Assembly (NCBI GenBank): GCA_017448975.1
Contig: JAFSKN010000045.1
Coordinates: 1-64,000, forward strand
Reading direction: 5' to 3'
Length of the DNA stretch: 64,000 nucleotides
Source: Clostridia bacterium
Lineage (GTDB): Bacteria; Bacillota; Clostridia; Christensenellales; Aristaeellaceae
Each line of letters opens with the position of its first letter. Position 1 is the first letter of the stretch. Below, one piece after another: positions 1 through 64,000 of this stretch. Under the pieces are notes generated by a model that saw only the letters and a list, made by a program, of their open reading frames with translations, was not told where the DNA came from and did no database searches. The position numbers and the translations under genes were made by a program.

Positions 1-115
1 ACGAACCGCCGATGACCGCCTGTGGCGGGAATTTCATCGGCGGTGAGATCAGCCGAAACAAGCAATCTCCGAAGGAGTTGCGCAGATTGAGGCTGCGGAT
101 GGAAGAAGCCCCCTG
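1..115 (-). repeat. Partial copy of dispersed palindromic repeat family A
   Basis: The first ~100 bases are close to the reverse complement of 20985-21090. They share the GCCGATGA...TCATCGGC stem, the following GATCTCACCGCC side and the AGGCTGCGG segment. The window edge cuts the element, so its outer CCCCC...AAGAAAG end is not seen. No gene is visible in 1-173 apart from this element. Confidence 0.75.
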
Positions 116-173
116 CCTCGTTTCATTGCTGACTTAAAGTGCCCTTTATGATTCATCGGGCATTGACTTGCCG

Positions 174-683
174 TTACTTTTTCCCCAGTCCGGTCAGGGC
201 TTCCAGGGCGCCGCCCAGCAGGCTGCCCACCAGGTCGCCGGTATCGCTGTCCTCCTGCACCTTCTTGGTGCCCTTAAGCACCGCCTCGGCGTCCTTCCGG
301 GCGGCGCTGCTGGCCGCGCGGTACAGTTCCAGGAATTTCTTTTCCGCGGCGGTCAGCTTCACGCTGCTGTCGGTAGCCGCGGGTTTTTTGGCGGTGGTCG
401 TGGCAGGCTTCTTGGCGGATGACGCGGCGGGCTTCTTCGCGGCGGACGTGGCGGGCTTTTGGGCGGTGACCAGCCCCGCCGCTTCCAGCAGGGATTTCTG
501 GGTGACGCCGCAGATTTTGGCGATGGCCTTTAATTCCGCCGCGGTCAAATCCTTTTCGCCCCGTTCCGCCTTGCTCAGCTCGGAGGCGGACAGCCCCTCG
601 ACCATCCCGGCCAGCTTTTCCTGGCTCAAGCCCTTCTTGGTGCGGGCCTCTTTGATCAGTTCCCCAACCTTCTTCTGTGCCAT
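174..683 (-). CDS. XRE-family HTH protein with Ala/Lys/Pro-rich tail
   Basis: This 169-residue protein begins with a cro/C1-type helix-turn-helix (about residues 5-65: LIKEARTKKGLSQEKLAG, then SASELSKAERGEKDLT). A low-complexity linker follows (about 73-108) in which KKPA-type units recur, like the tail of histone H1 or AlgP-type proteins. A short helical segment and a glycine-rich C-terminus (GDLVGSLLGGALEAL) end the protein. It presumably binds DNA, with the basic linker adding nonspecific affinity. A TTGCGC-17-TATGAT promoter and an AGAGG ribosome site lie upstream. It stands alone, so its target is not evident; a nucleoid-associated or stress role is possible but is inference. Confidence 0.85.
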   Translation of the reverse strand: MAQKKVGELIKEARTKKGLSQEKLAGMVEGLSASELSKAERGEKDLTAAELKAIAKICGVTQKSLLEAAGLVTAQKPATSAAKKPAASSAKKPATTTAKKPAATDSSVKLTAAEKKFLELYRAASSAARKDAEAVLKGTKKVQEDSDTGDLVGSLLGGALEALTGLGKK

Positions 684-712
684 ATAAAAACGCCTCTTTC
701 TGTTTTTCTTTC

Positions 713-741
713 ATCATACCACAGGGACAGCCTTAGCGCAA
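713..741 (-). promoter_or_regulatory. Promoter of the HTH gene
   Basis: Read on the minus strand: TTGCGC (736-741), a 17-bp spacer, then TATGAT (713-718), about 30 bp before the ATG at 683. Good sigma-A match. Confidence 0.55.
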
Positions 742-797
742 GGATGCCGTTCCATTTTTTGATACCTGTTCAAGCGAACGATGAAAAGGCATTTTTT

Positions 798-908
798 AGA
801 GTTGAGAGTGGAGCGTTGAGCGTTGAGATTTTATATAGTCAATCAAATCGGATTCTCTTGTGATAATCACTGTATTATTATCTCAACGCTTAACTCTCCA
901 CTCTGATT
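798..908. repeat. Inverted-repeat element, arms about 26 bp
   Basis: The left arm (about 804-829) contains GAGTGGAGCGTTGAGCGTTG. The right arm (about 880-905) is its reverse complement with about three mismatches. Roughly 50 AT-rich bases lie between. This is the only recognisable structure in the 684-949 gap between the HTH gene and the U32 gene. It looks like a small MITE-like or REP-like sequence; no second copy was seen in the window. Confidence 0.6.
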
Positions 909-949
909 GATAGCCTTCATTCATGTTCACGGCTATGCGGCACGATCCT

Positions 950-2173
950 TTACCCCCTGTGGTTCCGGTTGGGGCCCCGCAGGAAATCTCCTTCCCCGGC
1001 GGGCGGGGAGGGGATCTGCACCCGCTGCCCGGCGATGGACACGGTATCCACCTGTTCGCCGGTATCGCAAAGCGTGATGCTTTCCACCGGGAAGGATACG
1101 GGGCCCTGGGGACGGAGCAAATCCAGGGTATCGCCCACATAGAAGCGGTTTTTCACGTGGAGGGTGGCGACGCCGTCCCGCCAATCCTCCACCCGGGCCA
1201 CATACTCCATATCCTGGGTGAACCCCGCCGCCCCGGCGGCAGGGGTGGGAGCGCCGAAGTAAAAGCCCGTGTTGAAATCCCGGTGGCTGGCTTTCCGGAG
1301 CTCTCTTTCCAGCTCCGGCAGCAAGGCACGGTAGGCTGCTTCGCTTTCTTCCAAAGCGTCCAATGCCCGGCGGTAAGCGCCCACCACGGTGGCTACATAA
1401 TATTCCGTTTTCATGCGGCCTTCGATCTTTAAGCTGGCCACGCCCGCCCGGATCAGCTCCGGCAGATGGGATAGCATGTTCAGATCATAGGCGGACAAAA
1501 GATAGGTTCCCCGGGCATCTTCCTCGATGGGCCAGTATTCGCCGGGGCGCTTTTTCTCAACCAAGGCATATTCCCACCGGCAGGGCTGAGCGCAGGCGCC
1601 CCGGTTGCCGCCCCGGCCCGTCAGATGGTCGGACAGCATGCACCGGCCCGAATAGCTCATGCACATGGCCCCATGCACGAAGGCTTCAATTTCCAGAACG
1701 GGGGGCAGTTTTTCCCGCAGGGCGGCGATCCGTTCCAAGGATAATTCCCGGGCCAGCACGATCCGTTCCGCCCCGTGTTCATAATAGAATCGGGCGGCCT
1801 CGGCGTTCAGGGTGTTGGCCTGGGTGCTGATATGCAGCGGAAGGTTCGGCGTTTCCCGCCGCAGGGCAAGAAACGCGCCCAAATCGCTGACCAGCGCCGC
1901 GTCCACGCCCAGCGCTTCGGCGCGGCGGGCCGTTTCGATCAGCGTGGGCAATTCGTCCTCGTAGGGCAGAACGTTTAGGGTGAGATAGAATTTCTTTCCC
2001 TGTGCATGCACCAAAGAAAGGGCTTGCGCCAATTCCTCCCAGGTAAAATTCCCCGCGAATGCCCGCAGACCAAATTGGGGAAGCGCGCCGTAGACCGCGT
2101 CCGCCCCAAAGCGCAGGGCGGCTTTCAATTGGGCCATGCCCCCGGCGGGGGCCAGCAATTCCGGTAGAGCCAT
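950..2173 (-). CDS. U32 family peptidase (collagenase-like / RNA-modification family)
   Basis: A 407-residue protein that starts MALPELLAPAG, the usual opening of U32 proteins. It carries the family signature around residues 163-181 (EAFVHGAMCMSYSGRCMLS), followed by GNRGACAQPCRW with conserved cysteines. U32 members have been called collagenase-like proteases, but several (RlhA, TrhP) act in hydroxylation of rRNA or tRNA, and this short form is closer to that group than to a secreted protease: no signal peptide is visible. The start is supported by GGAGG eight bases upstream of the ATG. The C-terminal ~120 residues match the small beta-rich U32 C-terminal domain. Exact substrate unknown. Confidence 0.9.
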   Translation of the reverse strand: MALPELLAPAGGMAQLKAALRFGADAVYGALPQFGLRAFAGNFTWEELAQALSLVHAQGKKFYLTLNVLPYEDELPTLIETARRAEALGVDAALVSDLGAFLALRRETPNLPLHISTQANTLNAEAARFYYEHGAERIVLARELSLERIAALREKLPPVLEIEAFVHGAMCMSYSGRCMLSDHLTGRGGNRGACAQPCRWEYALVEKKRPGEYWPIEEDARGTYLLSAYDLNMLSHLPELIRAGVASLKIEGRMKTEYYVATVVGAYRRALDALEESEAAYRALLPELERELRKASHRDFNTGFYFGAPTPAAGAAGFTQDMEYVARVEDWRDGVATLHVKNRFYVGDTLDLLRPQGPVSFPVESITLCDTGEQVDTVSIAGQRVQIPSPPAGEGDFLRGPNRNHRG

Positions 2174-2243
2174 GCTTTCCTCCAGGTTTCAAAAATCCAT
2201 TTTCATGATAATGCATGGGCCTGGGAAAAGCAAGCGGGAAAAA

Positions 2244-2483
2244 TCAGAGAATACCCAGAAAGCGCAAAAGAGAATCCCACAGCGGCCAGACGAAAACCAC
2301 CTCTGTTTCGTCCTCCGGCGCTTCCCCATCCGCTTGTGCCAAAAGCAAAGCGTCTTCGTACATTACGCCCCACAAGGCGCAGCTTCCTTCCCTTGTCCGG
2401 CGAAATTCTCCCAGCGCCCCGCACGCCATCCCTAAAATCAGCGCCAAAACCAGCACGCCCGCGATCATCCGCAGCTTCCGCAT
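2244..2483 (-). CDS. Small membrane-anchored or secreted hypothetical protein
   Basis: A 79-residue protein. The start at 2483 is chosen because AAGGAAGGG sits just upstream; an in-frame ATG at 2528 lacks such a site. Residues 1-25 form a basic, then hydrophobic, N-terminus ending in GALGE, a plausible signal peptide or anchor. The remainder is short, acidic in the middle (APEDETE) and ends in a hydrophobic stretch (WPLWDSLLRFLGIL). It sits between murG and the U32 gene on the same strand. I recognise no family. Confidence 0.5.
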   Translation of the reverse strand: MRKLRMIAGVLVLALILGMACGALGEFRRTREGSCALWGVMYEDALLLAQADGEAPEDETEVVFVWPLWDSLLRFLGIL

Positions 2484-2539
2484 AAACCATCCCTTCCTTT
2501 CGGGATTCAGCATGCGCGGAAGGAACAAAAACTATACAC

Positions 2540-2575
2540 ACAAAAAAGCCCCTCCGTTTGGGGAAAGGCTTTCGG
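2540..2575 (-). terminator. Probable terminator of murG
   Basis: On the minus strand, a CCCC...GGGGC hairpin with flanking AGCC/GGCT pairing is followed by six T residues. It lies 18 bases past the murG stop. The stem is imperfect. Confidence 0.45.
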
Positions 2576-2592
2576 CTATATGGGTTATGCGC

Positions 2593-3660
2593 TCACGCTT
2601 TTTTCTCCGCTTCGTGGATCAGTTTCAGCACTGGCATCGTGCCGTCGGCGGGCGGGGCCTGGGTGAGATTGCGGATCAGATGATCCCTGTCCTTTTGCAG
2701 TTCCAGGATAGCGTCATACAGGGAATCGGCGGTCATGTTTTCCTGGGCCAGCACATGGCACAGGCCCCGCTGGCGGAAGGATTCGGCGTTTAGAATCTGG
2801 TCGCCCCGGCTGGCTCCCTTGGGATAGGGGACCAGCAGCATGGGCTTTTTCAGGGCCTGAAACTCGCAGATGGCGTTGCTGCCCGCCCGGGAGAGCACCA
2901 GATCGGCGCAGGCCAGGGCGTCTGGCAGATCGTCGGACAGGAATTCAAACTGCTTGTAGCCCGGCAGGGTGTTCAGGCTTTCATCCAGGTTGCCCTTGCC
3001 GGTCAGGTGCAGCACGTCCATGGTTTCCAGCAGCCTCGGCAAGGCCGCGCGAAGGGCTTCGTTCACCTTCTGAGCCCCAATGGAGCCGCCCATCATCAGC
3101 AGGATGGGCTTGTTGCCCGAAAATCCGGTGAGCTTCAAGCCCTTTTCCCGTGTGCCGGAAAACAGCTCCGGCCGCATGGGCGTGCCGGTGCATACGCCCT
3201 TTTCGCCCAAAGCCTTGGCGCACTCCGGGAAGGTGGTGGCTACCCGCCGGGCGAATTTGGAACATATTTTGTTGGCAAGGCCGGGGGTCAGGTCGCTTTC
3301 GTGGCAGACGACGGGCACCCCGTGGAGCCACGCACCCACCACCACGGGCACGGACACGAAGCCGCCCTTGGAAAAGCACACGTCGGGTTTCAGCTTGCCC
3401 ATGAGGCGGGCGGACTGAAAGGCCCCGTGGATCACCCGGAAGGGGTCGATAAAGTTCTGCCAGTCGAAATACCGGCGCAGCTTGCCGCTTTTCACCGCGT
3501 GGTAGGTGACGCCGGGCAGCGCCATCATTTGATGCTCAATGCCGTTTTCGGTGCCGATATAGTGCACGTCATAGCCCTCATTCAGCAGATGGGGCAAAAT
3601 GGCCATGTGGGGCGTCACGTGGCCCGCCGTGCCGCCGCCGGTCAATACGATGCGCTTCAA
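2593..3660 (-). CDS. murG: MurG, UDP-GlcNAc:lipid I GlcNAc-transferase
   Basis: Transfers GlcNAc from UDP-GlcNAc to lipid I to give lipid II, on the cytoplasmic face of the membrane. The protein (355 residues, normal for MurG) has the N-terminal glycine-rich loop GGGTAGHVTP, a central GGSIGAQKVNEAL and the donor-site region SRAGSNAICEF followed by GDQILNAE. The start is placed at a TTG (3658-3660): AAGGAGG lies eight bases before it, whereas an upstream in-frame GTG (3678) would put that ribosome site inside the gene. It is separate from any mur/fts cluster. A near-consensus TATAAT lies about 38-43 bp upstream of the TTG, and a long hairpin of repeat family A separates it from tex. Confidence 0.9.
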   Translation of the reverse strand: MKRIVLTGGGTAGHVTPHMAILPHLLNEGYDVHYIGTENGIEHQMMALPGVTYHAVKSGKLRRYFDWQNFIDPFRVIHGAFQSARLMGKLKPDVCFSKGGFVSVPVVVGAWLHGVPVVCHESDLTPGLANKICSKFARRVATTFPECAKALGEKGVCTGTPMRPELFSGTREKGLKLTGFSGNKPILLMMGGSIGAQKVNEALRAALPRLLETMDVLHLTGKGNLDESLNTLPGYKQFEFLSDDLPDALACADLVLSRAGSNAICEFQALKKPMLLVPYPKGASRGDQILNAESFRQRGLCHVLAQENMTADSLYDAILELQKDRDHLIRNLTQAPPADGTMPVLKLIHEAEKKA

Positions 3661-3741
3661 GTCGATTTCCTCCTTCACATTCCGGTCAGATCCATTATGA
3701 TATTATATCGTCATGTAACAAAGAATACACTTATCCTTATA

Positions 3742-3806
3742 GCTTTCTCGGAAAGGGGGTCTGGGGGAAAACCTCTCTTTGGCTACAAAGAGAGGTTTTC
3801 CCCCAG
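3742..3806 (-). repeat. Palindromic repeat family A, short form (21-bp stem)
   Basis: Arms 3761-3781 and 3786-3806 are perfect 21-bp reverse complements around a 4-base loop (arm begins CTGGGGGAAAACCTCTCTTT). On the minus strand the hairpin is followed by the family tail CCTTTCCGAGAAAGC (3743-3757). It fills most of the tex-murG gap and may also act as a terminator or mRNA stabiliser. Confidence 0.85.
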
Positions 3807-3813
3807 TTTCGTT

Positions 3814-5964
<2,151 letters not shown>

Positions 5965-5979
5965 AAAGCAGAATCCTCC

Positions 5980-7338
5980 TTAAAGGAATGGAATTTCATT
6001 AGAGAAGGACAGTTTTCTGATCTTGTGATAATAGGTGACCATGAGCAGCACCTCCGCCCCCGCCCACGCGGCGGGCTCGGCGAAGAAGATGCCGTTCTGC
6101 CCCAGCCACAGGGGCAGCAGCAGCGCAGCGCTGATGCGCATGACCATTTCCGCGCCGCCGGACAGCATGGGCGTCACCGTGTCCCCCATGCCCTGGAGGG
6201 CGCTGCGGTACACATACAGCAAATACAGGGTAAACAGCCCGCCCAGCATGATATGCAGATACCGCAGGGCCACGGAAAGCACTTCCTCCTTCCGGGCCGC
6301 TTCCGGGTCCACGAACAGGGAAAGCACCGCCCGTCCCGAAAGGAACAGGATCAGCGCGATGGCGAAGGACGTGACCAGGGCCATCAGCACCCCGGCCCGC
6401 ACGCCGTTTTTCAGCCGTTCCTTCTTGCCCGCCCCGTAATTCTGGCCCGCGTAGGCGGCGATAGCCCCGCCGTAGGAAACGGCGGCCATTTCCATCATGC
6501 CGTAGAGCTTATTGGTGGCGGTGAAGCCCGCGATAAAGATGCTGCCGCAGCCGTTGATCGCCCGCTGCACCACCATGCTGCCCAGGCCGATGATCACATT
6601 CTGGGCCGCCATGGGCGAGCCTAAATACATGAGCCGCCGGGCCAGCGCCCCGTCCCATTTGAGGTCCCCGCGCCCGAACCGCAGAGCGGGCATGCGGCGC
6701 ACCAGCGAAAAACAATACACCGCGGCGCTTCCCTGGGCGATCAGGGTGGCCGCCGCCGCCCCTGCCACGCTCCAGTGAAACGCGATCACAAACAGCCCGT
6801 CCAAAGCGATATTGACCCCGGATGCGATCAGCATGGCGACCAGCGGCGTTTTGGAATCGCCCACTGCCCGCAGCATGGCGGCCTGCACGTTATACGCCGC
6901 GTAAATGGGTACGCCGCACATGATGATGCGCAGGTACAGCGCGGCCTGGGGGAAAATATCCGCCGGAGTATGCAGCGCCCGCAATATGGGCCCGGTGAGC
7001 GATTGGCTGAGCACGATCACGGCGGCGGAAATCATGCCTGTCAGCACCACAGACATGGCCGCCGCCCGCCGCACGCCCCCCGCATCCCCCGCGCCGAACC
7101 GCTGGGAAATGAGCACGGAAAAGCCCTGGGTGCACCCCATGACGGAGGCCAAGAACAGCCAGCACAGCCAATCCGCCGCGCCCACCGCCGCCAGGGCGTC
7201 GATCCCCGCGAAGCGGCCCACGAAGGCCCCGTCCACGATGGTATACAGCTGCTGGCACACGTTGCCCGCCATCATGGGCAGGGCGAACGCCATGATCAGC
7301 CGGGCCGGTTTTCCCTGGGTCATGTCCGTGGCGCGCAT
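5980..7338 (-). CDS. MATE family efflux transporter
   Basis: A 452-residue polytopic membrane protein with about 12 transmembrane helices in two pseudo-repeats. Features include the opening MTQGKPARLIMAFALPMMAG, QQLYTIVDGAFVGRFAG in the first helices, and NVQAAMLRAVGDSKTPL near the end of the first half, all typical of the NorM/DinF-like MATE group in Clostridia. It probably exports cationic drugs or metabolites against Na+ or H+. The start at 7338 is set by GGAGG six bases upstream; the frame stays open further upstream, but that part would overlap the promoter. Transcribed from TTGCGT-17-TATAAT at 7376-7404, probably together with tex. Confidence 0.9.
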   Translation of the reverse strand: MRATDMTQGKPARLIMAFALPMMAGNVCQQLYTIVDGAFVGRFAGIDALAAVGAADWLCWLFLASVMGCTQGFSVLISQRFGAGDAGGVRRAAAMSVVLTGMISAAVIVLSQSLTGPILRALHTPADIFPQAALYLRIIMCGVPIYAAYNVQAAMLRAVGDSKTPLVAMLIASGVNIALDGLFVIAFHWSVAGAAAATLIAQGSAAVYCFSLVRRMPALRFGRGDLKWDGALARRLMYLGSPMAAQNVIIGLGSMVVQRAINGCGSIFIAGFTATNKLYGMMEMAAVSYGGAIAAYAGQNYGAGKKERLKNGVRAGVLMALVTSFAIALILFLSGRAVLSLFVDPEAARKEEVLSVALRYLHIMLGGLFTLYLLYVYRSALQGMGDTVTPMLSGGAEMVMRISAALLLPLWLGQNGIFFAEPAAWAGAEVLLMVTYYHKIRKLSFSNEIPFL

Positions 7339-7375
7339 GCAAGTCCTCCGCTTCCAGAAAAAATGGGCAAAAGCC

Positions 7376-7404
7376 ATTATAAGGGATTTTGGCAAGAAAC
7401 GCAA
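7376..7404 (-). promoter_or_regulatory. Promoter of the MATE-tex unit
   Basis: Minus strand: TTGCGT (7399-7404), 17-bp spacer, TATAAT (7376-7381), about 38 bp before the MATE ATG. It lies back to back with the metG T-box promoter. Confidence 0.6.
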
Positions 7405-7411
7405 GAATCGC

Positions 7412-7440
7412 TTGACAATAGGGCATAAAATCGGTAAGAT
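7412..7440 (+). promoter_or_regulatory. Promoter of the metG T-box leader
   Basis: TTGACA (7412-7417), 17-bp spacer, TAAGAT (7435-7440). It precedes the T-box leader and diverges from the MATE promoter. Confidence 0.7.
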
Positions 7441-7446
7441 ATAAGG

Positions 7447-7893
7447 CACATGCGAGGAAAGGGAGAGTACCCGGCAAGGCCGCGCCCAGAGAGCCGCGAA
7501 GAGGTGGAAGCGCGGCGGCGGACGGCGGGGGAACATGGCCCCGGAGCATGCGGGAGCAAGCACGTTCAGCCCCCGCCGGGCGGCGCCGATATCCGCCGCA
7601 ATGAAGGCGCATTTCCCGAAAGAAATTTAGTTTTCTGGGGGAAACCATTCTTCCAGCCACGCAGGTTTAGCCGCGTGGCGCGACAGAAGCCAAGCTGCTT
7701 AGCGCAACAGCGCGGGCAAGCGAAGCGCAGGCCGTGCGAAGAAATTCCAAAGAATGGTTCCCACCAGGCCCCCTTCCAAGAAAGGCATAAGGGGGGCATC
7801 TCTTAATGCTTCCTGGCGGGCAATGCGTGAATCAGGGTGGTACAGCGTACAATTACGCCCCTGCATCGACAAAATCGGTGCGGGGGCTTTCAT
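7447..7893 (+). ncRNA. T-box leader controlling metG (methionine specifier)
   Basis: Stem I landmarks occur in order: GGAAAGGGAGAGTA near 7455-7470, the AGAGAGCC S-turn/K-turn segment (~7491), the AGAGGTGGAAGC distal loop (~7500) and GAACATGGCC at 7531-7540, whose ATG (7535-7537) is the expected Met specifier. The T-box proper, AGGGTGGTACAGCG (7834-7847), differs from consensus at one base. Its TGGT would pair with a tRNA 3' end carrying discriminator A, as in tRNA-Met. A GC-rich terminator (GCCCCTGCATCG / CGGTGCGGGGGC, about 7857-7887) ends in CTTTC. Uncharged tRNA-Met should favour the antiterminator and raise metG transcription. The part between Stem I and the T-box is stretched by an inserted repeat at 7635-7797. 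Confidence 0.88.
7635..7797 (+). repeat. Palindromic repeat family A, long form, inside the T-box leader
   Basis: Left arm CTGGGGGAAACCATTCTT starts at 7635. The matching AAGAATGGTTCCCACCAG is at 7750-7767, followed by the family tail CCTTCCAAGAAAGGCATAAGG. The interior (~95 bases) is GC-rich with smaller inverted repeats (CCACGCAGG...CCGCGTGG). It has the same layout as the copy at 20875-21118. Confidence 0.75.
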
Positions 7894-7926
7894 CTTCCGC
7901 ATCAGGCAGAAAAGGAGAGGATCAAC

Positions 7927-9945
7927 ATGGCAGAAAAGAAAACCTTCTACATCACCACACCCATTTACTACCCCTCTGGCAACATGACCATCGGCCACAC
8001 CTACACCACCGTGGCGGCGGACACCATGACCCGGTTCAAGAAAATGCAGGGGTATGATACCTACTTCCTCACCGGCACCGACGAGCACGGCCAGAAGATC
8101 GAAAAGAAAGCCGCCGAGGCGGGCGTTTCCCCCATCCAGTACGTGGACAAGATCGTGGACGAAACCAAGGAGCTGTGGAAGCTGATGAATATCGACTACG
8201 ACGATTTCATCCGCACCAGCGAAGACCGGCACACAAAGATCGTGCAGAAAATCTTCCGCCGGTTCTACGAACAGGGCGACATTTACAAGGCCGAGTACGA
8301 AGGCATGTACTGTACCCCCTGCGAAAGCTTCTGGACCCCCACCCAGCTGGTGGAAAAGGACGGGGAAAAGGTGTGCCCGGACTGCGGCCGCCCCTGCCAG
8401 CCCATGAAGGAGGAAAGCTACTTCTTCCGTATGAGCAAATATCAGGATTGGATGATCGATTACATCGAAACCCATCCCGATTTCATCCAGCCCGCCAAGC
8501 GCGCCAACGAGATGCTGAACAACTTCTTAAAGCCGGGCCTCCAGGATCTGTGCGTCAGCCGCACCAGCGTCAAGTGGGGCATCCCCGTGGACTTTGACGA
8601 AAAGCACACCGTATACGTGTGGATCGACGCCCTTTCCAACTACATCACCGCCCTGGGCTACGGCACGGATCACGACGAGCTCTTTAAGAAGTACTGGCCC
8701 GCTGACGTGCATCTGGTAGGCAAGGAGATCGTGCGCTTCCACACCATCTACTGGCCCATCATGCTCCACGCTTTGGGCCTGCCCCTGCCCAAGCAGGTGT
8801 TCGGCCACGGCTGGCTGCTGTTCGGTGCCGACCGCATGAGCAAATCCAAGGGCAACGTGGTCTATCCCCAGCCCATCGTGGCCCGCTACGGCGTGGACAG
8901 CCTGCGCTATTACCTCATGCGCGAAATGCCCTTCGGCGCGGACGGCAACTACACCAACGAATCCTTCCTCACCCGCATGAACGCCGACCTTGCCAACGAT
9001 TTGGGCAATCTGGTGTCCCGCACCGTGGCCATGATCGAAAAGTACTTTGACGGCGTCGTGCCCGCCTGGACGGACGCCGTGGACGAAGCGCTGGACACGC
9101 CCCTCAAGGAGCACTGCGCCGCCCTGCCCGCCCTGGTTTCGGAGCAGATGGATAAATTGCAGTTCTCCCAGGCCCTGGTGGAAATTTGGAAGGTCATCGG
9201 CGAATGCAACAAGTACATCGACCAGACCCAGCCCTGGGTGCTGGGCAAGGACCCGGAGAAGAAGGACAGGCTGGCGAATGTGCTTTTGACCTTAGCGGAG
9301 TGCGTGCGCTTCGTGGCCGTGCTGATCCAGCCCTTCATGCCCTCCACCCCCGCCCGTATCTTTGAACAGCTGGGCGTGAAGGAGGTCGCCCTCAAATCCT
9401 GGGATTCCCTGTCGGCCTTCGGCGCGCTGCCCGCCGGGATCAAGGTCTGCAAGGGCGAAGCCCTGTTCCCCCGCATCGACGTGAGAAAGGAACTGGAAGC
9501 CCTGAGCGGAAAGGAAGAGAAGAAGGAAGAAAAACCCGCGCCCCAGCCTGAAAAGAAGGAGCAGAAGCCCGAAAAGAAGGAAAAGAAAAAGGTCGAAATC
9601 CCCGAGGGCTGCATCGGCTTTGACGATTTCGAGAAGATCAAGCTGCGGGTGGCCCGGGTGATCACCTGCGAACGGGTGGAAAAGAGCGAAAAGCTGCTGA
9701 AATTCCGCCTGTCTTTAGGCGACGAGGAACGCACCGTGCTCTCCGGCATCGCCAAGTTCCACGATCCCGAGGCTTTGGTGGGCCAGAAGCTGATCCTGCT
9801 GGCGAATTTAGCCCCTCGGAAGATCATGGGCATCGAAAGCCAGGGCATGTTGCTCTCCGCCGTGAAGGTGAACGAGGATGGCAGTGAAACCCTGCGCCTG
9901 CTCACCGCCGACCCCATCATGCCCGACGGTGCGGAAATCGGCTGA
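7927..9945 (+). CDS. metG: Methionyl-tRNA synthetase with C-terminal tRNA-binding domain
   Basis: Charges tRNA-Met in the cytoplasm. The 672-residue protein has the class I HIGH-type motif (TIGHTYTT, ~20), a zinc-knuckle insertion with CTPC (~129) and CPDCGRPC (~155), and the KMSKS loop as RMSKSKGN (~303). A Lys/Glu-rich linker (~520-560) joins the core to a Trbp111/EMAPII-like dimerisation and tRNA-binding domain (~565-672, FEKIKLRVARVITCERVEKSE). The start is placed at 7927 because AAAGGAGAGG lies just upstream and MAEKKTFYITTPIYYP is the usual opening; an earlier in-frame ATG falls inside the T-box antiterminator. Regulated by the T-box leader. Confidence 0.96.
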   Translation: MAEKKTFYITTPIYYPSGNMTIGHTYTTVAADTMTRFKKMQGYDTYFLTGTDEHGQKIEKKAAEAGVSPIQYVDKIVDETKELWKLMNIDYDDFIRTSEDRHTKIVQKIFRRFYEQGDIYKAEYEGMYCTPCESFWTPTQLVEKDGEKVCPDCGRPCQPMKEESYFFRMSKYQDWMIDYIETHPDFIQPAKRANEMLNNFLKPGLQDLCVSRTSVKWGIPVDFDEKHTVYVWIDALSNYITALGYGTDHDELFKKYWPADVHLVGKEIVRFHTIYWPIMLHALGLPLPKQVFGHGWLLFGADRMSKSKGNVVYPQPIVARYGVDSLRYYLMREMPFGADGNYTNESFLTRMNADLANDLGNLVSRTVAMIEKYFDGVVPAWTDAVDEALDTPLKEHCAALPALVSEQMDKLQFSQALVEIWKVIGECNKYIDQTQPWVLGKDPEKKDRLANVLLTLAECVRFVAVLIQPFMPSTPARIFEQLGVKEVALKSWDSLSAFGALPAGIKVCKGEALFPRIDVRKELEALSGKEEKKEEKPAPQPEKKEQKPEKKEKKKVEIPEGCIGFDDFEKIKLRVARVITCERVEKSEKLLKFRLSLGDEERTVLSGIAKFHDPEALVGQKLILLANLAPRKIMGIESQGMLLSAVKVNEDGSETLRLLTADPIMPDGAEIG

Positions 9946-9967
9946 CACACAACGAGTGAAATATTTA

Positions 9968-10030
9968 GCGGGGGAAACCGCTCTTTGGATGCCAAAGAGC
10001 GGTTTCCCCCGCACCCCTTTCCGAGAAAGC
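9968..10030 (+). repeat. Palindromic repeat family A, short form (21-bp stem)
   Basis: Arms 9968-9988 and 9992-10012 form a perfect 21-bp stem around a 3-base loop, followed by the tail CCCTTTCCGAGAAAGC. Compared with the 3761-3806 copy, stem bases differ on both arms in a compensating way (CCGCTC/GAGCGG against CCTCTC/GAGAGG). It follows metG and may serve as its terminator. Confidence 0.88.
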
Positions 10031-10066
10031 AACAAAATCGCAGGGGGACGGTTTTGCAGATTTTTC

Positions 10067-10095
10067 TTGCCGTGCTTTGGAACATGCGTTATAAT
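10067..10095 (+). promoter_or_regulatory. Promoter of the MFS leader/efflux unit
   Basis: TTGCCG (10067-10072), 17-bp spacer, TATAAT (10090-10095), 35 bp before the leader-peptide ATG. Confidence 0.65.
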
Positions 10096-10130
10096 CGAAG
10101 TATCAAATTCATGAATCGTGGAGGCAGCCT

Positions 10131-10193
10131 ATGAAACATACAAGCTTAGGCGTATCTTTCGCCGCAGATGTCTTTGCTCCGCGCAAGGTCTGA
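10131..10193 (+). CDS. Putative 20-residue regulatory leader peptide
   Basis: A short reading frame (MKHTSLGVSFAADVFAPRKV) with a strong GGAGG six bases before its ATG. It sits between a good promoter and the MFS efflux gene, 98 bases before the MFS start. Its last third overlaps CTTTGCTCC (10172-10180), the exact complement of the MFS ribosome-binding region GGAGCAAAG (10279-10287). This is the arrangement of translational or transcriptional attenuators in front of erm, mef/msr and similar resistance genes, where a drug-stalled ribosome on the leader changes the downstream fold. The peptide itself matches no leader I can name. Confidence 0.6.
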   Translation: MKHTSLGVSFAADVFAPRKV

Positions 10194-10291
10194 TCGGGAC
10201 GATACCTGCACGGAGCGTAAACCAAACATCGTCCGCATCGGGCTTTGCGCCGTATCATCAAAAGAAATCATGATAGAAGGAGCAAAGTCCC
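10167..10291 (+). promoter_or_regulatory. Candidate attenuator: alternative pairings before the MFS gene
   Basis: Competing complementary segments: CTTTGCTCC (10172-10180) can pair with CGGAGC (~10211) or directly with GGAGCAAAG (10279-10287). GGGCTTTGC (10240-10248) can pair with GCAAAGTCCC over the ribosome site. GCGCAAGG (10181-10188) can pair with CTTTGCGC inside the same segment. GGACGAT (~10197) can pair with ATCGTCC (~10228). Masking of the ribosome site therefore depends on which pairs form. Confidence 0.55.
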
Positions 10292-11581
10292 ATGAAAAAA
10301 TCGCATGCCCTCAAAGCCCTGCGGAGCTATCTGCTCCTGTGGGGTTCCCAGACCGTATCCGAATTGGGCACGGCCATAACGGATTACGCCATTATCATCT
10401 GGGTCTACGGCCAACAGGGCACGGCGTCCAGCGTCACGCTGCTGACGCTATGCACCTTTATGCCCACGATCCTGTTCCGCTTTATCGCCGGGACCCTGGC
10501 AGATCGCTGGAACAAAAAGCATATCATGCTCTTATCCGATCTGGTGGCTGCCTGCGGAACAGCCGCTGTGTTTGTGCTGTTCTCCTTTTCCGCGCTGCGC
10601 ATCTGGCATCTGTATCTGATCAACGTGCTGCTCAGCTTTATGAACGCTTTCCAGGTGCCCGCTTCCTTTGTGGCGGCCAGCCTGCTGACGCCCAAGGAGC
10701 ACTACACCCGGGTCAGCGGCCTGCAGAGCCTTTCCGGCTCCGTGATCTCCATTTTGGCCCCGGCCCTGGGCGGTGTGCTGCTGACCTTCGGCGGCATGCG
10801 GGTGGTGCTGATTTGCGATTTAGCCAGCTTCGCCGTGGCGTTCCTTACGCTGCTGTTCTTTATCCGCATCCCGGAGCCAGAACGCAAACAGGAAACAAAG
10901 GAGGAACCCTTCCTGCAAAGCTGCCGCGGCGGCCTGCGCTGGCTGCGGGATCATCAGGCCCTGCTGCGCCTGACCCTGTTCCTGACGGTGATCAACTTTT
11001 TTGCCAAGTTAGGGAACGACGGCATGCTCTCGCCCTTTGTGCTGGGCAGGACGGGCAATAACCAGCAGATTCTGGGCCTGGTGGAAAGCGCCGTGGCCCT
11101 GGGGCTGCTGGCGGGCAGCCTGCTGATGACGGTGCTGAAACCGGTCCCAAACAAAGGGAAGGTCATTTTCATCACCTGCGCCGCCGTTTTCTCCGGAAAC
11201 ATCGTGCAAAGCCTGACGGTGCGGCCCTGGCTGTGGTGCGCCGCCGGGTTCGGGTCCTATTGCATGGCTGTGGTGATGAACGCCAACCTGACGGCGGTGG
11301 TGCGGGAACAGGTGCCCATTGAAATGCAGGGGCGCGTTTTTTCCGCCAAGGACACCCTGCAAAATTGCTCCATCCCCCTGGGGCTGTTCTTGGGCGGCGT
11401 GCTGGCAGACCACGTGTTTGAACCCTTCATGGCGGCGGATTCGCCCCTGCAACGCATCCTCGCCCGCTTCTTCGGCACAGGCGCGGGGGCTGGGATCGGG
11501 GTGATCTTTTTCCTGGTGGGCTGCATCGGGATGGCGGTTTCCCTGACCCGCCTGCGGAAGCCGGTGTACAAAGAACTGTAA
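10292..11581 (+). CDS. MFS efflux transporter, macrolide-efflux-like (DHA3 type)
   Basis: A 429-residue, 12-helix major facilitator. The opening LLLWGSQTVSELGTAITDYAI and the loop 2-3 motif GTLADRWNKKHIML are typical of Mef/MdrA-type (MFS_3) drug exporters. So is the segment VVREQVPIEMQGRVFSAKDTLQN in the second half, present in most members of this group. GAAGGAG eight to ten bases before the ATG is the ribosome site. A leader peptide and hairpins upstream suggest induction by a ribosome-targeting compound. The substrate cannot be read from sequence; macrolide export is inference from family and from the leader arrangement. A strong terminator follows. Confidence 0.85.
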   Translation: MKKSHALKALRSYLLLWGSQTVSELGTAITDYAIIIWVYGQQGTASSVTLLTLCTFMPTILFRFIAGTLADRWNKKHIMLLSDLVAACGTAAVFVLFSFSALRIWHLYLINVLLSFMNAFQVPASFVAASLLTPKEHYTRVSGLQSLSGSVISILAPALGGVLLTFGGMRVVLICDLASFAVAFLTLLFFIRIPEPERKQETKEEPFLQSCRGGLRWLRDHQALLRLTLFLTVINFFAKLGNDGMLSPFVLGRTGNNQQILGLVESAVALGLLAGSLLMTVLKPVPNKGKVIFITCAAVFSGNIVQSLTVRPWLWCAAGFGSYCMAVVMNANLTAVVREQVPIEMQGRVFSAKDTLQNCSIPLGLFLGGVLADHVFEPFMAADSPLQRILARFFGTGAGAGIGVIFFLVGCIGMAVSLTRLRKPVYKEL

Positions 11582-11586
11582 AAAAC

Positions 11587-11626
11587 ACGATTCCCCCGTG
11601 CGTTTTCGCACAGGGGAATCGTCTTT
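11587..11626. terminator. Bidirectional terminator after the MFS gene
   Basis: 16-base arms (ACGATTCCCC...GTGCG and its complement with one mismatched pair) around a TTTT loop; CTTT follows on the plus side and a run of A precedes. It serves the MFS gene and probably the converging gene at 11660. Confidence 0.8.
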
Positions 11627-11659
11627 ATCCGGCCCAGCCTGGGCGGCGTCATGGGCGGT

Positions 11660-12145
11660 TTAGCTGGCCTCTTTGATTTCCTCAACGTTCTCCTCGATGG
11701 GGAACACGCCGTTATGGATGATGCTGCTCAGGGTGGTTTTCGCAATGTCCGCGGTGAAGGTTTCGCCGTTGGCCAGGGCCAGTTCCAGGGCGCCCCTGCC
11801 GTCCTCGCCAACCGCCACTTCGGTATCCACGCCGTCGGCGTTGGTGAAAATCAGCTTGCCGTCTTCAACCCGGAAGCCGAAATATTCCCTGTAGCCGTCC
11901 TTCACAACAAGGCACTTGCGGGTGGAAACGAATTTAAGTTCGCCCACGCCCTCGCCGCTCATGGGGATGCTGAGGTACGCAGCGCCGGTCTTCTCGCTGG
12001 GGCCGCTGCCGGGGGTGATGGTCAATTCGCCGATGGATATTCCGTGATTGCTATCGGTGGGTTGACTCGCCAGCGCGGCGGTGGCGGACAGGATCAGGAT
12101 CAGGGCCAGCAGGGCGGCCAGAAGGGTACGCAGATTCTTTTTCAC
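11660..12145 (-). CDS. Secreted hypothetical protein with signal peptide
   Basis: 161 residues. The start is a GTG at 12145, with GAAAGGAAA upstream; it gives an ordinary type I signal peptide (basic MKKNLR, a hydrophobic Leu/Ala core, cleavage near TAALA-SQ). There is no lipobox cysteine. The mature part (~135 residues) is acidic and beta-rich by composition and contains neither cysteines in pairs nor a motif I recognise. TTGAAT-17-TATGAT at 12189-12217 is its promoter. It is divergent from the binding-protein/HD-GYP genes and shares their intergenic palindrome, which hints at common control. Confidence 0.7.
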   Translation of the reverse strand: MKKNLRTLLAALLALILILSATAALASQPTDSNHGISIGELTITPGSGPSEKTGAAYLSIPMSGEGVGELKFVSTRKCLVVKDGYREYFGFRVEDGKLIFTNADGVDTEVAVGEDGRGALELALANGETFTADIAKTTLSSIIHNGVFPIEENVEEIKEAS

Positions 12146-12188
12146 GATAGAATTTTCCTTTCGGTCTTCAAGAATTGCTCTTTTCTTC

Positions 12189-12217
12189 ATCATATCATAC
12201 CCCCCCGGAAAATTCAA
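12189..12217 (-). promoter_or_regulatory. Promoter of the secreted protein gene
   Basis: Minus strand TTGAAT (12212-12217), 17-bp spacer, TATGAT (12189-12194). Confidence 0.45.
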
Positions 12218-12242
12218 GAACAAATTCAACATTCTTCAAAAT

Positions 12243-12273
12243 AAAATGATTTCCAAATTCAAGAAATCATTTT
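12243..12273. promoter_or_regulatory. Perfect 11-bp inverted repeat between divergent genes
   Basis: AAAATGATTTC (12243-12253) and its exact complement (12263-12273) flank CAAATTCAA. It lies between the minus-strand promoter at 12189-12217 and the plus-strand -10 at 12317. Position and symmetry suit an operator, though the AT-rich composition makes chance symmetry possible. Confidence 0.45.
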
Positions 12274-12316
12274 CAACAAAACCATATTTATAGTAGCTTT
12301 TTTCATTCAATGCTGG

Positions 12317-12322
12317 TATAAT
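12317..12322 (+). promoter_or_regulatory. Extended -10 of the binding-protein/HD-GYP operon
   Basis: TGGTATAAT, an extended -10, lies about 58 bp before the GTG start of the next gene; no clear -35 is seen. Confidence 0.5.
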
Positions 12323-12379
12323 AGCCGTGTGCCGTTTTTTTTACGGTTTTTTGCCGACGAAAGCGATGAGGTGACCGCC

Positions 12380-13306
12380 GTGAATCATAAAACGCTGCTG
12401 GCGTGGCTTTGCGCGCTGCTGCTTTGCTTTTCCGCCGCCGCCCTGGGGGAGGAAACGGAAGCGTTATACGTGGAAAATCAATGGAATTTCGTGGATGGTT
12501 CCATGGACGTTTCCCACGGCATCCCGGAGGACGCGGCCGGAGCGCTGGAGCGCATCCGCCTGCGGGGCAAGCTGCTGGTGGCCATGGAGCCCTACTTCGC
12601 ACCCCAGGAATTTATTGATCCTTCCCAATCGGGCCAAGCGCAGTACGTGGGGGCGGACGTGGAGCTGGCCAAGCTCATCGCCCAGCGCATGGGCGTCGAA
12701 CTGGAAATCGTGCCCATGGAGTTTTCCCAGGTGCTGTTCGCCGTGGCGGACGGCGAATGTGATTTGGCCATTTCCGCCCTGGCCTACACCCCTTCCCGGG
12801 CGGTGATGATGACGCTTTCCAAGGGCTATTACTATTCCGGCATCACCGTGAGCAGCGGCGTGATCATCCGTGCGGGCGACCGGGACGAAATCACCGGCGT
12901 CGAAGACCTGAGCGGCCGGATCATCGTGGCCCAAAGCGGCTCCCTCCAGGAAAGCCAGACGGCGGAGCACATCCTTTCCTATAAAGAATTCCGTCGGCTT
13001 TCCACCACGCAGCAGGTATACGGCGCGGTGCGGGAGGGCGTGGCCGACGCCGCCACGGTGGACACCGCAACGGCCCTTGCCTATATCCAGAGCCATCCCT
13101 CCTGCGGCCTGACCCTGGTGGACGGCATCCAGTTCGACCTGGAAGAACAGTTCGAGGGTGACCGGATCGCCGGGCGCAAGGGCGAAATCCAGCTGATGTA
13201 CTTCGTCAACGGCGTGATCGACGAGGTGCTTTCCTCCGGCCAGTATCAGGCCTGGTACGACGAATACGAACAGCTCGCCGCCCAGCTGGCAGCTGAGAAA
13301 TACTAA
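12380..13306 (+). CDS. Extracellular solute-binding protein, amino-acid type (family 3)
   Basis: 308 residues, read from a GTG with GAGGTG upstream. A signal peptide (1-~23, ending AAALG) precedes a bacterial family 3 binding fold: RLRGKLLVAMEPYFAPQEF, GADVELAKLIAQRMGVELEIVP, and later IIVAQSGSLQESQTAEHIL as in polar amino-acid binders. No cognate permease or ATPase lies nearby. Instead the next genes, 34 bp downstream, encode a sensor-like HD-GYP fusion and a second binding protein. It may therefore supply ligand to a signalling receptor rather than an importer; that is inference. There is no lipobox, so membrane attachment is unclear. Confidence 0.88.
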   Translation: MNHKTLLAWLCALLLCFSAAALGEETEALYVENQWNFVDGSMDVSHGIPEDAAGALERIRLRGKLLVAMEPYFAPQEFIDPSQSGQAQYVGADVELAKLIAQRMGVELEIVPMEFSQVLFAVADGECDLAISALAYTPSRAVMMTLSKGYYYSGITVSSGVIIRAGDRDEITGVEDLSGRIIVAQSGSLQESQTAEHILSYKEFRRLSTTQQVYGAVREGVADAATVDTATALAYIQSHPSCGLTLVDGIQFDLEEQFEGDRIAGRKGEIQLMYFVNGVIDEVLSSGQYQAWYDEYEQLAAQLAAEKY

Positions 13307-13340
13307 AGAAGGCGCGTTGGCAGGCAAAGGGGGAATGTAG

Positions 13341-16300
13341 ATGAAATTTAAAAATCCCAGGCTGTCCCTGTTTGCGTTATTTATCGCGTTCTGCATCATG
13401 CTGAACTTTTTCTTCCGGTTATTCGCGTACCGTTTTCAGCTGCCCATGTGGCTGGACTGCTTCGGCACCGCCCTGTGCGCCTATACGACGGGGCCGGTGT
13501 GCGGCGCCATCGTGGGCATGGCGGGGAATCTGCTCTTCGGCATGAAGAACCACGTATCCTACATTTACGGCCTCACCGGCGCTACCGTGGGCGTCATCGT
13601 GGGCGTCGCCGCGAGAAAGCGAAAAATGGACACCCTGTTTGGCACCATGAGCGTGGTGTCCATGGCCACGCTGCTTTCCGTGGCCATCGCCACGGTGCTG
13701 AACGTGCTGTTTTACGGGGGCATGACCAGCAATGTGTGGGGCGACGGCGTGATCCACTATTTGCAGGAAACTGGCGTGCCCTGGGTGATCTGCATCATCG
13801 CGGGCGAATTTTATATTGATTTTCTGGATCGGCTGGTCACGCTGGTGCTGCTGTACCTGGCGCTGCGCGCGTACCATCGGCTGACGGGAAAGCGCGGCCA
13901 TCATCCGGCGGACGACGGAGAAGAAAAAGCAGAAAAGCCCGAAGGGAACGGCGTGAAGGCCCTGTGCGCCCTGCTGGCCCTGTTTTTGAGCCTGGGGGCG
14001 GCGTCCTCCGTCCGGGCTGAGGAGCTGCCGCCCAACGCCAACAATTACACCGATTATGTGCAGACCGTGTACAGCAGCGGCAACGGCCTGCCCTGCGGCG
14101 AAGCCAACGACATCGCCCAGACCAGCGACGGCATCCTGTGGATCGGCACCTACGCGGGCCTGTACCGCTACAATGGCCGGGAATTTCTGTGGATGGACAA
14201 TTTTGAGTCCGTGCGCAATGTGAACTGCCTGTATGTGGACGCGGAGGGCCGCCTGTGGATCGGCACCAACGACAACGGCCTGTCCATCTGCATCCGGGAG
14301 AAAATCGCCAACGTAGTGGATCAGGCCCAGGGCCTGCCCTCCAATTCCGTTCGCTCCATCATCCAGAGCGCGGACGGCTATTACTACATCGGCACCACCA
14401 GCAGCATGCAGGTGCTCACCCTGAACGGCGGCCTGAAAACGGAAAGCACCCTGTACGAAGTGAACTACGCCGACGACGTGGCCGCCGACGAGGAAGGCCA
14501 CGTGGCCGCCGTCACCTCCAACGGGCGGCTGTTCCTGCTGAAGGAAGGGCGCATTTTAAGCTCCCGCCAGATCACCAACGGCCAGGAGGTGTTCAAATCC
14601 TGCTGCTTCGACGGCCAGGGCCGGCTGCTTGCGGGCACCACCTCCAACCACATTTACCTGTTCGATATTTCCGAGGGCCATTTCGATCCCGCCGGCATGA
14701 TGATCTGCGAAGGGCTGAACAGCCTGAAGGATTTAAGCTGGCTGGACAGCGGCGAACTGTTCATCAGCGCGGACAACGGCGTGGGCTATCTGGATCAGGC
14801 GGGCGTGTTCCGCCTGATCAACACCAACGATTTCAACAACTCCATCGACAATATGCTCATCGACTACCAGGGCAACCTGTGGTTCACTTCCTCCCGTCTG
14901 GGCTTGCTGCGTCTGGCTCCCTCCGCCTTCCGGGACGTATACGGCACCGCCGGCATGAGCCGCCGGGTGGTGAACACCGTGGTCAAATGGCAGGGCGCTT
15001 ACTATATCGGCACCGACAAGGGCCTGGACGCTGTGGACGAAAACTGCCGCGACGCCATTGAAAACGACCTGACGGAATTGCTTTCCGGTTCCCGTATCCG
15101 CTGCATCTATGTGGACGCCAGCGATCATTTGTGGGTATGCACCTACGGCAACGGCCTGCTGGAAGCGGAGCCGGACGGGACGCAGTACTGGTACAACGCC
15201 AAAAGCGGCACCTTCGGCAACCGTGCCCGGCTGGTGACCCAGCTTTCCGACGGCACGATCTTAGCGGGGGGCGATACGGGCATCAGCTTTATCCAGGATC
15301 ATCAGGTGCAGCGCACCATCGGCTACGCCGAGGGCCTGATCAATTCCATGATCCTCACCGCCACGGAGATGGAGCCGGGCCGCCTGCTGGTGGGCACGGA
15401 CGGCGACGGCATCGCCGAGCTGATCGACGGCCAGGTGACGCGGATGCTCACCCGGAAGGACGGGCTGAGCAGCGAAGTGATCCTGCGCACGGTGAAGGAC
15501 GAAAAAACCGGCGGCCTGTTCATCGTCACCAGCAACGGCATGTGCTATATGGACGCGGACGGCAGCGTGCGCACCCTGGATAATTTCCCCTATTTCAACA
15601 ACTACGACGTGTGGATCAGGAACAGCGACACCCTGTTCGTCATGAGCAGCGCGGGCATCTACGTGGTGGATCACGACGAGCTGCTTTCCGGCAAAGAGGA
15701 TATCCATTACGATCTGCTGGACTCCCGCCGGGGCCTGACCAGCAGCCTGACCGCCAACTCCTGGAATTATTACGAGGCGGCCAGCGACAGCCTGTTCCTG
15801 CCCTGCGATACGGGCGTGTACATCATCAGCCCCAACGGGTACGATTCCAGCGTGCATTCCTACCGCATGATGGTTTCCTCCGTCAAGGAGGACGGCAAAG
15901 CCGTGTTCATGAGCGACGGCAGCCCCATCACCCTGAGCCGCAGCGCCTACAAGGTGGAGATTTACCCGGAGATCATCAATTATTCCATTCAGGACCCCAT
16001 GGTGGGCTTCTATGTGGAGGGCTTTGACAGCCGCTGGACCATCCTGCCCCAAAGCAGCCTGTCCACCATCACCTACACCAACCTGCCCTCCGGTTCCTAC
16101 ACCCTCCACCTGGCCGTCATGGACAGCTCCGGGGAACACTCCATTGCCGAGCGCAGCTACAGCCTGGTGAAGGAAAAAGAATTTTACGATCATCCCTGGT
16201 TTGTGATCTACCTGCTGGGCGTGCTGATCTTGGCTGTGGCCTGGTTTACCTGGTACATCGTGCACACCCGGGTGCAACGCACCCTGGAAATTCAGGAACG

Positions 16301-16988
16301 GGAACTGTCCCTGGCCCGGCAGCAAATCCAGATGGGCAACGAAACCATTTTCGCCATCGCCAAGGCCGTCGACGCCAAGGACGAGCGCACCAGCCAGCAT
16401 TCCCTGCGGGTGAGCGAATATTCCACCATGATCGCCCACCGTCTGGGCCTGTCCGAGCAGGAATGCGAAAGCGTGCGGCGGACGGCCCTGATGCACGACA
16501 TCGGCAAGATCGGCATTCCGGACAGCATCCTCAATAAGCCCGCCAAGCTGACCGACGAGGAATACGCCGTCATGAAATCCCACACCCTGCGCGGCGCGGA
16601 AATCTTAAAGGATTTCACCCTCATCGACCATGTTGTGGAAGGGGCCCTGCATCATCACGAGCGCTACGACGGCAAGGGCTACCCCAACGGCATGAAGGGC
16701 GAGGAAATCCCCCTCTTCGCCCGCATCATCGGCGTGGCCGACGCTTTCGACGCCATGACCGCCAACCGTGTGTACCGCAAGCAGATGGATTTCAGCTATG
16801 TGCTGGGAGAAATTCAAAAAGGCCGGGGCACCCAGTTCGATCCCCAAATGGCGGACATCCTGCTCCAGCTGATCGACGAAGGGCAGATCGACCTGGACAG
16901 CCTGTACCCCGTCCAGGAGCAGCCCAAAGAAGAACCCAAAGAGGAACCCAAAAAAGAAGAACCCAAAGAGGAACCCAAAGCGCAGTAA
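13341..16988 (+). CDS. ECF-like membrane domain / Reg_prop propeller / HD-GYP fusion sensor
   Basis: 1215 residues. Residues 1-~182 form five or six hydrophobic helices resembling ECF-type substrate-binding (S) components. A second signal-like helix (~205-226, ending SVRAEE) leads to a long extracytoplasmic region (~235-885) of two-component-regulator propeller repeats (DGILWIGTYAGLYRYNG, EGRLWIGTNDNGLSI and so on). A Y_Y_Y-type domain (~890-945) and a helix (~951-973) come next. The cytoplasmic HD-GYP domain (~1020-1190) is intact: MHDIGK (1051-1056) and GKGYPNG (1111-1117). The tail repeats KEEPKEEPK. The likely output is c-di-GMP hydrolysis in response to an extracellular signal. Neighbouring binding proteins on both sides suggest the signal is a small solute. 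The propeller is usually fused to a histidine kinase, so this output is less common. Confidence 0.9.
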   Translation: MKFKNPRLSLFALFIAFCIMLNFFFRLFAYRFQLPMWLDCFGTALCAYTTGPVCGAIVGMAGNLLFGMKNHVSYIYGLTGATVGVIVGVAARKRKMDTLFGTMSVVSMATLLSVAIATVLNVLFYGGMTSNVWGDGVIHYLQETGVPWVICIIAGEFYIDFLDRLVTLVLLYLALRAYHRLTGKRGHHPADDGEEKAEKPEGNGVKALCALLALFLSLGAASSVRAEELPPNANNYTDYVQTVYSSGNGLPCGEANDIAQTSDGILWIGTYAGLYRYNGREFLWMDNFESVRNVNCLYVDAEGRLWIGTNDNGLSICIREKIANVVDQAQGLPSNSVRSIIQSADGYYYIGTTSSMQVLTLNGGLKTESTLYEVNYADDVAADEEGHVAAVTSNGRLFLLKEGRILSSRQITNGQEVFKSCCFDGQGRLLAGTTSNHIYLFDISEGHFDPAGMMICEGLNSLKDLSWLDSGELFISADNGVGYLDQAGVFRLINTNDFNNSIDNMLIDYQGNLWFTSSRLGLLRLAPSAFRDVYGTAGMSRRVVNTVVKWQGAYYIGTDKGLDAVDENCRDAIENDLTELLSGSRIRCIYVDASDHLWVCTYGNGLLEAEPDGTQYWYNAKSGTFGNRARLVTQLSDGTILAGGDTGISFIQDHQVQRTIGYAEGLINSMILTATEMEPGRLLVGTDGDGIAELIDGQVTRMLTRKDGLSSEVILRTVKDEKTGGLFIVTSNGMCYMDADGSVRTLDNFPYFNNYDVWIRNSDTLFVMSSAGIYVVDHDELLSGKEDIHYDLLDSRRGLTSSLTANSWNYYEAASDSLFLPCDTGVYIISPNGYDSSVHSYRMMVSSVKEDGKAVFMSDGSPITLSRSAYKVEIYPEIINYSIQDPMVGFYVEGFDSRWTILPQSSLSTITYTNLPSGSYTLHLAVMDSSGEHSIAERSYSLVKEKEFYDHPWFVIYLLGVLILAVAWFTWYIVHTRVQRTLEIQERELSLARQQIQMGNETIFAIAKAVDAKDERTSQHSLRVSEYSTMIAHRLGLSEQECESVRRTALMHDIGKIGIPDSILNKPAKLTDEEYAVMKSHTLRGAEILKDFTLIDHVVEGALHHHERYDGKGYPNGMKGEEIPLFARIIGVADAFDAMTANRVYRKQMDFSYVLGEIQKGRGTQFDPQMADILLQLIDEGQIDLDSLYPVQEQPKEEPKEEPKKEEPKEEPKAQ

Positions 16989-17006
16989 GGGCGGAGGTGA
17001 AACAGC

Positions 17007-18197
17007 ATGAAAAAATACTATATCACCACGCTGCTCGTTTCCCTGGCGATCCTGCTGGCTTTCAGCTTCGTGTACGACGCGTGGACGCCCGACGAAACGG
17101 AAGACACGCTGAAGGTGGGCTTCATCTACGAAAACGACGGCAGCACACCCTTCACCTACAGCTTTATGCTGGCCCAGCAGGCGGTGGAAAGGGAGTACCC
17201 CGATCAGGTGCACGTCCTGTCCCGCAGCAACGTGCGGGCCAGCGAAACGGAAGAATCCCTGCGGGAACTGGTGAAAAAGGGCTGCGCCATCATTTTCATC
17301 AATAACGCCACCACTCAGGTGCGCGCCATGGCCCTGGAATATCCCCAAGTGCAGTTCTGCCAGATTTCCGTGGGCGGCGACGCTTCCAGCGCCGATCCCG
17401 CCAATTACCACACCTTCAGCGGGGAAATCTATCAGGCCCGGTACGTCAGCGGCGTGGCGGCGGGCATGAAGCTGAAGCAAATGATCAAAAACGGCACGGT
17501 CCCATCCGACAAGGCGCTGGTGGGATTCGTGGGAGCCTTCCCCACGGCGGAGGTCATTTCCGGCTACACCGCTTTCCTGCTGGGCCTGCGTTCCGAGGTG
17601 CCAACCGCCACGATGAAGGTGCGCTACACCAACAGCTGGAGCAACTACATCAAGGAAAAGGCCGCAACGGAAGCCCTGATCCGGGAAGGCTGCGTGGTGA
17701 TCGCCCAGCACACCAACACCACCGGCCCCGCCGTAGCCTGCGAGGAAGCGGCCGAATCCCGCTCCCTGATCCACGTAGGCTATAACCAAAGCATGCTCGA
17801 CCTGGCCCCCTCCGTTTCGCTGCTGAGCGTCCGCATCAACTGGACGCCCTACATCACCGGCGCTGTGGGCGCGGTGATTGCCCATAAGCCCATCGAAAAG
17901 ACGGTGGACGGCAGGGCCCACGGCAACGATATGAGCGCCGGGCTGGACAAGGATTGGGTGGAAGTCCTGGAACTGAACCAATACATCGCCGCCGCAGGCA
18001 CCGGTGAAAAAATCGCCCAGCTCACCGAAGCCTTCCGCAAGGGCAGCGTGTCCGTGTTCAAAGGAAATTACACCGGCACGGACCCGTTCGACCCTGCCGA
18101 CACCATCGATCTGAGCAAGGGCTACATCGAAAACGAAAACTCCTCCGCCCCCTCCTTCCATTACGTGCTGGACGGGGTGATTGAGGTTGAAAACTGA
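17007..18197 (+). CDS. BMP-family (purine nucleoside-type) substrate-binding protein
   Basis: 396 residues. The N-terminal hydrophobic segment (4-24) has no cysteine, so it is an anchor or type I signal. The rest follows the BMP/PnrA lipoprotein fold: KVGFIYENDGSTPFTYSF, GCAIIFINNATTQVRAMAL, SGEIYQARYVSGVAAGM and VIAQHTNTTGPAVACEEA. It follows the HD-GYP fusion by 18 bp, so it is in the same operon. It has no permease of its own here; the complete BMP-type transporter starting at 57760 is 40 kb away. It probably presents a ligand to the sensor or shares the distant transporter. trpS begins 20 bp downstream. Confidence 0.88.
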   Translation: MKKYYITTLLVSLAILLAFSFVYDAWTPDETEDTLKVGFIYENDGSTPFTYSFMLAQQAVEREYPDQVHVLSRSNVRASETEESLRELVKKGCAIIFINNATTQVRAMALEYPQVQFCQISVGGDASSADPANYHTFSGEIYQARYVSGVAAGMKLKQMIKNGTVPSDKALVGFVGAFPTAEVISGYTAFLLGLRSEVPTATMKVRYTNSWSNYIKEKAATEALIREGCVVIAQHTNTTGPAVACEEAAESRSLIHVGYNQSMLDLAPSVSLLSVRINWTPYITGAVGAVIAHKPIEKTVDGRAHGNDMSAGLDKDWVEVLELNQYIAAAGTGEKIAQLTEAFRKGSVSVFKGNYTGTDPFDPADTIDLSKGYIENENSSAPSFHYVLDGVIEVEN

Positions 18198-18217
18198 AAA
18201 ACAGAAGGGAAATGAAC

Positions 18218-19222
18218 ATGATGGAAAATCAGGAAAAGCGCAAAGTCGTATTTTCGGGCATCCAGCCCTCCGGCAATCTGACGCTGGGCAACTACATCGG
18301 GGCCCTGCGGAACTTTACCCTCTTTGACGACGCGGACTGCCTCTACTGCATGGCGGACCTGCACACCCTCACCGTGCGCCAGAACCCCGCCGAGTTGCGC
18401 AAGCGCACCCTGTCCTTAGCGGCCATTTACGTTGCCTGCGGCCTGGACCCGGACAAGAACATCATCTACTGCCAAAGCCATGTGCCCGCCCACGCGGAGC
18501 TGGCATGGATTCTGAACTGCTACACCTACATGGGCGAGCTTTCCCGCATGACCCAGTTCAAGGATAAATCCGCCAAGCACGCCGATAATATCAACGCGGG
18601 CCTGTTTGATTATCCCGTACTGATGGCCTCCGACATCCTGCTGTACCAGACGGATACCGTGCCCGTGGGCGCGGACCAGAAGCAGCACGTGGAAATCTGC
18701 CGGGACATTGCCCAGCGCTTCAACAGCATTTACGGCGACGTGTTCACCATCCCCGAGCCCTACATTCCCAAGGCCACGGCCAAGATCATGAGCCTGGCCG
18801 AGCCGACGAAGAAAATGAGCAAATCTGACCCTGAGGACACCTTCATCGCCGTGCTGGACAAGCCCGAGGATGTCCGCCGCAAGCTCAAGCGCGCCGTTAC
18901 CGACAGCGACGGCGAAATCCGCTATGACCCGGAAGCCAAGCCCGGCGTCAGCAACCTGCTGACGATTCTTTCCGTGCTGAAAAAGCAGCGCGTGGAGGAC
19001 ACCGTTTCTTCCCTGTCCGGTCTGGGCTACGGGGCGCTGAAAGAGGCTGTGTCCGAAGCGGTCATCGCCGAGCTCTCCCCCATCCAGGAACGCTATAACG
19101 CCATCATCGCCGATAAGGACGGCATGGCCGCCATGCTCAAGCGCAATGCCGAACGGGCGGCGTATTTGGCCCAAAAGACCCTGCGGAAGGTGTACAAAAA
19201 GGTCGGTCTGTACCAGCCGTGA
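18218..19222 (+). CDS. trpS: Tryptophanyl-tRNA synthetase
   Basis: Class I synthetase for tRNA-Trp, 334 residues, the normal bacterial size. It has the HIGH-type region SGIQPSGNLTLGNYIG near the N-terminus, PVGADQKQHVEICRDIAQRFN mid-protein and the KMSKS loop as KKMSKSDPEDT. GAAGGGA at 18204-18210 is too close to the ATG at 18212, so the ATG at 18218 is preferred. There is no T-box or other leader: the gap to the upstream BMP gene is only about 20 bases, so it is read through from there or from a promoter inside that gene. Confidence 0.95.
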   Translation: MMENQEKRKVVFSGIQPSGNLTLGNYIGALRNFTLFDDADCLYCMADLHTLTVRQNPAELRKRTLSLAAIYVACGLDPDKNIIYCQSHVPAHAELAWILNCYTYMGELSRMTQFKDKSAKHADNINAGLFDYPVLMASDILLYQTDTVPVGADQKQHVEICRDIAQRFNSIYGDVFTIPEPYIPKATAKIMSLAEPTKKMSKSDPEDTFIAVLDKPEDVRRKLKRAVTDSDGEIRYDPEAKPGVSNLLTILSVLKKQRVEDTVSSLSGLGYGALKEAVSEAVIAELSPIQERYNAIIADKDGMAAMLKRNAERAAYLAQKTLRKVYKKVGLYQP

Positions 19223-19533
19223 GCATGAAACAGCGGGACGAAAACGGCAATTACGTCTTTGACGCCGTGCTTTGCGACGTGCCGGACAAGGGCGGCGCAT
19301 ACGTGGTGTTCCCCTGGAACATCCGGGAGGAATTCGGAAAAGGCCGGGTGAAGGTGCACGCCACCTTCGATGGCATCCCCTACGACGGCAGCATCGTGAA
19401 CATGGGCGTCAAAGACGAAGCGGGCGAAATCTGTTACATCCTCGGCGTGCTCAAATCCATCCGGCAGGCGATTGGGAAACAACCGGGGGACAGCGTGCGG
19501 GTGGTGATTTCCCCCATGAAATCAACGAGGTGA
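19219..19533 (+). CDS. DUF1905 domain protein
   Basis: 104 residues matching the DUF1905 family, a small beta-barrel-like protein: FDAVLCDVPDKGGAYVVFPWNIREEFGKGRVKV near the start, YILGVLKSIRQAIGKQPGDSVRVVI near the end. Function unknown; DUF1905 occurs alone or beside YdeI-like domains. It starts with a GTG overlapping the trpS stop by four bases (GTGA), a sign of translational coupling; ATG at 19225 is an alternative start. The next gene starts five bases after its stop. Confidence 0.85.
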   Translation: MSMKQRDENGNYVFDAVLCDVPDKGGAYVVFPWNIREEFGKGRVKVHATFDGIPYDGSIVNMGVKDEAGEICYILGVLKSIRQAIGKQPGDSVRVVISPMKSTR

Positions 19534-19537
19534 TACC

Positions 19538-20491
19538 ATGAATCCCTATCCCGGCGATATCACCCGGGTGCATGGCATCCGGGTGGGCCAGGCCCAGAGC
19601 GTCAGCGGCAAAACGGGCGTGACGGTGGTGCTGTGCCGCAAGGAGGGGGCCATCGGCGGCGTTTCCGTGCGTGGCGCGGCCCCCGGCACCCGGGAAACCG
19701 ATCTGCTGCGCCCCGGCAATTTAGTGGAAACGGTGAACGCTGTGGTGCTGTCCGGCGGCAGCGCGTTTGGTCTGGACGCGGCGGGCGGCGTCATGCGCTA
19801 TTTGGAGCAGATGGACTGCGGCATGGATATGGGCGTGGCCCGCGTTCCCATCGTGCCCGCCGCCGTGCTGTACGACCTGAACGTGGGCGATCCCCACATC
19901 CGCCCCGACGCGGCCATGGGCCGATCCGCCTGCATGAACGCCCAGAAGGGCATGCAGCAGGGCAAGGCGGGCGCTGGCACCGGGGCCACGGTAGGCAAGC
20001 TGGTGCCCGGCTCCGTGCCCCAGGACAGCGGCATCGGTTCCGCGTCCATCACCCTGCCCGAGGGCGTCACCGTGGGCGCGGTGGTGGCCGTCAACGCCGT
20101 GGGCGACGTATACCACCCCGAAACCGGGGAGGTGCTGGGCTGCGCCCACATGCCCGACGGCACCGGCGTGCTGGCCGAGGGCCTGCTCTACGGCCACGCC
20201 CCTGTGCCTCAGCAAATCAGGATTCCCGCTCCCGGCAGCAATACCACCATCGGTGTGGTGGCTGTGGACTGCAAGCTGACCAAGGAGCAAGTGAACCGCC
20301 TGGCCGATGTTTCCCACGACGGCCTGGCCCGCACCATCCGTCCGGTGCATACCCAGATGGACGGCGACACCCTCTTTGCCCTGGCCACAGGGCGGACCGA
20401 TGCAGAAGTCAATTTCGTGAAGCTGTGCGCAGCGGCAGCTGAAGTGACGGCGCGGGCAATTGCCAACGCCCTGCTGTATACAAAACGATGA
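19538..20491 (+). CDS. P1 family peptidase (DmpA/NylC-like, self-cleaving)
   Basis: 317 residues of the N-terminal-nucleophile P1 (DmpA-like) family. Landmarks: GDITRVHGIRVGQAQ at the start, VNAVVLSGGSAFGLDAAGGVMRYLE (~66-90) and GKAGAGTGATVGKL (~142-154). The predicted autocleavage site is N235-T236 in SNTTIGVVAVDC, freeing a threonine nucleophile as in the nylon hydrolase NylC; DmpA itself uses serine. Likely a cytoplasmic aminopeptidase or amidase of uncertain substrate. It overlaps acpS by four bases. Confidence 0.9.
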   Translation: MNPYPGDITRVHGIRVGQAQSVSGKTGVTVVLCRKEGAIGGVSVRGAAPGTRETDLLRPGNLVETVNAVVLSGGSAFGLDAAGGVMRYLEQMDCGMDMGVARVPIVPAAVLYDLNVGDPHIRPDAAMGRSACMNAQKGMQQGKAGAGTGATVGKLVPGSVPQDSGIGSASITLPEGVTVGAVVAVNAVGDVYHPETGEVLGCAHMPDGTGVLAEGLLYGHAPVPQQIRIPAPGSNTTIGVVAVDCKLTKEQVNRLADVSHDGLARTIRPVHTQMDGDTLFALATGRTDAEVNFVKLCAAAAEVTARAIANALLYTKR

Positions 20492-20865
20492 TAGCTGGAA
20501 TTGGTATTGATTTGTGCGAAATTTCGCGCATGGAAAAGCTGCTGGAAAACGATCATTTTCTGACCCGTTATTTCAGCCAGGAGGAACAGGATTATATTCA
20601 CGGCAAAGGCAAAACCGCCGCCCAAACCATGGCGGGCATCTATGCCGCCAAGGAAGCGCTTGTCAAGGCCCTGGGCTGCGGCATCATCACCGCCGACTTA
20701 AGCGCGGTGGACGTGACCCACGATAAGTACGGCAAGCCCTCCTATGTGCTGCAAGGGGAATACGCCCGCTTAGCGGAAGACAAGCGCGTGTCCTCCTTCT
20801 ACCTGTCCATCACCCACGACGGCGGCATGGCCGCGGCGGTGTGCGTGGCGGAACGGAAGGACTAA
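20488..20865 (+). CDS. acpS: Holo-[acyl-carrier-protein] synthase
   Basis: Transfers 4'-phosphopantetheine from CoA to ACP. The 125 residues are the normal AcpS length, with the Mg2+-binding IGIDLCEISRM (D8) and IYAAKEALVKALG (K55, E56). The C-terminal SSFYLSITHDGGMAAAVCVAE is also typical. The ATGA overlap with the P1 peptidase implies coupled translation. nnr follows, the common acpS-nnr pairing of Bacillota, but here 282 bases of repeat DNA separate them. Confidence 0.95.
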   Translation: MIAGIGIDLCEISRMEKLLENDHFLTRYFSQEEQDYIHGKGKTAAQTMAGIYAAKEALVKALGCGIITADLSAVDVTHDKYGKPSYVLQGEYARLAEDKRVSSFYLSITHDGGMAAAVCVAERKD

Positions 20866-20874
20866 TATATTTCG

Positions 20875-21118
20875 CAGGGGGAACCATTCTTTGGAGGGGC
20901 CGAAGCGCCCGGAAAATCATCCTGTGGATGATTTTCAGCGTAGGCCGGGCGGCAGCCCCGGACAAAGAATGGTTCCCCCCTTCCGCAGCCTCAAAGGTCG
21001 CAACTCTCCTTCATGGAGAGATTGCTCCCTTTCGGCTGATCTCACCGCCGATGAAATTCCCGCCACAGGCGGTCATCGGCGGTTCGTCCCCCTCCAAGAA
21101 AGCCATAAGGGTGGAAGT
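20875..21118 (+). repeat. Palindromic repeat family A, long nested form
   Basis: The outer stem AGGGGGAACCATTCTTTG (20876-20893) pairs with 20963-20980. Inside is a perfect AAAATCATCC / GGATGATTTT hairpin (~20913-20937) and a GC-rich GCGCCCGG / CCGGGCG stem. A second block (20981-21090) holds GGAGAG arms and the long CACCGCCGATG...CATCGGCGG stem. The tail CTCCAAGAAAGCCATAAGG matches the other copies. It occupies almost the whole acpS-nnr gap. Confidence 0.8.
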
Positions 21119-21147
21119 TTCAATTAAAAACGATCGGAGAATACCAC

Positions 21148-22722
21148 ATGCTGTATGATGATGCGGTCATGGATTTCCATTACGTCCTGACGCCGGACGA
21201 AATGCGGCGGACGGAGCAAATGGCCTTTGATTTGGGCGTTCCCAGCATTTTGCTCATGGAGCATGCCGCCATCGCCGTAGTGGATGAACTGGAAAATGCC
21301 CTGGGCGGAAGCTGTCGCTGCAAGCGCGTGCTGTTTCTTTGCGGAGCAGGAAACAACGGCGGCGACGGTTTGGCGGCGGCGCGGCTGTTTGCCATGCGCC
21401 AGGGAATCGCCACAGTATACATGACCGGCGAACCCAAAACCCCGGACGCCAAAGCCAACTGCCAATGGGCCTATGAAATGGGAATCGAAATCGTGAACCT
21501 CCGCACCCTGCCGGAAAACGAGCTGCCTTTTATGGATTCCGGCTTCCGCCTGGCTTACGACGGTTTTGTGGACGCCCTGCTGGGCACCGGCCTGCGGGGC
21601 GCGCCGGATGAGCTGACCGCCCGGCTCATTGATGCGGCCAACAGCGACGCCGCCGACGGCCACTCGCCGGTCATCGCCGTGGACATTCCCAGCGGCATCG
21701 ACGGAGAAACGGGGGCGGCCCCCGGCGCGTTCATCCGGGCCAGCGCCACCGTCACCTTTCACGCGCCCAAACGGGGCCTGTATCTGACGGACAGGCGGGA
21801 AGCCGTGGGGCAATTGACGATCGCCGACATCGGCCTGTGGGAAATGACCTATGCCGCTGGAACGCTGACAAAGGCCCTGCATCCGCCCCTTTGCAGCGTC
21901 TATACGCCCCTGGCCCTGCGTTATTTAGGGAAGCGCAAACTCAACGCCCACAAGGGCGACTGCGGCCGGGTGCTGATCTACGCCGGAAAAATGGGCATGG
22001 CCGGAGCCGCCGCCATGTGCGCCCAGGCCGCCGTCACCGCCGGGGCGGGGCTGACCACCGTGGCCTGTGAGAAGGAAATCATTCCTATTTTGCAGACGCT
22101 GGTTCCCAACGCCATGTGCGTGGAAATCGGGGAAGCGGTGCAGAACACGCCCGCTTTCGACGTGCTGGCCTTGGGCTGCGGCCTGGGGCAGAGCGAGGAA
22201 GTCTGGAACAATATCATCAAGCTCTGGAATCCCGACAAAAAATCCGTCTGGGACGCGGACGCCCTGAATCTGCTGGCAAAGCATCCCATGAAGTTAGGCA
22301 AAAACGCCGTCATCACGCCCCATCCCGGAGAGGCGGCGCGGCTGCTGGGCAAAACCGCCGAAGAAATCCTGTCTGACCGTTTCGCCGCCGCACAAGCACT
22401 TTCGGAGAAATACGGCTGCACCGCCGTGCTGAAAAGCGACGTGACCGTGATCTGTGAAATGAACGATAACGGCCCGAAATTCATGCTCAACACGGTGGGT
22501 TCCCCCGCTCTGGCGAAAGGCGGCAGCGGCGACGCCCTGACCGGCATCCTGTCCGTCCTTCTCGTCCAAACCAGCTCCTTAGAAGCCGCCGCCCTGGCCT
22601 GCCTGTGGCACGGCATGGCGGGCGTCGTGGGCGAAGAAAAATTCGGCCAGCGGGAGCTGACCACCGCCCAATTGATTGCCTGCCTGCACGAAGCGGAACA
22701 GCGGGGCCGGGGCGAAAAATAA
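21148..22722 (+). CDS. nnr: Bifunctional NAD(P)H-hydrate epimerase / ADP-dependent dehydratase
   Basis: Repairs hydrated NAD(P)H. The N-terminal YjeF_N epimerase domain (~10-215) shows MEHAAIAVVDELE and FLCGAGNNGGDGLAAARLF. The C-terminal ribokinase-like dehydratase domain (~230-515) shows GDCGRVLIYAGKMGMAGAA, NAVITPHPGEAARLLG and the catalytic NTVGSPALAKGGSGDALTGI. The 524 residues fit the fused form. GGAG eight bases before the ATG supports the start. Expression probably continues from acpS through the repeat; a strong terminator lies 67 bp after the stop. Confidence 0.95.
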   Translation: MLYDDAVMDFHYVLTPDEMRRTEQMAFDLGVPSILLMEHAAIAVVDELENALGGSCRCKRVLFLCGAGNNGGDGLAAARLFAMRQGIATVYMTGEPKTPDAKANCQWAYEMGIEIVNLRTLPENELPFMDSGFRLAYDGFVDALLGTGLRGAPDELTARLIDAANSDAADGHSPVIAVDIPSGIDGETGAAPGAFIRASATVTFHAPKRGLYLTDRREAVGQLTIADIGLWEMTYAAGTLTKALHPPLCSVYTPLALRYLGKRKLNAHKGDCGRVLIYAGKMGMAGAAAMCAQAAVTAGAGLTTVACEKEIIPILQTLVPNAMCVEIGEAVQNTPAFDVLALGCGLGQSEEVWNNIIKLWNPDKKSVWDADALNLLAKHPMKLGKNAVITPHPGEAARLLGKTAEEILSDRFAAAQALSEKYGCTAVLKSDVTVICEMNDNGPKFMLNTVGSPALAKGGSGDALTGILSVLLVQTSSLEAAALACLWHGMAGVVGEEKFGQRELTTAQLIACLHEAEQRGRGEK

Positions 22723-22788
22723 GCCTCCCCCGGTTCACCGCTTTCTGATCCGGATAGAAATTTTATGAAATGAACCGTCTCATCCTTT

Positions 22789-22822
22789 CGCCCTGACGCG
22801 TTCCCCGCGGCAGGGCGTTTTT
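22789..22822 (+). terminator. Terminator after nnr
   Basis: CGCCCTG (22789-22795) pairs with CAGGGCG (22811-22817), with inner CGCG pairing, followed directly by TTTTTG. Confidence 0.8.
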
Positions 22823-22878
22823 GTTGCCTTTTTGTTGCTTTTTTGCTGTTTTTTTGCTGCTTTTTTGCTGCTTTTTTT
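22818..22878 (+). repeat. Tandem T-rich array of 10-12 base units
   Basis: After the nnr terminator come successive units of five to seven T followed by GTTGC or GCTGC (TTTTTGTTGCC, TTTTTGTTGC, TTTTTTGCTG, TTTTTTTGCTGC, TTTTTTGCTGC). The opposite strand could code a short Lys/Gln/Ala-rich peptide from an ATG at 22883, but no independent support is seen. Confidence 0.65.
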
Positions 22879-22941
22879 AACATTATATTCCTCTTTGACC
22901 CATATTTTTTGCCGAATGGTATAGCGCTCCGCGCCTTGATA

Positions 22942-22950
22942 TGCTATAAT
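22942..22950 (+). promoter_or_regulatory. Extended -10 upstream of the MotA-EAL gene
   Basis: TGCTATAAT; no good -35. It gives a leader of about 115 bases before the ATG at 23071, holding a CGTCCC...GGGACG stem. It is the only promoter-like site seen before the large polysaccharide locus. Confidence 0.5.
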
Positions 22951-23070
22951 GAAGGTGGGGTTTTTTGACCCTTTGTTGATGCAACCTTCTTTCCCGTCCC
23001 TCCGGAGGCGCCGGAGCAGGGCCAGAGCGGCGGGACGGATGATCAAAATAGATTTGCAGGAGCGACGCGA

Positions 23071-24636
23071 ATGAGGAGACTGATTTATTTTTTGGTTATT
23101 TTTATCCTCATAGGCGGTGTGATTCTCACCGCTTATGCGCCGGATGAGATATCCACCGTTTTCATCGTGCTCATGGAAGGCATCGTTTTCTTAGGCGTGC
23201 TTTTGGGCGTGTTCCCGGTGATCCAGTATTACCGCGCTTTTGAAACGGGCCTGGAAAACATTGAACGGGCTCTGGAGGTGCAGACCAGCTCCACCTGGTC
23301 CGTGATGGTGCAGATCGAAGAATTCTTCCATCAGCGGGTCATGGACGAACAGTTCCGCGAGTACCAGGAAAAGGTGCAGGCCCAGCGGGATTCCGGCCAG
23401 GTGCTGTCGGATATCGAGGATTACATCAACGAAGATATCCTGGGCCTGAAAAGCTGGCAGAACGTGGTGCAGCAGCTTCCCGGCACCCTGACCGGTCTTG
23501 GCATTTTAGGCACCTTCATCGGCTTGATCGTCGGTATTCAGGGCATCGGGTTCAGCAGCGTAAACGCCGCCCTGTCCAGCGTGCAGACGCTGCTCGCCGG
23601 TATCCGCGTGGCTTTCTATACGTCCATCGCGGGCGTTATCCTGTCCCTTGTGTTCAACATCATTTACCGCATCGCCTGGAACATGATGATCCGGAATTTA
23701 GGCCTGTTCATCGACGAGTTCCACAAAAACGTGATTCCCCCCGTGGAGGAGCAGCTGCGCTACCGGGAACGCCGGGAAATGAAGCAGATCACCCAGCTGC
23801 TCGAGCGCCTGCCCAAGAGCGGCACCTTTACCGTGGCGGGCGGGGCGGCCAATCCCGCCATCCCGGCCCAGAACACCGGCAACGAGCAGATTTTGATGCC
23901 CCAGATCCTGCAGGGTCTGAAGAACGGCGAATTTATCTTTTATCTCCAGCCGCGCTTTGACCTGAACACCCGCAAAATGGTGGGCGCGGAAGCGCTGGTG
24001 CGCTGGAGCCACGGAAAATTAGGCATGGTTTCCCCCGCCGTTTTCATTCCCATTCTGGAAAGCAACGGCTACATCACCAAGCTGGACCAGTACATCTGGG
24101 AGCAGGTGTGCATCACCATCCGCAAATGGGTGGATACGGGCTTCCGCCCGGTGCCCATTTCCATCAACGTGACAAAAACCGACATCCTGGCCATCGACAT
24201 TGCCGAGTTCTTCTCGGAAATGCTGAAAAAATACCGCATTCCCCCCATTTATCTGGAAATCGAAATCGCGGAAAACGCCTATATCCAGTCCAGCCATGTG
24301 GTGATCGAAACCGAAGAAAAGCTGCGCCAGAACGGTTTCCGCGTGGTAATGGACGGCTTCGACGGCGATTTCATCGCCCTGAACACCATCGAAAACGTAA
24401 ACGCCGACACCATGAAGCTGGACCTGCGCCGCTTCGGCGGAAAGGTGAACCAGGGCATGCTCAATTCCATTTTCGATCAGGCCCGCAATCTGCAGCTGAC
24501 GCTGTCCGCCGAGGGCATCGAAAACATGGAGCAGATGAACATGCTCCGCAAGTGCGGCTGCACCGAAGGCCAGGGCTTCTATCTTTCCAAGCCCATTTCC
24601 ATCAAGGAATTTGAAGACGTAATCAACAAGACTTAA
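23071..24636 (+). CDS. MotA/TolQ/ExbB-type channel protein fused to an EAL domain
   Basis: 521 residues. The N-terminal half has four predicted membrane helices (~4-22, 30-51, 135-160, 178-200) with the channel-family core PGTLTGLGILGTFIGLIVGI and GIRVAFYTSIAGVILSLVF. A cytoplasmic region (~52-130) lies between helices 2 and 3, as in MotA/TolQ. A linker (~205-270) leads to an EAL phosphodiesterase fold (~277-520). EAL residues E307, N366, E398, D428, K449, E481 and Q501 are kept, but the DDFGTG loop reads DGFDGD (428-433), so hydrolysis may be lost while c-di-GMP binding is possible. The next gene supplies a MotB-like partner. I know of no described motor with this fusion. Confidence 0.88.
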   Translation: MRRLIYFLVIFILIGGVILTAYAPDEISTVFIVLMEGIVFLGVLLGVFPVIQYYRAFETGLENIERALEVQTSSTWSVMVQIEEFFHQRVMDEQFREYQEKVQAQRDSGQVLSDIEDYINEDILGLKSWQNVVQQLPGTLTGLGILGTFIGLIVGIQGIGFSSVNAALSSVQTLLAGIRVAFYTSIAGVILSLVFNIIYRIAWNMMIRNLGLFIDEFHKNVIPPVEEQLRYRERREMKQITQLLERLPKSGTFTVAGGAANPAIPAQNTGNEQILMPQILQGLKNGEFIFYLQPRFDLNTRKMVGAEALVRWSHGKLGMVSPAVFIPILESNGYITKLDQYIWEQVCITIRKWVDTGFRPVPISINVTKTDILAIDIAEFFSEMLKKYRIPPIYLEIEIAENAYIQSSHVVIETEEKLRQNGFRVVMDGFDGDFIALNTIENVNADTMKLDLRRFGGKVNQGMLNSIFDQARNLQLTLSAEGIENMEQMNMLRKCGCTEGQGFYLSKPISIKEFEDVINKT

Positions 24637-24655
24637 TTTGCAGGGAGTCCGGTAA

Positions 24656-26413
24656 ATGAAGAGAAACCGAAAGCGCGGCACAGACGAAGAAATCAATTTT
24701 TGGCAGCCGGCGTCCGATATGTTCAGCGCCCTGCTGCTTATTCTGATGCTCGTGATCCTGCTGCTCGGCCTTTATCTGGTGCACATTCCCGAACATACCC
24801 TCAAGGACCCCGAAGCGGGCAACACCTTCGCCGATTCCGACGACGGCGACGTTGACGCCACCGACACCCCGGAGCCCACCGCGTTCGTCTGGTTCCCCGA
24901 CGGGGGCGGCGGAGGCGGCAGCGACGGCTGGTATGTGTCGGAGGGCATTGATCCCCTCATCACGCCCACGGAAACGGACACCGTGACGCCCATCACCACG
25001 CCTTCCCCCACCCCCACGCCCGACCTGCCCGGCGGTGGCTCCAGCGGCGGCGGAGGCGGCGAAGGCGGCGGCGAGGGTATGGGCGAAGGCCCCGGCAACG
25101 ACCCGGATATGGGCATGAAATCCGCTGTCTACGTGATCCTGGTGGATGCGGAAACCGACCGGTCCGTCAAGGAAGAGGGCGTGCAGTTTGAGCTGTACGG
25201 CGAAAACCATTCTCTGCAGGTACTCAACGTGTACTACCCCGAAAGGATTTCCTTCCGCTTCTTTGAAACCACCGAGTCCGGCACCTTCTATATGCCGGAA
25301 AAGCTGACCCTGGGCGACTATGAGCTGCATGAGCTGACGGAACCCGAGGGCTACGACGCCGCGGACAACGTGGAATTTCAGCTGACCGAAACCTACGACT
25401 GGGCCGACCCCCTGGTGGTGCGCGTGCCCATCTATCCCTCCCGGAACATCATCCGCCTGCGGATGACCGACGCCGAAACGGGCCAGCCCCTCTCGGGCGC
25501 GGAATTCGACGTGATCGCGGCGGAAAACATCATCACCAGCGACGGCACCCTGCGGTACAGAGTGGGCCAGACGGTGAGTGAAATCATCATTGGCGAAAAC
25601 GGCAGCGGCGAAAGCGAGGAAGTGTATTTAGGGCCTTACCTGCTCCGCCAGCGGGTGATTCCGGAATACTACACCGGCCTGGAAACGGAGCTGGAAGTGT
25701 CGGTGGAAAAGAAAACCGGCGCCCTGCCCCCCGCCAACGCACTTTCCAGCGTTCGCACAAAAATCCGGATCTCCCTGAAGGATGAGCTTTACCCCACCCG
25801 CGGCATCCGGGGCGCCACCTTCTCCGTTTCCAAGCAGGGCAGCGCCGATCCCGCCGTCGAGGCAGTCACCAACGGTTCTGGCGATATCCTGCTGGATTCT
25901 CTGGAAAAGGGCGTCACCTATCAGATCACCCAGATCAGTTCCGGCGAAAACTACGTGCTGGATAAATCCGTTTATAACTTCCAGGTCAGCGGGGACGGAC
26001 GCATCGAAGGCGAAACGGAAGCATCGCTGAATCTGTATAACCACATGATCCGTGTATCCATCGGCCTGACGGACGAATTCAGCGATATCCAGGTGTCCGA
26101 TGTGAACCTGTCGCTGTACGACGCCGGCGGCACTCTGATCCGCGTATGGACCACCACCGGCGCGCCGCTGATGTTCACCGATCTGGAAGCGGGAAATTAC
26201 TATATCATCCGCGAAGACGACCGCTCCACCCGCCTGGATATCCAGGTCCGGGATATCGCCGAAGTACAGAATATTAACGTGCAGACCTCTTACCTGCTGC
26301 ATTACATCATCATCGCGGGCATCTCGGCCCTGGTGGTGATCGTGGTGGTCGTGGCAGTGATCATCATCATCCGCCGTCGCAAAAAACGCGCCGCGGCGGA
26401 GGAAGAATCGTAA
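24656..26413 (+). CDS. MotB/ExbD-like stalk protein with SpaA/Cna-B-like domains and C-terminal anchor
   Basis: 585 residues. A short basic cytoplasmic end is followed by WQPASD21MFSALLLILMLVI, which aligns with the MotB/TolR ion-carrying helix (MotB WKVAYADFM...); D21 would be the proton or sodium carrier. Next come a Gly/Pro/Thr-rich spacer (~45-153) and three or four beta-sandwich modules (~155-525). The modules hold SpaA/Cna-B features such as DAETGQPLSGAEFDVI, SGTFYMPEKLTLGDYELHELTEPEGY and GATFSVSKQ. A second membrane helix (~548-572) and an RRRKKR tail end the protein. There is no OmpA-like peptidoglycan-binding domain and no LPXTG. It lies 20 bp after the MotA-EAL gene, so they probably form one complex. 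Confidence 0.85.
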   Translation: MKRNRKRGTDEEINFWQPASDMFSALLLILMLVILLLGLYLVHIPEHTLKDPEAGNTFADSDDGDVDATDTPEPTAFVWFPDGGGGGGSDGWYVSEGIDPLITPTETDTVTPITTPSPTPTPDLPGGGSSGGGGGEGGGEGMGEGPGNDPDMGMKSAVYVILVDAETDRSVKEEGVQFELYGENHSLQVLNVYYPERISFRFFETTESGTFYMPEKLTLGDYELHELTEPEGYDAADNVEFQLTETYDWADPLVVRVPIYPSRNIIRLRMTDAETGQPLSGAEFDVIAAENIITSDGTLRYRVGQTVSEIIIGENGSGESEEVYLGPYLLRQRVIPEYYTGLETELEVSVEKKTGALPPANALSSVRTKIRISLKDELYPTRGIRGATFSVSKQGSADPAVEAVTNGSGDILLDSLEKGVTYQITQISSGENYVLDKSVYNFQVSGDGRIEGETEASLNLYNHMIRVSIGLTDEFSDIQVSDVNLSLYDAGGTLIRVWTTTGAPLMFTDLEAGNYYIIREDDRSTRLDIQVRDIAEVQNINVQTSYLLHYIIIAGISALVVIVVVVAVIIIIRRRKKRAAAEEES

Positions 26414-26466
26414 AACCATATTGGCCCGCCTGACGTGCGGAGCAAAAAAAGAAGGGAGACGATGCA

Positions 26467-29109
26467 TTGAATACAGTCGGTATTCAGTTGCGAATCAGCG
26501 ATTTGCTGTTCGCAGTGCAGAAACGCTGGAAAATCATCGTCTCCCTCACCCTGATGGGTCTGGTATTCGGTTTGCTTCTGTCTGGCATGAATTACGTGCA
26601 GTCCGCCGTTGAAGACTATCAGATCGAAGGTTCTTTTATCATTTCCGCGGTGGACAGCCAGGGGCGGTATTCGGGCAACAGCTCGGCGCCCAGCAGAAAC
26701 GATATCACCATGGCTACCGAGCTGTACGATACGGTTTACTATCTGCTCCGCAGCGACCGACTACTTTCCCAGATCATCAACGACGAGCAGCTTTTGGGTG
26801 TTTCCGCCTCGGATATCCGCAACGCGCTGTCCATATCCCAATACGGCGATACCAACATTATCACCATGCGCCTGACGTGGGATCACGGCGATGAAGGTTT
26901 AGAGCTTTGGGAAACGATCATCCAAACGGCCAACACGCTTATGTCCCAGCTGATGCAGGTAGGCCGCCTGCGCGTCTTCAACCAGCCCGAAGCGAAGCTG
27001 ATCAACTCCCGCACAGCCAACATTAAAACCTGGATGATCCTGCCGGTGCTGGGCCTCGCCGCGGGCATGGGCTTTGCCGTGATCGAGCTGATGATGCGCC
27101 CGACGCTCATCAACGTAAAAGACGTGGAAACGGTGTTCGGCCTGGAGACGATCGGCATTATTCCTTACGACAGCACTTTTTTTATGTACAGATCCTCCAT
27201 CTTGGTTTCCGACGAAAAAGCGTCGTCCGACGTATCGCAAAGCTTTTCAGCAGCGGCGTACATCCTGCGCAACCGCATCGGCTCCAAAGAGAAATGCCAC
27301 TGCTTCTACATTACGTCCGCCACCGTTCAGGAGGGCCGTACATCCGTCGCGGCCAATCTGGCGATCGAGCTTTCGGATATGGAGAAGCGCACCCTGCTCA
27401 TCGACTTTGACTACAAAAACCCCATGTTAGGTTCCCTGTTCCTGAACAACATTGATTACAACCGTTCCCTGAACGCCCTGTACCGGGGCGAAATCACCAT
27501 GAACGACGCCATCACCCCCATGACCGGCTATCTGGACCTGCTGCCCATGGTGATGGAGCATAACCTGATTTATTTGGACGGCACCATCGTTGAAATGATC
27601 AATCAGCTCAAGGAGCAATACGATTATATCATCATCGACGCGCCGCCCGTAGGCAAGGAATCTGAAACCCTGAGCCTGAATCAGGTGGCGAGCGCCGTGC
27701 TGTTCGTAGCCCGATACGATACGGCCTCCATTCCCGAGATCCAGGCGGCCCTGGAAAAGCTGGATAAATCCGGTACCCGTGTGCTGGGTTGCATCGTCAA
27801 CGCCCTGCAGACCTCAAAGAACGTGATCATGGGCGTAGGCAAAAAAGAAACGGAAAAGAAAGAAACGCCCGCTGGAAAGAAGAAGACCCAGAGCAAGAGC
27901 AAAAAGAAGAAGAAAAAAGCGAAGAAGGTCGAAAAGACACAGGACGAAAAGCAGGAAACCAAAGAAAATGACGCCGCTTTGCTGGCGCTGATCAATAAGC
28001 AAAAGGCCCATGAAGCCGCCGGAAACGCGGACGGCACGGATTTGGATCTGCCTCCGTCCATGGAGGGGGCGAAATCGCCGGAGATCTTTCAGAACGCGCA
28101 GGATATACCTTTCACCCAGGCCGCGTCCGGAGAGGAGAGCTTCCCGCAGTTCGCCTCGCGTGCCTCGGCGGAAACAGAACAGGCCCCGCAGAACGCCCCC
28201 ATCCCCGGTCCGGAGGAAGTCAACCCAGAGGAGTGGCCTCTGCCGCCAGTAAGCGTCCCGACGGAAGCGGCTCAGGACGAACGGGTAGAACCCCTCCCAG
28301 AACCGGAAACCGTCAGTCCGGAAGATTTCCACCAGCCTCCCGCCAGCGTCCCGACGGAAGCGCCTCAGGACGAACGGGCAGCGACCCTCCCCGAGCCGGA
28401 GGCCGTCAGCCTGGAAGATTTCCCGCTGCCTCCCGCGAACGCCCCGGCAGAAGCGGCACAGGACGGGCAATCAGCGTCCCTTCCCGAACCGGAGATCGTC
28501 AATCCGGAAGAATGGCCGCAATTCCCCGAAAGCGAAGAAGTCGCTCTCAGCCGGCTCGAGCCGCCGCCCGTCGCGCCGCAGGATGCCTCGCCTGCCGTCC
28601 CGCCGTCTAAGAATCCGCAAAAGAAACACGGGCTGTTTGGTTTCCTGACCAGGAAGCCGTCAAAGGAAGAAAAACCCGCCAAGCCTGAAAAGCCCGCCAA
28701 GGCTGAAAAACTTGCCAAGACCGAAAAACCTGCCAAGGCCGAAAAGTCCAAGACCGCGCCGGTCAAGGAAAAAGCTGTCGCGGAAAAGAAAGCGAAACCC
28801 GCGAAGAAAAAGAAAGCGGGCACAGGCTTCTGGGGGCTGGGCATTGAGAAGAAGCCCAAGACACCCGAACCATTCAAGGATATCAAACCGGATGCGGCTG
28901 TGATCAAAGCCGGGCGCAACGTATTCGACGATCTGATGGACGACGGGGTCTCCGCCGAGCCGCATATCAAGAGCGACGCCGAAATCACCGAAGAACTGCT
29001 GCGCATGGGGCTGGACGGCACTTGGGATCAGCCGGAGGACAAGGCCGGCGGAAGCTCAAAGCCCGCCTCTGGCAAGAGTGGGAAAAAAGACCTGTTTGAA
29101 GACATATAA
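26467..29109 (+). CDS. Wzz/BY-kinase-like chain-length protein, probable pseudokinase
   Basis: 880 residues from a TTG with AGGGAG upstream. Residues 1-~212 are a Wzz/CpsC unit with helices at ~22-43 and ~189-209. Residues ~255-430 resemble a CpsD/BY-kinase: Walker A' LLIDFDYKNP (310-319) and Walker B YDYIIIDAPP (385-394). The Walker A reads SATVQEGRTS (284-293): the usual G is Q288 and the catalytic K is R291. The tail (~440-880) is Lys-rich, then Pro/Glu-rich with about four degenerate ~30-residue repeats, then Lys-Pro-Ala-Glu repeats. It has no tyrosine at all, so the usual autophosphorylated Tyr cluster is missing. It probably controls polymer length or assembly by scaffolding rather than kinase activity. 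Confidence 0.88.
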   Translation: MNTVGIQLRISDLLFAVQKRWKIIVSLTLMGLVFGLLLSGMNYVQSAVEDYQIEGSFIISAVDSQGRYSGNSSAPSRNDITMATELYDTVYYLLRSDRLLSQIINDEQLLGVSASDIRNALSISQYGDTNIITMRLTWDHGDEGLELWETIIQTANTLMSQLMQVGRLRVFNQPEAKLINSRTANIKTWMILPVLGLAAGMGFAVIELMMRPTLINVKDVETVFGLETIGIIPYDSTFFMYRSSILVSDEKASSDVSQSFSAAAYILRNRIGSKEKCHCFYITSATVQEGRTSVAANLAIELSDMEKRTLLIDFDYKNPMLGSLFLNNIDYNRSLNALYRGEITMNDAITPMTGYLDLLPMVMEHNLIYLDGTIVEMINQLKEQYDYIIIDAPPVGKESETLSLNQVASAVLFVARYDTASIPEIQAALEKLDKSGTRVLGCIVNALQTSKNVIMGVGKKETEKKETPAGKKKTQSKSKKKKKKAKKVEKTQDEKQETKENDAALLALINKQKAHEAAGNADGTDLDLPPSMEGAKSPEIFQNAQDIPFTQAASGEESFPQFASRASAETEQAPQNAPIPGPEEVNPEEWPLPPVSVPTEAAQDERVEPLPEPETVSPEDFHQPPASVPTEAPQDERAATLPEPEAVSLEDFPLPPANAPAEAAQDGQSASLPEPEIVNPEEWPQFPESEEVALSRLEPPPVAPQDASPAVPPSKNPQKKHGLFGFLTRKPSKEEKPAKPEKPAKAEKLAKTEKPAKAEKSKTAPVKEKAVAEKKAKPAKKKKAGTGFWGLGIEKKPKTPEPFKDIKPDAAVIKAGRNVFDDLMDDGVSAEPHIKSDAEITEELLRMGLDGTWDQPEDKAGGSSKPASGKSGKKDLFEDI

Positions 29110-29141
29110 TAAGTAAGTGAGAAAGAAAGGATGAGCTTTGC

Positions 29142-29888
29142 TTGCTGGATTTGCTGAGTGCTGATTTCATGTCCTATGCTTTGATGGGGTTTCTGCTGCT
29201 GTGCGGCTACCTGTTTATCTTCCGCGCCATGTATGCCCGCATGAGCAGCAAAAAGTCTCTGCCCTTGCTGGCCTTCGTGTTGCTGCTGATTTACGCGGCT
29301 GTGGTCGTTCCGCTGATGATCGTGCTCAGTCAGATGGGCAGCAACAGCTTCATGCTGCTGGCCCTGCTGCTTCTGCTGACCTGCTGCGTGCTGTTCGCGG
29401 CGCTGTACGGCCTGATAACCCATTTCAGAGAACTGAACAAAAAAATGCTTGTCCTGTTCATTCTCTATTTGCTGATGGTATCCTACATCACCATCTTTTC
29501 CCGCGAGGAAGGCCACAGCAGGGCCATTCTGCTGCGCTTTGATCAGCTTCGGGAGGCTCTCCGGATCAACTCTCTGGAGCCTTTGCGGCACTCCCTCCTA
29601 AACGCGGTCATGTTTGTTCCGCTTGGCCTGCTGTTCCCGCTGATCTGGCCTTCACGCCTGGCAAAGATAACCTATGCGGGGGCGCTGGGCCTGATGCTGT
29701 CCACCACCATCGAGGCAACGCAAATGCTGCTGCGGATCGGTCAGTGCGATATCGAGGACATCACCGCGAACACCGCCGGCGCGATCCTTGGAATCATTCT
29801 CTACAAGATCGCCGACGCGTTCTTCTTTAAGCACAGAGACGAAGAAGACGACGAGGACGAAGACGAAGATACGGAAGAAGAAGCCTAA
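29142..29888 (+). CDS. VanZ-family membrane protein
   Basis: 248 residues, with six or seven membrane helices and the VanZ-like core LEPLRHSLLNAVMFVPLGLLFPLIW followed by STTIEATQMLLRIGQCDIEDITANTAGAILG. The C-terminal tail is very acidic (DEEDDEDEDEDTEEE). VanZ homologues are linked to teicoplanin resistance, but many sit in surface-polymer loci with unknown function. The start is a TTG; AGAAAGG lies 11 bases upstream, a weak fit, and ATG at 29169 is an alternative. It lies between the Wzz-like and polymerase genes. Confidence 0.85.
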   Translation: MLDLLSADFMSYALMGFLLLCGYLFIFRAMYARMSSKKSLPLLAFVLLLIYAAVVVPLMIVLSQMGSNSFMLLALLLLLTCCVLFAALYGLITHFRELNKKMLVLFILYLLMVSYITIFSREEGHSRAILLRFDQLREALRINSLEPLRHSLLNAVMFVPLGLLFPLIWPSRLAKITYAGALGLMLSTTIEATQMLLRIGQCDIEDITANTAGAILGIILYKIADAFFFKHRDEEDDEDEDEDTEEEA

Positions 29889-29981
29889 GCAACTCATTGC
29901 CGTGCCCGCCCCTAACGGGGCGGAAGCGCGGAAGCGGCCGCACCGGACCGGCAATCATTCCACGGAAAGGAGGGTAAACAC

Positions 29982-31532
29982 ATGGATTCCAGCCTTCGCA
30001 GACAAAAGCAAATAGAAAAATCGGTACAGAAAGCGATCGACGCCCAGGTCGCCAGCATAAAGGCGATACGAAATCTGCTTGCGATTTTCTGCGTGCTCAC
30101 TTTTCTGGGCTTCCCCGGCAACTTGAAATTGCTCATTGGCGGCGCGATGTCCAGCTTGATCGAATACATCTCCTTCGGCGTGCAGTTTATGCTGATCATG
30201 TTTGCCAGCAGCAACGATGTCATGAATATCAAGCTGGTCAACCTCCAGCCCGCCTACTGGATTCCCTATGTGTTCGTTCTGTACGTCACGGTGGACTCTC
30301 TGGCGATGGCATCCGACAAAAAAACGGTCATCATTACGCTGGTTCACCTGTTCCTGACTGTGATGTTCGCCATTTGGCTGATCGAGCAGTACGATATGGA
30401 AGAACTGATGACGATATTCTACATCGCCCAGCTCATCTATGTGGTGATCTGTCTGGTGGGTATGGTAGCGTTTTCCAGGGTGGTTTTCTTCAACTATCAG
30501 GGAGCCAAAACTTTCCGCGGCCTGTATGGCTCAAAAAACGAATGCGGAACGCAACTGTCATTGGGTATATTGGTGCAATGCATCCTGTTCCGAATCTTAC
30601 TGAAAAAAAAGAAAAGAGTTTCGATCGTCTTCCTGGGCTTGTTCGCGGCGCAGTTTTTCTTGATGCTACTGACAAAAGCCGCCGGTTCCATCGTAATTAC
30701 GATGGCATTTATCGGATACATTATCCTTTATGGCATACAGAAAAAGAAATTCCGTCTTCCTCTGGGGCTTCTGCTGGTCGTGGTTTCTTTTGGTTTCCTG
30801 TTTTTCGCCCTAACCGTATTGCAGATGCTCGCGCCGTTTTTGGAATCCATCGGAAAGGACGCGTCTTTGACCGGCCGTGTTCCCATATGGGAGCGGGCGA
30901 TTTACGTGATGCAGCAAAGTCACACGCTGACGGGCTATGGTCTGGAAATGTTCTGGAAAACCAGCGAGCCTGTAAAGCTGTTCAAAGCAGGATTTGACAA
31001 GTATTCCTGGGCCGCCACTACCGCCACCAACACCCATAACACCACCATCGAAATCTGGTGCAACTTAGGGCTGATTGGCGGGGCGCTGTACTTTATCATG
31101 TTTCTCGCCGCCGACAAAGGCGTCAAATACCTGGAGGAAAATCAGTATCTGTTCTGCAGCTCCTACCTTGTCATGTTCATCGTTCGCGGCCTGACGGAAA
31201 GGCAAACCGCTCCCGGCACCGTGTACGTGATGGTGGCGTATGTAGCCCTGGCCATGATGTATCAGGCCAAATACCGGCACAGAATCGGCAAGTATAAAAA
31301 GGCGCGCGTATATAAGGAGGATGACGGCAGAGAGCAGTTCAAAAAGGAACCCACAGACGGATACGGGCTTGAAGCTTTCCAGAAGCAATTTAGCAATATG
31401 GCGGATAAACGCTTCACAGAAAGAAGGCTGCCTCCCCGGACTTCCCGTATCGCCAAGCAGGAGGAGGAAGAAGATCAGGTCAATAAGCTGGAACAGTTGC
31501 TTATGGAATTTGACGACGATCAGAATGAATGA
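29982..31532 (+). CDS. O-antigen ligase/polymerase (Wzy-like) family protein
   Basis: 516 residues with about ten to twelve membrane helices. The large extracytoplasmic loop holds DASLTGRVPIWERAIYVM, LTGYGLEMFW and NTHNTTIEIWCNLGLIGG, the Wzy_C/WaaL pattern. It is expected to polymerise lipid-linked repeat units outside the membrane. The cytoplasmic C-terminal ~90 residues are charged and contain EEEEDQ. GGAAAGGAGGG precedes the ATG. The next gene follows after 73 bases. Confidence 0.88.
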   Translation: MDSSLRRQKQIEKSVQKAIDAQVASIKAIRNLLAIFCVLTFLGFPGNLKLLIGGAMSSLIEYISFGVQFMLIMFASSNDVMNIKLVNLQPAYWIPYVFVLYVTVDSLAMASDKKTVIITLVHLFLTVMFAIWLIEQYDMEELMTIFYIAQLIYVVICLVGMVAFSRVVFFNYQGAKTFRGLYGSKNECGTQLSLGILVQCILFRILLKKKKRVSIVFLGLFAAQFFLMLLTKAAGSIVITMAFIGYIILYGIQKKKFRLPLGLLLVVVSFGFLFFALTVLQMLAPFLESIGKDASLTGRVPIWERAIYVMQQSHTLTGYGLEMFWKTSEPVKLFKAGFDKYSWAATTATNTHNTTIEIWCNLGLIGGALYFIMFLAADKGVKYLEENQYLFCSSYLVMFIVRGLTERQTAPGTVYVMVAYVALAMMYQAKYRHRIGKYKKARVYKEDDGREQFKKEPTDGYGLEAFQKQFSNMADKRFTERRLPPRTSRIAKQEEEEDQVNKLEQLLMEFDDDQNE

Positions 31533-31571
31533 CCGCGCCCGCCCGGGACGGCCCTTCCAAATAAAAAAGCG

Positions 31572-31608
31572 AAAGGAGCGTCGAGGTTTTTCTCGACAGA
31601 CGGATATG
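31572..31608 (+). promoter_or_regulatory. Ribosome site separated from its ATG by a small hairpin
   Basis: AAAGGAG (31572-31578) lies 27 bases before the only suitable ATG (31606). GTCGAG/CTCGAC arms (31580-31585 and 31591-31596) form a hairpin in between, which would bring site and start to a normal distance. There is no alternative start codon in frame nearer to the site. Confidence 0.45.
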
Positions 31609-32532
31609 TTGGACTTCTTCTATGGCATTTCCATCCCCATGCAGAAAAACAGGCTGCTCAACAAGGCGGCCTTCGTCTGGAACCGGTTCGTCCGCTTCCT
31701 CATGCGCAAGCTGTATCCGGGCTACTGCCGGAGGCATCCGGTGACCAGCGGCGTGACGGAAAAGGACTACGGTGCGCCAGTCATTATCTCCTTCACGTCG
31801 TTCCCCGCCCGGATGAAAACGATCGCTTCCACCATCGAATCCATCATGCGGCAGACGATGAAACCCAACAAAATCATCCTTTGGCTCACAGAGGATGAAA
31901 ACCCTGGTCAGAAAATTCCGGCCGAGGTTCAGCCCTTTCTGAACGCGGGGCTTGAAGTGCGTTTTTCCCGCGAGAACCTCAAGCCCCACAACAAGAGCTT
32001 CCACACAGCCGCGCTTTATCCCGACAGTTTCATCATCACCGTGGACGACGATGTTCTTTACTCCGAAAGCCTGGTCAAACGGCTTTTTGATACCTACCGG
32101 AAGAGCGAGAAAAAAACGGTTGTGTGCGAAATGGCGCATGAAATCAGGATCGGAGAAGATGGAAAGCCCAAAGGCTACGATCAATGCAATTGGGAATCCA
32201 TCGGCATCTCCGGGCCCTCCCATCTTCTGCTTGCGAAGGGCGTCAGCGGCGTTTTGTATCCCCCGGGGTTTTTCGCGGACGAATATTTTGATCTCGACGC
32301 GATTAAGGAAAACTGCCTGATGGCTGACGATCTCTGGCTGAAATTCATGGAGCTCGTGCGCGGGTATAAGGTGAAAAAAACGCGCGCCTGGGCAAAGAAC
32401 GTCTACACCTCCAGCAAGGCTTCCCAGAAAGTATCTCTGACCGCCATCAACAACGGGGAAAACCGCAACAACCTTTACCTGTCCAAGCTGATTGAGAAAT
32501 ACCCCGCCATTGACTGGAAGCATCTGAATTGA
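31606..32532 (+). CDS. Family 2-like glycosyltransferase
   Basis: 308 residues, cytoplasmic or membrane-peripheral. The GT-A features are PVIISFTSFPARMKTIASTI at the start of the fold, a Dx-D-type site FIITVDDDVLYSESL, and YLSKLIEKYPAID at the end. The pattern FTSFPARxxTxxxTIxSIMxQT is found in a group of transferases common in capsule loci of Bacillota. Sugar donor unknown. Its start is discussed with the upstream hairpin. manC begins 44 bases after its stop. Confidence 0.8.
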   Translation: MLDFFYGISIPMQKNRLLNKAAFVWNRFVRFLMRKLYPGYCRRHPVTSGVTEKDYGAPVIISFTSFPARMKTIASTIESIMRQTMKPNKIILWLTEDENPGQKIPAEVQPFLNAGLEVRFSRENLKPHNKSFHTAALYPDSFIITVDDDVLYSESLVKRLFDTYRKSEKKTVVCEMAHEIRIGEDGKPKGYDQCNWESIGISGPSHLLLAKGVSGVLYPPGFFADEYFDLDAIKENCLMADDLWLKFMELVRGYKVKKTRAWAKNVYTSSKASQKVSLTAINNGENRNNLYLSKLIEKYPAIDWKHLN

Positions 32533-32576
32533 CCCGCCTCGCAGTCGCAAACGGCAATACGAACCAGGAAAGAGAA

Positions 32577-33917
32577 ATGAGCAATATGAATATTATCCTT
32601 CTGTCCGGCGGGTCCGGCAAACGCCTGTGGCCCTTGTCCAACGACGTGCGTTCCAAGCAGTTCATTCGGATTTTTCGGGACGCCCAGGGCAACAACGAAT
32701 CCATGGTGCAGCGGGTGTACCGCCAGATCACGGCAGTCGATCCCGGCGCGAAGGTGACGGTGGCGACCAGCAAAACCCAGGTTTCCTCCATCCGCAATCA
32801 GTTGGGGGAGGCCGTGTCCATTTGTGTGGAGCCTGCCCGGCGGGACACCTTCCCCGCCATCGCTCTGGCGACGGTTTATTTGCAGGACGTGCTGGGCGTG
32901 GACCCGGAGGATCCTGTGATCGTGTGCCCGGTGGACCCCTACGTGAACAACAGCTATTTTGAAGCCCTGACGCGGCTTGAAAAGCTGGTGGAGGGCGACG
33001 CCGCCAGCCTGACCCTCATGGGCATCGAACCCACCGTGCCCAGCAAGAAGTACGGCTATATCATTCCGCAGGGCGGGGAAACCGTCAGTCCCGTGAAGGA
33101 ATTCAAGGAAAAGCCGGACAAGGAAACCGCTAAACTCTATATCGCCCAGGGGGCCCTGTGGAACGCGGGCGTTTTCGCCTTCCGCCTGAAATACCTGATC
33201 GAAAAAGCCCACAGCATGATCGATTTTACCGATTATAAGGACCTGTTCGGGAAGTATGAAACGCTGACCAAGATCTCCTTTGACTACGCAGTGGTGGAAA
33301 AGGAGCCCTCCATTCAGGTGATGCGCTACGCGGGCGAATGGAAGGACGTGGGCAGCTGGAACATGATGGCCGAGGTCATGCCCGAGCCCACCATGGGCGA
33401 CGTGATCTTAGACGAAACCTGCGAAAACGTACATGTGGTCAACGAATTGGAAATCCCGATTCTTGTGATGGGCTGTAAGGATCTGGTGGTGGCCGCCAGC
33501 GGCGACGGCATCCTGGTGTCTGATAAGGAACGCAGCGGCGCCATGAAGCCCTATGTAGAAAAGATCGACATGGACGCGCGCTTTGCGGAAAAATCCTGGG
33601 GCACCTACACGGTGATCGACGCCCAGCCCCATTCCATGACCATCAAGGTGCATCTGAGAGCGGGCAAGCGCATGACCTACCACGCCCACGAAATGCGGCA
33701 GGAGGTGTTCACCGTGGTGTCCGGCCAGGGGAGGATCATCTTGGGCGGCGTGGAGCAGCAGCTCCGCACGGGCAACAGCATCACCATCCCCGCCGGCTCC
33801 AAGCATATCATCATCGCCGATACGGACATGCACGCCATCGAGGTGCAGATGGGCCAGGAAATCAGCGCCAAAGATAAAACCATCTATCCATTGCCGGAAG
33901 CATTGATTATAAAATAG
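32577..33917 (+). CDS. manC: Mannose-1-phosphate guanylyltransferase (ManC type, cupin C-terminus)
   Basis: Makes GDP-mannose from mannose-1-P and GTP. 446 residues: the nucleotidyltransferase domain (1-~345) starts MNIILLSGGSGKRLWPLSND, with EPARRDTFPAIALA and the sugar-site FKEKPDKETA. A cupin domain (~360-440, GKRMTYHAHEMRQEVFTVVSGQG) is as in bifunctional GMP/PMI enzymes; whether it isomerises mannose-6-P is not certain. AGGAA seven bases before the ATG at 32577 supports this start. It stands immediately before an AlgD-like dehydrogenase. Confidence 0.9.
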   Translation: MSNMNIILLSGGSGKRLWPLSNDVRSKQFIRIFRDAQGNNESMVQRVYRQITAVDPGAKVTVATSKTQVSSIRNQLGEAVSICVEPARRDTFPAIALATVYLQDVLGVDPEDPVIVCPVDPYVNNSYFEALTRLEKLVEGDAASLTLMGIEPTVPSKKYGYIIPQGGETVSPVKEFKEKPDKETAKLYIAQGALWNAGVFAFRLKYLIEKAHSMIDFTDYKDLFGKYETLTKISFDYAVVEKEPSIQVMRYAGEWKDVGSWNMMAEVMPEPTMGDVILDETCENVHVVNELEIPILVMGCKDLVVAASGDGILVSDKERSGAMKPYVEKIDMDARFAEKSWGTYTVIDAQPHSMTIKVHLRAGKRMTYHAHEMRQEVFTVVSGQGRIILGGVEQQLRTGNSITIPAGSKHIIIADTDMHAIEVQMGQEISAKDKTIYPLPEALIIK

Positions 33918-33929
33918 GAGGGAAACGGA

Positions 33930-35303
33930 ATGAACATCAGTATTTTCGGTCTGGGCTACGTGGGCTGCGTTGGCGCGGCTTGCTGCGCGAAGCTGGGCCA
34001 TCACGTGATCGGCAACGACGTGTCCGAAAACAAGGTGAACCTGATCAACCAGGGCAAGCCCACCATCATCGAGGCGGAAATCGACGAGCTGGTGAAGGAG
34101 GCCCACGACAGGGGCCTCCTGGAAGCCACCATGGATTACCATTACGCCGTGCACAATTCCGAGATTTCCTTCATCGTGGTGGGCACGCCCAGCAGCAAGG
34201 AAGGGCACCTGAACCTGAACTACATCTACAACGTGGCCAGGCAGATCGGCGAAGCCCTGCGGGACAAGAACAATTTTCACATCGTCGCCGTCCGCAGCAC
34301 CGTGCTGCCCGGCACCAACAAGAAGGTGGGCGAAATCATCGCCGAAGCCTCCGGCAAGGTGCGGGGCAAGGACTTCACCGTAGTTTCCAACCCCGAATTT
34401 CTGCGGGAGGGCACCTCTGTGCAGGACTACATGAATCCCCCGCTGACCCTCATCGGCACCGACAGTGAAATCGCCGAAGCCAAGTTCCGGGAGCTGTACA
34501 AGGATATCCCCGCCGAATTTATCTCCACGGACATCGAAGTGGCCGAAATCATGAAGTACGTGAACAACACTTTCCACGCCCTGAAAATCGTGTTCGGCAA
34601 CGAGGTGGGCAATATCTGCAAGGCCCTGGGCATCGACAGCCATAAGGTCATGGAGATTTTCTGCAAGGACAAGCAGCTGAACATCTCCCCCTATTACTTC
34701 AAGCCCGGCTTCGCCTACGGCGGCTCCTGCCTGCCCAAGGATTCCAAGGCCCTGCGCACCCTGGCCCACGATTACTACGTAACCACCCCGGTAATCAGCG
34801 CCATCGACCCCTCCAACGAGCTGCAAAAAAAGATCGCCGTGGACATCATCGAAAGCAAGGGCCGCCGAAAGGTGGGCATTTTAGGCCTGAGCTTCAAAGC
34901 GGGCACCGACGACCTGCGCAACAGCCCCATCGTGGACGTGATCGAGGTGCTGTACGGCAAGGGCTACGAAATCCATATCTACGATAAGAACGTGCGCGTG
35001 TCCCAGCTCACCGGCACCAATGCGGACTTTATCGCCGCCAAGCTGCCCCACCTGCACGACATCATTTCCGACGATCTAGACGCCGTGTGCAACGCCTGCG
35101 ACGTGCTGGTGATCACCAACAAGGAAAAGGAATTCGCCAGCGTGCCCGAAAAGTACCCCAACAAGTGCATCGTGGACCTGGTGCGCCAGTTCAAGGAAGT
35201 GGACTACGCGGGCAACTACGAGGGCATCAGCTGGGGCAACATCAACCACAATCCCGCACAGGAAATGAAGCTGGACCGGGATATGGCCAAGACTGAATTC
35301 TAA
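33930..35303 (+). CDS. GDP-mannose/UDP-glucose dehydrogenase family, AlgD-like
   Basis: 457 residues. The Rossmann start MNISIFGLGYVGCVGAACCAK, the central NTFHALKIVFGNEVGNICKA, and ISPYYFKPGFAYGGSCLPKD with the catalytic cysteine are much closer to GDP-mannose 6-dehydrogenase (AlgD) than to Ugd. GILGLSFKAGTDDLRNSPIV opens the C-terminal binding domain. With manC 12 bp upstream, the pair would make GDP-mannuronate, giving an acidic polymer. Ugd activity on UDP-glucose is the alternative. The gene ends directly at a multi-hairpin repeat. Confidence 0.88.
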   Translation: MNISIFGLGYVGCVGAACCAKLGHHVIGNDVSENKVNLINQGKPTIIEAEIDELVKEAHDRGLLEATMDYHYAVHNSEISFIVVGTPSSKEGHLNLNYIYNVARQIGEALRDKNNFHIVAVRSTVLPGTNKKVGEIIAEASGKVRGKDFTVVSNPEFLREGTSVQDYMNPPLTLIGTDSEIAEAKFRELYKDIPAEFISTDIEVAEIMKYVNNTFHALKIVFGNEVGNICKALGIDSHKVMEIFCKDKQLNISPYYFKPGFAYGGSCLPKDSKALRTLAHDYYVTTPVISAIDPSNELQKKIAVDIIESKGRRKVGILGLSFKAGTDDLRNSPIVDVIEVLYGKGYEIHIYDKNVRVSQLTGTNADFIAAKLPHLHDIISDDLDAVCNACDVLVITNKEKEFASVPEKYPNKCIVDLVRQFKEVDYAGNYEGISWGNINHNPAQEMKLDRDMAKTEF

Positions 35304-35566
35304 GTTACCATTCACCTGTGAAAGGAACCACCGAGTAGCATACCCAGCGGGGGGTGTCGGGGGAACTCCCCCGACTGTAATCCGCAGGCGGCGGCGTGTA
35401 CGGCGCCGAGGAGCAACAGAATGTTGCTTCCTATATCAATTTCTGGCCGTAAAATGAGCGTTTTCGCTTGCGAAAATGCCATTTTACAAGAAATTGATGC
35501 CTCGAATGAAATCGGAATCCTGATTCCGATTTCATTCGTACCATTCAGCGTTAGCTGAATGGTAAC
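35304..35566 (-). repeat. Multi-hairpin element B with terminal inverted repeats, copy 1
   Basis: Termini GTTACCATTCA (35304-35314) and TGAATGGTAAC (35556-35566) are perfect complements. Internal stems: GTCGGGGG/CCCCCGAC (~35357-35374); a near-perfect 27-base arm pair around AATTTCTGGCC...AGAAATT (~35440-35497); GAATGAAATCGGAATC and its complement (~35505-35538); and TACCATTCAGC/GCTGAATGGTA (35539-35549, 35554-35564). The core TGTAATCCGCAGGCGGCGGC is shared with copy 2 at 63684-63963, in opposite orientation. It begins at the base after the dehydrogenase stop. Confidence 0.85.
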
Positions 35567-35593
35567 AATTCTGATCAATGGAGGAGAGGCGTC

Positions 35594-37498
35594 ATGCCCA
35601 ATATTTCCTGGCTGATCAGGCGATTGAAAGCGATGAGTATTCCGGAAGTGGCCTGGCGCCTCTCCCAGAAAAGCATTGAAAAGAGGGAGCAAGCGGCGTT
35701 CAAAGGAAAGAACCGGCAGATCACCAGCGCCGTGTTCCGTCCCGCTCTGGGCGGATTGAAGGCCGACGCGGCCGGTTTGCGTCTGAACGGCGGCAACACA
35801 GCTTTTGCCTGCAATACGGCCATCCGCCTGCTGTCCGGCGCGGATTACGAAACCTTTAAAAAGCGCTGGAACGCCGGATTTCAGACGAAAATGGAGTGGC
35901 CGGACACCTTTTCCTACGATCTGGAATACAAGCAAAAGGACGAGATCGGCGACGCCCGCACCAACTGGGAGCTGAACCGGCATTTCCAGTTCGCCCTGCT
36001 GGCGAAGGATTATGCCGCCACCGGCGACGCGAAATACCTGAACGAGCTGCAAGACCTGTTTGCGGACTGGAACGAAAAGAATCCCTTCCTCCACGGCATC
36101 TCCTGGACCAGCGTGATGGAAATCGCCATCCGCTGCGTCAACTGGGTTTATGCCTACGGTTTTCTGGCGGAAGCGAATGGGCCGGAAAAGCTGCTGGAGG
36201 AACTGAAAACCGGCATCCTGAACATGACGGATTATATCGCCAGTCACTATTCCCGCTATTCCTCCGCCAACAATCATTTGATCGTGGAGGCCTGCGCCAT
36301 CGGCCACAGCGGCATCTTGTTCCACCATCAACCCTGGATCGACCTGGCGCTGCATATCCTGACCCATGAGCTGCCTTTGCAGAACGAGCCGGACGGTGTA
36401 AACAAAGAACAATCCCTGCACTACCAGTCCTTCTATATGGAAGCCATGGGCCTGATGCTGCGGCTGCTGAAAAAGAACGGCATGACCGTGCCTGCCTCCT
36501 GGCCGGACATGCTGGACAAAATGTGCCGCTATGTCGCGGACTGCATGGGCGATTACGGGGAAATCGTGGTGTTCGGGGACGACGACGAGGGGAAGATCCT
36601 GGATCTGGCGGGCGTTTCCGGCCCGGATGAAGCATACGATCACGCGGGCCATTACCGTTATGTGCTGGGCATGCTGAGCCTGCTGCTGGGCAGGCAGTAT
36701 ACGGACGTGAAAACGCTGGACTGCGAAACCCTGCGCTGGCTGTTCCCCGGGGAAGAATGGGAACAGGCGACGAAAAAAGAACGGTATGTGTCGCCCCAAT
36801 ACTGCTGCTACCGGCAGGGCGGGAACACGACCTTACGCAGCGCGGACCGGAAGCTGCTCATCGGCGTCGATCACGCCGCCTTGGGCTTTGGCAGCATCTG
36901 CGCCCACGGCCACGCGGACGCTTTGAGCTTTCAGGTGTTTTTCGAGGGGAAGCCCCTGCTCATTGACCCCGGCACCTATATCTATCACTGCGATCTGCAA
37001 AGCCGCGACGCTTTCCGGGAGACCCGCAATCACAATACCGTGTGCGTGGGCGGAAAGAATCAGTCCGAAATGCTGGGCCCGTTCCTGTGGGGGGCCAAGG
37101 CCCGGGCCGTGCTGGAGGATTATCAGGAAAAGGACGGCGGCGTTTGCTTGGTGATGACCCAGGACGGCTACCAGCCCGTCATCCACAAACGCACCTTCAC
37201 ATTTGACGGAAACCGGACGCTGACCATTGCCGACGAGCTGTCCGTCCAGGCTGATGCCGAAGCCAGCTTCCTGTTCGCGCCGGGCCTGCGCGCGGAACGG
37301 CAGGGGGCAAGGCTGACTGTCGGGGACATGACCCTCAGCTTTTCCGCTTCACCCACAGGCGTTCAGGACCGCGTTTTTGAGTCCTCGCCCGCCTATGGAC
37401 GCAAGGAAAAGACAAACGGGCTTCGCGTAGCCTTTACAAAGAATCTGACGGCGGAAATCGTTTTCCCGCGAGCTTCCGCGAAGGAGGAAAGACGATGA
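35594..37498 (+). CDS. Heparinase II/III (alginate-lyase-like) family protein
   Basis: 634 residues, no signal peptide. The N-terminal portion (~1-330), beginning ISWLIRRLKAMSIPEVAWRL, is the alpha-toroid seen in capsule-locus heparinase-like proteins. The C-terminal beta part (~400-600) has the family core CAHGHADALSFQVFF, LLIDPGTYIYH and ETRNHNTVCVGGKNQSE. Relatives cleave acidic polysaccharides by beta-elimination. Beside manC and algD-like genes it may trim or edit a uronate polymer, although the cytoplasmic form is puzzling. GGAGGAG precedes the ATG. It overlaps the next gene by four bases. Confidence 0.88.
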   Translation: MPNISWLIRRLKAMSIPEVAWRLSQKSIEKREQAAFKGKNRQITSAVFRPALGGLKADAAGLRLNGGNTAFACNTAIRLLSGADYETFKKRWNAGFQTKMEWPDTFSYDLEYKQKDEIGDARTNWELNRHFQFALLAKDYAATGDAKYLNELQDLFADWNEKNPFLHGISWTSVMEIAIRCVNWVYAYGFLAEANGPEKLLEELKTGILNMTDYIASHYSRYSSANNHLIVEACAIGHSGILFHHQPWIDLALHILTHELPLQNEPDGVNKEQSLHYQSFYMEAMGLMLRLLKKNGMTVPASWPDMLDKMCRYVADCMGDYGEIVVFGDDDEGKILDLAGVSGPDEAYDHAGHYRYVLGMLSLLLGRQYTDVKTLDCETLRWLFPGEEWEQATKKERYVSPQYCCYRQGGNTTLRSADRKLLIGVDHAALGFGSICAHGHADALSFQVFFEGKPLLIDPGTYIYHCDLQSRDAFRETRNHNTVCVGGKNQSEMLGPFLWGAKARAVLEDYQEKDGGVCLVMTQDGYQPVIHKRTFTFDGNRTLTIADELSVQADAEASFLFAPGLRAERQGARLTVGDMTLSFSASPTGVQDRVFESSPAYGRKEKTNGLRVAFTKNLTAEIVFPRASAKEERR

Positions 37499-38811
37499 GC
37501 ATCGCACAGATCAAAAAGCTGAACGAAAAAATCCCCTATTGGATGAAACGTCCCTTTGCCGGCATCATCCGCAACAAGCTGATTGAAAACAGCTTGTTTC
37601 AGGAAACATATCAAATGCTGTGCCAGGCGGACAAAGCGGGTCAGAAAGAAAAGGAACGCCTTCAAACGGAAAAGCTGCGGGAAACGCTGCGGCATGCTTA
37701 CCATCACACGGCTTATTACAGGGAGCTTTTCGACAGTCTGCGTTTTGATCCGGAGACCGTGACCGGGCCGGAGCAACTGGAAAAGCTGCCCGTGCTGACC
37801 AAGCGGACGCTTAAGGAACGGATGAACGATCTTCTGGCGGACGATATAGCCGACGCCTATCTTGTCACTACCGGCGGCACTACCGGCGAGCCGACCAAGG
37901 TGTATATGGAAAAAAAGGCGATTTACCGCGAGTGGGCGTTTATCTATCATTTCTGGTCCAGATACGGCTATGACTACCGGAAAAGCCGCCTGGCCACTTT
38001 CCGCGGCGTGGATATGCACGGAAAGATCAGCGAAATCAATCCCCTGTACGCTGAAATCCGGCTTAATCCGTATCTTCTCAACGAGGATAATTTTGAACAA
38101 TATCTTCGCCTGATCGAACGGTACCGCGCCGATTTTCTGTACGGCTATCCCTCCGCCATTTATAATTTCTGCCAGATCGCCAGAAAAAAGGGAATCAGTC
38201 TGACCAATCGCTTCAAGGCGGCGCTGCTCATTTCAGAAAACCTCTATCCCTTCCAGGAGGAAATGATTCAAAGCGTGCTGGGCTGCTCCGTGGCAATTTT
38301 TTACGGTCATTCGGAGCGCGCTGTTTTCGCGGAGCGCGACGAGCGGGGCTATCTGTTCAACGCGCTTTACGGCGTAACCCAGTTCGCTAAGGACAATACG
38401 CTCCTGGTTACCGGGTTTATCAATCAGAAAACGCCGCTGATTCGCTATTGTGTTGACGACGCGGTGACGCGGCTTCCCAGTGGCGGATACAGCGTGACGG
38501 GCCATTGGGAAAGGGAGGTGCTTCACGGAAAAAGAGGGGAACGCATTTCCATGGCCGCCATCAATTTTCACGACGATACGTTTACCCTTGTGAAGGGCTA
38601 TCAGTTCGTGCAGGATGAAGTGGGCAAGTGTACGTTGCGCGTGGTGCCGGAGCGGGAGCTTTCCCCCGGCGAAATTGAAAAAATTCACGACCGGGTGATG
38701 AAAAAGATCGGAAGTGGCTTTGAATGTCAGGTTGTGCCCGTCTCCGCGCTGACGCTGACCGGCCGCGGAAAAGGGCAGCTTCTGATTCAAAATATCAAGG
38801 ATCAGGATTGA
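37495..38811 (+). CDS. CapK/PaaK-like adenylate-forming ligase
   Basis: 438 residues related to phenylacetate-CoA ligase and CapK. The AMP-binding loop is LVTTGGTTGEPTKVYME (~122-138), followed by LYGYPSAIYNFCQIA, IFYGHSERAVFAERD and a C-terminal domain. Such proteins in polysaccharide loci probably activate a carboxylate (acyl or amino acid) or modify a sugar; the substrate is unknown. The ATGA overlap with the heparinase-like gene suggests a joint task. Confidence 0.85.
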   Translation: MSIAQIKKLNEKIPYWMKRPFAGIIRNKLIENSLFQETYQMLCQADKAGQKEKERLQTEKLRETLRHAYHHTAYYRELFDSLRFDPETVTGPEQLEKLPVLTKRTLKERMNDLLADDIADAYLVTTGGTTGEPTKVYMEKKAIYREWAFIYHFWSRYGYDYRKSRLATFRGVDMHGKISEINPLYAEIRLNPYLLNEDNFEQYLRLIERYRADFLYGYPSAIYNFCQIARKKGISLTNRFKAALLISENLYPFQEEMIQSVLGCSVAIFYGHSERAVFAERDERGYLFNALYGVTQFAKDNTLLVTGFINQKTPLIRYCVDDAVTRLPSGGYSVTGHWEREVLHGKRGERISMAAINFHDDTFTLVKGYQFVQDEVGKCTLRVVPERELSPGEIEKIHDRVMKKIGSGFECQVVPVSALTLTGRGKGQLLIQNIKDQD

Positions 38812-38902
38812 ACGCGCACAAACATCGGAGGTTCAGAAGTCTTCGGCTTTCATCATTCCATTGTTCCATATATGCAGGAAACAGTTCAGAGGAGGGTACA
38901 AA

Positions 38903-40147
38903 ATGGATAAGACGTCAAGAAAAGTGCTGATCATCGTGGAAAACCTTCCCGTTCCCTTTGACACCCGCGTTTGGCAGGAGGCCACCACCCTGGTAAACAA
39001 CGGCTACACCGTCAGCGTGATCTGCCCCAAGGGCAAGGGCTATACGGCGGAGGAAGAAACTCTGGAGGGCGTGCGCATCTTTCGTCACGACCTGCCTGTG
39101 GAGGGCAACGGAGCCATCGGCTACTTGCAGGAATACACCTTTGTGCTCAAGGAAGAAATCCGGCTGGCGAAAAAGGTGTATCAGCAGATCGGCTTCGACG
39201 TGATTCACGGCTGCAACCCGCCGGACGATATTTATATGGTGGCGAACAAATTCAAGAAGTACGGCGTGAAATACGTGTTCGACCATCACGATATCTGCCC
39301 CGAGCTGTTCGAGGCCAAGTTCGGCCACGCGGGCGGCCCCCTGTACTGGAGCCAGCTTTTCTTTGAGCGCCAGACCTACAAGCACTGCACCTTCGCTTTC
39401 GTGACCAACGAAAGCTACAAGAAAATCGCCATCGAACGGGGCAAAATGCCGCCGGAGCGGGTAATCGTGCTGCGCAGCGGACCCAAGCTGGAGCGCATGC
39501 GCATCATCGACCCCGTTCCCGCTATTAAGCGCGGCTTTCCGTACATGGTGGGCTACGTGGGCGTCATCGGCCAGCAGGAGGGCATCGAATATATTTTAGA
39601 GGCGGCCAAGTACACCAAGGAGCATGAAAATAACGTGTTCTGGGGCATCGTAGGCGGCGGCCCCCACCTGGAAGCGCTGAAAAAGCAGGCCAGCGATATG
39701 GGCTTAAACGACTGCTTAGAGTTCACCGGCCGCGTGCCCGATCAGCAGCTGCTGGAATACCTGAACACCGCCGACGTGTGCGTGAACAGCGATAAATACA
39801 ACAGCATGAACGACAAGAGCACCATGAACAAGATCCTGGAATACATGGCGCTGGCCAAGCCCATCGTGCAGTTCGATTTGACCGAGGGCCGCTATTCCGC
39901 TCAGGAAGCCTCCGTTTACGCCAAGAATAACGACGGAGTGGATATGGCGAAGAAGATTCAGGAGCTTTTGGCCGACCCAGAAAAGCGGCGGCGCATGGGC
40001 GAATTCGGCCGCAATCGGGTGGTCAACGAATTAAGCTGGGAGCACACCAGCAAAGCGCTTTTGGAGGGGTACGAAAAATTCTTCACCGGGGCCTTTGACG
40101 GGAAAAAGAGCCGCAACACAGGCGCCAGTCAGGGGGTATCCGCATGA
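38903..40147 (+). CDS. Family 4 glycosyltransferase (WbuB-like)
   Basis: 414 residues. Landmarks: VLIIVENLPVPFDTRVWQEA at the N-terminus, GFDVIHGCNPPDDIYM and YVFDHHDICPELFEAKFG in the acceptor half. GYVGVIGQQEGIEYILEA and a C-terminal LEYMALAKPIVQFDLTEGR form the donor half. This opening is typical of WbuB/WcaI-like transferases that add amino sugars. GAGGAGGG seven bases before the ATG sets the start at 38903. It overlaps the next gene by four bases. Confidence 0.88.
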   Translation: MDKTSRKVLIIVENLPVPFDTRVWQEATTLVNNGYTVSVICPKGKGYTAEEETLEGVRIFRHDLPVEGNGAIGYLQEYTFVLKEEIRLAKKVYQQIGFDVIHGCNPPDDIYMVANKFKKYGVKYVFDHHDICPELFEAKFGHAGGPLYWSQLFFERQTYKHCTFAFVTNESYKKIAIERGKMPPERVIVLRSGPKLERMRIIDPVPAIKRGFPYMVGYVGVIGQQEGIEYILEAAKYTKEHENNVFWGIVGGGPHLEALKKQASDMGLNDCLEFTGRVPDQQLLEYLNTADVCVNSDKYNSMNDKSTMNKILEYMALAKPIVQFDLTEGRYSAQEASVYAKNNDGVDMAKKIQELLADPEKRRRMGEFGRNRVVNELSWEHTSKALLEGYEKFFTGAFDGKKSRNTGASQGVSA

Positions 40148-41211
40148 AAAAGGTTTTGCTGGTATCCAATCGCGTGCTTCATTACCGGCAAAAGGTGTAT
40201 AATTATTTTTATGAAGCTTTTGGGAAGGATGGATATGAATTTCATGTCCTGGCGAATGAATTTCAACAGGTTGGCTATGCTTTGGCCTTTCCGCACGACG
40301 AAATTCCTTTTTCCATCCGCGCTTACCTGCGAAAAATCAGGGAAATCAAGCCAGACTGCGTGATTCTGTTTCTGCACCTGAAAAACATTGTTATGTTGCC
40401 GATTATTTTTTACTGCAGGCTGCACCGTATCCCTGTGATTTACTGGAATATGGGTATCAATACCGAAACCCCCAACGCCAAAGGTAAAAACGCCGTGTTT
40501 CACTGGATTCATTCCCTGTGCGACGCTCTGATTACCTACACCCCGGAAATGAAAAAATATTTCCTACCCAAAAGCCAGAATAAACTGTTTGTAGCGTACA
40601 ATACGCTGAACCTTTCGGATATTCGCAAGGATGAACTGCCGTCCAAGGCGGACATCAAAAAGAAATACGGGATCCGGGAAGAAAAGGTGATTCTGTACAT
40701 TTCTCGTATACTGCCCTATAAAAGGGTGGATTTCCTGATGGACTGCTTCAAGGACGTGGAAGGCGTGGCAGTGGTGATCGTCGGTCCGGGGTTCAGCAAG
40801 GAGCAGCAGGCCGTATGCGACGCTCACAGCAATCTGTATTACCTTGGGGAAAAGTACGGCGCGGAGGTCAACGAGATCTATAAAATCGGAGATGTTTTCA
40901 GTACGCCGGGCCATATCGGCTTGGCCGTAAACGAAGCCATGTTCTGGGGCCTTCCCATCGTAGTGCTGAAGGGGAAGCACGCGCCGGAGGTTTATTACAT
41001 TAAGGACGGCGTAACCGGCTATCTTGCCAAAGATGAAAATGATTACCGTTCGTTCATGCTGGATTTGCTGAAAGATGACGAAAAGCGGGAACGGATGTCC
41101 CGGGCAACCTTGGACTGCTATCGGCAGGAGGTCAGCATCGACCGGATGTACCAGGGCTTTATCGACGCGGTGCGCTGCTGCGAAAAGAAGCGCCGCGCCG
41201 TCCGCGGATGA
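40144..41211 (+). CDS. Family 4 glycosyltransferase
   Basis: 355 residues. A short acceptor domain begins MKKVLLVSNRVLHYRQKVYN, then YISRILPYKRVDFLMDCFKD marks the donor domain, and STPGHIGLAVNEAMFWGLPIV holds the E-x7-E-like region. The donor sugar is not predictable. Codon and base use are more AT-rich than in manC/algD, as for most of the transferases from here to 44.6 kb, which fits modular exchange of this part of the locus. Confidence 0.85.
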   Translation: MKKVLLVSNRVLHYRQKVYNYFYEAFGKDGYEFHVLANEFQQVGYALAFPHDEIPFSIRAYLRKIREIKPDCVILFLHLKNIVMLPIIFYCRLHRIPVIYWNMGINTETPNAKGKNAVFHWIHSLCDALITYTPEMKKYFLPKSQNKLFVAYNTLNLSDIRKDELPSKADIKKKYGIREEKVILYISRILPYKRVDFLMDCFKDVEGVAVVIVGPGFSKEQQAVCDAHSNLYYLGEKYGAEVNEIYKIGDVFSTPGHIGLAVNEAMFWGLPIVVLKGKHAPEVYYIKDGVTGYLAKDENDYRSFMLDLLKDDEKRERMSRATLDCYRQEVSIDRMYQGFIDAVRCCEKKRRAVRG

Positions 41212-41303
41212 GCCCGGCGCTTTCGCCGGTCTGCCGGAGAAAAAACCGTGCCGGTTTCTCATGGCCGCGCAGGATTCTCACTGTTTGAAAGGATATGGGA
41301 TCA

Positions 41304-42371
41304 ATGACATACGCAGATCAAAAAGCCTCCACTCCCTCCAGCCGGGAAGACGCTTCTCCCCTCATCTCCATCGTCCTCCCGATTTACAACGTGGAATCTT
41401 ACCTGCCGCAGTGCCTGGACAGCCTGCTGGTACAGACCTATCGCAATCTCGAAATCATCCTTGTGGACGACGAATCGCCCGACCGCTGCGGGGCAATCTG
41501 CGATGAATATGCCCAAAAGGACAGCCGGATCAAGGTCTTTCACATTCCAAACAGCGGCGTTTCGGCGGCGCGGAATTACGGCATTGACCAGACGCACGGC
41601 GAATGGATCGGTTTTACCGATCCGGACGACTGGACGGAACCGAATATGTTTGAAACCCTGCTGAAAACCGCGCAGTCTGAAAAGGCCGACGTGGTGATGT
41701 GCGGCTATGTGCTCGATTATACCACCGGCCCCGAAACTGTTCGGCAATGGGGAAAAAAGGTCATGACCGGAACTCACGAAATCGCCCGCGCTTATTTCCA
41801 TGAAGAATATTTCAAGGATTATTTGTGGTGCAAGCTGTTTAAAAGTTCCTTCTTTGACGGCGGCGTCCGCAGTCCGAAGGGCAGGACGTATGAGGACGCG
41901 TATTTTACGGATCAGCTCATTCTGAAGGCGCACCGGGTGGTGGGCATTCCGGACTGCCTTTACCATTATCGCAGAAGGAAAACCAGCATCGTTTCTTTCC
42001 GCACGCTGAAAAAGGAATTGGATTTTTGGCAGTCGAAAAAGGAAAGGTTTGACACCCTGGCCGACGTGGTGCCGGAATGCAGGCGGCAGATGATGACCAT
42101 GTGCGCCGACGCCGTAAGGAGAACATGGAAAATATTTGCCAATTATTCCCTCGAACCGGAGATGAAGCACTTCCCGGGGGAAATCAGCGCCTTCGCCAGG
42201 AAGCATTTTGTGGAGGTTCTCTTTGGGAAGTACAAACCGACGCTGAAATTCTGCATGTTCATGGCCATGTTCAACAACCGCCTGTCTTACCGCATCGTTG
42301 ACAAAGCGAACAAAAAATGGATGAAGGTTCTGAACAAAACAGAATTCCATTATGAGAAAATGTTCGATTAA
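41304..42371 (+). CDS. Family 2 glycosyltransferase
   Basis: 355 residues with a GT-A domain at the N-terminus: PLISIVLPIYNVESYLPQCL, NLEIILVDDESPDRCG, SGVSAARNYGID and the metal site FTDPDDW. The C-terminal ~150 residues resemble the helical extension of capsule transferases. The ATG at 41304 is preferred to the one at 41295, since GAAAGGA would be only two bases from the latter. Confidence 0.88.
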   Translation: MTYADQKASTPSSREDASPLISIVLPIYNVESYLPQCLDSLLVQTYRNLEIILVDDESPDRCGAICDEYAQKDSRIKVFHIPNSGVSAARNYGIDQTHGEWIGFTDPDDWTEPNMFETLLKTAQSEKADVVMCGYVLDYTTGPETVRQWGKKVMTGTHEIARAYFHEEYFKDYLWCKLFKSSFFDGGVRSPKGRTYEDAYFTDQLILKAHRVVGIPDCLYHYRRRKTSIVSFRTLKKELDFWQSKKERFDTLADVVPECRRQMMTMCADAVRRTWKIFANYSLEPEMKHFPGEISAFARKHFVEVLFGKYKPTLKFCMFMAMFNNRLSYRIVDKANKKWMKVLNKTEFHYEKMFD

Positions 42372-42433
42372 CGCGAGCGGGCGGGGCTGCGGAGACGCAC
42401 CGGATGACATACGCGAAGGAGGGGAAAACCAGC

Positions 42434-43561
42434 ATGAAAAAACCCCGGATTCTGTTTTACAACAATTTTTATTCTTCCGGCGGGGTCGAGGTGTTTCTGC
42501 ATAACCTGTCCGGGTATTTGGCCGAAAACGGTTATGACGTCACCGTTGCCGCCGCCCCCCGCTATAAGGCTGATTTTCATCATCCCTTCGGCCCCAAGGT
42601 AAAGTCCGTCTGGCGGCCGCTGCTGGAGCCGCGCTATAAACGCCATTCCCTGCCGTGGATTTTGGATCACCTCCGGTATCGGATTCTTGAAAGCGCCGTG
42701 GAGGCGTACCTTTCCCTGAAGGGATATGATATCGTCGTGGCTTCGCAGGAAAAATGGGTCATGCGGAACACGACGAAGCTCCGGGGAAAGAAAAAGTTCG
42801 CGTGGGTTCACTCGGAATACAGCACGCGCCGGCCGTTGCACAATAACTGTTTCGCCAACGCGGAGGAAGAACTGAACTGCATGCGCCATTTTAAAAAAGT
42901 GGTGTGTGTGTCGGAGGTTTCCCGTCAGGGACTGATTCAAACGCTGGGTGATCCGGGCAATCTGATCGTAAAATACAATCCCATCAATGTAAAACGCATT
43001 TTTGATTTGGCGGCGGTTCCGTGTCCGATCACGCGAAACCCGAACCTGCCCCTGCTGGTTTCCGTAGGACGGCTGGATCCCGAAAAGCAGTATCCCCTGC
43101 TGCTTGAAGCCTGCGCGGCTTTGCATAAGGAAACGCCCTTTGAGCTCTGGATCGTCGGCGAAGGCTCCGACCGTCCCGCCATGGAAGCGTTCATGGCGCG
43201 CGAGAAAATCGACTATGTGCGGCTGCTGGGCGCTCAGGCCAATCCTTATCATTATCTTGCCCAAGCGGATTTGTTTGTCAGCAGCTCGAAAACGGAAAGC
43301 TATGGCCTGGCGGTTCAGGAGGCGCTGATTTTAGGCGTGCCTGTGGTGGCCGTCCAATGCTTAGGGATCGAGGAAGTATTTGATTCCAGGTTCGGGACGC
43401 TCGTGTCCAATTCCGTCGAAGACCTGCGGGCGGGGATTGAAAAATACCTGCGTGATAAGAAGCTGCTGAACGAATGCCGGGATAACATCGCCCGGTACTA
43501 CCGCACGGACGACCTGTACGAAAAGCGGCTGGAAGCCATTCGCGGCATGCTGGAAGAATGA
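42434..43561 (+). CDS. Family 4 glycosyltransferase
   Basis: 375 residues. Acceptor domain start KPRILFYNNFYSSGGVEVFL; donor domain with SVGRLDPEKQYPLLLEACAAL, LWIVGEGSDRPAMEAF and SSSKTESYGLAVQEALILGVPVV (E-x7-E). GAAGGAGGGG nine bases before the ATG at 42434 fixes the start; an earlier in-frame ATG at 42404 lacks a site. Confidence 0.88.
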   Translation: MKKPRILFYNNFYSSGGVEVFLHNLSGYLAENGYDVTVAAAPRYKADFHHPFGPKVKSVWRPLLEPRYKRHSLPWILDHLRYRILESAVEAYLSLKGYDIVVASQEKWVMRNTTKLRGKKKFAWVHSEYSTRRPLHNNCFANAEEELNCMRHFKKVVCVSEVSRQGLIQTLGDPGNLIVKYNPINVKRIFDLAAVPCPITRNPNLPLLVSVGRLDPEKQYPLLLEACAALHKETPFELWIVGEGSDRPAMEAFMAREKIDYVRLLGAQANPYHYLAQADLFVSSSKTESYGLAVQEALILGVPVVAVQCLGIEEVFDSRFGTLVSNSVEDLRAGIEKYLRDKKLLNECRDNIARYYRTDDLYEKRLEAIRGMLEE

Positions 43562-43599
43562 TCGCCCTACACGGCTGAGGAACGAGGAGGAATGGAGCT

Positions 43600-44628
43600 T
43601 TGCTATTCACTGTCATCATCCCGGTATACAAGGTGGAAGAATATTTGGAGCGCTGCGTGGACAGCGTGCTGGCGCAAACATATAAGGACTTTGAAGTCAT
43701 CCTGGTGGACGACGGTTCGCCTGACCGCTGTCCTCAAATCTGTGACGCCTACAAAGAAAAAGACGCGCGGGTACGGGTCATTCACAAAGCCAACGGCGGC
43801 CTGGTGTCCGCGCGGAACGCGGGCATTCAGGCGGCCAAAGGCGATTATATCACCTATGTGGACAGCGACGACTGGGTCAAGCCCACGATGCTGGAATTCA
43901 TCGCCGACAAGATGGCGCAGTCCCCCGTTCCGCTGGATATGGTGCTCTTCGCGGCTGAAAACGTGTACAATGACCACACGGATGAGCTGAACAACAAGGT
44001 GCCGGAAGGGTTCTATAACCGGGAACGGCTGGAAAAGGAAGTCTTTCCGTACCTGCTCAGCGACCGGCGCAAGGGCTTTTTCATTGGCGCCAACATTCAG
44101 GCGCACACCTGGAACAAGCCCTGCCGCAGGGAGATTCAGCAGGCGCATTATGTGCGGGATGAGCGCATCCGCACGTTTACAGACGTGCCGATGACCTATG
44201 AATGCCTGCTGAACTGTCAAAACGTGTATATCTGCAACGAGCATCTGTATCTGTACAATCAGATGAATACCCATTCCATCCTCGCGCTGGCCAAAAAGAA
44301 TTATCTGTCGGAGAGCTTCGGCTGCCTGGTAGCCTATATGCAGCAGCGCCTGAAAGGCATCAGCCCTTCCGTGGATCAGCAGCTCAACGATTATCCCGTC
44401 CACCTGATCATCCGAACCGCCATCCGGGAAATCAAAGTTGCTTCCAGCTTCCCCCAGGCCGTGAAGAAGGTGAAAGAAGGGCTGAAAAAGTCCGGGATGC
44501 TGCAATACGTCTCCCTCTCCGGTCTGCCCCTGAATCCCAAGCTGCTGATCCTGCTGTTCAAGCTCCATCTGAATTATGCCGCCATGGTTCTGTGCGCGAT
44601 CAAAGCCCGATCCTCCACGATCAACTGA
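43600..44628 (+). CDS. Family 2 glycosyltransferase
   Basis: 342 residues from a TTG with GAGGAGG nine bases upstream. GT-A features: LFTVIIPVYKVEEYLERCVD, FEVILVDDGSPDRCPQIC, GLVSARNAGIQAAKGDYI and VDSDDW. It is similar in layout to the gene at 41304 (both have SPDRC after the DD motif), perhaps a distant duplicate. Donor unknown. Confidence 0.9.
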   Translation: MLFTVIIPVYKVEEYLERCVDSVLAQTYKDFEVILVDDGSPDRCPQICDAYKEKDARVRVIHKANGGLVSARNAGIQAAKGDYITYVDSDDWVKPTMLEFIADKMAQSPVPLDMVLFAAENVYNDHTDELNNKVPEGFYNRERLEKEVFPYLLSDRRKGFFIGANIQAHTWNKPCRREIQQAHYVRDERIRTFTDVPMTYECLLNCQNVYICNEHLYLYNQMNTHSILALAKKNYLSESFGCLVAYMQQRLKGISPSVDQQLNDYPVHLIIRTAIREIKVASSFPQAVKKVKEGLKKSGMLQYVSLSGLPLNPKLLILLFKLHLNYAAMVLCAIKARSSTIN

Positions 44629-44685
44629 CGAGCGGCGTCCTGTTTCCCTTCATCAACATTACTTTTGAAAGAACGGCTGATTGAT

Positions 44686-46224
44686 ATGAAAATTCAACGG
44701 ACGAAAAATGCCGCGCGGAATATTCTGTTTGACGGAATACTGAAAATCGTGAACATGGTGATTCCCTTCATCATGCGTTCCGTCATTCTGAACTTTCTCG
44801 GGGTGCAGTATCTGGGCCTCAACGGCCTGTTCCGTTCTATCCTTTCTTTCCTGAACCTGGCGGAGCTGGGCGTGGGCAGCGCCATGGTATTCAGCATGTA
44901 CAAGCCCATCGCGGATGACAACACGGAAGAAATCTGCGCCCTGATGAAGCTGTACCGCACGTTTTACCGCATCATCGGCCTGTTCATCGCCGTGGTGGGC
45001 GTGGCGCTGGTGCCATTCCTGCGGAATTTGATCAAGGACGACATCCCGGCCGACATGAATCTGTATATTCTGTATTTCATGAACCTGGGATGCACGGTGC
45101 TCAGCTACTGGCTGTTCGCATATAAAAACAGCCTGCTCCAGGCCCACCAGCGGGGCGACGTTGCAAGCAAAGTCAGCCTGTCGATTCATCTTGTGGAATA
45201 CACGCTGAAAATTCTGGCCCTTGTGCTGTTCCACAATTATTACCTGTATCTGACGATTCAGTTGCTGACCCAGATCGCGATCAACCTGGTGACGGCCGTA
45301 TGGGTGACAAAGCTGTATCCCAACTATTCCCCCCGCGGCAGCCTGCCCAAAGAAAAGACGATGGACATTATCAAGCGGGTGCGCGACATGTTCACGTCCA
45401 AGTTTTCTTTCGTTATTTTCAACTCGGCGGACACACTGGTCATTTCCTCCTTCATGGGCCTGACGGCGCTGGCGATTTATCAGAATTATTACTATATCAT
45501 CACCTCGCTGCGCACCATGCTGGAGGTGGTGATCGGGGCGTGCATCGCCGGGGTGGGCAACAGCCTGGTGACGGAAAGCGAAGAAAAAAACTACCGCGAC
45601 CTGGAGCGGTTCAGCCTCCTGTTCAACTGGCTCATGGCCGTCTCCACAGCCATGCTGCTGTGCATGTTCCAGCCCTTCATGGAGATCTGGATGGGCCGGG
45701 AAAATATGCTCACCTTCAATTACGTGATCTGCTTCGCGATCTACTTCTACTCCATGGGCATCAACAAGCTGATCAATATGTTCAAGGACGCGGCGGGCAT
45801 CTGGCGGAAGGATCGCTGGCGTCCCCTGGTGGGCGCGCTGATCAACTTAGGCCTGAACCTGGCCACGGTGCAGTGGCTGGGCCTGTACGGCGTGCTGCTT
45901 TCTTCCGTGGTTTCCATTGTGGCGGTGCAGATTCCCTGGCTGCTCCATAACCTGTTCAGCGAAGTGTTCCCACGGAAGTATATGTGGCAGTATGTGCGCT
46001 CCTTCAGCCTTCTGTTCCTGCTGGCGCTTGTTTCCTGCGCCGCGTCCTGGTTCCTATGTTCGCTGATCAGTCTGGGCGAATGGCCCTCCCTGATCGTATA
46101 CGCCTGCATCAGCTTCGTCATCCCCAACATCATCTTCTTCGGCGTGTATGGGCGGGACCCCATGTTCAAAAAGAGCGTGGGGCAAATCAAACGGATTCTG
46201 CTGAAAAAGCTGCCAAAAGCCTGA
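44686..46224 (+). CDS. Wzx-type polysaccharide flippase
   Basis: 512 residues with 12-14 membrane helices, starting MKIQRTKNAARNILFDGILK, a usual opening for MOP-superfamily repeat-unit flippases of Bacillota capsule loci (also MRSVILNFLGVQYLGLNGLF). It should move lipid-linked repeat units to the outer face for the Wzy-like polymerase at 29982. The ribosome site is weak; a TTG at 44665 would add seven residues. It is the last biosynthetic gene of the locus. Confidence 0.9.
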   Translation: MKIQRTKNAARNILFDGILKIVNMVIPFIMRSVILNFLGVQYLGLNGLFRSILSFLNLAELGVGSAMVFSMYKPIADDNTEEICALMKLYRTFYRIIGLFIAVVGVALVPFLRNLIKDDIPADMNLYILYFMNLGCTVLSYWLFAYKNSLLQAHQRGDVASKVSLSIHLVEYTLKILALVLFHNYYLYLTIQLLTQIAINLVTAVWVTKLYPNYSPRGSLPKEKTMDIIKRVRDMFTSKFSFVIFNSADTLVISSFMGLTALAIYQNYYYIITSLRTMLEVVIGACIAGVGNSLVTESEEKNYRDLERFSLLFNWLMAVSTAMLLCMFQPFMEIWMGRENMLTFNYVICFAIYFYSMGINKLINMFKDAAGIWRKDRWRPLVGALINLGLNLATVQWLGLYGVLLSSVVSIVAVQIPWLLHNLFSEVFPRKYMWQYVRSFSLLFLLALVSCAASWFLCSLISLGEWPSLIVYACISFVIPNIIFFGVYGRDPMFKKSVGQIKRILLKKLPKA

Positions 46225-46280
46225 ATTTTTCCCTTCCTGTTTTCCGCCGGCAGGATATCAAGCCCGGAAAAACCGTACGG

Positions 46281-46309
46281 TTGGCATTTTTCACATCTCC
46301 GCATATTAT
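46281..46309 (+). promoter_or_regulatory. Promoter of the Cthe_2159-like gene
   Basis: TTGGCA (46281-46286), 17-bp spacer, TATTAT (46304-46309), 35 bp before the GTG start. It separates this gene from the operon upstream. Confidence 0.55.
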
Positions 46310-46343
46310 TTTGAATATTCATCTATCAAAGGAGGATTCTCTC

Positions 46344-47060
46344 GTGAAAAACAACGTCCTCATCCTGCTCCTGGCGCTGGTTCTGCTCCTGTCAAGCGTT
46401 GGTTTCGCCCAGGCGGAAACCACGGCCTCCGGCGTGCGCCTGGAGGATTACTTCTCCGGCCGCGATTTGTCCGGCGAATGGGACGAGGACGAAGCAAAAG
46501 AAATCGCCCTGACCGAAAGCCTGACCATCACCGAGGCCGGCGTGTATGTGCTGTCCGGCACCATTGCCGACGGAACGGTGACCATCGATGTTGCCAGCGA
46601 TGAAAAAGTACAGCTGGTACTGAACGGCGTTTCCATCACCTGTTCCAATTCCGCCTGCATTTTCGTCAAAAACGCCGACAAGGTGTTCATCACCCTGGCC
46701 GAAGGCACGGAAAACACCCTGACCAGCAACGGTTTTGATGAAAACGGCGAAATCGACGGCGCGGTGTTCTCCAAGGATGACATTACTCTTAACGGCGAAG
46801 GAACCCTCACCGTCACTTCCGCCAAGCATGGCATTGCCGGCAAAGACGACGTGAAGTTCGGCGGCGGCGCTTATGTGATCCATGCCGGAGAACGCGGCAT
46901 CACCGGCAAGGACAGCGTGCGTGTCTTTGACGGCAGCTATACCATCTATTCCGGCAAAACACCCATCCGCTCCAAGAACAAGGATGCCGGCAAAGGCTAT
47001 GTACTCATTTTAGGCGGCTTCTTCTATCTGTACACGGACGCGGAAGACGGCGAGGATTGA
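46344..47060 (+). CDS. Secreted Cthe_2159-type (DUF4353) carbohydrate-binding protein
   Basis: 238 residues from a GTG with AAAGGAGG upstream. Signal peptide 1-~24 (ending GFAQA-ET). The mature part has parallel beta-helix-like repeats: VQLVLNGVSITCSNSACIFV, KVFITLAEGTENTL, DDITLNGEGTLTVTSAKHGI and DSVRVFDGSYTIYSGK. The founder Cthe_2159 was reported to bind cellulose and acidic sugars such as polygalacturonate. This copy is shorter than most family members. Placement just after a probable uronate-polymer locus suggests it binds that polymer; this is inference. Confidence 0.8.
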   Translation: MKNNVLILLLALVLLLSSVGFAQAETTASGVRLEDYFSGRDLSGEWDEDEAKEIALTESLTITEAGVYVLSGTIADGTVTIDVASDEKVQLVLNGVSITCSNSACIFVKNADKVFITLAEGTENTLTSNGFDENGEIDGAVFSKDDITLNGEGTLTVTSAKHGIAGKDDVKFGGGAYVIHAGERGITGKDSVRVFDGSYTIYSGKTPIRSKNKDAGKGYVLILGGFFYLYTDAEDGED

Positions 47061-47129
47061 TCCGTTCTTTGGTTTTCATGCATGGGCGGCTCTTTTGCGC
47101 CAGCCTCGGTGTGAAGAAGCCGCCCATCA

Positions 47130-48479
47130 ATGACAGGCTTTGATGAAAAAGGAGGTGCCTGCGCCATCGCCGCGAAACGAAATCACCTTTTCCCCCGCGT
47201 CCTTCTGCCGTTCTGCTTCGCCGTTTATCTGATCGCTGTTCTTTGGTATACCGTCGGAAAGCGAAGCGTGGGATACTATCCCGCCCATTTCAGCCTTTTC
47301 TGGTCCTATCGGCTGTGGTTTGAAGGAAAACAGGCGTATGGCCTCCAGATCCTTGCAAATATCGCCATGTTCACTCCTTTTGGCTTCCTCTTTTCAGCGA
47401 TTGCGGACAGCAGGCGGCCCAGGGGCTTTGTCTGCGTCTTTCTGGGGGGCACGGCCTTCTCCCTGCTGATCGAAACGACGCAGTACGTCACCATGCGGGG
47501 CTGCTTTGAATTTGACGACGTATGCAGCAACACCTTAGGCGCGCTTATCGGTATCCTGTTTTTCCTGGCCATCCGGCGCTTTATGCCGGAAAGGCTGATG
47601 CGCGCCGTATTGCTGACGGCAGGCGCTGGAACCTTGCTTATATGCTTAGGCGTGTTCGCCTTTACAATGGACGGTGCCCCGGATGAATCAGCCCCGCTTT
47701 CCCGGGGGCTGTGCTTCCAGGTAGAGGACGCGGCCTGCGGGGATGACGGTCTGCGCTTGGGCGGCGTTTGTTTCTGGTATGAACAGGGCCTGACGGACTA
47801 TACGGTCGTTCTGCGATCCACGCAAACGGGAAAACGGTATTCACTGCAAACGGAACGCGGCTTTCCGCGCCCGGACGTGGCGGCATACTTTAACCGGGAC
47901 AGCCTGAAAGCAGGCTTTCAGGCGGAGGGCTTTGGCATTGACGCGGGAGAGGAATACGAAATCATCCTTGATTTCGGCTTGCTCCGCTTCGTTCCCACAA
48001 GGGTGTATCTGACACTTGAAAACAGCCCAGCGCACGTGGATATCCATTACGTTCCCAGCGGCGTGTTTTCCCCGCCGGAAGCGGAGAACACCGATTTGGA
48101 AAAGATCGTGTCGGGCGGCGTTCTGCGGGTTTACGATCCCGCCAATCATGTATACGTGTATTTCTATGACGGCAGCCTGTACTGGATCGCCGAAGAAGGT
48201 TTTGCTTTTCAGAAGAACCGCGCAACGCATCTTGAACTGCTGCTGTGGACGACGGAAACGGACAAGCTGTCAGAAAAGAGCAGGGCAGCAGGAAAAACAT
48301 GGGATACCATCGCCGTCTATTTTGAAAAGAACGAGCTGGACGGCAATTTCGGCCGGTATCGGGTCTGCGCAAAGGAATTAAAGGCGGATTACCCCATCAC
48401 ATCCATCCGAACGGGCCGCTACGCCAACGGATGGGTTTGGAAAGCGGATTTCTGGCCCGTGTTCAGCTTTTCTCCATGA
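47130..48479 (+). CDS. VanZ-like membrane protein with C-terminal extracytoplasmic domain
   Basis: 449 residues. The VanZ half (~10-175) has LQILANIAMFTPFGFLFSAI and FSLLIETTQYVTMRGCFEFDDVCSNTLGALIG. After a helix near 165-185, a ~260-residue beta-rich domain of no recognised family follows, with many aromatic residues and LWTTETDKLS. The start is uncertain: the ATG at 47130 has a poor ribosome site, whereas AAAAAGGAGG (47146-47155) points to about 47166, where the in-frame codon is ATC. It ends before a strong bidirectional terminator. Confidence 0.8.
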   Translation: MTGFDEKGGACAIAAKRNHLFPRVLLPFCFAVYLIAVLWYTVGKRSVGYYPAHFSLFWSYRLWFEGKQAYGLQILANIAMFTPFGFLFSAIADSRRPRGFVCVFLGGTAFSLLIETTQYVTMRGCFEFDDVCSNTLGALIGILFFLAIRRFMPERLMRAVLLTAGAGTLLICLGVFAFTMDGAPDESAPLSRGLCFQVEDAACGDDGLRLGGVCFWYEQGLTDYTVVLRSTQTGKRYSLQTERGFPRPDVAAYFNRDSLKAGFQAEGFGIDAGEEYEIILDFGLLRFVPTRVYLTLENSPAHVDIHYVPSGVFSPPEAENTDLEKIVSGGVLRVYDPANHVYVYFYDGSLYWIAEEGFAFQKNRATHLELLLWTTETDKLSEKSRAAGKTWDTIAVYFEKNELDGNFGRYRVCAKELKADYPITSIRTGRYANGWVWKADFWPVFSFSP

Positions 48480-48490
48480 CCGCAAGCAAA

Positions 48491-48534
48491 GCGAGGGGAC
48501 GCTGGCTTTTGTCCAGCGTCCCCTCGCCTTTTTT
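48491..48534. terminator. Bidirectional terminator between convergent genes
   Basis: Perfect 15-bp arms (GCGAGGGGACGCTGG, 48491-48505, and 48513-48527) followed by CTTTTTT. It lies between the VanZ-like gene and the minus-strand gene ending at 48546. Confidence 0.9.
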
Positions 48535-48545
48535 CATGGCGTTTT

Positions 48546-48947
48546 CTACGGAATGGCTGTAATGCCCGGTTCCGCGTCCGGCGCTTCCCCTTCCGCAGGC
48601 GTTTCTCCTTCCGGTGCTTCCCCTTCCTCGGGGAGTTCTTCCTCCTGCGCCCAAATACGCTTCTCCAGCCAGCCGCCCGCGTAATCCCCCGCCTGCACCA
48701 GAGCGCCGGGGAAAAACGCGCTGGCGGCAATCAGCAGCATCAGCGCCGCCACCACAGCCACATGAGCGAATCTCCGGATATCCGGAAAGCATTTCAGCAG
48801 AAGATAAATCGCCACAGCGGCGGCCAGCACGATCAGGCACGAGGTCACGATCCCGGCCAGCCCCGCCGTATCAAATTCAACGCTCGGATAGATCAGGTTC
48901 AGGACCCGGTCCAGCATATCTCGAATAAAATCCTTTACTGCGTTCAT
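48546..48947 (-). CDS. Small membrane protein with acidic repeat tail
   Basis: 133 residues. An amphipathic N-terminus (MNAVKDFIRDMLDRVLNLI) is followed by two membrane helices (~30-52 and ~60-85) and a low-complexity tail with EGEAPEGETPAEGEAP. No family recognised. No clear ribosome site stands out. It is the last gene of the minus-strand group that includes the zinc-ribbon protein 66 bp upstream. Confidence 0.6.
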   Translation of the reverse strand: MNAVKDFIRDMLDRVLNLIYPSVEFDTAGLAGIVTSCLIVLAAAVAIYLLLKCFPDIRRFAHVAVVAALMLLIAASAFFPGALVQAGDYAGGWLEKRIWAQEEELPEEGEAPEGETPAEGEAPDAEPGITAIP

Positions 48948-49013
48948 GAACAGCTTCCGCCTTTTTGTTGGTTTTTCAGCCGGAACAGGGTTCCCGGTAC
49001 AAGCGTGTCCCGT

Positions 49014-49868
49014 TTAAGACAGGGATGCACGGTATTTTTTTGCCGGGCGTTTTCCCGCCCGGATGCTTCTGAGCAGGCCGAACAGGGAAAAGGCGACCTT
49101 CACGCCGCTGTTGACCAGAAACCAGGTCTCGGCGGGCATCAGGTTCAGCGCTTCCGGGAACATATACCAGGCGTCCGCCGCCAGCGGCAGCAGCATCAGC
49201 ACGGCGGAAATCCACTTGGGCTTGGCCGTGTAGCGCAGCACATGCACGATCACCGCCAATACCGTACACAGGTACAGGCAGGCGGGAACGATTTGGGTCT
49301 CCAAATACCTGAACTGCTGTTCCGTGCCCTGCATCCGGGTCAGCGCCACCCTGCCGGCGAAAATCGCGATGGCCAAAAACATCAGGATGTGGCAGCCGAC
49401 GCGCTGTCCCCTTTTTTCATGCACCAGCCTTGGGCTGATGGTTTTCCGCTCCCGGGGCTGGACGGGCGTTTCCCGCTCTTTCTCTTTGCCCGGGTATTCC
49501 TGCGCAAACTGGAGCAGCCGCTGCCGCTGCTGCTCGGGCGTTCCTTCCCCTAAATCCTCTGTGGCCGGGGCCTGCGGAGCCGCTTCGCCCACGTTCTCGC
49601 TGGGAAGATCGGAAAAATAGTCCTGGGCCAGGGCTTTCGCCACCCCCGCCTGATCGTTCACGAACTGCTCCATATCGGTAACCACCGGCGCGGCCCTGAC
49701 CTTTTTTTCTTCTTCGATCCTGGCGGAATCGTCGGTGGTAACGATCTCCGCCTGGGCGATGGTAAAAACATGGCGGCAATCGTGATCGACGCAGCGAAGA
49801 ATCATCTGGGGGTCGTGAACGTTGGTAATGCAGTATTGTTTTCCGCAGCGCGGACATTTAAAAATCAT
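49014..49868 (-). CDS. Zinc-ribbon protein with C-terminal membrane domain
   Basis: 284 residues. The N-terminus is a zinc ribbon, CPRCGKQYC...LRCVDHDC (cysteines near 5, 8, 26 and 31). A charged, Pro/Glu-rich cytoplasmic stretch (~45-150) leads to four hydrophobic helices (~158-265) and a basic end. No function can be named. AAGGAGAGGG precedes the ATG at 49868; a TATAAT lies about 75 bp upstream. It follows the DUF1972 gene by 117 bases. Confidence 0.65.
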   Translation of the reverse strand: MIFKCPRCGKQYCITNVHDPQMILRCVDHDCRHVFTIAQAEIVTTDDSARIEEEKKVRAAPVVTDMEQFVNDQAGVAKALAQDYFSDLPSENVGEAAPQAPATEDLGEGTPEQQRQRLLQFAQEYPGKEKERETPVQPRERKTISPRLVHEKRGQRVGCHILMFLAIAIFAGRVALTRMQGTEQQFRYLETQIVPACLYLCTVLAVIVHVLRYTAKPKWISAVLMLLPLAADAWYMFPEALNLMPAETWFLVNSGVKVAFSLFGLLRSIRAGKRPAKKYRASLS

Positions 49869-49940
49869 GGCAACGCCCTCTCCTTGCGCGCCGAAAAACC
49901 GGCGGAAGTCAAATAGCCTCGGCAGGTAAATAACTTACCA

Positions 49941-49946
49941 ATTATA
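49941..49946 (-). promoter_or_regulatory. Possible -10 element upstream of the zinc-ribbon gene
   Basis: Minus-strand ACTATAATT in an AT-rich patch; no convincing -35. Confidence 0.3.
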
Positions 49947-49985
49947 GTATATCATCAAATCGGCGCCGTGAAAAGAGGCAATCTG

Positions 49986-51203
49986 CTATTTCCCCACAAA
50001 GGCGTCTTGCCATAATGATGCGTATTGGTCCGCGATCATCTGCCAGCGGTAGGCTTCCCTGATGCGCGCTTTGGCTTTCCGGCCCAGGGCTTCCCTTTCC
50101 GCTTCGGGCATCTCCTCCGCCCTTTGGAGCAGGGCAAGCAGGCTGCCTTGCTCCTTGCGCCAGTACAGGGCCGCGTCCCGGCCCGCCTCCCGGTTGAATA
50201 CCACGTCGTACAGCAGATTCACCTTCGTGGCGGCCAGCCCTTCCAGCAAGCTGGGATTGGTGCCGCCCACCTCGTGCCCATGCAGATAGGCATAGGCGTT
50301 TTCGCGGATCTTGTACAGCAGCGCTTCGTCGTATACCGTGCCCGCGAAGCGAACGCGCGGATCACTGGAAAAACGCAGCTTTTCCTCCAGCCTGCGAAGC
50401 AAGCCTTCGTTTCGATCGGTGATCAGGATCAGGGCGCGGCGGGTGTCGCTTGCCATGAATTCCCGCAGGATGGTTTCATAGTTGTTTTCCGGCACCAGCC
50501 GCCCCACCACCAGATAGTATGCAAAAGGCTTTACGCCCCATCGGTTCAGCCAGTCCACAAAGCGCGGGGCACTGTTGGAGAGCAAAGAAGCTCCCTCTTC
50601 TGCCCCGTAAGCCAAATAAGCGGTTCGGGGATGAAAGGAAGCGTATGTTTTCCGGATGTAGCTTTCGATAAATCGGCTGTCGCAGACGAGCAAATCGGCG
50701 TGCTTTACGGTCAGCCTTTCCGACAGCTTCCAGTATTGCCGCACGGGCAGGGACCATTTGGAGCGCATCCATTCATGGCCGTCGGGATTATCGTACAGCA
50801 CGCCACCCAGGGCGTGCACCCGTTTTTTCACAAGGCCCATCGCGGGCCCCACGCGGCAGGCCAGCAGGTAAAAAATCGGGCGCTGGATCCGATGCTCCCG
50901 GCAATAGCGCAGGCAGTACCGCAGGGCGGCCAAATCATAATAGATCGCCGCGGCAGGGCCGATTTTCGGCACCCACAGCTTCACACACCGGGCGTTATGA
51001 TACAAAAATTCGTGATCGCTGATCTTTTGCGCCCCCGTCAGCCTGCTTTCGTCCATGCAGCCCGCGCCGTTGGCCTTGCACAGGATGTGATAACGAAAAT
51101 CCGCGCGATCCTGGTGATACTGGGTCAGCTTATCCACAAAGGTTTCATATCCGCCATATTGACCCACGGATTTTGCCCCGCAGATAAAAATGTGCGTCTC
51201 CAT
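49986..51203 (-). CDS. DUF1972 glycosyltransferase (Cps2T/rhamnosyltransferase-like)
   Basis: 405 residues. The N-terminus HIFICGAKSVGQYGGYETFVDKL is the hallmark of DUF1972 transferases such as the beta-1,4 rhamnosyltransferase Cps2T. GGVLYDNPDGHEWMRSKWS, ADLLVCDSRFIESYI, FAYYLVVGRLVPENNYETIL and HGHEVGGTNPSLLEGLAA follow. GAAGGGA precedes the ATG. It is the distal gene of the minus-strand unit and may contribute to a cell-surface rhamnose polymer or to the polysaccharide made by the plus-strand locus. Confidence 0.9.
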   Translation of the reverse strand: METHIFICGAKSVGQYGGYETFVDKLTQYHQDRADFRYHILCKANGAGCMDESRLTGAQKISDHEFLYHNARCVKLWVPKIGPAAAIYYDLAALRYCLRYCREHRIQRPIFYLLACRVGPAMGLVKKRVHALGGVLYDNPDGHEWMRSKWSLPVRQYWKLSERLTVKHADLLVCDSRFIESYIRKTYASFHPRTAYLAYGAEEGASLLSNSAPRFVDWLNRWGVKPFAYYLVVGRLVPENNYETILREFMASDTRRALILITDRNEGLLRRLEEKLRFSSDPRVRFAGTVYDEALLYKIRENAYAYLHGHEVGGTNPSLLEGLAATKVNLLYDVVFNREAGRDAALYWRKEQGSLLALLQRAEEMPEAEREALGRKAKARIREAYRWQMIADQYASLWQDAFVGK

Positions 51204-51225
51204 TCCCTTCGTCCTCTCGCGCCTT

Positions 51226-51921
51226 TTATCTTATACTGGCCTGATATTGCCGCGCTGTCTGGACCAGCAGCGCCGCGAGCAGGCTCTCCCGTGCCACACA
51301 TACCAAAGACGCAATGACGCTGACGAGACCGCTGGGCCAAATCACGTCTATGGCCAGGAGCACCAGGGCATACAGGCCCGAAAGTACGGCGGCGGGCAGG
51401 AACCAGTTCCTCATGGTGGTATCCCGATGCTCCATCACGTTCGCGCACATGCCCAGGGCTTTCCACAAAAACAGCATTTCGATCCCGCCCACCCCGGCGG
51501 CCGCCACGGTGGCGATCATAGCGGGCATGCCGTTGGCGATGTCTGCCTCCGCCCAAATCCGCATGATTTCCTCGGTTTTCGCGCTGTATTCCATGTTCAG
51601 CGTCATCACCACCGCGCCCAAAAACACACACAGCGCCAGCGTCACGATCATGCCGATCAGACAGAAGACCGACAGATGCTTCAAATTCCGGCTTTCCTTC
51701 CGCTGATACAGGATGATGCTTTCGGCGGTGATAAAACCCTGGCACAGGATCGAAACCAGGCCCAGGGACATGGCGCTGCCGTCCATGACGCTGGAAACCA
51801 GCAGCAGCGCGTAATATATCCCGTTGACGATCACAAAGCCCAGCATGAGCTTGCTGTCCAGAGCGTCCCGCACCAACCGCGCGGCCGCCGGGGACAGGCG
51901 AACGGTCCTTTTCATCATCAT
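51226..51921 (-). CDS. Hypothetical polytopic membrane protein
   Basis: 231 residues starting MMMKRTVRLSPAAARLVRDAL. AAAGGG lies just before the first of three consecutive ATGs, so the exact start is 51921, 51918 or 51915. It has six hydrophobic segments, the first around 25-45 and the last around 185-215; no motif is recognised. It lies eight bases after galT and 22 before the DUF1972 gene. Confidence 0.65.
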   Translation of the reverse strand: MMMKRTVRLSPAAARLVRDALDSKLMLGFVIVNGIYYALLLVSSVMDGSAMSLGLVSILCQGFITAESIILYQRKESRNLKHLSVFCLIGMIVTLALCVFLGAVVMTLNMEYSAKTEEIMRIWAEADIANGMPAMIATVAAAGVGGIEMLFLWKALGMCANVMEHRDTTMRNWFLPAAVLSGLYALVLLAIDVIWPSGLVSVIASLVCVARESLLAALLVQTARQYQASIR

Positions 51922-51929
51922 TTTCCCTT

Positions 51930-53393
51930 TCAGAACACAGTATTCAGGAAACGCCTGAGGCCCTCCTGCCCCGCCTCGTCCTGCTTGTATACGCCCGCGT
52001 CGCACAGCACCTGGTAGCAGGTATCGGCCACCGCCTGATGCAGCGCCGCTTCCGCCTGCTCCTTTGTCAGGTTCCGGCCCGTCTTTTCGGCCAGCGCTTT
52101 CACCCACGCTTCGTGGCCGCTGCCCTGAGGAATATCCCCCGTGCCCATCAAATACGGCTCCAGATCCTTCAGTTCCGTTTTCAGCCGTCCGGGCAGGATG
52201 AACAGGCCCATGACCTCGATCAGACCGATGTTTTCTTTTTTGATGTGGTGCAGATTGGCGTGGGGATGGTAAATGCCCAAGGGATGCTCGTCGCTGGCGC
52301 GGTTGTTGCGCAGCACCAGATGCAGCTGATACCGTCCGTCCGGCAGGACGCGCAGGGTGGGCGTCACGGTGTTGTGGGGCGCGTCGGTCTCGGCGTAGAT
52401 GCCCAAGGACGGGTCGCTGTACTTCCGCCAGGCTTCCAGCACCTTCATGGCGATATCCTTTAATTCCGCCGGGTCCTTGCTCACAAAGCGCAGGCAGGTC
52501 ATGGGCCAGTCCACCACCCCGGCCTCGGCGGGGGCGTCAAAGCGCCACTTCACGGGAGCCTTGTCCATGGGGAACAGGTGCCGGCCGCCCTGGTAATGGT
52601 CGTGGGTGAGGATGGAGCCGCCCACGATGGGCAGATCGGCGTTGGCCCCGATGAAGTAGAAGGGGAACTTGTCCACGAAATCAAACAGCCGGTCAAAGCT
52701 CCGGGAAGTCAGCTTCATGGGCTCGTGCACCCCGTCCAGCACGATGCAATGCTCGTCAAAGTACAGGTAGGGGGAATACTGCAAATACCATTCCTCTCCC
52801 GCCAGGTTCAGGGGCACGATGCGGTGGTTTTCCCTTCCCGGAAAGCCCACCCGGCCCGCGTAGCCGGGATTTTCCTTGCACAGCATGCAAAGCGGATAGC
52901 CGGATTTGGGGGCGGAGCGCGCCGCCGCGATGTCCCGGGGGTCTTTCTCGGGCTTGGAAAGGTTGATGGTGATTTCCAATTCGCCGCAGGGGGACGGGGC
53001 GGTATACCGGATGTTCTGGGCGATGCGCTTCACCCGGATATAGTCGATATCCCGGCACAGCTGATAAAACCAATGCACCGCCGCTTCCGGCCCCTGGCTG
53101 CCCATGAGCTCATAAAATGTCTTTCGCACCGCCGCCGGGTGGGGGGTGAAGGTGCCTGCCAGCCGCGCGATGATCCGATCCTTTTCATCGTTGGTATCAT
53201 CGATTACGCCCATCCGCGCGGCCCATTCCGCCAGCTCCCCTAAGCAGTCCGGAATGTCCCCGCCGGTCAGTTCCCCTTCCGCGGGCGCGTCCAGGTGCAG
53301 GGCGTCCAGCAGCAGGTTTTGGGTATAGGCCCGATCCTCGGGCAGCATCAAATTTTTTTCTTCCAGCAAATTCAGCAGCCGATCCAGCAGCAT
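51930..53393 (-). CDS. galT: UDP-glucose:hexose-1-phosphate uridylyltransferase (Bacillota type)
   Basis: Leloir-pathway enzyme converting galactose-1-P and UDP-glucose to UDP-galactose and glucose-1-P. 487 residues, the long GalT class of Bacillota. Landmarks: APSPCGELEITINLSKPEKD, CMLCKENPGYAGRVGFPGR, GGSILTHDHYQGGRH and the C-terminal YHPHANLHHIKKENIGLIEV. GGAGGG eight bases before the ATG. No galK or galE is present; here it may feed UDP-galactose to surface polymers. Confidence 0.93.
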   Translation of the reverse strand: MLLDRLLNLLEEKNLMLPEDRAYTQNLLLDALHLDAPAEGELTGGDIPDCLGELAEWAARMGVIDDTNDEKDRIIARLAGTFTPHPAAVRKTFYELMGSQGPEAAVHWFYQLCRDIDYIRVKRIAQNIRYTAPSPCGELEITINLSKPEKDPRDIAAARSAPKSGYPLCMLCKENPGYAGRVGFPGRENHRIVPLNLAGEEWYLQYSPYLYFDEHCIVLDGVHEPMKLTSRSFDRLFDFVDKFPFYFIGANADLPIVGGSILTHDHYQGGRHLFPMDKAPVKWRFDAPAEAGVVDWPMTCLRFVSKDPAELKDIAMKVLEAWRKYSDPSLGIYAETDAPHNTVTPTLRVLPDGRYQLHLVLRNNRASDEHPLGIYHPHANLHHIKKENIGLIEVMGLFILPGRLKTELKDLEPYLMGTGDIPQGSGHEAWVKALAEKTGRNLTKEQAEAALHQAVADTCYQVLCDAGVYKQDEAGQEGLRRFLNTVF

Positions 53394-53395
53394 AT

Positions 53396-54301
53396 CTATT
53401 CCCTCCCGATTTCTTCCACTGTGTAACCCGCCCGGGCCAGCTTCTCCGCCAATCCGTTTTCGCCGATGATATGGAACGCGCCGATGGCGATCAGCGCCGT
53501 TTTTCCGCTGTGCAGATACGAGACAGCCTGTTCTTCAAAGCCGTCGTTGCGGCTGTCGATCAAAGCGTCGCTGTATTCCGCGTAAGCGTCGCTCAATTCC
53601 GCCTCTCCCTCCGTGGACGCCTCCAGCAAGGTGCGCAGGGCCGCTTCGTCCCCCCGCCGCCAGGCCTCAAACAGCATCAGCAGCCCCTGGGCGGATTCCT
53701 CGGGGTAGGTCAGCATGGCCTGCACCTCGCAATCGATCACGCTTTCGGGAATGGCGAGCAGGGTGGCCATCTGGGCTTCCAGGGTCTCCAGCTCGTCGAT
53801 CTGTTTCCCGTCCCTGTGGGCCTGTTTCAGCAGTCCGTAATCCACTCCCTTCGTGGCGTCCAGCCCCGCTTTTTCAATGATGTAATTCTCCGCCAGGGAA
53901 TACCACATGGCGGGCTTCATGCGCTGCAACGCGATTTCCGGCATGCCGAAGCTTTCCGCGCCCAAGGCGTAGGTTTCCGGGGAGAGATGATTTTTGACAT
54001 TGTCCTGCAAGCCATACATAAGGCCAAAGGCAGTTTTCATCGTACTGAACAGATTGCCGCCGTAGGCGTACAGGTCCAGCTCCACCGCGACGATTTCGGC
54101 GTTTTGGTATGCCTCCTCCACCGCGCCGCCCAAGGGGTACATCTCGTCGTTGCCCACATGGATGGTGCCCAGCAGATACAGCGTATGCCCCTCCCCGTCC
54201 GTGACCCGGTACACCAGGGGCGTGCTTTCGGCCCCCGCCGCGTAGGGCTGCAGGAGCAGCACGGCGGCGATCAAGCCGGTCAATAATCTTTTTTTCATCA
54301 T
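53396..54301 (-). CDS. TraB/GumN family secreted protein
   Basis: 301 residues with a signal peptide (1-~24, AAGA-EST). TraB/GumN (TIKI-like) motifs: LYLLGTIHVGNDEMYPL near 41-57, AEIVAVELDLY, and ALIAIGAFHIIGENGLAEKL near 269-288, giving the two GxxH/GAFH sites. Relatives are metal-dependent peptidases or are of unknown role in bacteria. The start overlaps the permease stop by four bases. Confidence 0.9.
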   Translation of the reverse strand: MMKKRLLTGLIAAVLLLQPYAAGAESTPLVYRVTDGEGHTLYLLGTIHVGNDEMYPLGGAVEEAYQNAEIVAVELDLYAYGGNLFSTMKTAFGLMYGLQDNVKNHLSPETYALGAESFGMPEIALQRMKPAMWYSLAENYIIEKAGLDATKGVDYGLLKQAHRDGKQIDELETLEAQMATLLAIPESVIDCEVQAMLTYPEESAQGLLMLFEAWRRGDEAALRTLLEASTEGEAELSDAYAEYSDALIDSRNDGFEEQAVSYLHSGKTALIAIGAFHIIGENGLAEKLARAGYTVEEIGRE

Positions 54302-55122
54302 ACCTCCATCCGTTCCTCCGCGGGCCGCTTCCGTCCGGCAATCGCCAGCAGGATCAGCGCCGCCAGAATAGGCAAGGCGGTCTGCACGCTTTCCGGCGCG
54401 CCGAACCATGCCGCCGCGCCGTACAGCAGCGTCAGCAGCAGCGCCAAACCGAAAGCCCGGAAGGGACCGTACTTTCCCGCCCAGGCGAGGGCCAGGGCCG
54501 CGTAGCCCAGGCCGCCCACGCCCCAGGCCATGCGCCAGCCGCCGCCCAGGGAAAGCAGGGCGGAAAGCCCTCCGATACCGCCTAAAAAACCGGCCAGCAG
54601 CAAACCAAACCCGCGCACGACTCGGACGCGCAAGCCCATTCTTTCCGGCGCGGGGCTTTGGCCGCACAGGCGCAGACGCAGGCCAAAGCAGGTGTGATGC
54701 ACAAGCAGCCATACGATCAGCAGCGCAGCCATGGCTACGGGCAGGAACACCGTCACGTTTTCCCCGGCGATTTCCAGCCAATAGCCTTTCCGGGTGTAGC
54801 TGACGCCGCCGATAATCTGCGCGGCGATCATGGCACCGGAGGCGGCGAAGCCGTTGAAGGCGATTCCCGCCAGGACCTGATTGCGTCGATACCGCAGGAG
54901 CGGCAGACCCCACAGCAGCGCCGCCGCGGCGCCCGCGCCTCCCGCCGCCAGCAGGGAAACCCCTGCGGGTTCGTGGGAAAGCAGCACGCCGGTGAGGCCG
55001 CCCGTCAGCATGACGCCCTCCAGAGCGTAAAGCGATCTGCCGCCGCGCCCGGCAATGGCGGCCGCCAAAGCGCCCAGCAGCAAGGCCGCGAAAAACAGTG
55101 AAAGAGAAGCGGTAAAGGTCAT
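54298..55122 (-). CDS. ABC transporter permease, BMP/nucleoside type (second permease)
   Basis: 274 residues with eight or nine hydrophobic helices, related to the permease at 61556: VMLTGGLTGVLLSH and the loop RRNQVLAGIAFNGFAASG correspond to EGMMTAGAFTG and ADQTIAGTAINM there. FGLRLRLCGQSPAPERMGLRV matches FGLRLRACGEHPQACETLGI. Sequence identity is low and Ala/Gly/Leu content is very high. It is the last transporter gene of the degenerate set; ATGA overlaps occur on both sides. Confidence 0.82.
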   Translation of the reverse strand: MTFTASLSLFFAALLLGALAAAIAGRGGRSLYALEGVMLTGGLTGVLLSHEPAGVSLLAAGGAGAAAALLWGLPLLRYRRNQVLAGIAFNGFAASGAMIAAQIIGGVSYTRKGYWLEIAGENVTVFLPVAMAALLIVWLLVHHTCFGLRLRLCGQSPAPERMGLRVRVVRGFGLLLAGFLGGIGGLSALLSLGGGWRMAWGVGGLGYAALALAWAGKYGPFRAFGLALLLTLLYGAAAWFGAPESVQTALPILAALILLAIAGRKRPAEERMEV

Positions 55123-56108
55123 GCTTTCCGTCCCCCTTTCCCGGGCCCCAGAGCAAAGGCGGCGCAGCAATACAGGATCAGCGCCAGGATCGCTTCGCCC
55201 ATTTCGGGGGAAAACACCGCGCCGTTCATGGTTCCCGCCCCCAAGGACAGGTATTTCACCGCCACGGCGGCGGCAACGGCCCCCAGGGGGTGTCCCCCGG
55301 CCAGCGCGGCGGCGGCCAGACCGTGCAGCCCCGGGCCGGTCAAGGCCAGGGACAGATCCGGCAATTGATTCGCGCCGCCCAGCAGGTAATCCAGGCCCCC
55401 CGCAGCGCCGCCCAGCAGCCCGGACAGGCACAGGGCCCAGAACGCGGTTTTCCCCGTATCCACACCTGCGTACCGGGCCGTTTTTTCCGATACGCCCAGC
55501 ACGCGGAGATCCAGCCCAGGCACGGTGAATTTGACGCCCAACCAGATCAGCAGCGCCAGCACCCCCGCGATCGCCAGCGCGGGGATGAACAAATCTGTCT
55601 CCGCAGGCTGTTCCCAGGCGATCATGGTTGAAGCCGCCTGCAAAACGTAAATCGCCAGCCAGGCGGTGAGCGCCGTGCCCAAGGCTTCCCGGAGGCGCAG
55701 CTTCACTTTCAGCAGGCCCGGCACGGATCCCCACAGGCCCCCGGCCAGGGCGGATACGGCCAGGCAGGCGTACCAGGGCAAGCCCGCCAAAGACGCGCAC
55801 AGCATGGCGGCGGCAGCGCCCAAGGCATGCAGGCCAGCGCCGCCCACTTGCACTATGCCCCCCTGCCAAGCCAGAGAAATGCCCAAAGACAGCACCGCGT
55901 CAGGGGCGGCCCTGCCCAGCAGCGCAAGGGGGCCTTCCCGCCAGCCGCCGGTGAACAAAGGCAGCAGCCCTTCCCGCCAAACGGTTTCCCACCGGTTTTC
56001 CCCCAGGGTCAGCCAGGCGGCGGCGATCATCACCGCCGCGCCAAGGAGCAGCCCCAAGCACAGGCACAGCAGGGAGCGGCCAAACGAACGGAAGCCCTTA
56101 TTCTTCAT
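55119..56108 (-). CDS. ABC transporter permease, BMP/nucleoside type (first permease)
   Basis: 329 residues with eight to ten hydrophobic helices. A long first helix and a periplasmic segment (~30-65) precede the permease core: GGIVQVGGAGLHALGAAAAM (compare FNIGAEGQFVVG in the canonical gene at 60444), then LKVKLRLREALGTALTAWLAIYV and VLGVSEKTARYAGVDTGKTAF. It overlaps the upstream ATPase gene by 11 bases. Confidence 0.82.
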   Translation of the reverse strand: MKNKGFRSFGRSLLCLCLGLLLGAAVMIAAAWLTLGENRWETVWREGLLPLFTGGWREGPLALLGRAAPDAVLSLGISLAWQGGIVQVGGAGLHALGAAAAMLCASLAGLPWYACLAVSALAGGLWGSVPGLLKVKLRLREALGTALTAWLAIYVLQAASTMIAWEQPAETDLFIPALAIAGVLALLIWLGVKFTVPGLDLRVLGVSEKTARYAGVDTGKTAFWALCLSGLLGGAAGGLDYLLGGANQLPDLSLALTGPGLHGLAAAALAGGHPLGAVAAAVAVKYLSLGAGTMNGAVFSPEMGEAILALILYCCAAFALGPGKGGRKA

Positions 56109-57507
56109 CGAAGCGCTCCTCTCCGCCCTGCCGCCGTCCGGTCATATACAGGCCCAATTCCTTTTCCGTCGTCACGGCGGGATCAAACGCGCCGGTGATT
56201 TCCCCCCGGTACAGGGTCAGCACCCGGTCCCCCGCCAGCAGCGCTTCCCGGGCGTCCGAGGTGAGCAGTACCACGGCCCGCCTTTCGTCCCGCAGGGTGA
56301 TCAGCCGGTTCCAGATATCACGGGCCGCCGCTTCCCCAAGGCCTTTTGTGGGGTCCAGCACCGCCAGCGCGTGGAAGTTGCCGTCCGTTTCCCTGGTCAG
56401 GGCGCAGCGCCGCCTGTTTTCAGCGGACGTTTCCTCTCCCGGCTGAATGTTCAGCCAGGTCAGCACGTCCCCGGCATACCGGCCCATTTCGCCCTTGCGC
56501 AGAAATCCGCTTTCCTGATACGCCGGTTCCCTGTACCGGCGCAGGGCCATGCTTTCCCGCACGGAAACGCTTTCCAGGGGAAAGCCGCAATCCCTGTCCG
56601 TCCCCGGCATGCAGGCGACGCCCGCACGCACGCGCTCCCGGACGGAGTAATCGTTGATTTCCCGCCCGTTCAGCCGCAACCGCCCCTCTTTCGGGGTCAG
56701 CGTTCCGGTCAATATGTCCAGCAGCGCCTGTTTGCCGCTGCCGGGCAGGCCCGCGATGGCTAAAATCTCCCCCGTTCGGGCTTCAAAGGAAACGTCCTTT
56801 AAACCGTTGCCCGTTAAATTCCTGGCTTCCAGCACCACGCTGCCCACGGCGATATCCAGCCTGCCAGGCGGCGTATCGTCCGGTTCCGGAGAGAGGGCGT
56901 CATAAGCGTCCGCCAGCGCGGCGGCGCCGGTGCGGCAGGTGAGCAGCAGCACGGTTTTGCCCTGCTGGCAGGCTTTGCGCAGCCCCGCCGACAGTTGTTC
57001 CAATTCCAGAAGCGTCAGGGCCGCTTCCGGCTGACAAAGTACGAGGATTTCACTGTTTCGCAGCAGGGCCAGCAGGATTTCGCCCCGATAGCGGTCCCCG
57101 GCGGAAAGCGCTCCGGCCGGCGCAGTCCAATCCGCAGAAAAACCATAGGCCGCGCAAAGGGCTTCCGCCTTTTCCCGGGCCTTTTTCTTTCCGCACAGCA
57201 TGCCGGGCAGCAGGCGGATATGATCCGTCAGGCTCAAATCCCCGGCCAAAGCGCCCTCCGGCGTCACCACGGCCACGCCCTTTTTCAGCGCGGCCCTGGG
57301 CGAACGCGGAAAATAGGGCTGCCCGTGAAGCGTATATTCCGCTTCCCCCGTACAGGAAAAGCCCACCAGCTCTGCCGAAAGCAGCGCGCAAAGGGACGGC
57401 TCTGCCAGCGCGGCGCGGAATTCTCCCGTCCGCACCTTCAGCAGACCTTCTCCGTTCCCGACCGTGGGAATATGCTCGATTTCAAGGGCGTAATCTGTCA
57501 TGGGCAA
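56098..57507 (-). CDS. Degenerate tandem ABC ATPase, BMP/nucleoside type
   Basis: 469 residues, shorter than the 512 of its canonical counterpart at 58909. The N-terminal half has no Walker A (VRTGEFRAALAEPSLCALLS) and its Walker B reads LVLCQPEAALT in place of a DEPT motif, though ALSAGDRYRGEIL keeps a signature-like shape. The C-terminal half keeps Walker A (GLPGSGKQALL), but the signature LSGGNQQK is gone (TSAENRRRCAL), leaving LAVLDPTKGLGEAA. ATP hydrolysis may be impaired or may use a mixed site. It starts at a TTG with AAGGA six bases upstream; ATG at 57501 is the alternative. No binding-protein gene is in this unit. Confidence 0.83.
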   Translation of the reverse strand: MPMTDYALEIEHIPTVGNGEGLLKVRTGEFRAALAEPSLCALLSAELVGFSCTGEAEYTLHGQPYFPRSPRAALKKGVAVVTPEGALAGDLSLTDHIRLLPGMLCGKKKAREKAEALCAAYGFSADWTAPAGALSAGDRYRGEILLALLRNSEILVLCQPEAALTLLELEQLSAGLRKACQQGKTVLLLTCRTGAAALADAYDALSPEPDDTPPGRLDIAVGSVVLEARNLTGNGLKDVSFEARTGEILAIAGLPGSGKQALLDILTGTLTPKEGRLRLNGREINDYSVRERVRAGVACMPGTDRDCGFPLESVSVRESMALRRYREPAYQESGFLRKGEMGRYAGDVLTWLNIQPGEETSAENRRRCALTRETDGNFHALAVLDPTKGLGEAAARDIWNRLITLRDERRAVVLLTSDAREALLAGDRVLTLYRGEITGAFDPAVTTEKELGLYMTGRRQGGEERFDEE

Positions 57508-57563
57508 AGCGTTTCCTTCTCCGTTCCCGATTCGCCGCGCGTTGCTTCGCGGTTTTCGCTTTC

Positions 57564-57592
57564 ATTATAAGGGAAACGGGAACGCTTGTCCA
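57564..57592 (-). promoter_or_regulatory. Promoter of the degenerate ABC/TraB/galT operon
   Basis: Minus strand TGGACA (57587-57592), 17-bp spacer, TATAAT (57564-57569), 57 bp before the TTG start. Genes down to 49986 follow with gaps of 22 bp or less or overlaps. Confidence 0.65.
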
Positions 57593-57671
57593 GCAGGAAA
57601 ATCTGCCGCCGGGCCTTATGTAACAAATTGGAAGCGAAGCGTCCTTTCGCTCAAATTCTTTTTCAATCGCC

Positions 57672-57701
57672 TTGATTTTTGCCCTTGTACCATGCTATAA
57701 T
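57672..57701 (+). promoter_or_regulatory. Promoter of the canonical BMP-type transporter
   Basis: TTGATT (57672-57677), 18-bp spacer, TATAAT (57696-57701) with an extended TGC before it; 58 bp before the ATG of the binding protein. Confidence 0.65.
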
Positions 57702-57759
57702 ATAGGCACAGAGAGACACGATCCATCGTGCCCTGAAAAAAGAAACGGAGGCAAAAACA

Positions 57760-58764
57760 ATGAAAAAGCTTCTCTCCATCGTTCTGGCGCTGTGTCTTGC
57801 GCTGGCCCTGGCCGCTCCCGCCATGGCGGACGGCACCGTGAAAATCGGCATGGTGACCGACGTTGGCGGCATCAACGACAACTCCTTCAACCAGTTCGCG
57901 TGGGCCGGGCTTCAGGAACTGGCCGCGGAAGACCCCACCTTCGTGGTGAACTATCTTGAAAGCAAGACCGACGCCGACTATCAGACCAACATCAACACCT
58001 TCATTGATGAAGAATATGATCTGATCATCTGCGTTGGCTACATGCTGGCCGATGCCACCCGCGACGCCGCTCTGGACAATCCCGAGCAGAAATTCGCCAT
58101 CGTGGACGACGCTTCCAACGCCGACCTGGAGAACGTTGCTTGCCTGACCTTCGCTCAGGAACAGTGCTCCTACCTGGTGGGCCTGGTGGCTGGCTACATG
58201 ACCCAGAGCAAGACCGTGGGCTATGTGCAGGGCATGGTGTCCGATTCCATGAACCTGTTCGGCGTCGGTTTCATCAGCGGCGTGCTGGAAGCCTGCCCCG
58301 ATGCTGCCGTGCTGCAGTACAACGCCAACAACTTCGGTGACATCGCCGGCGGCGCCACCGCTGCCAAGGACATGATCACCAAGGGCGCGGACGTGATCTA
58401 TCAGGCTGCCGGCGGCACCGGTATCGGCGTGCTGAACACCTGCGAAGAAGAAAAGATCTGGGGCATCGGCGTGGATGCTGACCAGGCCGCCGTGCTGGGC
58501 CTGAACTACGTGCTCTGCTCCGCCCTGAAGAACACCGGCGCGGGCTGCGTATCCATCGCCAAGGCTGTCAAGGCCGGTGAATTTGCCGGCGGCGTGCATC
58601 ACTACACCCTGAGCGACGGCGCTATCGACATCGCCACCACAGGCGACCATATCCCCGCCGAAGTGCTGGAGAAGGTGGAAGCCGCCAAGGCCGCCATCAT
58701 CGCCGGTGAAATGACCGTTCCCACTTCCGTGGACGATTGCCCCCTCTTCACCCTGGACGACTGA
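57760..58764 (+). CDS. BMP-family nucleoside-type substrate-binding protein
   Basis: 334 residues. The signal peptide (1-~23, APAMA-DG) is type I, with no lipobox; the mature protein has the BMP/PnrA pattern: KIGMVTDVGGINDNSFNQFA, EEYDLIICVGYMLADAT, QEQCSYLVGLVAGYMT, ADVIYQAAGGTGIGVL and WGIGVDADQA. It should bind purine nucleosides and deliver them to the permeases at 60444 and 61556. AACGGAGG precedes the ATG. Its codon use is strongly biased to C/G-ending codons with few rare ones, which suggests high expression. A terminator follows, so the binding protein can be made in excess of the other subunits. Confidence 0.93.
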   Translation: MKKLLSIVLALCLALALAAPAMADGTVKIGMVTDVGGINDNSFNQFAWAGLQELAAEDPTFVVNYLESKTDADYQTNINTFIDEEYDLIICVGYMLADATRDAALDNPEQKFAIVDDASNADLENVACLTFAQEQCSYLVGLVAGYMTQSKTVGYVQGMVSDSMNLFGVGFISGVLEACPDAAVLQYNANNFGDIAGGATAAKDMITKGADVIYQAAGGTGIGVLNTCEEEKIWGIGVDADQAAVLGLNYVLCSALKNTGAGCVSIAKAVKAGEFAGGVHHYTLSDGAIDIATTGDHIPAEVLEKVEAAKAAIIAGEMTVPTSVDDCPLFTLDD

Positions 58765-58778
58765 TACGCTTATTCCCT

Positions 58779-58806
58779 CAAGGCTGCTTTCGGGCAGCCT
58801 TTTTTG
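58779..58806 (+). terminator. Terminator after the binding-protein gene
   Basis: AAGGCTGC / GCAGCCTT stem around TTTCGG, followed by TTTTTTG. Partial read-through or the promoter at 58830 would serve the ATPase. Confidence 0.75.
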
Positions 58807-58829
58807 TTGCCAACCGGCAGAAAAAACAG

Positions 58830-58858
58830 TGGCAAAATTCGCGCGGATATGCTACAAT
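58830..58858 (+). promoter_or_regulatory. Possible second promoter before the ATPase gene
   Basis: TGGCAA (58830-58835), 17-bp spacer, TACAAT (58853-58858) with an extended TGC. Confidence 0.45.
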
Positions 58859-58908
58859 GGATAAAACGCATACGAGACCCGATCCACACATACAGGGAGG
58901 CGATTCAT

Positions 58909-60447
58909 TTGTCGAAAGAACATGTGGACATGAAGACGCCCGTCATCGAAATGCGCAACATCGTGAAAAAATTCGGCGATTTTGTGGCGAACGACGGCAT
59001 CAACCTGACCGTCCACAAGGGGGAAATCCACGCGATCTTGGGGGAAAACGGCGCGGGCAAATCCACGCTGATGAACCAGCTGTACGGATTGCTCAAGCCA
59101 ACCTCCGGCGACATTCTGGTGAACGGCAAAAAAATTGAAATGAACACGCCCAGGGACGCCATCGAGGCGGGCATCGGCATGGTGCACCAGCACTTCATGC
59201 TGGTGCAGCCCTTCACGGTGACGGAAAACATCGTGCTGGGCACCGAGCCCCGCAAGGGCATTTCCCTGGATATGCCCACGGCGCGGAAAAACGTGGTGGA
59301 GATTTCCGAGCGCTATGGCCTGTCCATCGACCCGGACGCCAAAATCGAGGACATCTCCGTGGGCATGCAGCAGCGCGTGGAGATCCTGAAAGCCCTCTAC
59401 CGCGGCGCGGATATCCTGATCTTAGACGAGCCCACCTCCTCCCTGACGCCTCAGGAGATCGTGGAGCTGATCCAGATCATGCATAACCTGACCGCCGACG
59501 GAAAATCCATCATCCTGATCACCCACAAGCTCAAGGAAATCAAGGAATCCGCCGATTTCTGCACCATCATCCGCATGGGCAAATACATCGACACCGTGGA
59601 CGTGGACACCGTGGACGAAAACGACCTGGCCAGCATGATGGTGGGCCGCAAGGTGACCTTCAAGGTGGATAAGCCGGAACAGGAGCCCGGCAAGGTGGTG
59701 CTGGACGTGAAGGATCTGCACGGCGTGGACTACCGCGGCGTGGAAATCTTAAAGGGCCTGAACCTGCAGGTGCACGCGGGCGAGATCGTGGGCATCGCGG
59801 GCATCGACGGCAACGGCCAGACGGAGCTGGTGGAGATCATTACAGGTCTTCGCAAGGGCACCAGCGGCGATGCTACGGTGAACGGCGTGAGCGTTTTCAA
59901 CAAGTCTCCCCGGTTCGGCTTCCTCCACGGCGTTTCCAGCATTCCCGCCGACCGGCAGAAGCACGGTCTGGTGCTGGATTTCTCCATCGAGGATAACCTG
60001 ATCTTGCAGAATTACGGTTCCCATCCCTTCTCCAAATCCAACATCCTCAAACGGGAGCCCATTTTTAAGCACGCCACCCAATCCATTGAAAGCTATGATA
60101 TCCGCCCCAAGAACAGCGAAAAGCGCCCGGCGGGCACCCTGTCCGGCGGCAACCAGCAGAAGGTGATCATCGCCCGGGAGGTGCAGAACGACAAGGACCT
60201 GCTCATCGCCGTGAACCCCACCCGCGGCCTGGACGTGGGCGCCATCGAATATGTGCACAAGTACATCGTGGAGCAGCGCAACCGGGGCAAGGCCGTGCTG
60301 CTGGTCTCCTTTGAGTTGGACGAGATCATGAGCTTGTCCGACGTGATCGACGTGATTTTCGACGGCAGGATCGTCAGCTCCATCCCGGGCGGCGAGGCCA
60401 ACGAAAACGATCTGGGCCTCATGATGGCGGGAGGTAAGAAGGCATGA
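58909..60447 (+). CDS. ABC transporter ATPase, BMP/nucleoside type (tandem NBDs)
   Basis: 512 residues with two NBDs. The first (~8-240) is canonical: ILGENGAGKSTLMNQLYG, signature ISVGMQQRVEILKAL, Walker B ILILDEPTSSLT. The second (~260-505) has the known variant pattern of this family: GIAGIDGNGQTELVEIITG, LSGGNQQKVIIAREV, LIAVNPTRGLDVGA. It energises nucleoside uptake. The start is a TTG with GGGAGG eight bases upstream; ATG at 58930 would drop seven residues. Confidence 0.93.
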   Translation: MSKEHVDMKTPVIEMRNIVKKFGDFVANDGINLTVHKGEIHAILGENGAGKSTLMNQLYGLLKPTSGDILVNGKKIEMNTPRDAIEAGIGMVHQHFMLVQPFTVTENIVLGTEPRKGISLDMPTARKNVVEISERYGLSIDPDAKIEDISVGMQQRVEILKALYRGADILILDEPTSSLTPQEIVELIQIMHNLTADGKSIILITHKLKEIKESADFCTIIRMGKYIDTVDVDTVDENDLASMMVGRKVTFKVDKPEQEPGKVVLDVKDLHGVDYRGVEILKGLNLQVHAGEIVGIAGIDGNGQTELVEIITGLRKGTSGDATVNGVSVFNKSPRFGFLHGVSSIPADRQKHGLVLDFSIEDNLILQNYGSHPFSKSNILKREPIFKHATQSIESYDIRPKNSEKRPAGTLSGGNQQKVIIAREVQNDKDLLIAVNPTRGLDVGAIEYVHKYIVEQRNRGKAVLLVSFELDEIMSLSDVIDVIFDGRIVSSIPGGEANENDLGLMMAGGKKA

Positions 60448-61559
60448 AAACCAAAAAAGGACTGATGGATTTCCTGTCGGAAAACACGTTCATCCACATC
60501 CTGTTCTCCATCATTTTGGGCTTTGTGGTGGGCGCGGCTTTCCTGGCGGTGATGGGGCTGAGCGTAGGCGCGGCCTACGGGAAGCTGATCGATAGCGTGA
60601 CCAGCTTAAAGGGCTTTTCCTACGTGGTGGTTTACTCCGTTCCCTACATCGTCACCGGCCTTTCCGTGGCCTTCTCCTTTAAGACCGGCGTGTTCAACAT
60701 CGGCGCGGAGGGCCAGTTCGTGGTGGGCTCCATGGCGGCTGCCGTGGTGAGCATCCTGCTGCCCGATCTGCCCAAGCCTGTGCTGATCCCCTTGTGCTTC
60801 CTGACCGCCATGGCCGCTGGCGCGCTGTGGGGCAGCATCGTAGCCATGCTCAAGGTCAAGTGGGGCATCAACGAAGTGCTCAGCATGATCATGTTCAATT
60901 GGATCGCTTTCTACCTGTCCAACTTCATCGCAGGCATCCCCGCCATCCATAACACCGGTTCGGCGGAAGCCACCAAGAACATTTCGGAAAACGCCAGCCT
61001 GAAGCTTTCCAAGGAATTCATCAAATCCGCAGGCTTGGCCACCACCGCCAACTGGGGCATCCTGGTAGCCATCGCGGTGATGCTGATCGTGTGGTTCATT
61101 ATCGAAAAGACCACCCTGGGCTATGAGCTCAAGGCCGTGGGCTCCAACCGCTACGCGGCGGAATACGGCGGCATCAACGTGGGCGGCTCCATCCTGACGG
61201 CGCTGGCTATCTCCGGCGCACTGGGCGGCCTGGCCGGAGCCCTGCAGCTCATGGGCATGGGCCAGCGCATCAGCATCTTCTCCTCCCAGGAGGGCTTCGG
61301 CTTCGCCGGCATCGTGGTGGCGCTGATCGGCTGCTCCAATCCCTTCGGCGTGTTCATCGCGGGCCTGTTCTACGGCGCGCTGATTTACGGCGGCAGCAAG
61401 CTGAACCTGGTGGGCGCGCCCACCCAGCTCATCAGCGTGATCGTGGGCACGGTGGTGTTCTTCATCGCCATTTCCGTGATCTTCCGTTACCTGAAATATC
61501 TGAAGAAGACCCCTAAAGCCCCGGCGGCTGGCAGCGGAAAGGAGGCGGCTAAAAAATGA
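60444..61559 (+). CDS. ABC transporter permease, BMP/nucleoside type (first permease)
   Basis: 371 residues with nine or ten helices. Landmarks: VTGLSVAFSFKTGVFNIGAEGQF, LKVKWGINEVLSMIMFNWIAFYL, ELKAVGSNRYAAEYGGI and GFAGIVVALIGCSNPFGVF, typical of NupP/YufP-like permeases. The C-terminus ends in a Lys/Ala-rich tail. It overlaps the ATPase gene by four bases and the next permease by four. Confidence 0.92.
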   Translation: MKTKKGLMDFLSENTFIHILFSIILGFVVGAAFLAVMGLSVGAAYGKLIDSVTSLKGFSYVVVYSVPYIVTGLSVAFSFKTGVFNIGAEGQFVVGSMAAAVVSILLPDLPKPVLIPLCFLTAMAAGALWGSIVAMLKVKWGINEVLSMIMFNWIAFYLSNFIAGIPAIHNTGSAEATKNISENASLKLSKEFIKSAGLATTANWGILVAIAVMLIVWFIIEKTTLGYELKAVGSNRYAAEYGGINVGGSILTALAISGALGGLAGALQLMGMGQRISIFSSQEGFGFAGIVVALIGCSNPFGVFIAGLFYGALIYGGSKLNLVGAPTQLISVIVGTVVFFIAISVIFRYLKYLKKTPKAPAAGSGKEAAKK

Positions 61560-62503
61560 CGGACATTATCAACAGCATCGGTATCATCCTGTACGCGACC
61601 CTGGTATATATGACGCCCCTGCTCTACGCCAGCTTGGGAAGCTGCTTCTCCGAAGTATCCGGCGTGGTGAATATCGGTATTGAAGGCATGATGACCGCCG
61701 GCGCTTTCACCGGCACGGTGGTGGCCTACTTTACCGGCAATCCCTGGATCGGCTTCCTGTGCGGCGGTCTGGCGGGCGCGTTCTTCGGCATGCTGCACGC
61801 CACCGCCACCGTGAAATTGGGCGCGGATCAGACCATCGCCGGTACGGCCATCAACATGCTCGGCCCCGGCATCGTGATCATGATCGCCAAGGTGCTGTTC
61901 AATTCCACCGACACCCCGGCCCTCAAGCAGGGCGTGCAGACCATTCCCAAGCTGTTTTCGGGCCTGTTCGACACCACTACCGTGTTCGGCCGGTTCATGG
62001 ACAATGTGTTCGCCACCTACGCCTCCACCTATCTGGTGTTCATCGCTGCCATCGTGGTGTGGTTCATCTTCTATAAGACCCGCTTCGGCCTGCGCCTGCG
62101 CGCCTGCGGCGAGCATCCCCAGGCCTGCGAGACCCTGGGCATCAACGTGATCGCAATGCGCTTTGCCTGCGTGTGCATTTCCGGCTTCCTGGCGGGCCTC
62201 GGCGGCGCGTGCGTCACCATGACCATTTCCACCCAGTTCCGCCCCATCTCCATCGTGGGCCAGGGCTTCATCGCCATCGCGGCCGTCATCTTCGGCAAGT
62301 TCCGCCCCCAGGGCGCGCTGCTGGGCTGCCTGCTGTTCGGTTTCTGCTCCGGCCTCAAGGTGGTGCTGGGCGGCTCCTCGGGCTTCAACATGCAGTTGAT
62401 TTCCATGATCCCCTACGTGGTCACAGTGATCGTGCTGATCCTGTTCGTGGGCAAATCCCACGTGCCCTCCGCCAACGGCAAGCCCTATATCAAGAGCAAA
62501 TAA
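61556..62503 (+). CDS. ABC transporter permease, BMP/nucleoside type (second permease)
   Basis: 315 residues with eight helices, NupQ/YufQ-like: LGSCFSEVSGVVNIGIEGMM near the start, LGADQTIAGTAINMLGPGIV, FGLRLRACGEHPQACETLGI and GQGFIAIAAVIFGKFRPQGAL. It completes the importer. A GGCCGGCC stem terminator follows within 20 bases. Confidence 0.92.
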   Translation: MTDIINSIGIILYATLVYMTPLLYASLGSCFSEVSGVVNIGIEGMMTAGAFTGTVVAYFTGNPWIGFLCGGLAGAFFGMLHATATVKLGADQTIAGTAINMLGPGIVIMIAKVLFNSTDTPALKQGVQTIPKLFSGLFDTTTVFGRFMDNVFATYASTYLVFIAAIVVWFIFYKTRFGLRLRACGEHPQACETLGINVIAMRFACVCISGFLAGLGGACVTMTISTQFRPISIVGQGFIAIAAVIFGKFRPQGALLGCLLFGFCSGLKVVLGGSSGFNMQLISMIPYVVTVIVLILFVGKSHVPSANGKPYIKSK

Positions 62504-62520
62504 CCCGATTCGCGCAGCGG

Positions 62521-62555
62521 ACGAAAAGGCCGGCCAAAGCGGCCGGCCCCTTCGT
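62521..62555 (+). terminator. Terminator after the nucleoside transporter operon
   Basis: ACGAA...GGCCGGCC and GGCCGGCC...TTCGT arms around a short AAAGC loop. The T-tract is weak. Confidence 0.6.
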
Positions 62556-62591
62556 TTGCGAATTTTGATTTGAAGCAAGGAGGATCTCGGT

Positions 62592-63680
62592 ATGCCCTTT
62601 TCCCTGGATCCGTTTACGCCCCCGGATTTTCAAAAAGAGCGATTTCTCGCCGCGCCCTCGGTCCGGATGGAACCCGCCCCCAAGGACGGCGTAGCGCCGG
62701 AGCGTTACCACGCCATGAGCATTTTTCCGGAGTACTTCAAGGTCGGCGGGCAATGGCTGCTGGCCGAGGAAAACCGCATGGACTGCGTGCCGGTGTTCGA
62801 GAACGGGAAAATCCAGGTGCGGGAATTCCGCAATTTGAAGCGGGGCGACCTGGTGATCTGCGGCCGGACGGAGAACTGCGAAGAAGGCATTTTCGTTTAT
62901 GCCCAGGGCTTTGACAACCCCTGCGAAACGCGGGAAACCTTTGCCTTCCGCCAGGGGCATACCCGGGAAAGCTCGTTCAGCCGGGATTACGACGAGCTGT
63001 ACGGCCTGCTGCGGTATGAGCGCGACCATGGGAACATCCTGTGGGTGATGGGCCCGGCCTTTTCCTTTGACCACGACGCGCGGAACGCTTTTTCCCGGAT
63101 CGTGGCGGGCGGCTACGCCCATGCCGTGCTGGCGGGCAACGCCCTGGCCACCCACGATCTGGAAGGGGCCTATTTGGGCACGGCGCTGGGGCAGAACATT
63201 TATACCCAGAAGCACCAGCCCAACGGCCATTATAACCATTTGGACACCCTGAACCGGGTGCGCTATTACGGCTCCATCCAGCGCTTTATGGAAGCGGAGC
63301 ACATCGACAACGGCATCATTCACAGCTGCGAAAAGTACGGCGTGCCCTACGTGCTGGCGGGCTCCATCCGGGACGACGGCCCCCTGCCCTGCGTGTACGG
63401 CGACGTGTACCAGGCCCAGGACGCCATGCGCGCCTACGTAAAAAAGGCCACCACCGTCATCTGCATGGCCACCATGCTCCACTCTATCGCCGTGGGGAAT
63501 ATGACGCCCTCTTACCGCGTGCTGCCCGACGGCACGGTGCGGAAGGTGTATTTTTACTGCGTGGACATTTCCGAATTCATGGTGAACAAGCTGACGGATC
63601 GGGGCAGCCTCACTTCCCGGGGCATCGTCACCAACGCCCAGGATTTTATCGTGAATATCGCCAACGGACTGGGAGTATAA
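62592..63680 (+). CDS. TIGR00300-type protein (archaeal-type ornithine cyclodeaminase / LOR-SDH-like)
   Basis: 362 residues. The C-terminal two thirds match the TIGR00300 family strongly: GNALATHDLEGAYLGTALG, VLAGSIRDDGPLPCVYGDV, AQDAMRAYVKK and ATMLHSIAVGNMTPS. Members include archaeal NAD-dependent ornithine cyclodeaminase and the C-terminal part of cyanobacterial AgrE/ArgZ, which convert ornithine to proline with loss of ammonia. The N-terminal ~100 residues correspond to the beta-rich LOR/SDH domain; an arginine dihydrolase domain is absent. AAGGAGG lies before the ATG. It has no arginine or proline genes beside it, so its substrate remains inferred. Confidence 0.8.
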   Translation: MPFSLDPFTPPDFQKERFLAAPSVRMEPAPKDGVAPERYHAMSIFPEYFKVGGQWLLAEENRMDCVPVFENGKIQVREFRNLKRGDLVICGRTENCEEGIFVYAQGFDNPCETRETFAFRQGHTRESSFSRDYDELYGLLRYERDHGNILWVMGPAFSFDHDARNAFSRIVAGGYAHAVLAGNALATHDLEGAYLGTALGQNIYTQKHQPNGHYNHLDTLNRVRYYGSIQRFMEAEHIDNGIIHSCEKYGVPYVLAGSIRDDGPLPCVYGDVYQAQDAMRAYVKKATTVICMATMLHSIAVGNMTPSYRVLPDGTVRKVYFYCVDISEFMVNKLTDRGSLTSRGIVTNAQDFIVNIANGLGV

Positions 63681-63683
63681 TAC

Positions 63684-63963
63684 GTTACTACTCAGCCTTC
63701 GGCTTCGTAGTAACGCGCGGGCGGGTATTGCATACCCCCCGCGTGCCCCTCAACGGTTTTTCCTAAAATCCCTGCGGGATTTCCGGGCGGAAAAACCGCA
63801 AGGAAAGAAAATTTCATCTGGTCGTCTTCGCTCCCGCCTGAAATTTTCCGTCCTCGCGGCGTACACGCCGCCGCTGCGGATTTCAGACAAGGGGAGTACC
63901 CCTTGTCAATCCCCCTCCGCCCCTGTTTCTTATCCCAATATTCAGGGTAGGCTGAGTAGTAAC
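63684..63963 (+). repeat. Multi-hairpin element B with terminal inverted repeats, copy 2
   Basis: Termini GTTACTACTCAGCCT (63684-63698) and AGGCTGAGTAGTAAC (63949-63963) are perfect 15-base complements. The left terminus can instead pair locally with GTAGTAAC at 63707-63714. Further stems include GGCGGGTATTGCATACCCCCC, CGGTTTTTCC...GGAAAAACCG, AAAATTTCA...TGAAATTTT, GCGGCGTACACGCCGC and GACAAGGGGAGTACCCCTTG. The core CGGCGTACACGCCGCCG plus TGCGGATTTCAGAC (about 63857-63887) matches copy 1 in reverse. It fills the end of the window after 63680; no gene is seen there. Confidence 0.85.
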
Positions 63964-64000
63964 TCTTACGTTTCGTTCCTCCGTCCCGCCAGATATGCCT

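Follow-up and report, generated by a model that had tools for sequence, protein, structure and literature searches.

Ion motors of the MotA/MotB type drive flagella, gliding and secretion, and they also energise outer-membrane systems and phage defence. In the window, which is the whole 64,000-nucleotide stretch of DNA analysed, a pair of genes of this type lies directly upstream of polysaccharide genes, with an EAL domain fused to the A subunit and SpaA modules on the B subunit, which raises the question of what such a motor would drive at this place and what the EAL domain would do for it.

The MotA-EAL and MotB-SpaA subunits

The core of the first protein (Table 1) matches Pfam MotA_ExbB (1.5e-8, residues 91-201) at 34.8 bits, above the curated cut-off of 22.9, and hydropathy places four hydrophobic segments at residues 1-28, 29-57, 136-164 and 173-199. 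PADLOC ZorA1 matches the protein at 2.6e-18, the best NCBIfam ZorA score is 63.1 bits, below the curated cut-off of 100, and solved ZorA-type chains are matches to the MotA core. Core residues T148 and S185 are present in all 56 loci found and T184 in 53, and Pfam detects the same core in L093 and L154, which lack an EAL domain.

MotB-SpaA begins 19 bases further on in the window. Its N terminus (residues 3-43) matches PADLOC ZorB1 at 1.1e-4; W16 is present in 56/56 copies and Asp21 in 55/56, L063 having Ala instead. Pfam SpaA matches three stretches (2.2e-26), and hydropathy gives helices at residues 15-49 and 542-577. A Pfam search of the window protein at E <= 1 gives no OmpA match; the other such pair in the window's own genome carries an OmpA-type domain on its B subunit. 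The initial annotation, made from the window alone, had described a four-helix MotA-type protein fused to EAL, in agreement with the two Pfam domains and the four hydrophobic segments, and a MotB-like partner with Asp21, SpaA modules, a second helix and no OmpA domain, on which Pfam, ZorB1 and hydropathy concur. Its proposal that the arm is anchored in the wall is unsupported so far: besides the missing OmpA-type domain, the SpaA arm is membrane-tethered at both ends, by hydropathy, in 55/56 copies, the remaining copy being truncated. We know of no axle subunit whose arm has two membrane ends.

Table 1. Coordinates of the motor pair, the co-polymerase gene and the adjoining polysaccharide genes in the window
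Feature	Position	Strand	Basis
MotA/ZorA-type wheel subunit fused to EAL domain, 521 aa	23071..24636	+	Pfam MotA_ExbB and EAL, ZorA profiles
Four-helix membrane core, residues 1-199, motifs PGTLTGLGILGTF and AFYTS	23071..23667	+	Hydropathy
EAL domain, residues 279-508, predicted non-catalytic	23905..24594	+	Pfam 2e-53; active-site census
DDFGTG loop changed to DGFDGD, residues 428-433, second metal Asp replaced by Gly	24352..24369	+	
Axle subunit of MotB/ZorB type (585 aa) carrying SpaA modules and a second membrane helix	24656..26413	+	
Asp21 codon, predicted ion-binding residue of axle helix	24716..24718	+	
Low-complexity Gly/Pro/Thr-rich linker, residues 43-154	24782..25117	+	Sequence and alignment
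SpaA/prealbumin-like beta modules, about residues 155-535	25118..26260	+	Pfam SpaA, alignment
C-terminal membrane helix, residues 542-577, then basic tail	26279..26386	+	Hydropathy
Wzz-type co-polymerase with divergent BY-kinase-like ATPase, long tail without tyrosines	26467..29109	+	
ATPase domain, residues 273-452, Walker A Lys replaced by Arg in window copy	27283..27822	+	
VanZ-like membrane protein	29142..29888	+	Pfam VanZ
Wzy-type polymerase/O-antigen ligase family	29982..31532	+	Pfam Wzy_C

A conserved three-gene unit

We found 56 loci with a MotB-SpaA protein. Each of the 56 has a MotA-type gene immediately before it, at spacings of -19 to 91 bases, and in every one of the 55 loci with enough sequence beyond the pair the following gene encodes Wzz fused to a BY-kinase-like ATPase. 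What is conserved is thus a unit of three genes, a motor pair plus a co-polymerase. Both linkages had been anticipated from the window, that of the two partners to each other and that of the pair to polymer genes, and partnerless homologues at random loci were looked for, every one of the 56 proving to have its partner. The MotA-EAL fusion is present in 47 named loci, with MotB-SpaA directly next in 47/47, and the order MotA, MotB-SpaA, Wzz-ATPase holds in EAL-less loci of other lineages too.

The triad is patchily distributed in Clostridia, Faecalibacterium longum included. In the window, 20 genes beside the pair, compared with Pfam profiles, are mostly polysaccharide genes lying downstream. 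Where at least 6 kb of sequence follows MotB (47 loci), the fetched stretch holds a VanZ match in 41 and a Wzy or Wzx match in 34; the other 13 stretches gave no match to Wzy or Wzx, families that diverge fast. Chance or an assembly artefact was rejected as a source of the triad, the 56 loci coming from many assemblies. Many census rows are close relatives. Phage-borne copies were sought, with no viral-contig match in a search sensitive to close relatives alone.

The pattern scan for the fusion relied on two peptides taken from the EAL part and was therefore blind to EAL-less loci, which came from searches with MotB-SpaA. SpaA-only matches in large open reading frames (E <= 1e-25, no MotB helix) were left uncounted; such matches hit the SpaA part alone in 28 of the 30 matching genomes of one search and 17/20 of another, the matched region lying at model position 133 and beyond and the open frames being 769 to 2452 residues long. 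Repeats were counted once, namely L188-L193 (by coordinates L049, L038, L039, L051, L044 and L037), L102, L132, L133/L156 and L134/L157 (L067, L066, L076 and L064) and L032-L035 (L050, L056, L080 and L081).

The co-polymerase and its tyrosine tail

The NCBIfam models polys_exp_MPA1 and eps_fam both match the third gene below their cut-offs; for eps_fam (TIGR01007), 5/5 tested copies score 66.9 to 100.6 bits against a cut-off of 108.05. The Walker A Lys is retained in 45 of the 50 copies with a recognised motif, the window copy not being among them. The C-terminal tyrosine cluster is absent from 46/47 EAL-linked Wzz-ATPase copies and present in 5/6 EAL-less copies, as it is in all 24 callable ordinary BY-kinases of related genomes (27 tried; L165, L172 and L184 gave no BY-kinase call). 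This count covers 53 of the 56 loci, leaving out L037 and L071 (contig ends, no Wzz) and L051 (Wzz truncated), and the tail was taken to start 165 residues past Walker A or, where Walker A was unrecognised (L042, L092 and L154), at residue 440.

On the Wzz tree, EAL changes once and the tyrosine tail twice, giving one independent contrast, and EAL gain with tail loss as repeated independent events is unsupported. L042 is badly placed on that tree owing to trimming, and in the tree bearing on EAL gain versus loss long branches meet. The lack of the cluster in EAL-bearing loci, set against its presence in ordinary BY-kinases, suggests that gated ion-driven force may have replaced the tyrosine-phosphorylation cycle of the co-polymerase, with about one evolutionary contrast behind the suggestion.

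The EAL domain as an add-on

The EAL-bearing stator proposed in the initial annotation stands for the 50 of 56 loci in which EAL is fused to MotA and fails for the other 6, which have none, and the active site of the domain is broken in 50/50 copies. With this distribution the EAL domain is an add-on to the system, and the idea that it is essential was rejected on the 6 EAL-less loci. A lack of c-di-GMP in the host was likewise rejected as the reason for its absence, given 14-23 GGDEF matches per genome in the EAL-less genus (5/5 genomes) and in G648, whose second locus is EAL-less. GGDEF proteins are present in 18/18 host genomes checked. With the EAL-less genus so rich in GGDEF, EAL presence does not follow c-di-GMP capacity.

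The second Asp of DDFGTG, the M2 metal ligand in PA3825 according to passages of PMC5301497, is replaced in all 50 copies (G in 45, S in 4, N in 1), and the domain is therefore likelier to be a receptor or scaffold than an enzyme. It has lost catalytic residues and kept the EAL fold, as degenerate EAL receptors do, and the two Asp of DDFGTG that mark an active phosphodiesterase are together in 0/50 copies. Other residues persist: R311, the Arg of EALxR, in 50/50, the EAL Glu (E307), Asn (N366) and Gln (Q501) in 49/50 each, K449 in 48/50, and D428, an M1 ligand with E307 and N366, in 48/50. We consider it possible, but less likely than not, that the domain is a protein-docking scaffold only, with no c-di-GMP bound, since EAL-less loci occur and the EAL domain of L092 (genome G158) keeps a recognisable fold (2.7e-28) although its Glu, Asn, Lys and Gln are all gone; however, Glu, Asn and Gln persist in the other 49 copies and the EALxR Arg in every one, which would be odd for a pure scaffold.

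A putative drive for the co-polymerase

The sequences establish a pair of MotA-type and MotB-type subunits, the latter with a predicted ion-site Asp, and a fixed gene order. We favour, with moderate confidence, an ion-driven motor of the MotA/MotB, TolQ/TolR and ZorA/ZorB kind as the product of the locus, with the Wzz co-polymerase as its load. A MotA pentamer would form a wheel around a MotB dimer, and ion passage at Asp21 would turn it, while the SpaA arm would arch across the outer face, fastened to the membrane by its second helix, perhaps beside the Wzz ring. The motor would thereby act either on the co-polymerase itself or on its chain. In most lineages the wheel would carry five EAL domains that would no longer cleave c-di-GMP and most likely bind c-di-GMP or a partner protein, gating or clutching the motor. 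From the initial interpretation, an ion-motor-type pair strictly linked to polymer assembly survives, and the wall-anchored arm is so far unsupported. Its direct reading of c-di-GMP by the stator is plausible, since the missing second Asp fits a receptor, with the emptied site of L092 and the 6 EAL-less loci speaking against it.

The Wzz/Wzc ring normally comes together and apart in a cycle of tyrosine phosphorylation. One extension of the motor reading, which we regard as doubtful, is that the ion-driven work of MotA-EAL/MotB-SpaA, with c-di-GMP as the gate acting on dead EAL domains of the wheel, replaces this Wzz/Wzc cycle, the tyrosine tail being lost accordingly; a Wzx/Wzy polysaccharide machine would then be driven in a novel manner.

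Several observations were counted against the motor reading. Gene order speaks for association and not for contact; 6/56 loci have no EAL, the EAL site is emptied in L092, and L063 has Ala for Asp21; 13/47 stretches are without a Wzy/Wzx match; and the arm has two membrane ends.

The pair could instead be a sensor, not a power source, in which surface tension or damage opens the channel and the signal passes through the EAL ring to Wzz or another effector, a role reportedly proposed for ZorAB. ZorA and ZorB profiles fit both subunits, and the A subunit has matches among solved ZorA chains and, like ZorA as described in parts of PMC11890865, carries a C-terminal cytoplasmic extension; but the window protein has no OmpA-type peptidoglycan-binding domain, the constant third gene is Wzz, and the cytoplasmic output domain is missing from EAL-less loci, and we judge this sensor role unlikely. 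It is improbable that the three genes stay together only because they descend from one capsule island, with motor and co-polymerase acting separately: Wzy or Wzx does mark 34/47 stretches as capsule-type clusters, and the census includes many close relatives, yet the triad persists in distant lineages with differing clusters (L093, L098 and L100, which keep it with no match to any other query gene), its genes are overlapping or tightly spaced, and it is patchy within one genus (7/29). Finally, an active phosphodiesterase that lowers c-di-GMP beside the polymerase, with the MotA part merely positioning it, is very improbable, for although EAL is clearly recognisable (2e-53) and, of the M1 ligands, E307 and N366 each persist in 49/50 copies and D428 in 48/50, the second DDFGTG Asp is gone throughout (M2 ligand in PA3825; passages of PMC5301497) and Glu401 is retained in only 33/50.

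If the motor reading is true, a familiar type of motor would gain a new task, driving a polysaccharide co-polymerase, in bacteria that, from their taxonomy, are expected to have no outer membrane, and with a signal-reading domain built into the motor itself. It would become testable whether more than lipid-linked substrate and kinase cycling drives capsule chain assembly, and since the triad occurs in the named gut isolates Faecalibacterium longum and Brotaphodocola catenula, it is open to experiment.

Comparison with known systems

Generic ion transporters of the Exb/Tol/Agl group are described in parts of PMC12505986 as having additional domains at the N or C terminus of the A subunit, and the words "EAL" and "polysaccharide" occur 0 times in the main text of that paper. 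The flagellar MotAB stator differs in the OmpA-type anchor on MotB, which the window MotB-SpaA lacks. LapD and FimX contain EAL domains without catalysis that bind c-di-GMP, and LapD relays the bound state to a periplasmic process (passages of PMC3032553 and PMC5301497). They share with MotA-EAL a degenerate EAL domain that has lost catalysis, c-di-GMP binding being putative here, but in our system there is no GGDEF or HAMP part and EAL sits on an ion-motor subunit.

Wzc-type PCP-2a proteins and the BY pseudokinase EcpK-EpsV share the Wzz part plus a BY-kinase-like ATPase, and EcpK is a kinase-like protein without a Tyr-rich tail (passages of PMC12004946). The system described here differs from them in that the Walker A Lys is retained in most copies with a recognised motif (45/50) and that the neighbouring genes encode a putative ion motor.

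The Myxococcus AglRQS-Nfs spore-coat motor is likewise a MotAB-like channel tied to surface polysaccharide; to our knowledge AglRQS has no EAL or SpaA parts. It harvests pmf and, unlike the putative motor described here, acts on the polymer after export, and Wzz occurs 0 times in the text of PMC3858216, parts of which describe it. Furthermore, Zorya ZorAB resembles the pair in the profiles on both subunits, in the solved ZorA chains that fit the A subunit, in the extra C-terminal cytoplasmic part on A and in the Asp of the B helix. The differences from ZorAB are that EAL or nothing stands in place of the long helical tail of ZorA, that the B subunit lacks an OmpA-type domain and has instead a SpaA arm ending in another membrane helix, and that Wzz is a constant neighbour.

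The MotA-EAL and MotB-SpaA pair and its looped arm

The initial annotation had described a four-helix MotA/TolQ core fused to an EAL domain. Indeed, the window protein matches the MotA/TolQ/ExbB core (Pfam MotA_ExbB) at 34.8 bits against a cut-off of 22.9 and the EAL domain at 2e-53 (Pfam), and its first 200 residues hold four hydrophobic segments. Its best PADLOC profile is ZorA1 (2.6e-18), and of the six solved chains matching it at E <= 1, four are labelled ZorA (4.8e-8 to 2e-7) and two, 8vvn (1.9e-8) and 8vvi (1e-5), 'MotA/TolQ/ExbB proton channel domain-containing protein'. The MotB-like partner, following after 19 bases, also matches its earlier description. It has a ZorB-like N-terminus (residues 1-43, 1.1e-4), Asp21 within the motif FWQPASDM, a Gly/Pro/Thr-rich linker leading to SpaA modules (2.2e-26), a basic tail behind a second helix (542-577), and no match to an OmpA-type domain at E <= 1. 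Polymer genes lie directly downstream as described: in the window the Wzz-ATPase is followed by VanZ, Wzy, sugar-nucleotide enzymes and glycosyltransferases.

Features of the window and of related loci, with positions in each stretch
Feature	Stretch	Positions	Strand	Remarks
MotA/TolQ/ExbB core + EAL domain protein (MotA-EAL), 521 residues	window	23071-24636	+	Pfam
MotB-SpaA, 585 residues	window	24656-26413	+	ZorB-like N-terminus, SpaA modules, second helix
Wzz co-polymerase fused to BY-kinase-like ATPase (Wzz-ATPase)	window	26467-29109	+	third gene
Cthe_2159-type carbohydrate-binding protein	window	45984-47060		near end of polysaccharide cluster
Second VanZ	window	47130-48479		adjoins Cthe_2159-type protein
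Triad without EAL	L154 (genome G648)	9398-13871		neighbours resemble pyrimidine-synthesis genes by eye
Priming sugar transferase, N-terminal HD-GYP-like part	L035	11151-12458		directly 5′ of MotA-EAL; NosR-family match 7.3e-25, residues 8-212
Protein similar to L035 transferase	L034	10914-12221		
ZorA-like MotA with long tail	L031 (window's genome, contig 28)	7311-8864		conventional pair, beside apparent housekeeping genes
MotB with OmpA domain	L031	8866-9855		partner of the above

We compared 56 non-redundant loci, comprising the window, 47 loci from a scan of genome contigs, the locus of genome G158, five of genus g110, that of genome G777 and the second locus of genome G648. Asp21 is retained in 55 of the 56 MotB-SpaA copies, Trp16 in all and Gln17 in 49, and in the MotA core T148 and S185 are invariant and T184 is kept in 53. 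The exception at Asp21 is L063, with Ala, where the end of the first helix looks altered too; this motor may be dead, or the Ala may stem from an error in sequencing. In 55 copies there is a second MotB helix, and the remaining copy is truncated; the SpaA arm is therefore predicted to form a loop with membrane at both ends. To our knowledge, such an arm occurs in no MotB, TolR, ExbD, ZorB or GldM. An LPxTG-like string is found in 1/56 copies (L053). The motor pair and the polymer linkage of the original interpretation are supported, but anchoring of the arm in the wall is unsupported, given the missing OmpA match and the two membrane ends. In L104-L131 and L135-L153, open frames 769 to 2452 residues long match the SpaA arm only (best 7.6e-76, spanning several modules); they may be surface proteins that served as the source of the arm.

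A conserved but rare three-gene unit

MotA lies directly 5′ of MotB-SpaA in 56/56 loci (-19 to 91 bases apart), so the expected linkage of the pair holds across genomes, with no partnerless loci among those 56 counted, and the Wzz-ATPase lies 3′ of MotB-SpaA in 55/55 testable loci. The constant unit is these three genes. The EAL fusion is present in 50 loci and absent from six, five in genus g110 and one the second locus (L154) of G648; this genome, that of L077, contains one triad with EAL and one without. For 47 loci the fetched stretch extends 6 kb or more beyond MotB; it contains a VanZ match in 41 and a Wzy or Wzx match in 34 (neither in 13), a missing match being weak evidence because these families diverge fast. 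In L035, the HD-GYP-like part of the priming transferase would give the MotA-EAL operon a second c-di-GMP-type domain.

The contig scan, run with a five-row alignment, yielded 52 loci, 47 with the MotA core covered and five with the EAL domain alone. MotB-SpaA directly follows MotA-EAL in 47/47, and the Wzz-ATPase follows in all 46 that are long enough (L037 stops within MotB). Among the hosts are Faecalibacterium longum, Faecalibacterium sp. An121 and An122, Brotaphodocola catenula, Lachnoclostridium sp. Marseille-P6806 and numerous rumen or gut MAGs. Of 150 genomes from the window's family, at least five, its own included, carry full-length MotA-EAL. Searches with a 15-row alignment found MotB-SpaA in 3/391 genomes of the class, 5/115 of the family of G478, 1/6 of the family of G158 and 7/29 of the window's genus, each count including the centre genome, and full-length matches in 2/397 genomes of G646's family and 3/297 of G645's. 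The system is therefore rare and patchy. For many of the 150 genomes in the window's family, the best match to MotA-EAL falls at ~1e-15 to 1e-25, the range of the L031 pair (2.1e-19) when compared by E-value alone.

The EAL domain as a probable receptor

The second Asp of DDFGTG, described as holding the M2 metal in PA3825 (Asp161) (PMC5301497), is absent from all 50 EAL copies, with Gly in 45, Ser in four and Asn in one. The Arg of EALxR is retained in all 50, and the EAL Glu, Asn and Gln in 49 copies each. The first Asp and the Lys are each found in 48, Glu481 is kept in 43 and the metal ligand Glu401 in 33; a census of 48 copies gave the same picture. FimX is reported as an inactive EAL domain without the motif (PMC5301497), and the dead EAL domain of LapD as binding c-di-GMP and signalling outward (PMC3032553). 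Given the missing Asp and these precedents, a non-catalytic receptor appears the likeliest role. The receptor reading is weakened by L092 of G158, whose EAL domain no longer has the Glu, Asn, first Asp, Lys or Gln, while its fold is still recognised by Pfam (2.7e-28). Direct c-di-GMP reading by the stator, as initially proposed, is plausible but would not be general, with EAL absent from 6/56 loci and the site emptied in L092. GGDEF is present in 18/18 host genomes checked. We had expected EAL-less loci to mark hosts without c-di-GMP; the opposite was found, the EAL-less genus having 14-23 GGDEF matches per genome (5/5).

Loss of the tyrosine cluster

All five Wzz-ATPases tested score under the curated BY-kinase cut-off (66.9-100.6 vs 108.05 bits). 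Control BY-kinases from related genomes, picked by kinase-domain score (27 loci tried), carry 5-11 tyrosines in the final 45 residues in 24/24 callable loci, including L162 of the window's genome, against 0-2 in 53/53 motor-linked Wzz-ATPases. Because motor-linked tails are long, we also scored their richest 20-residue stretch, which has at most two tyrosines in 46/47 EAL-linked copies and 4-6 in 5/6 EAL-less copies. The exceptions are L155 (EAL and nine tyrosines) and L154 (no EAL, two tyrosines). The association is no statistical result: the Wzz tree shows a single change in EAL and two in the tail, with one independent contrast, and the two exceptions run against it. Five of the 50 copies with a recognised Walker A motif have Arg in place of its Lys, namely those of the window, L038, L039, L043 and L050. 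In the canonical co-polymerase, tail phosphorylation is described as cycling it between assembled and disassembled states, and a pseudokinase without a Tyr tail is already known (PMC12004946). Set beside this cycle, the missing cluster in EAL-linked copies suggests that motor and EAL took over control from tyrosine phosphorylation, a replacement we consider unlikely.

Proposed mechanism and comparison with known motors

We favour, with some confidence, a motor acting on the co-polymerase and carrying a non-catalytic EAL gate wherever EAL is present. MotA subunits would form a pentameric wheel and MotB-SpaA a dimeric axle, ions would pass Asp21, the arm would sit next to Wzz, and gating would fall to the EAL ring. 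The observations underlying this model are the sequences, gene order, conservation, and loss of the metal Asp and tyrosine cluster.

In open-licence literature excluding preprints (titles and abstract starts, among the matches listed), we found no MotA-EAL fusion, MotB-SpaA protein or Wzz-tied ion motor, and neither the 5:2 motor review nor the 2025 MotAB survey (PMC12505986) uses 'EAL' or 'polysaccharide' in its main text. The survey does note that A subunits may bear extra domains, many with function unknown. ZorAB is reported to work only if ZorB binds peptidoglycan, ions flow and the ZorA tail is present (PMC11890865), whereas in MotA-EAL/MotB-SpaA the peptidoglycan-binding part and ZorA tail are replaced or missing. 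The pair differs from Zorya in the defining features tested, score and peptidoglycan-binding domain, and from flagellar stators in the absence of the defining OmpA anchor from MotB-SpaA. Together, these comparisons place the pair, as judged from its domains, among the MotA/TolQ/ExbB motors as an apparently undescribed variant. AglRQS-Nfs, in which a MotAB-like motor is reported to move exported spore-coat polymer and sporulation fails in an aglQ D28N mutant (PMC3858216), provides a precedent for an ion motor acting on a surface polymer, although there it acts after export.
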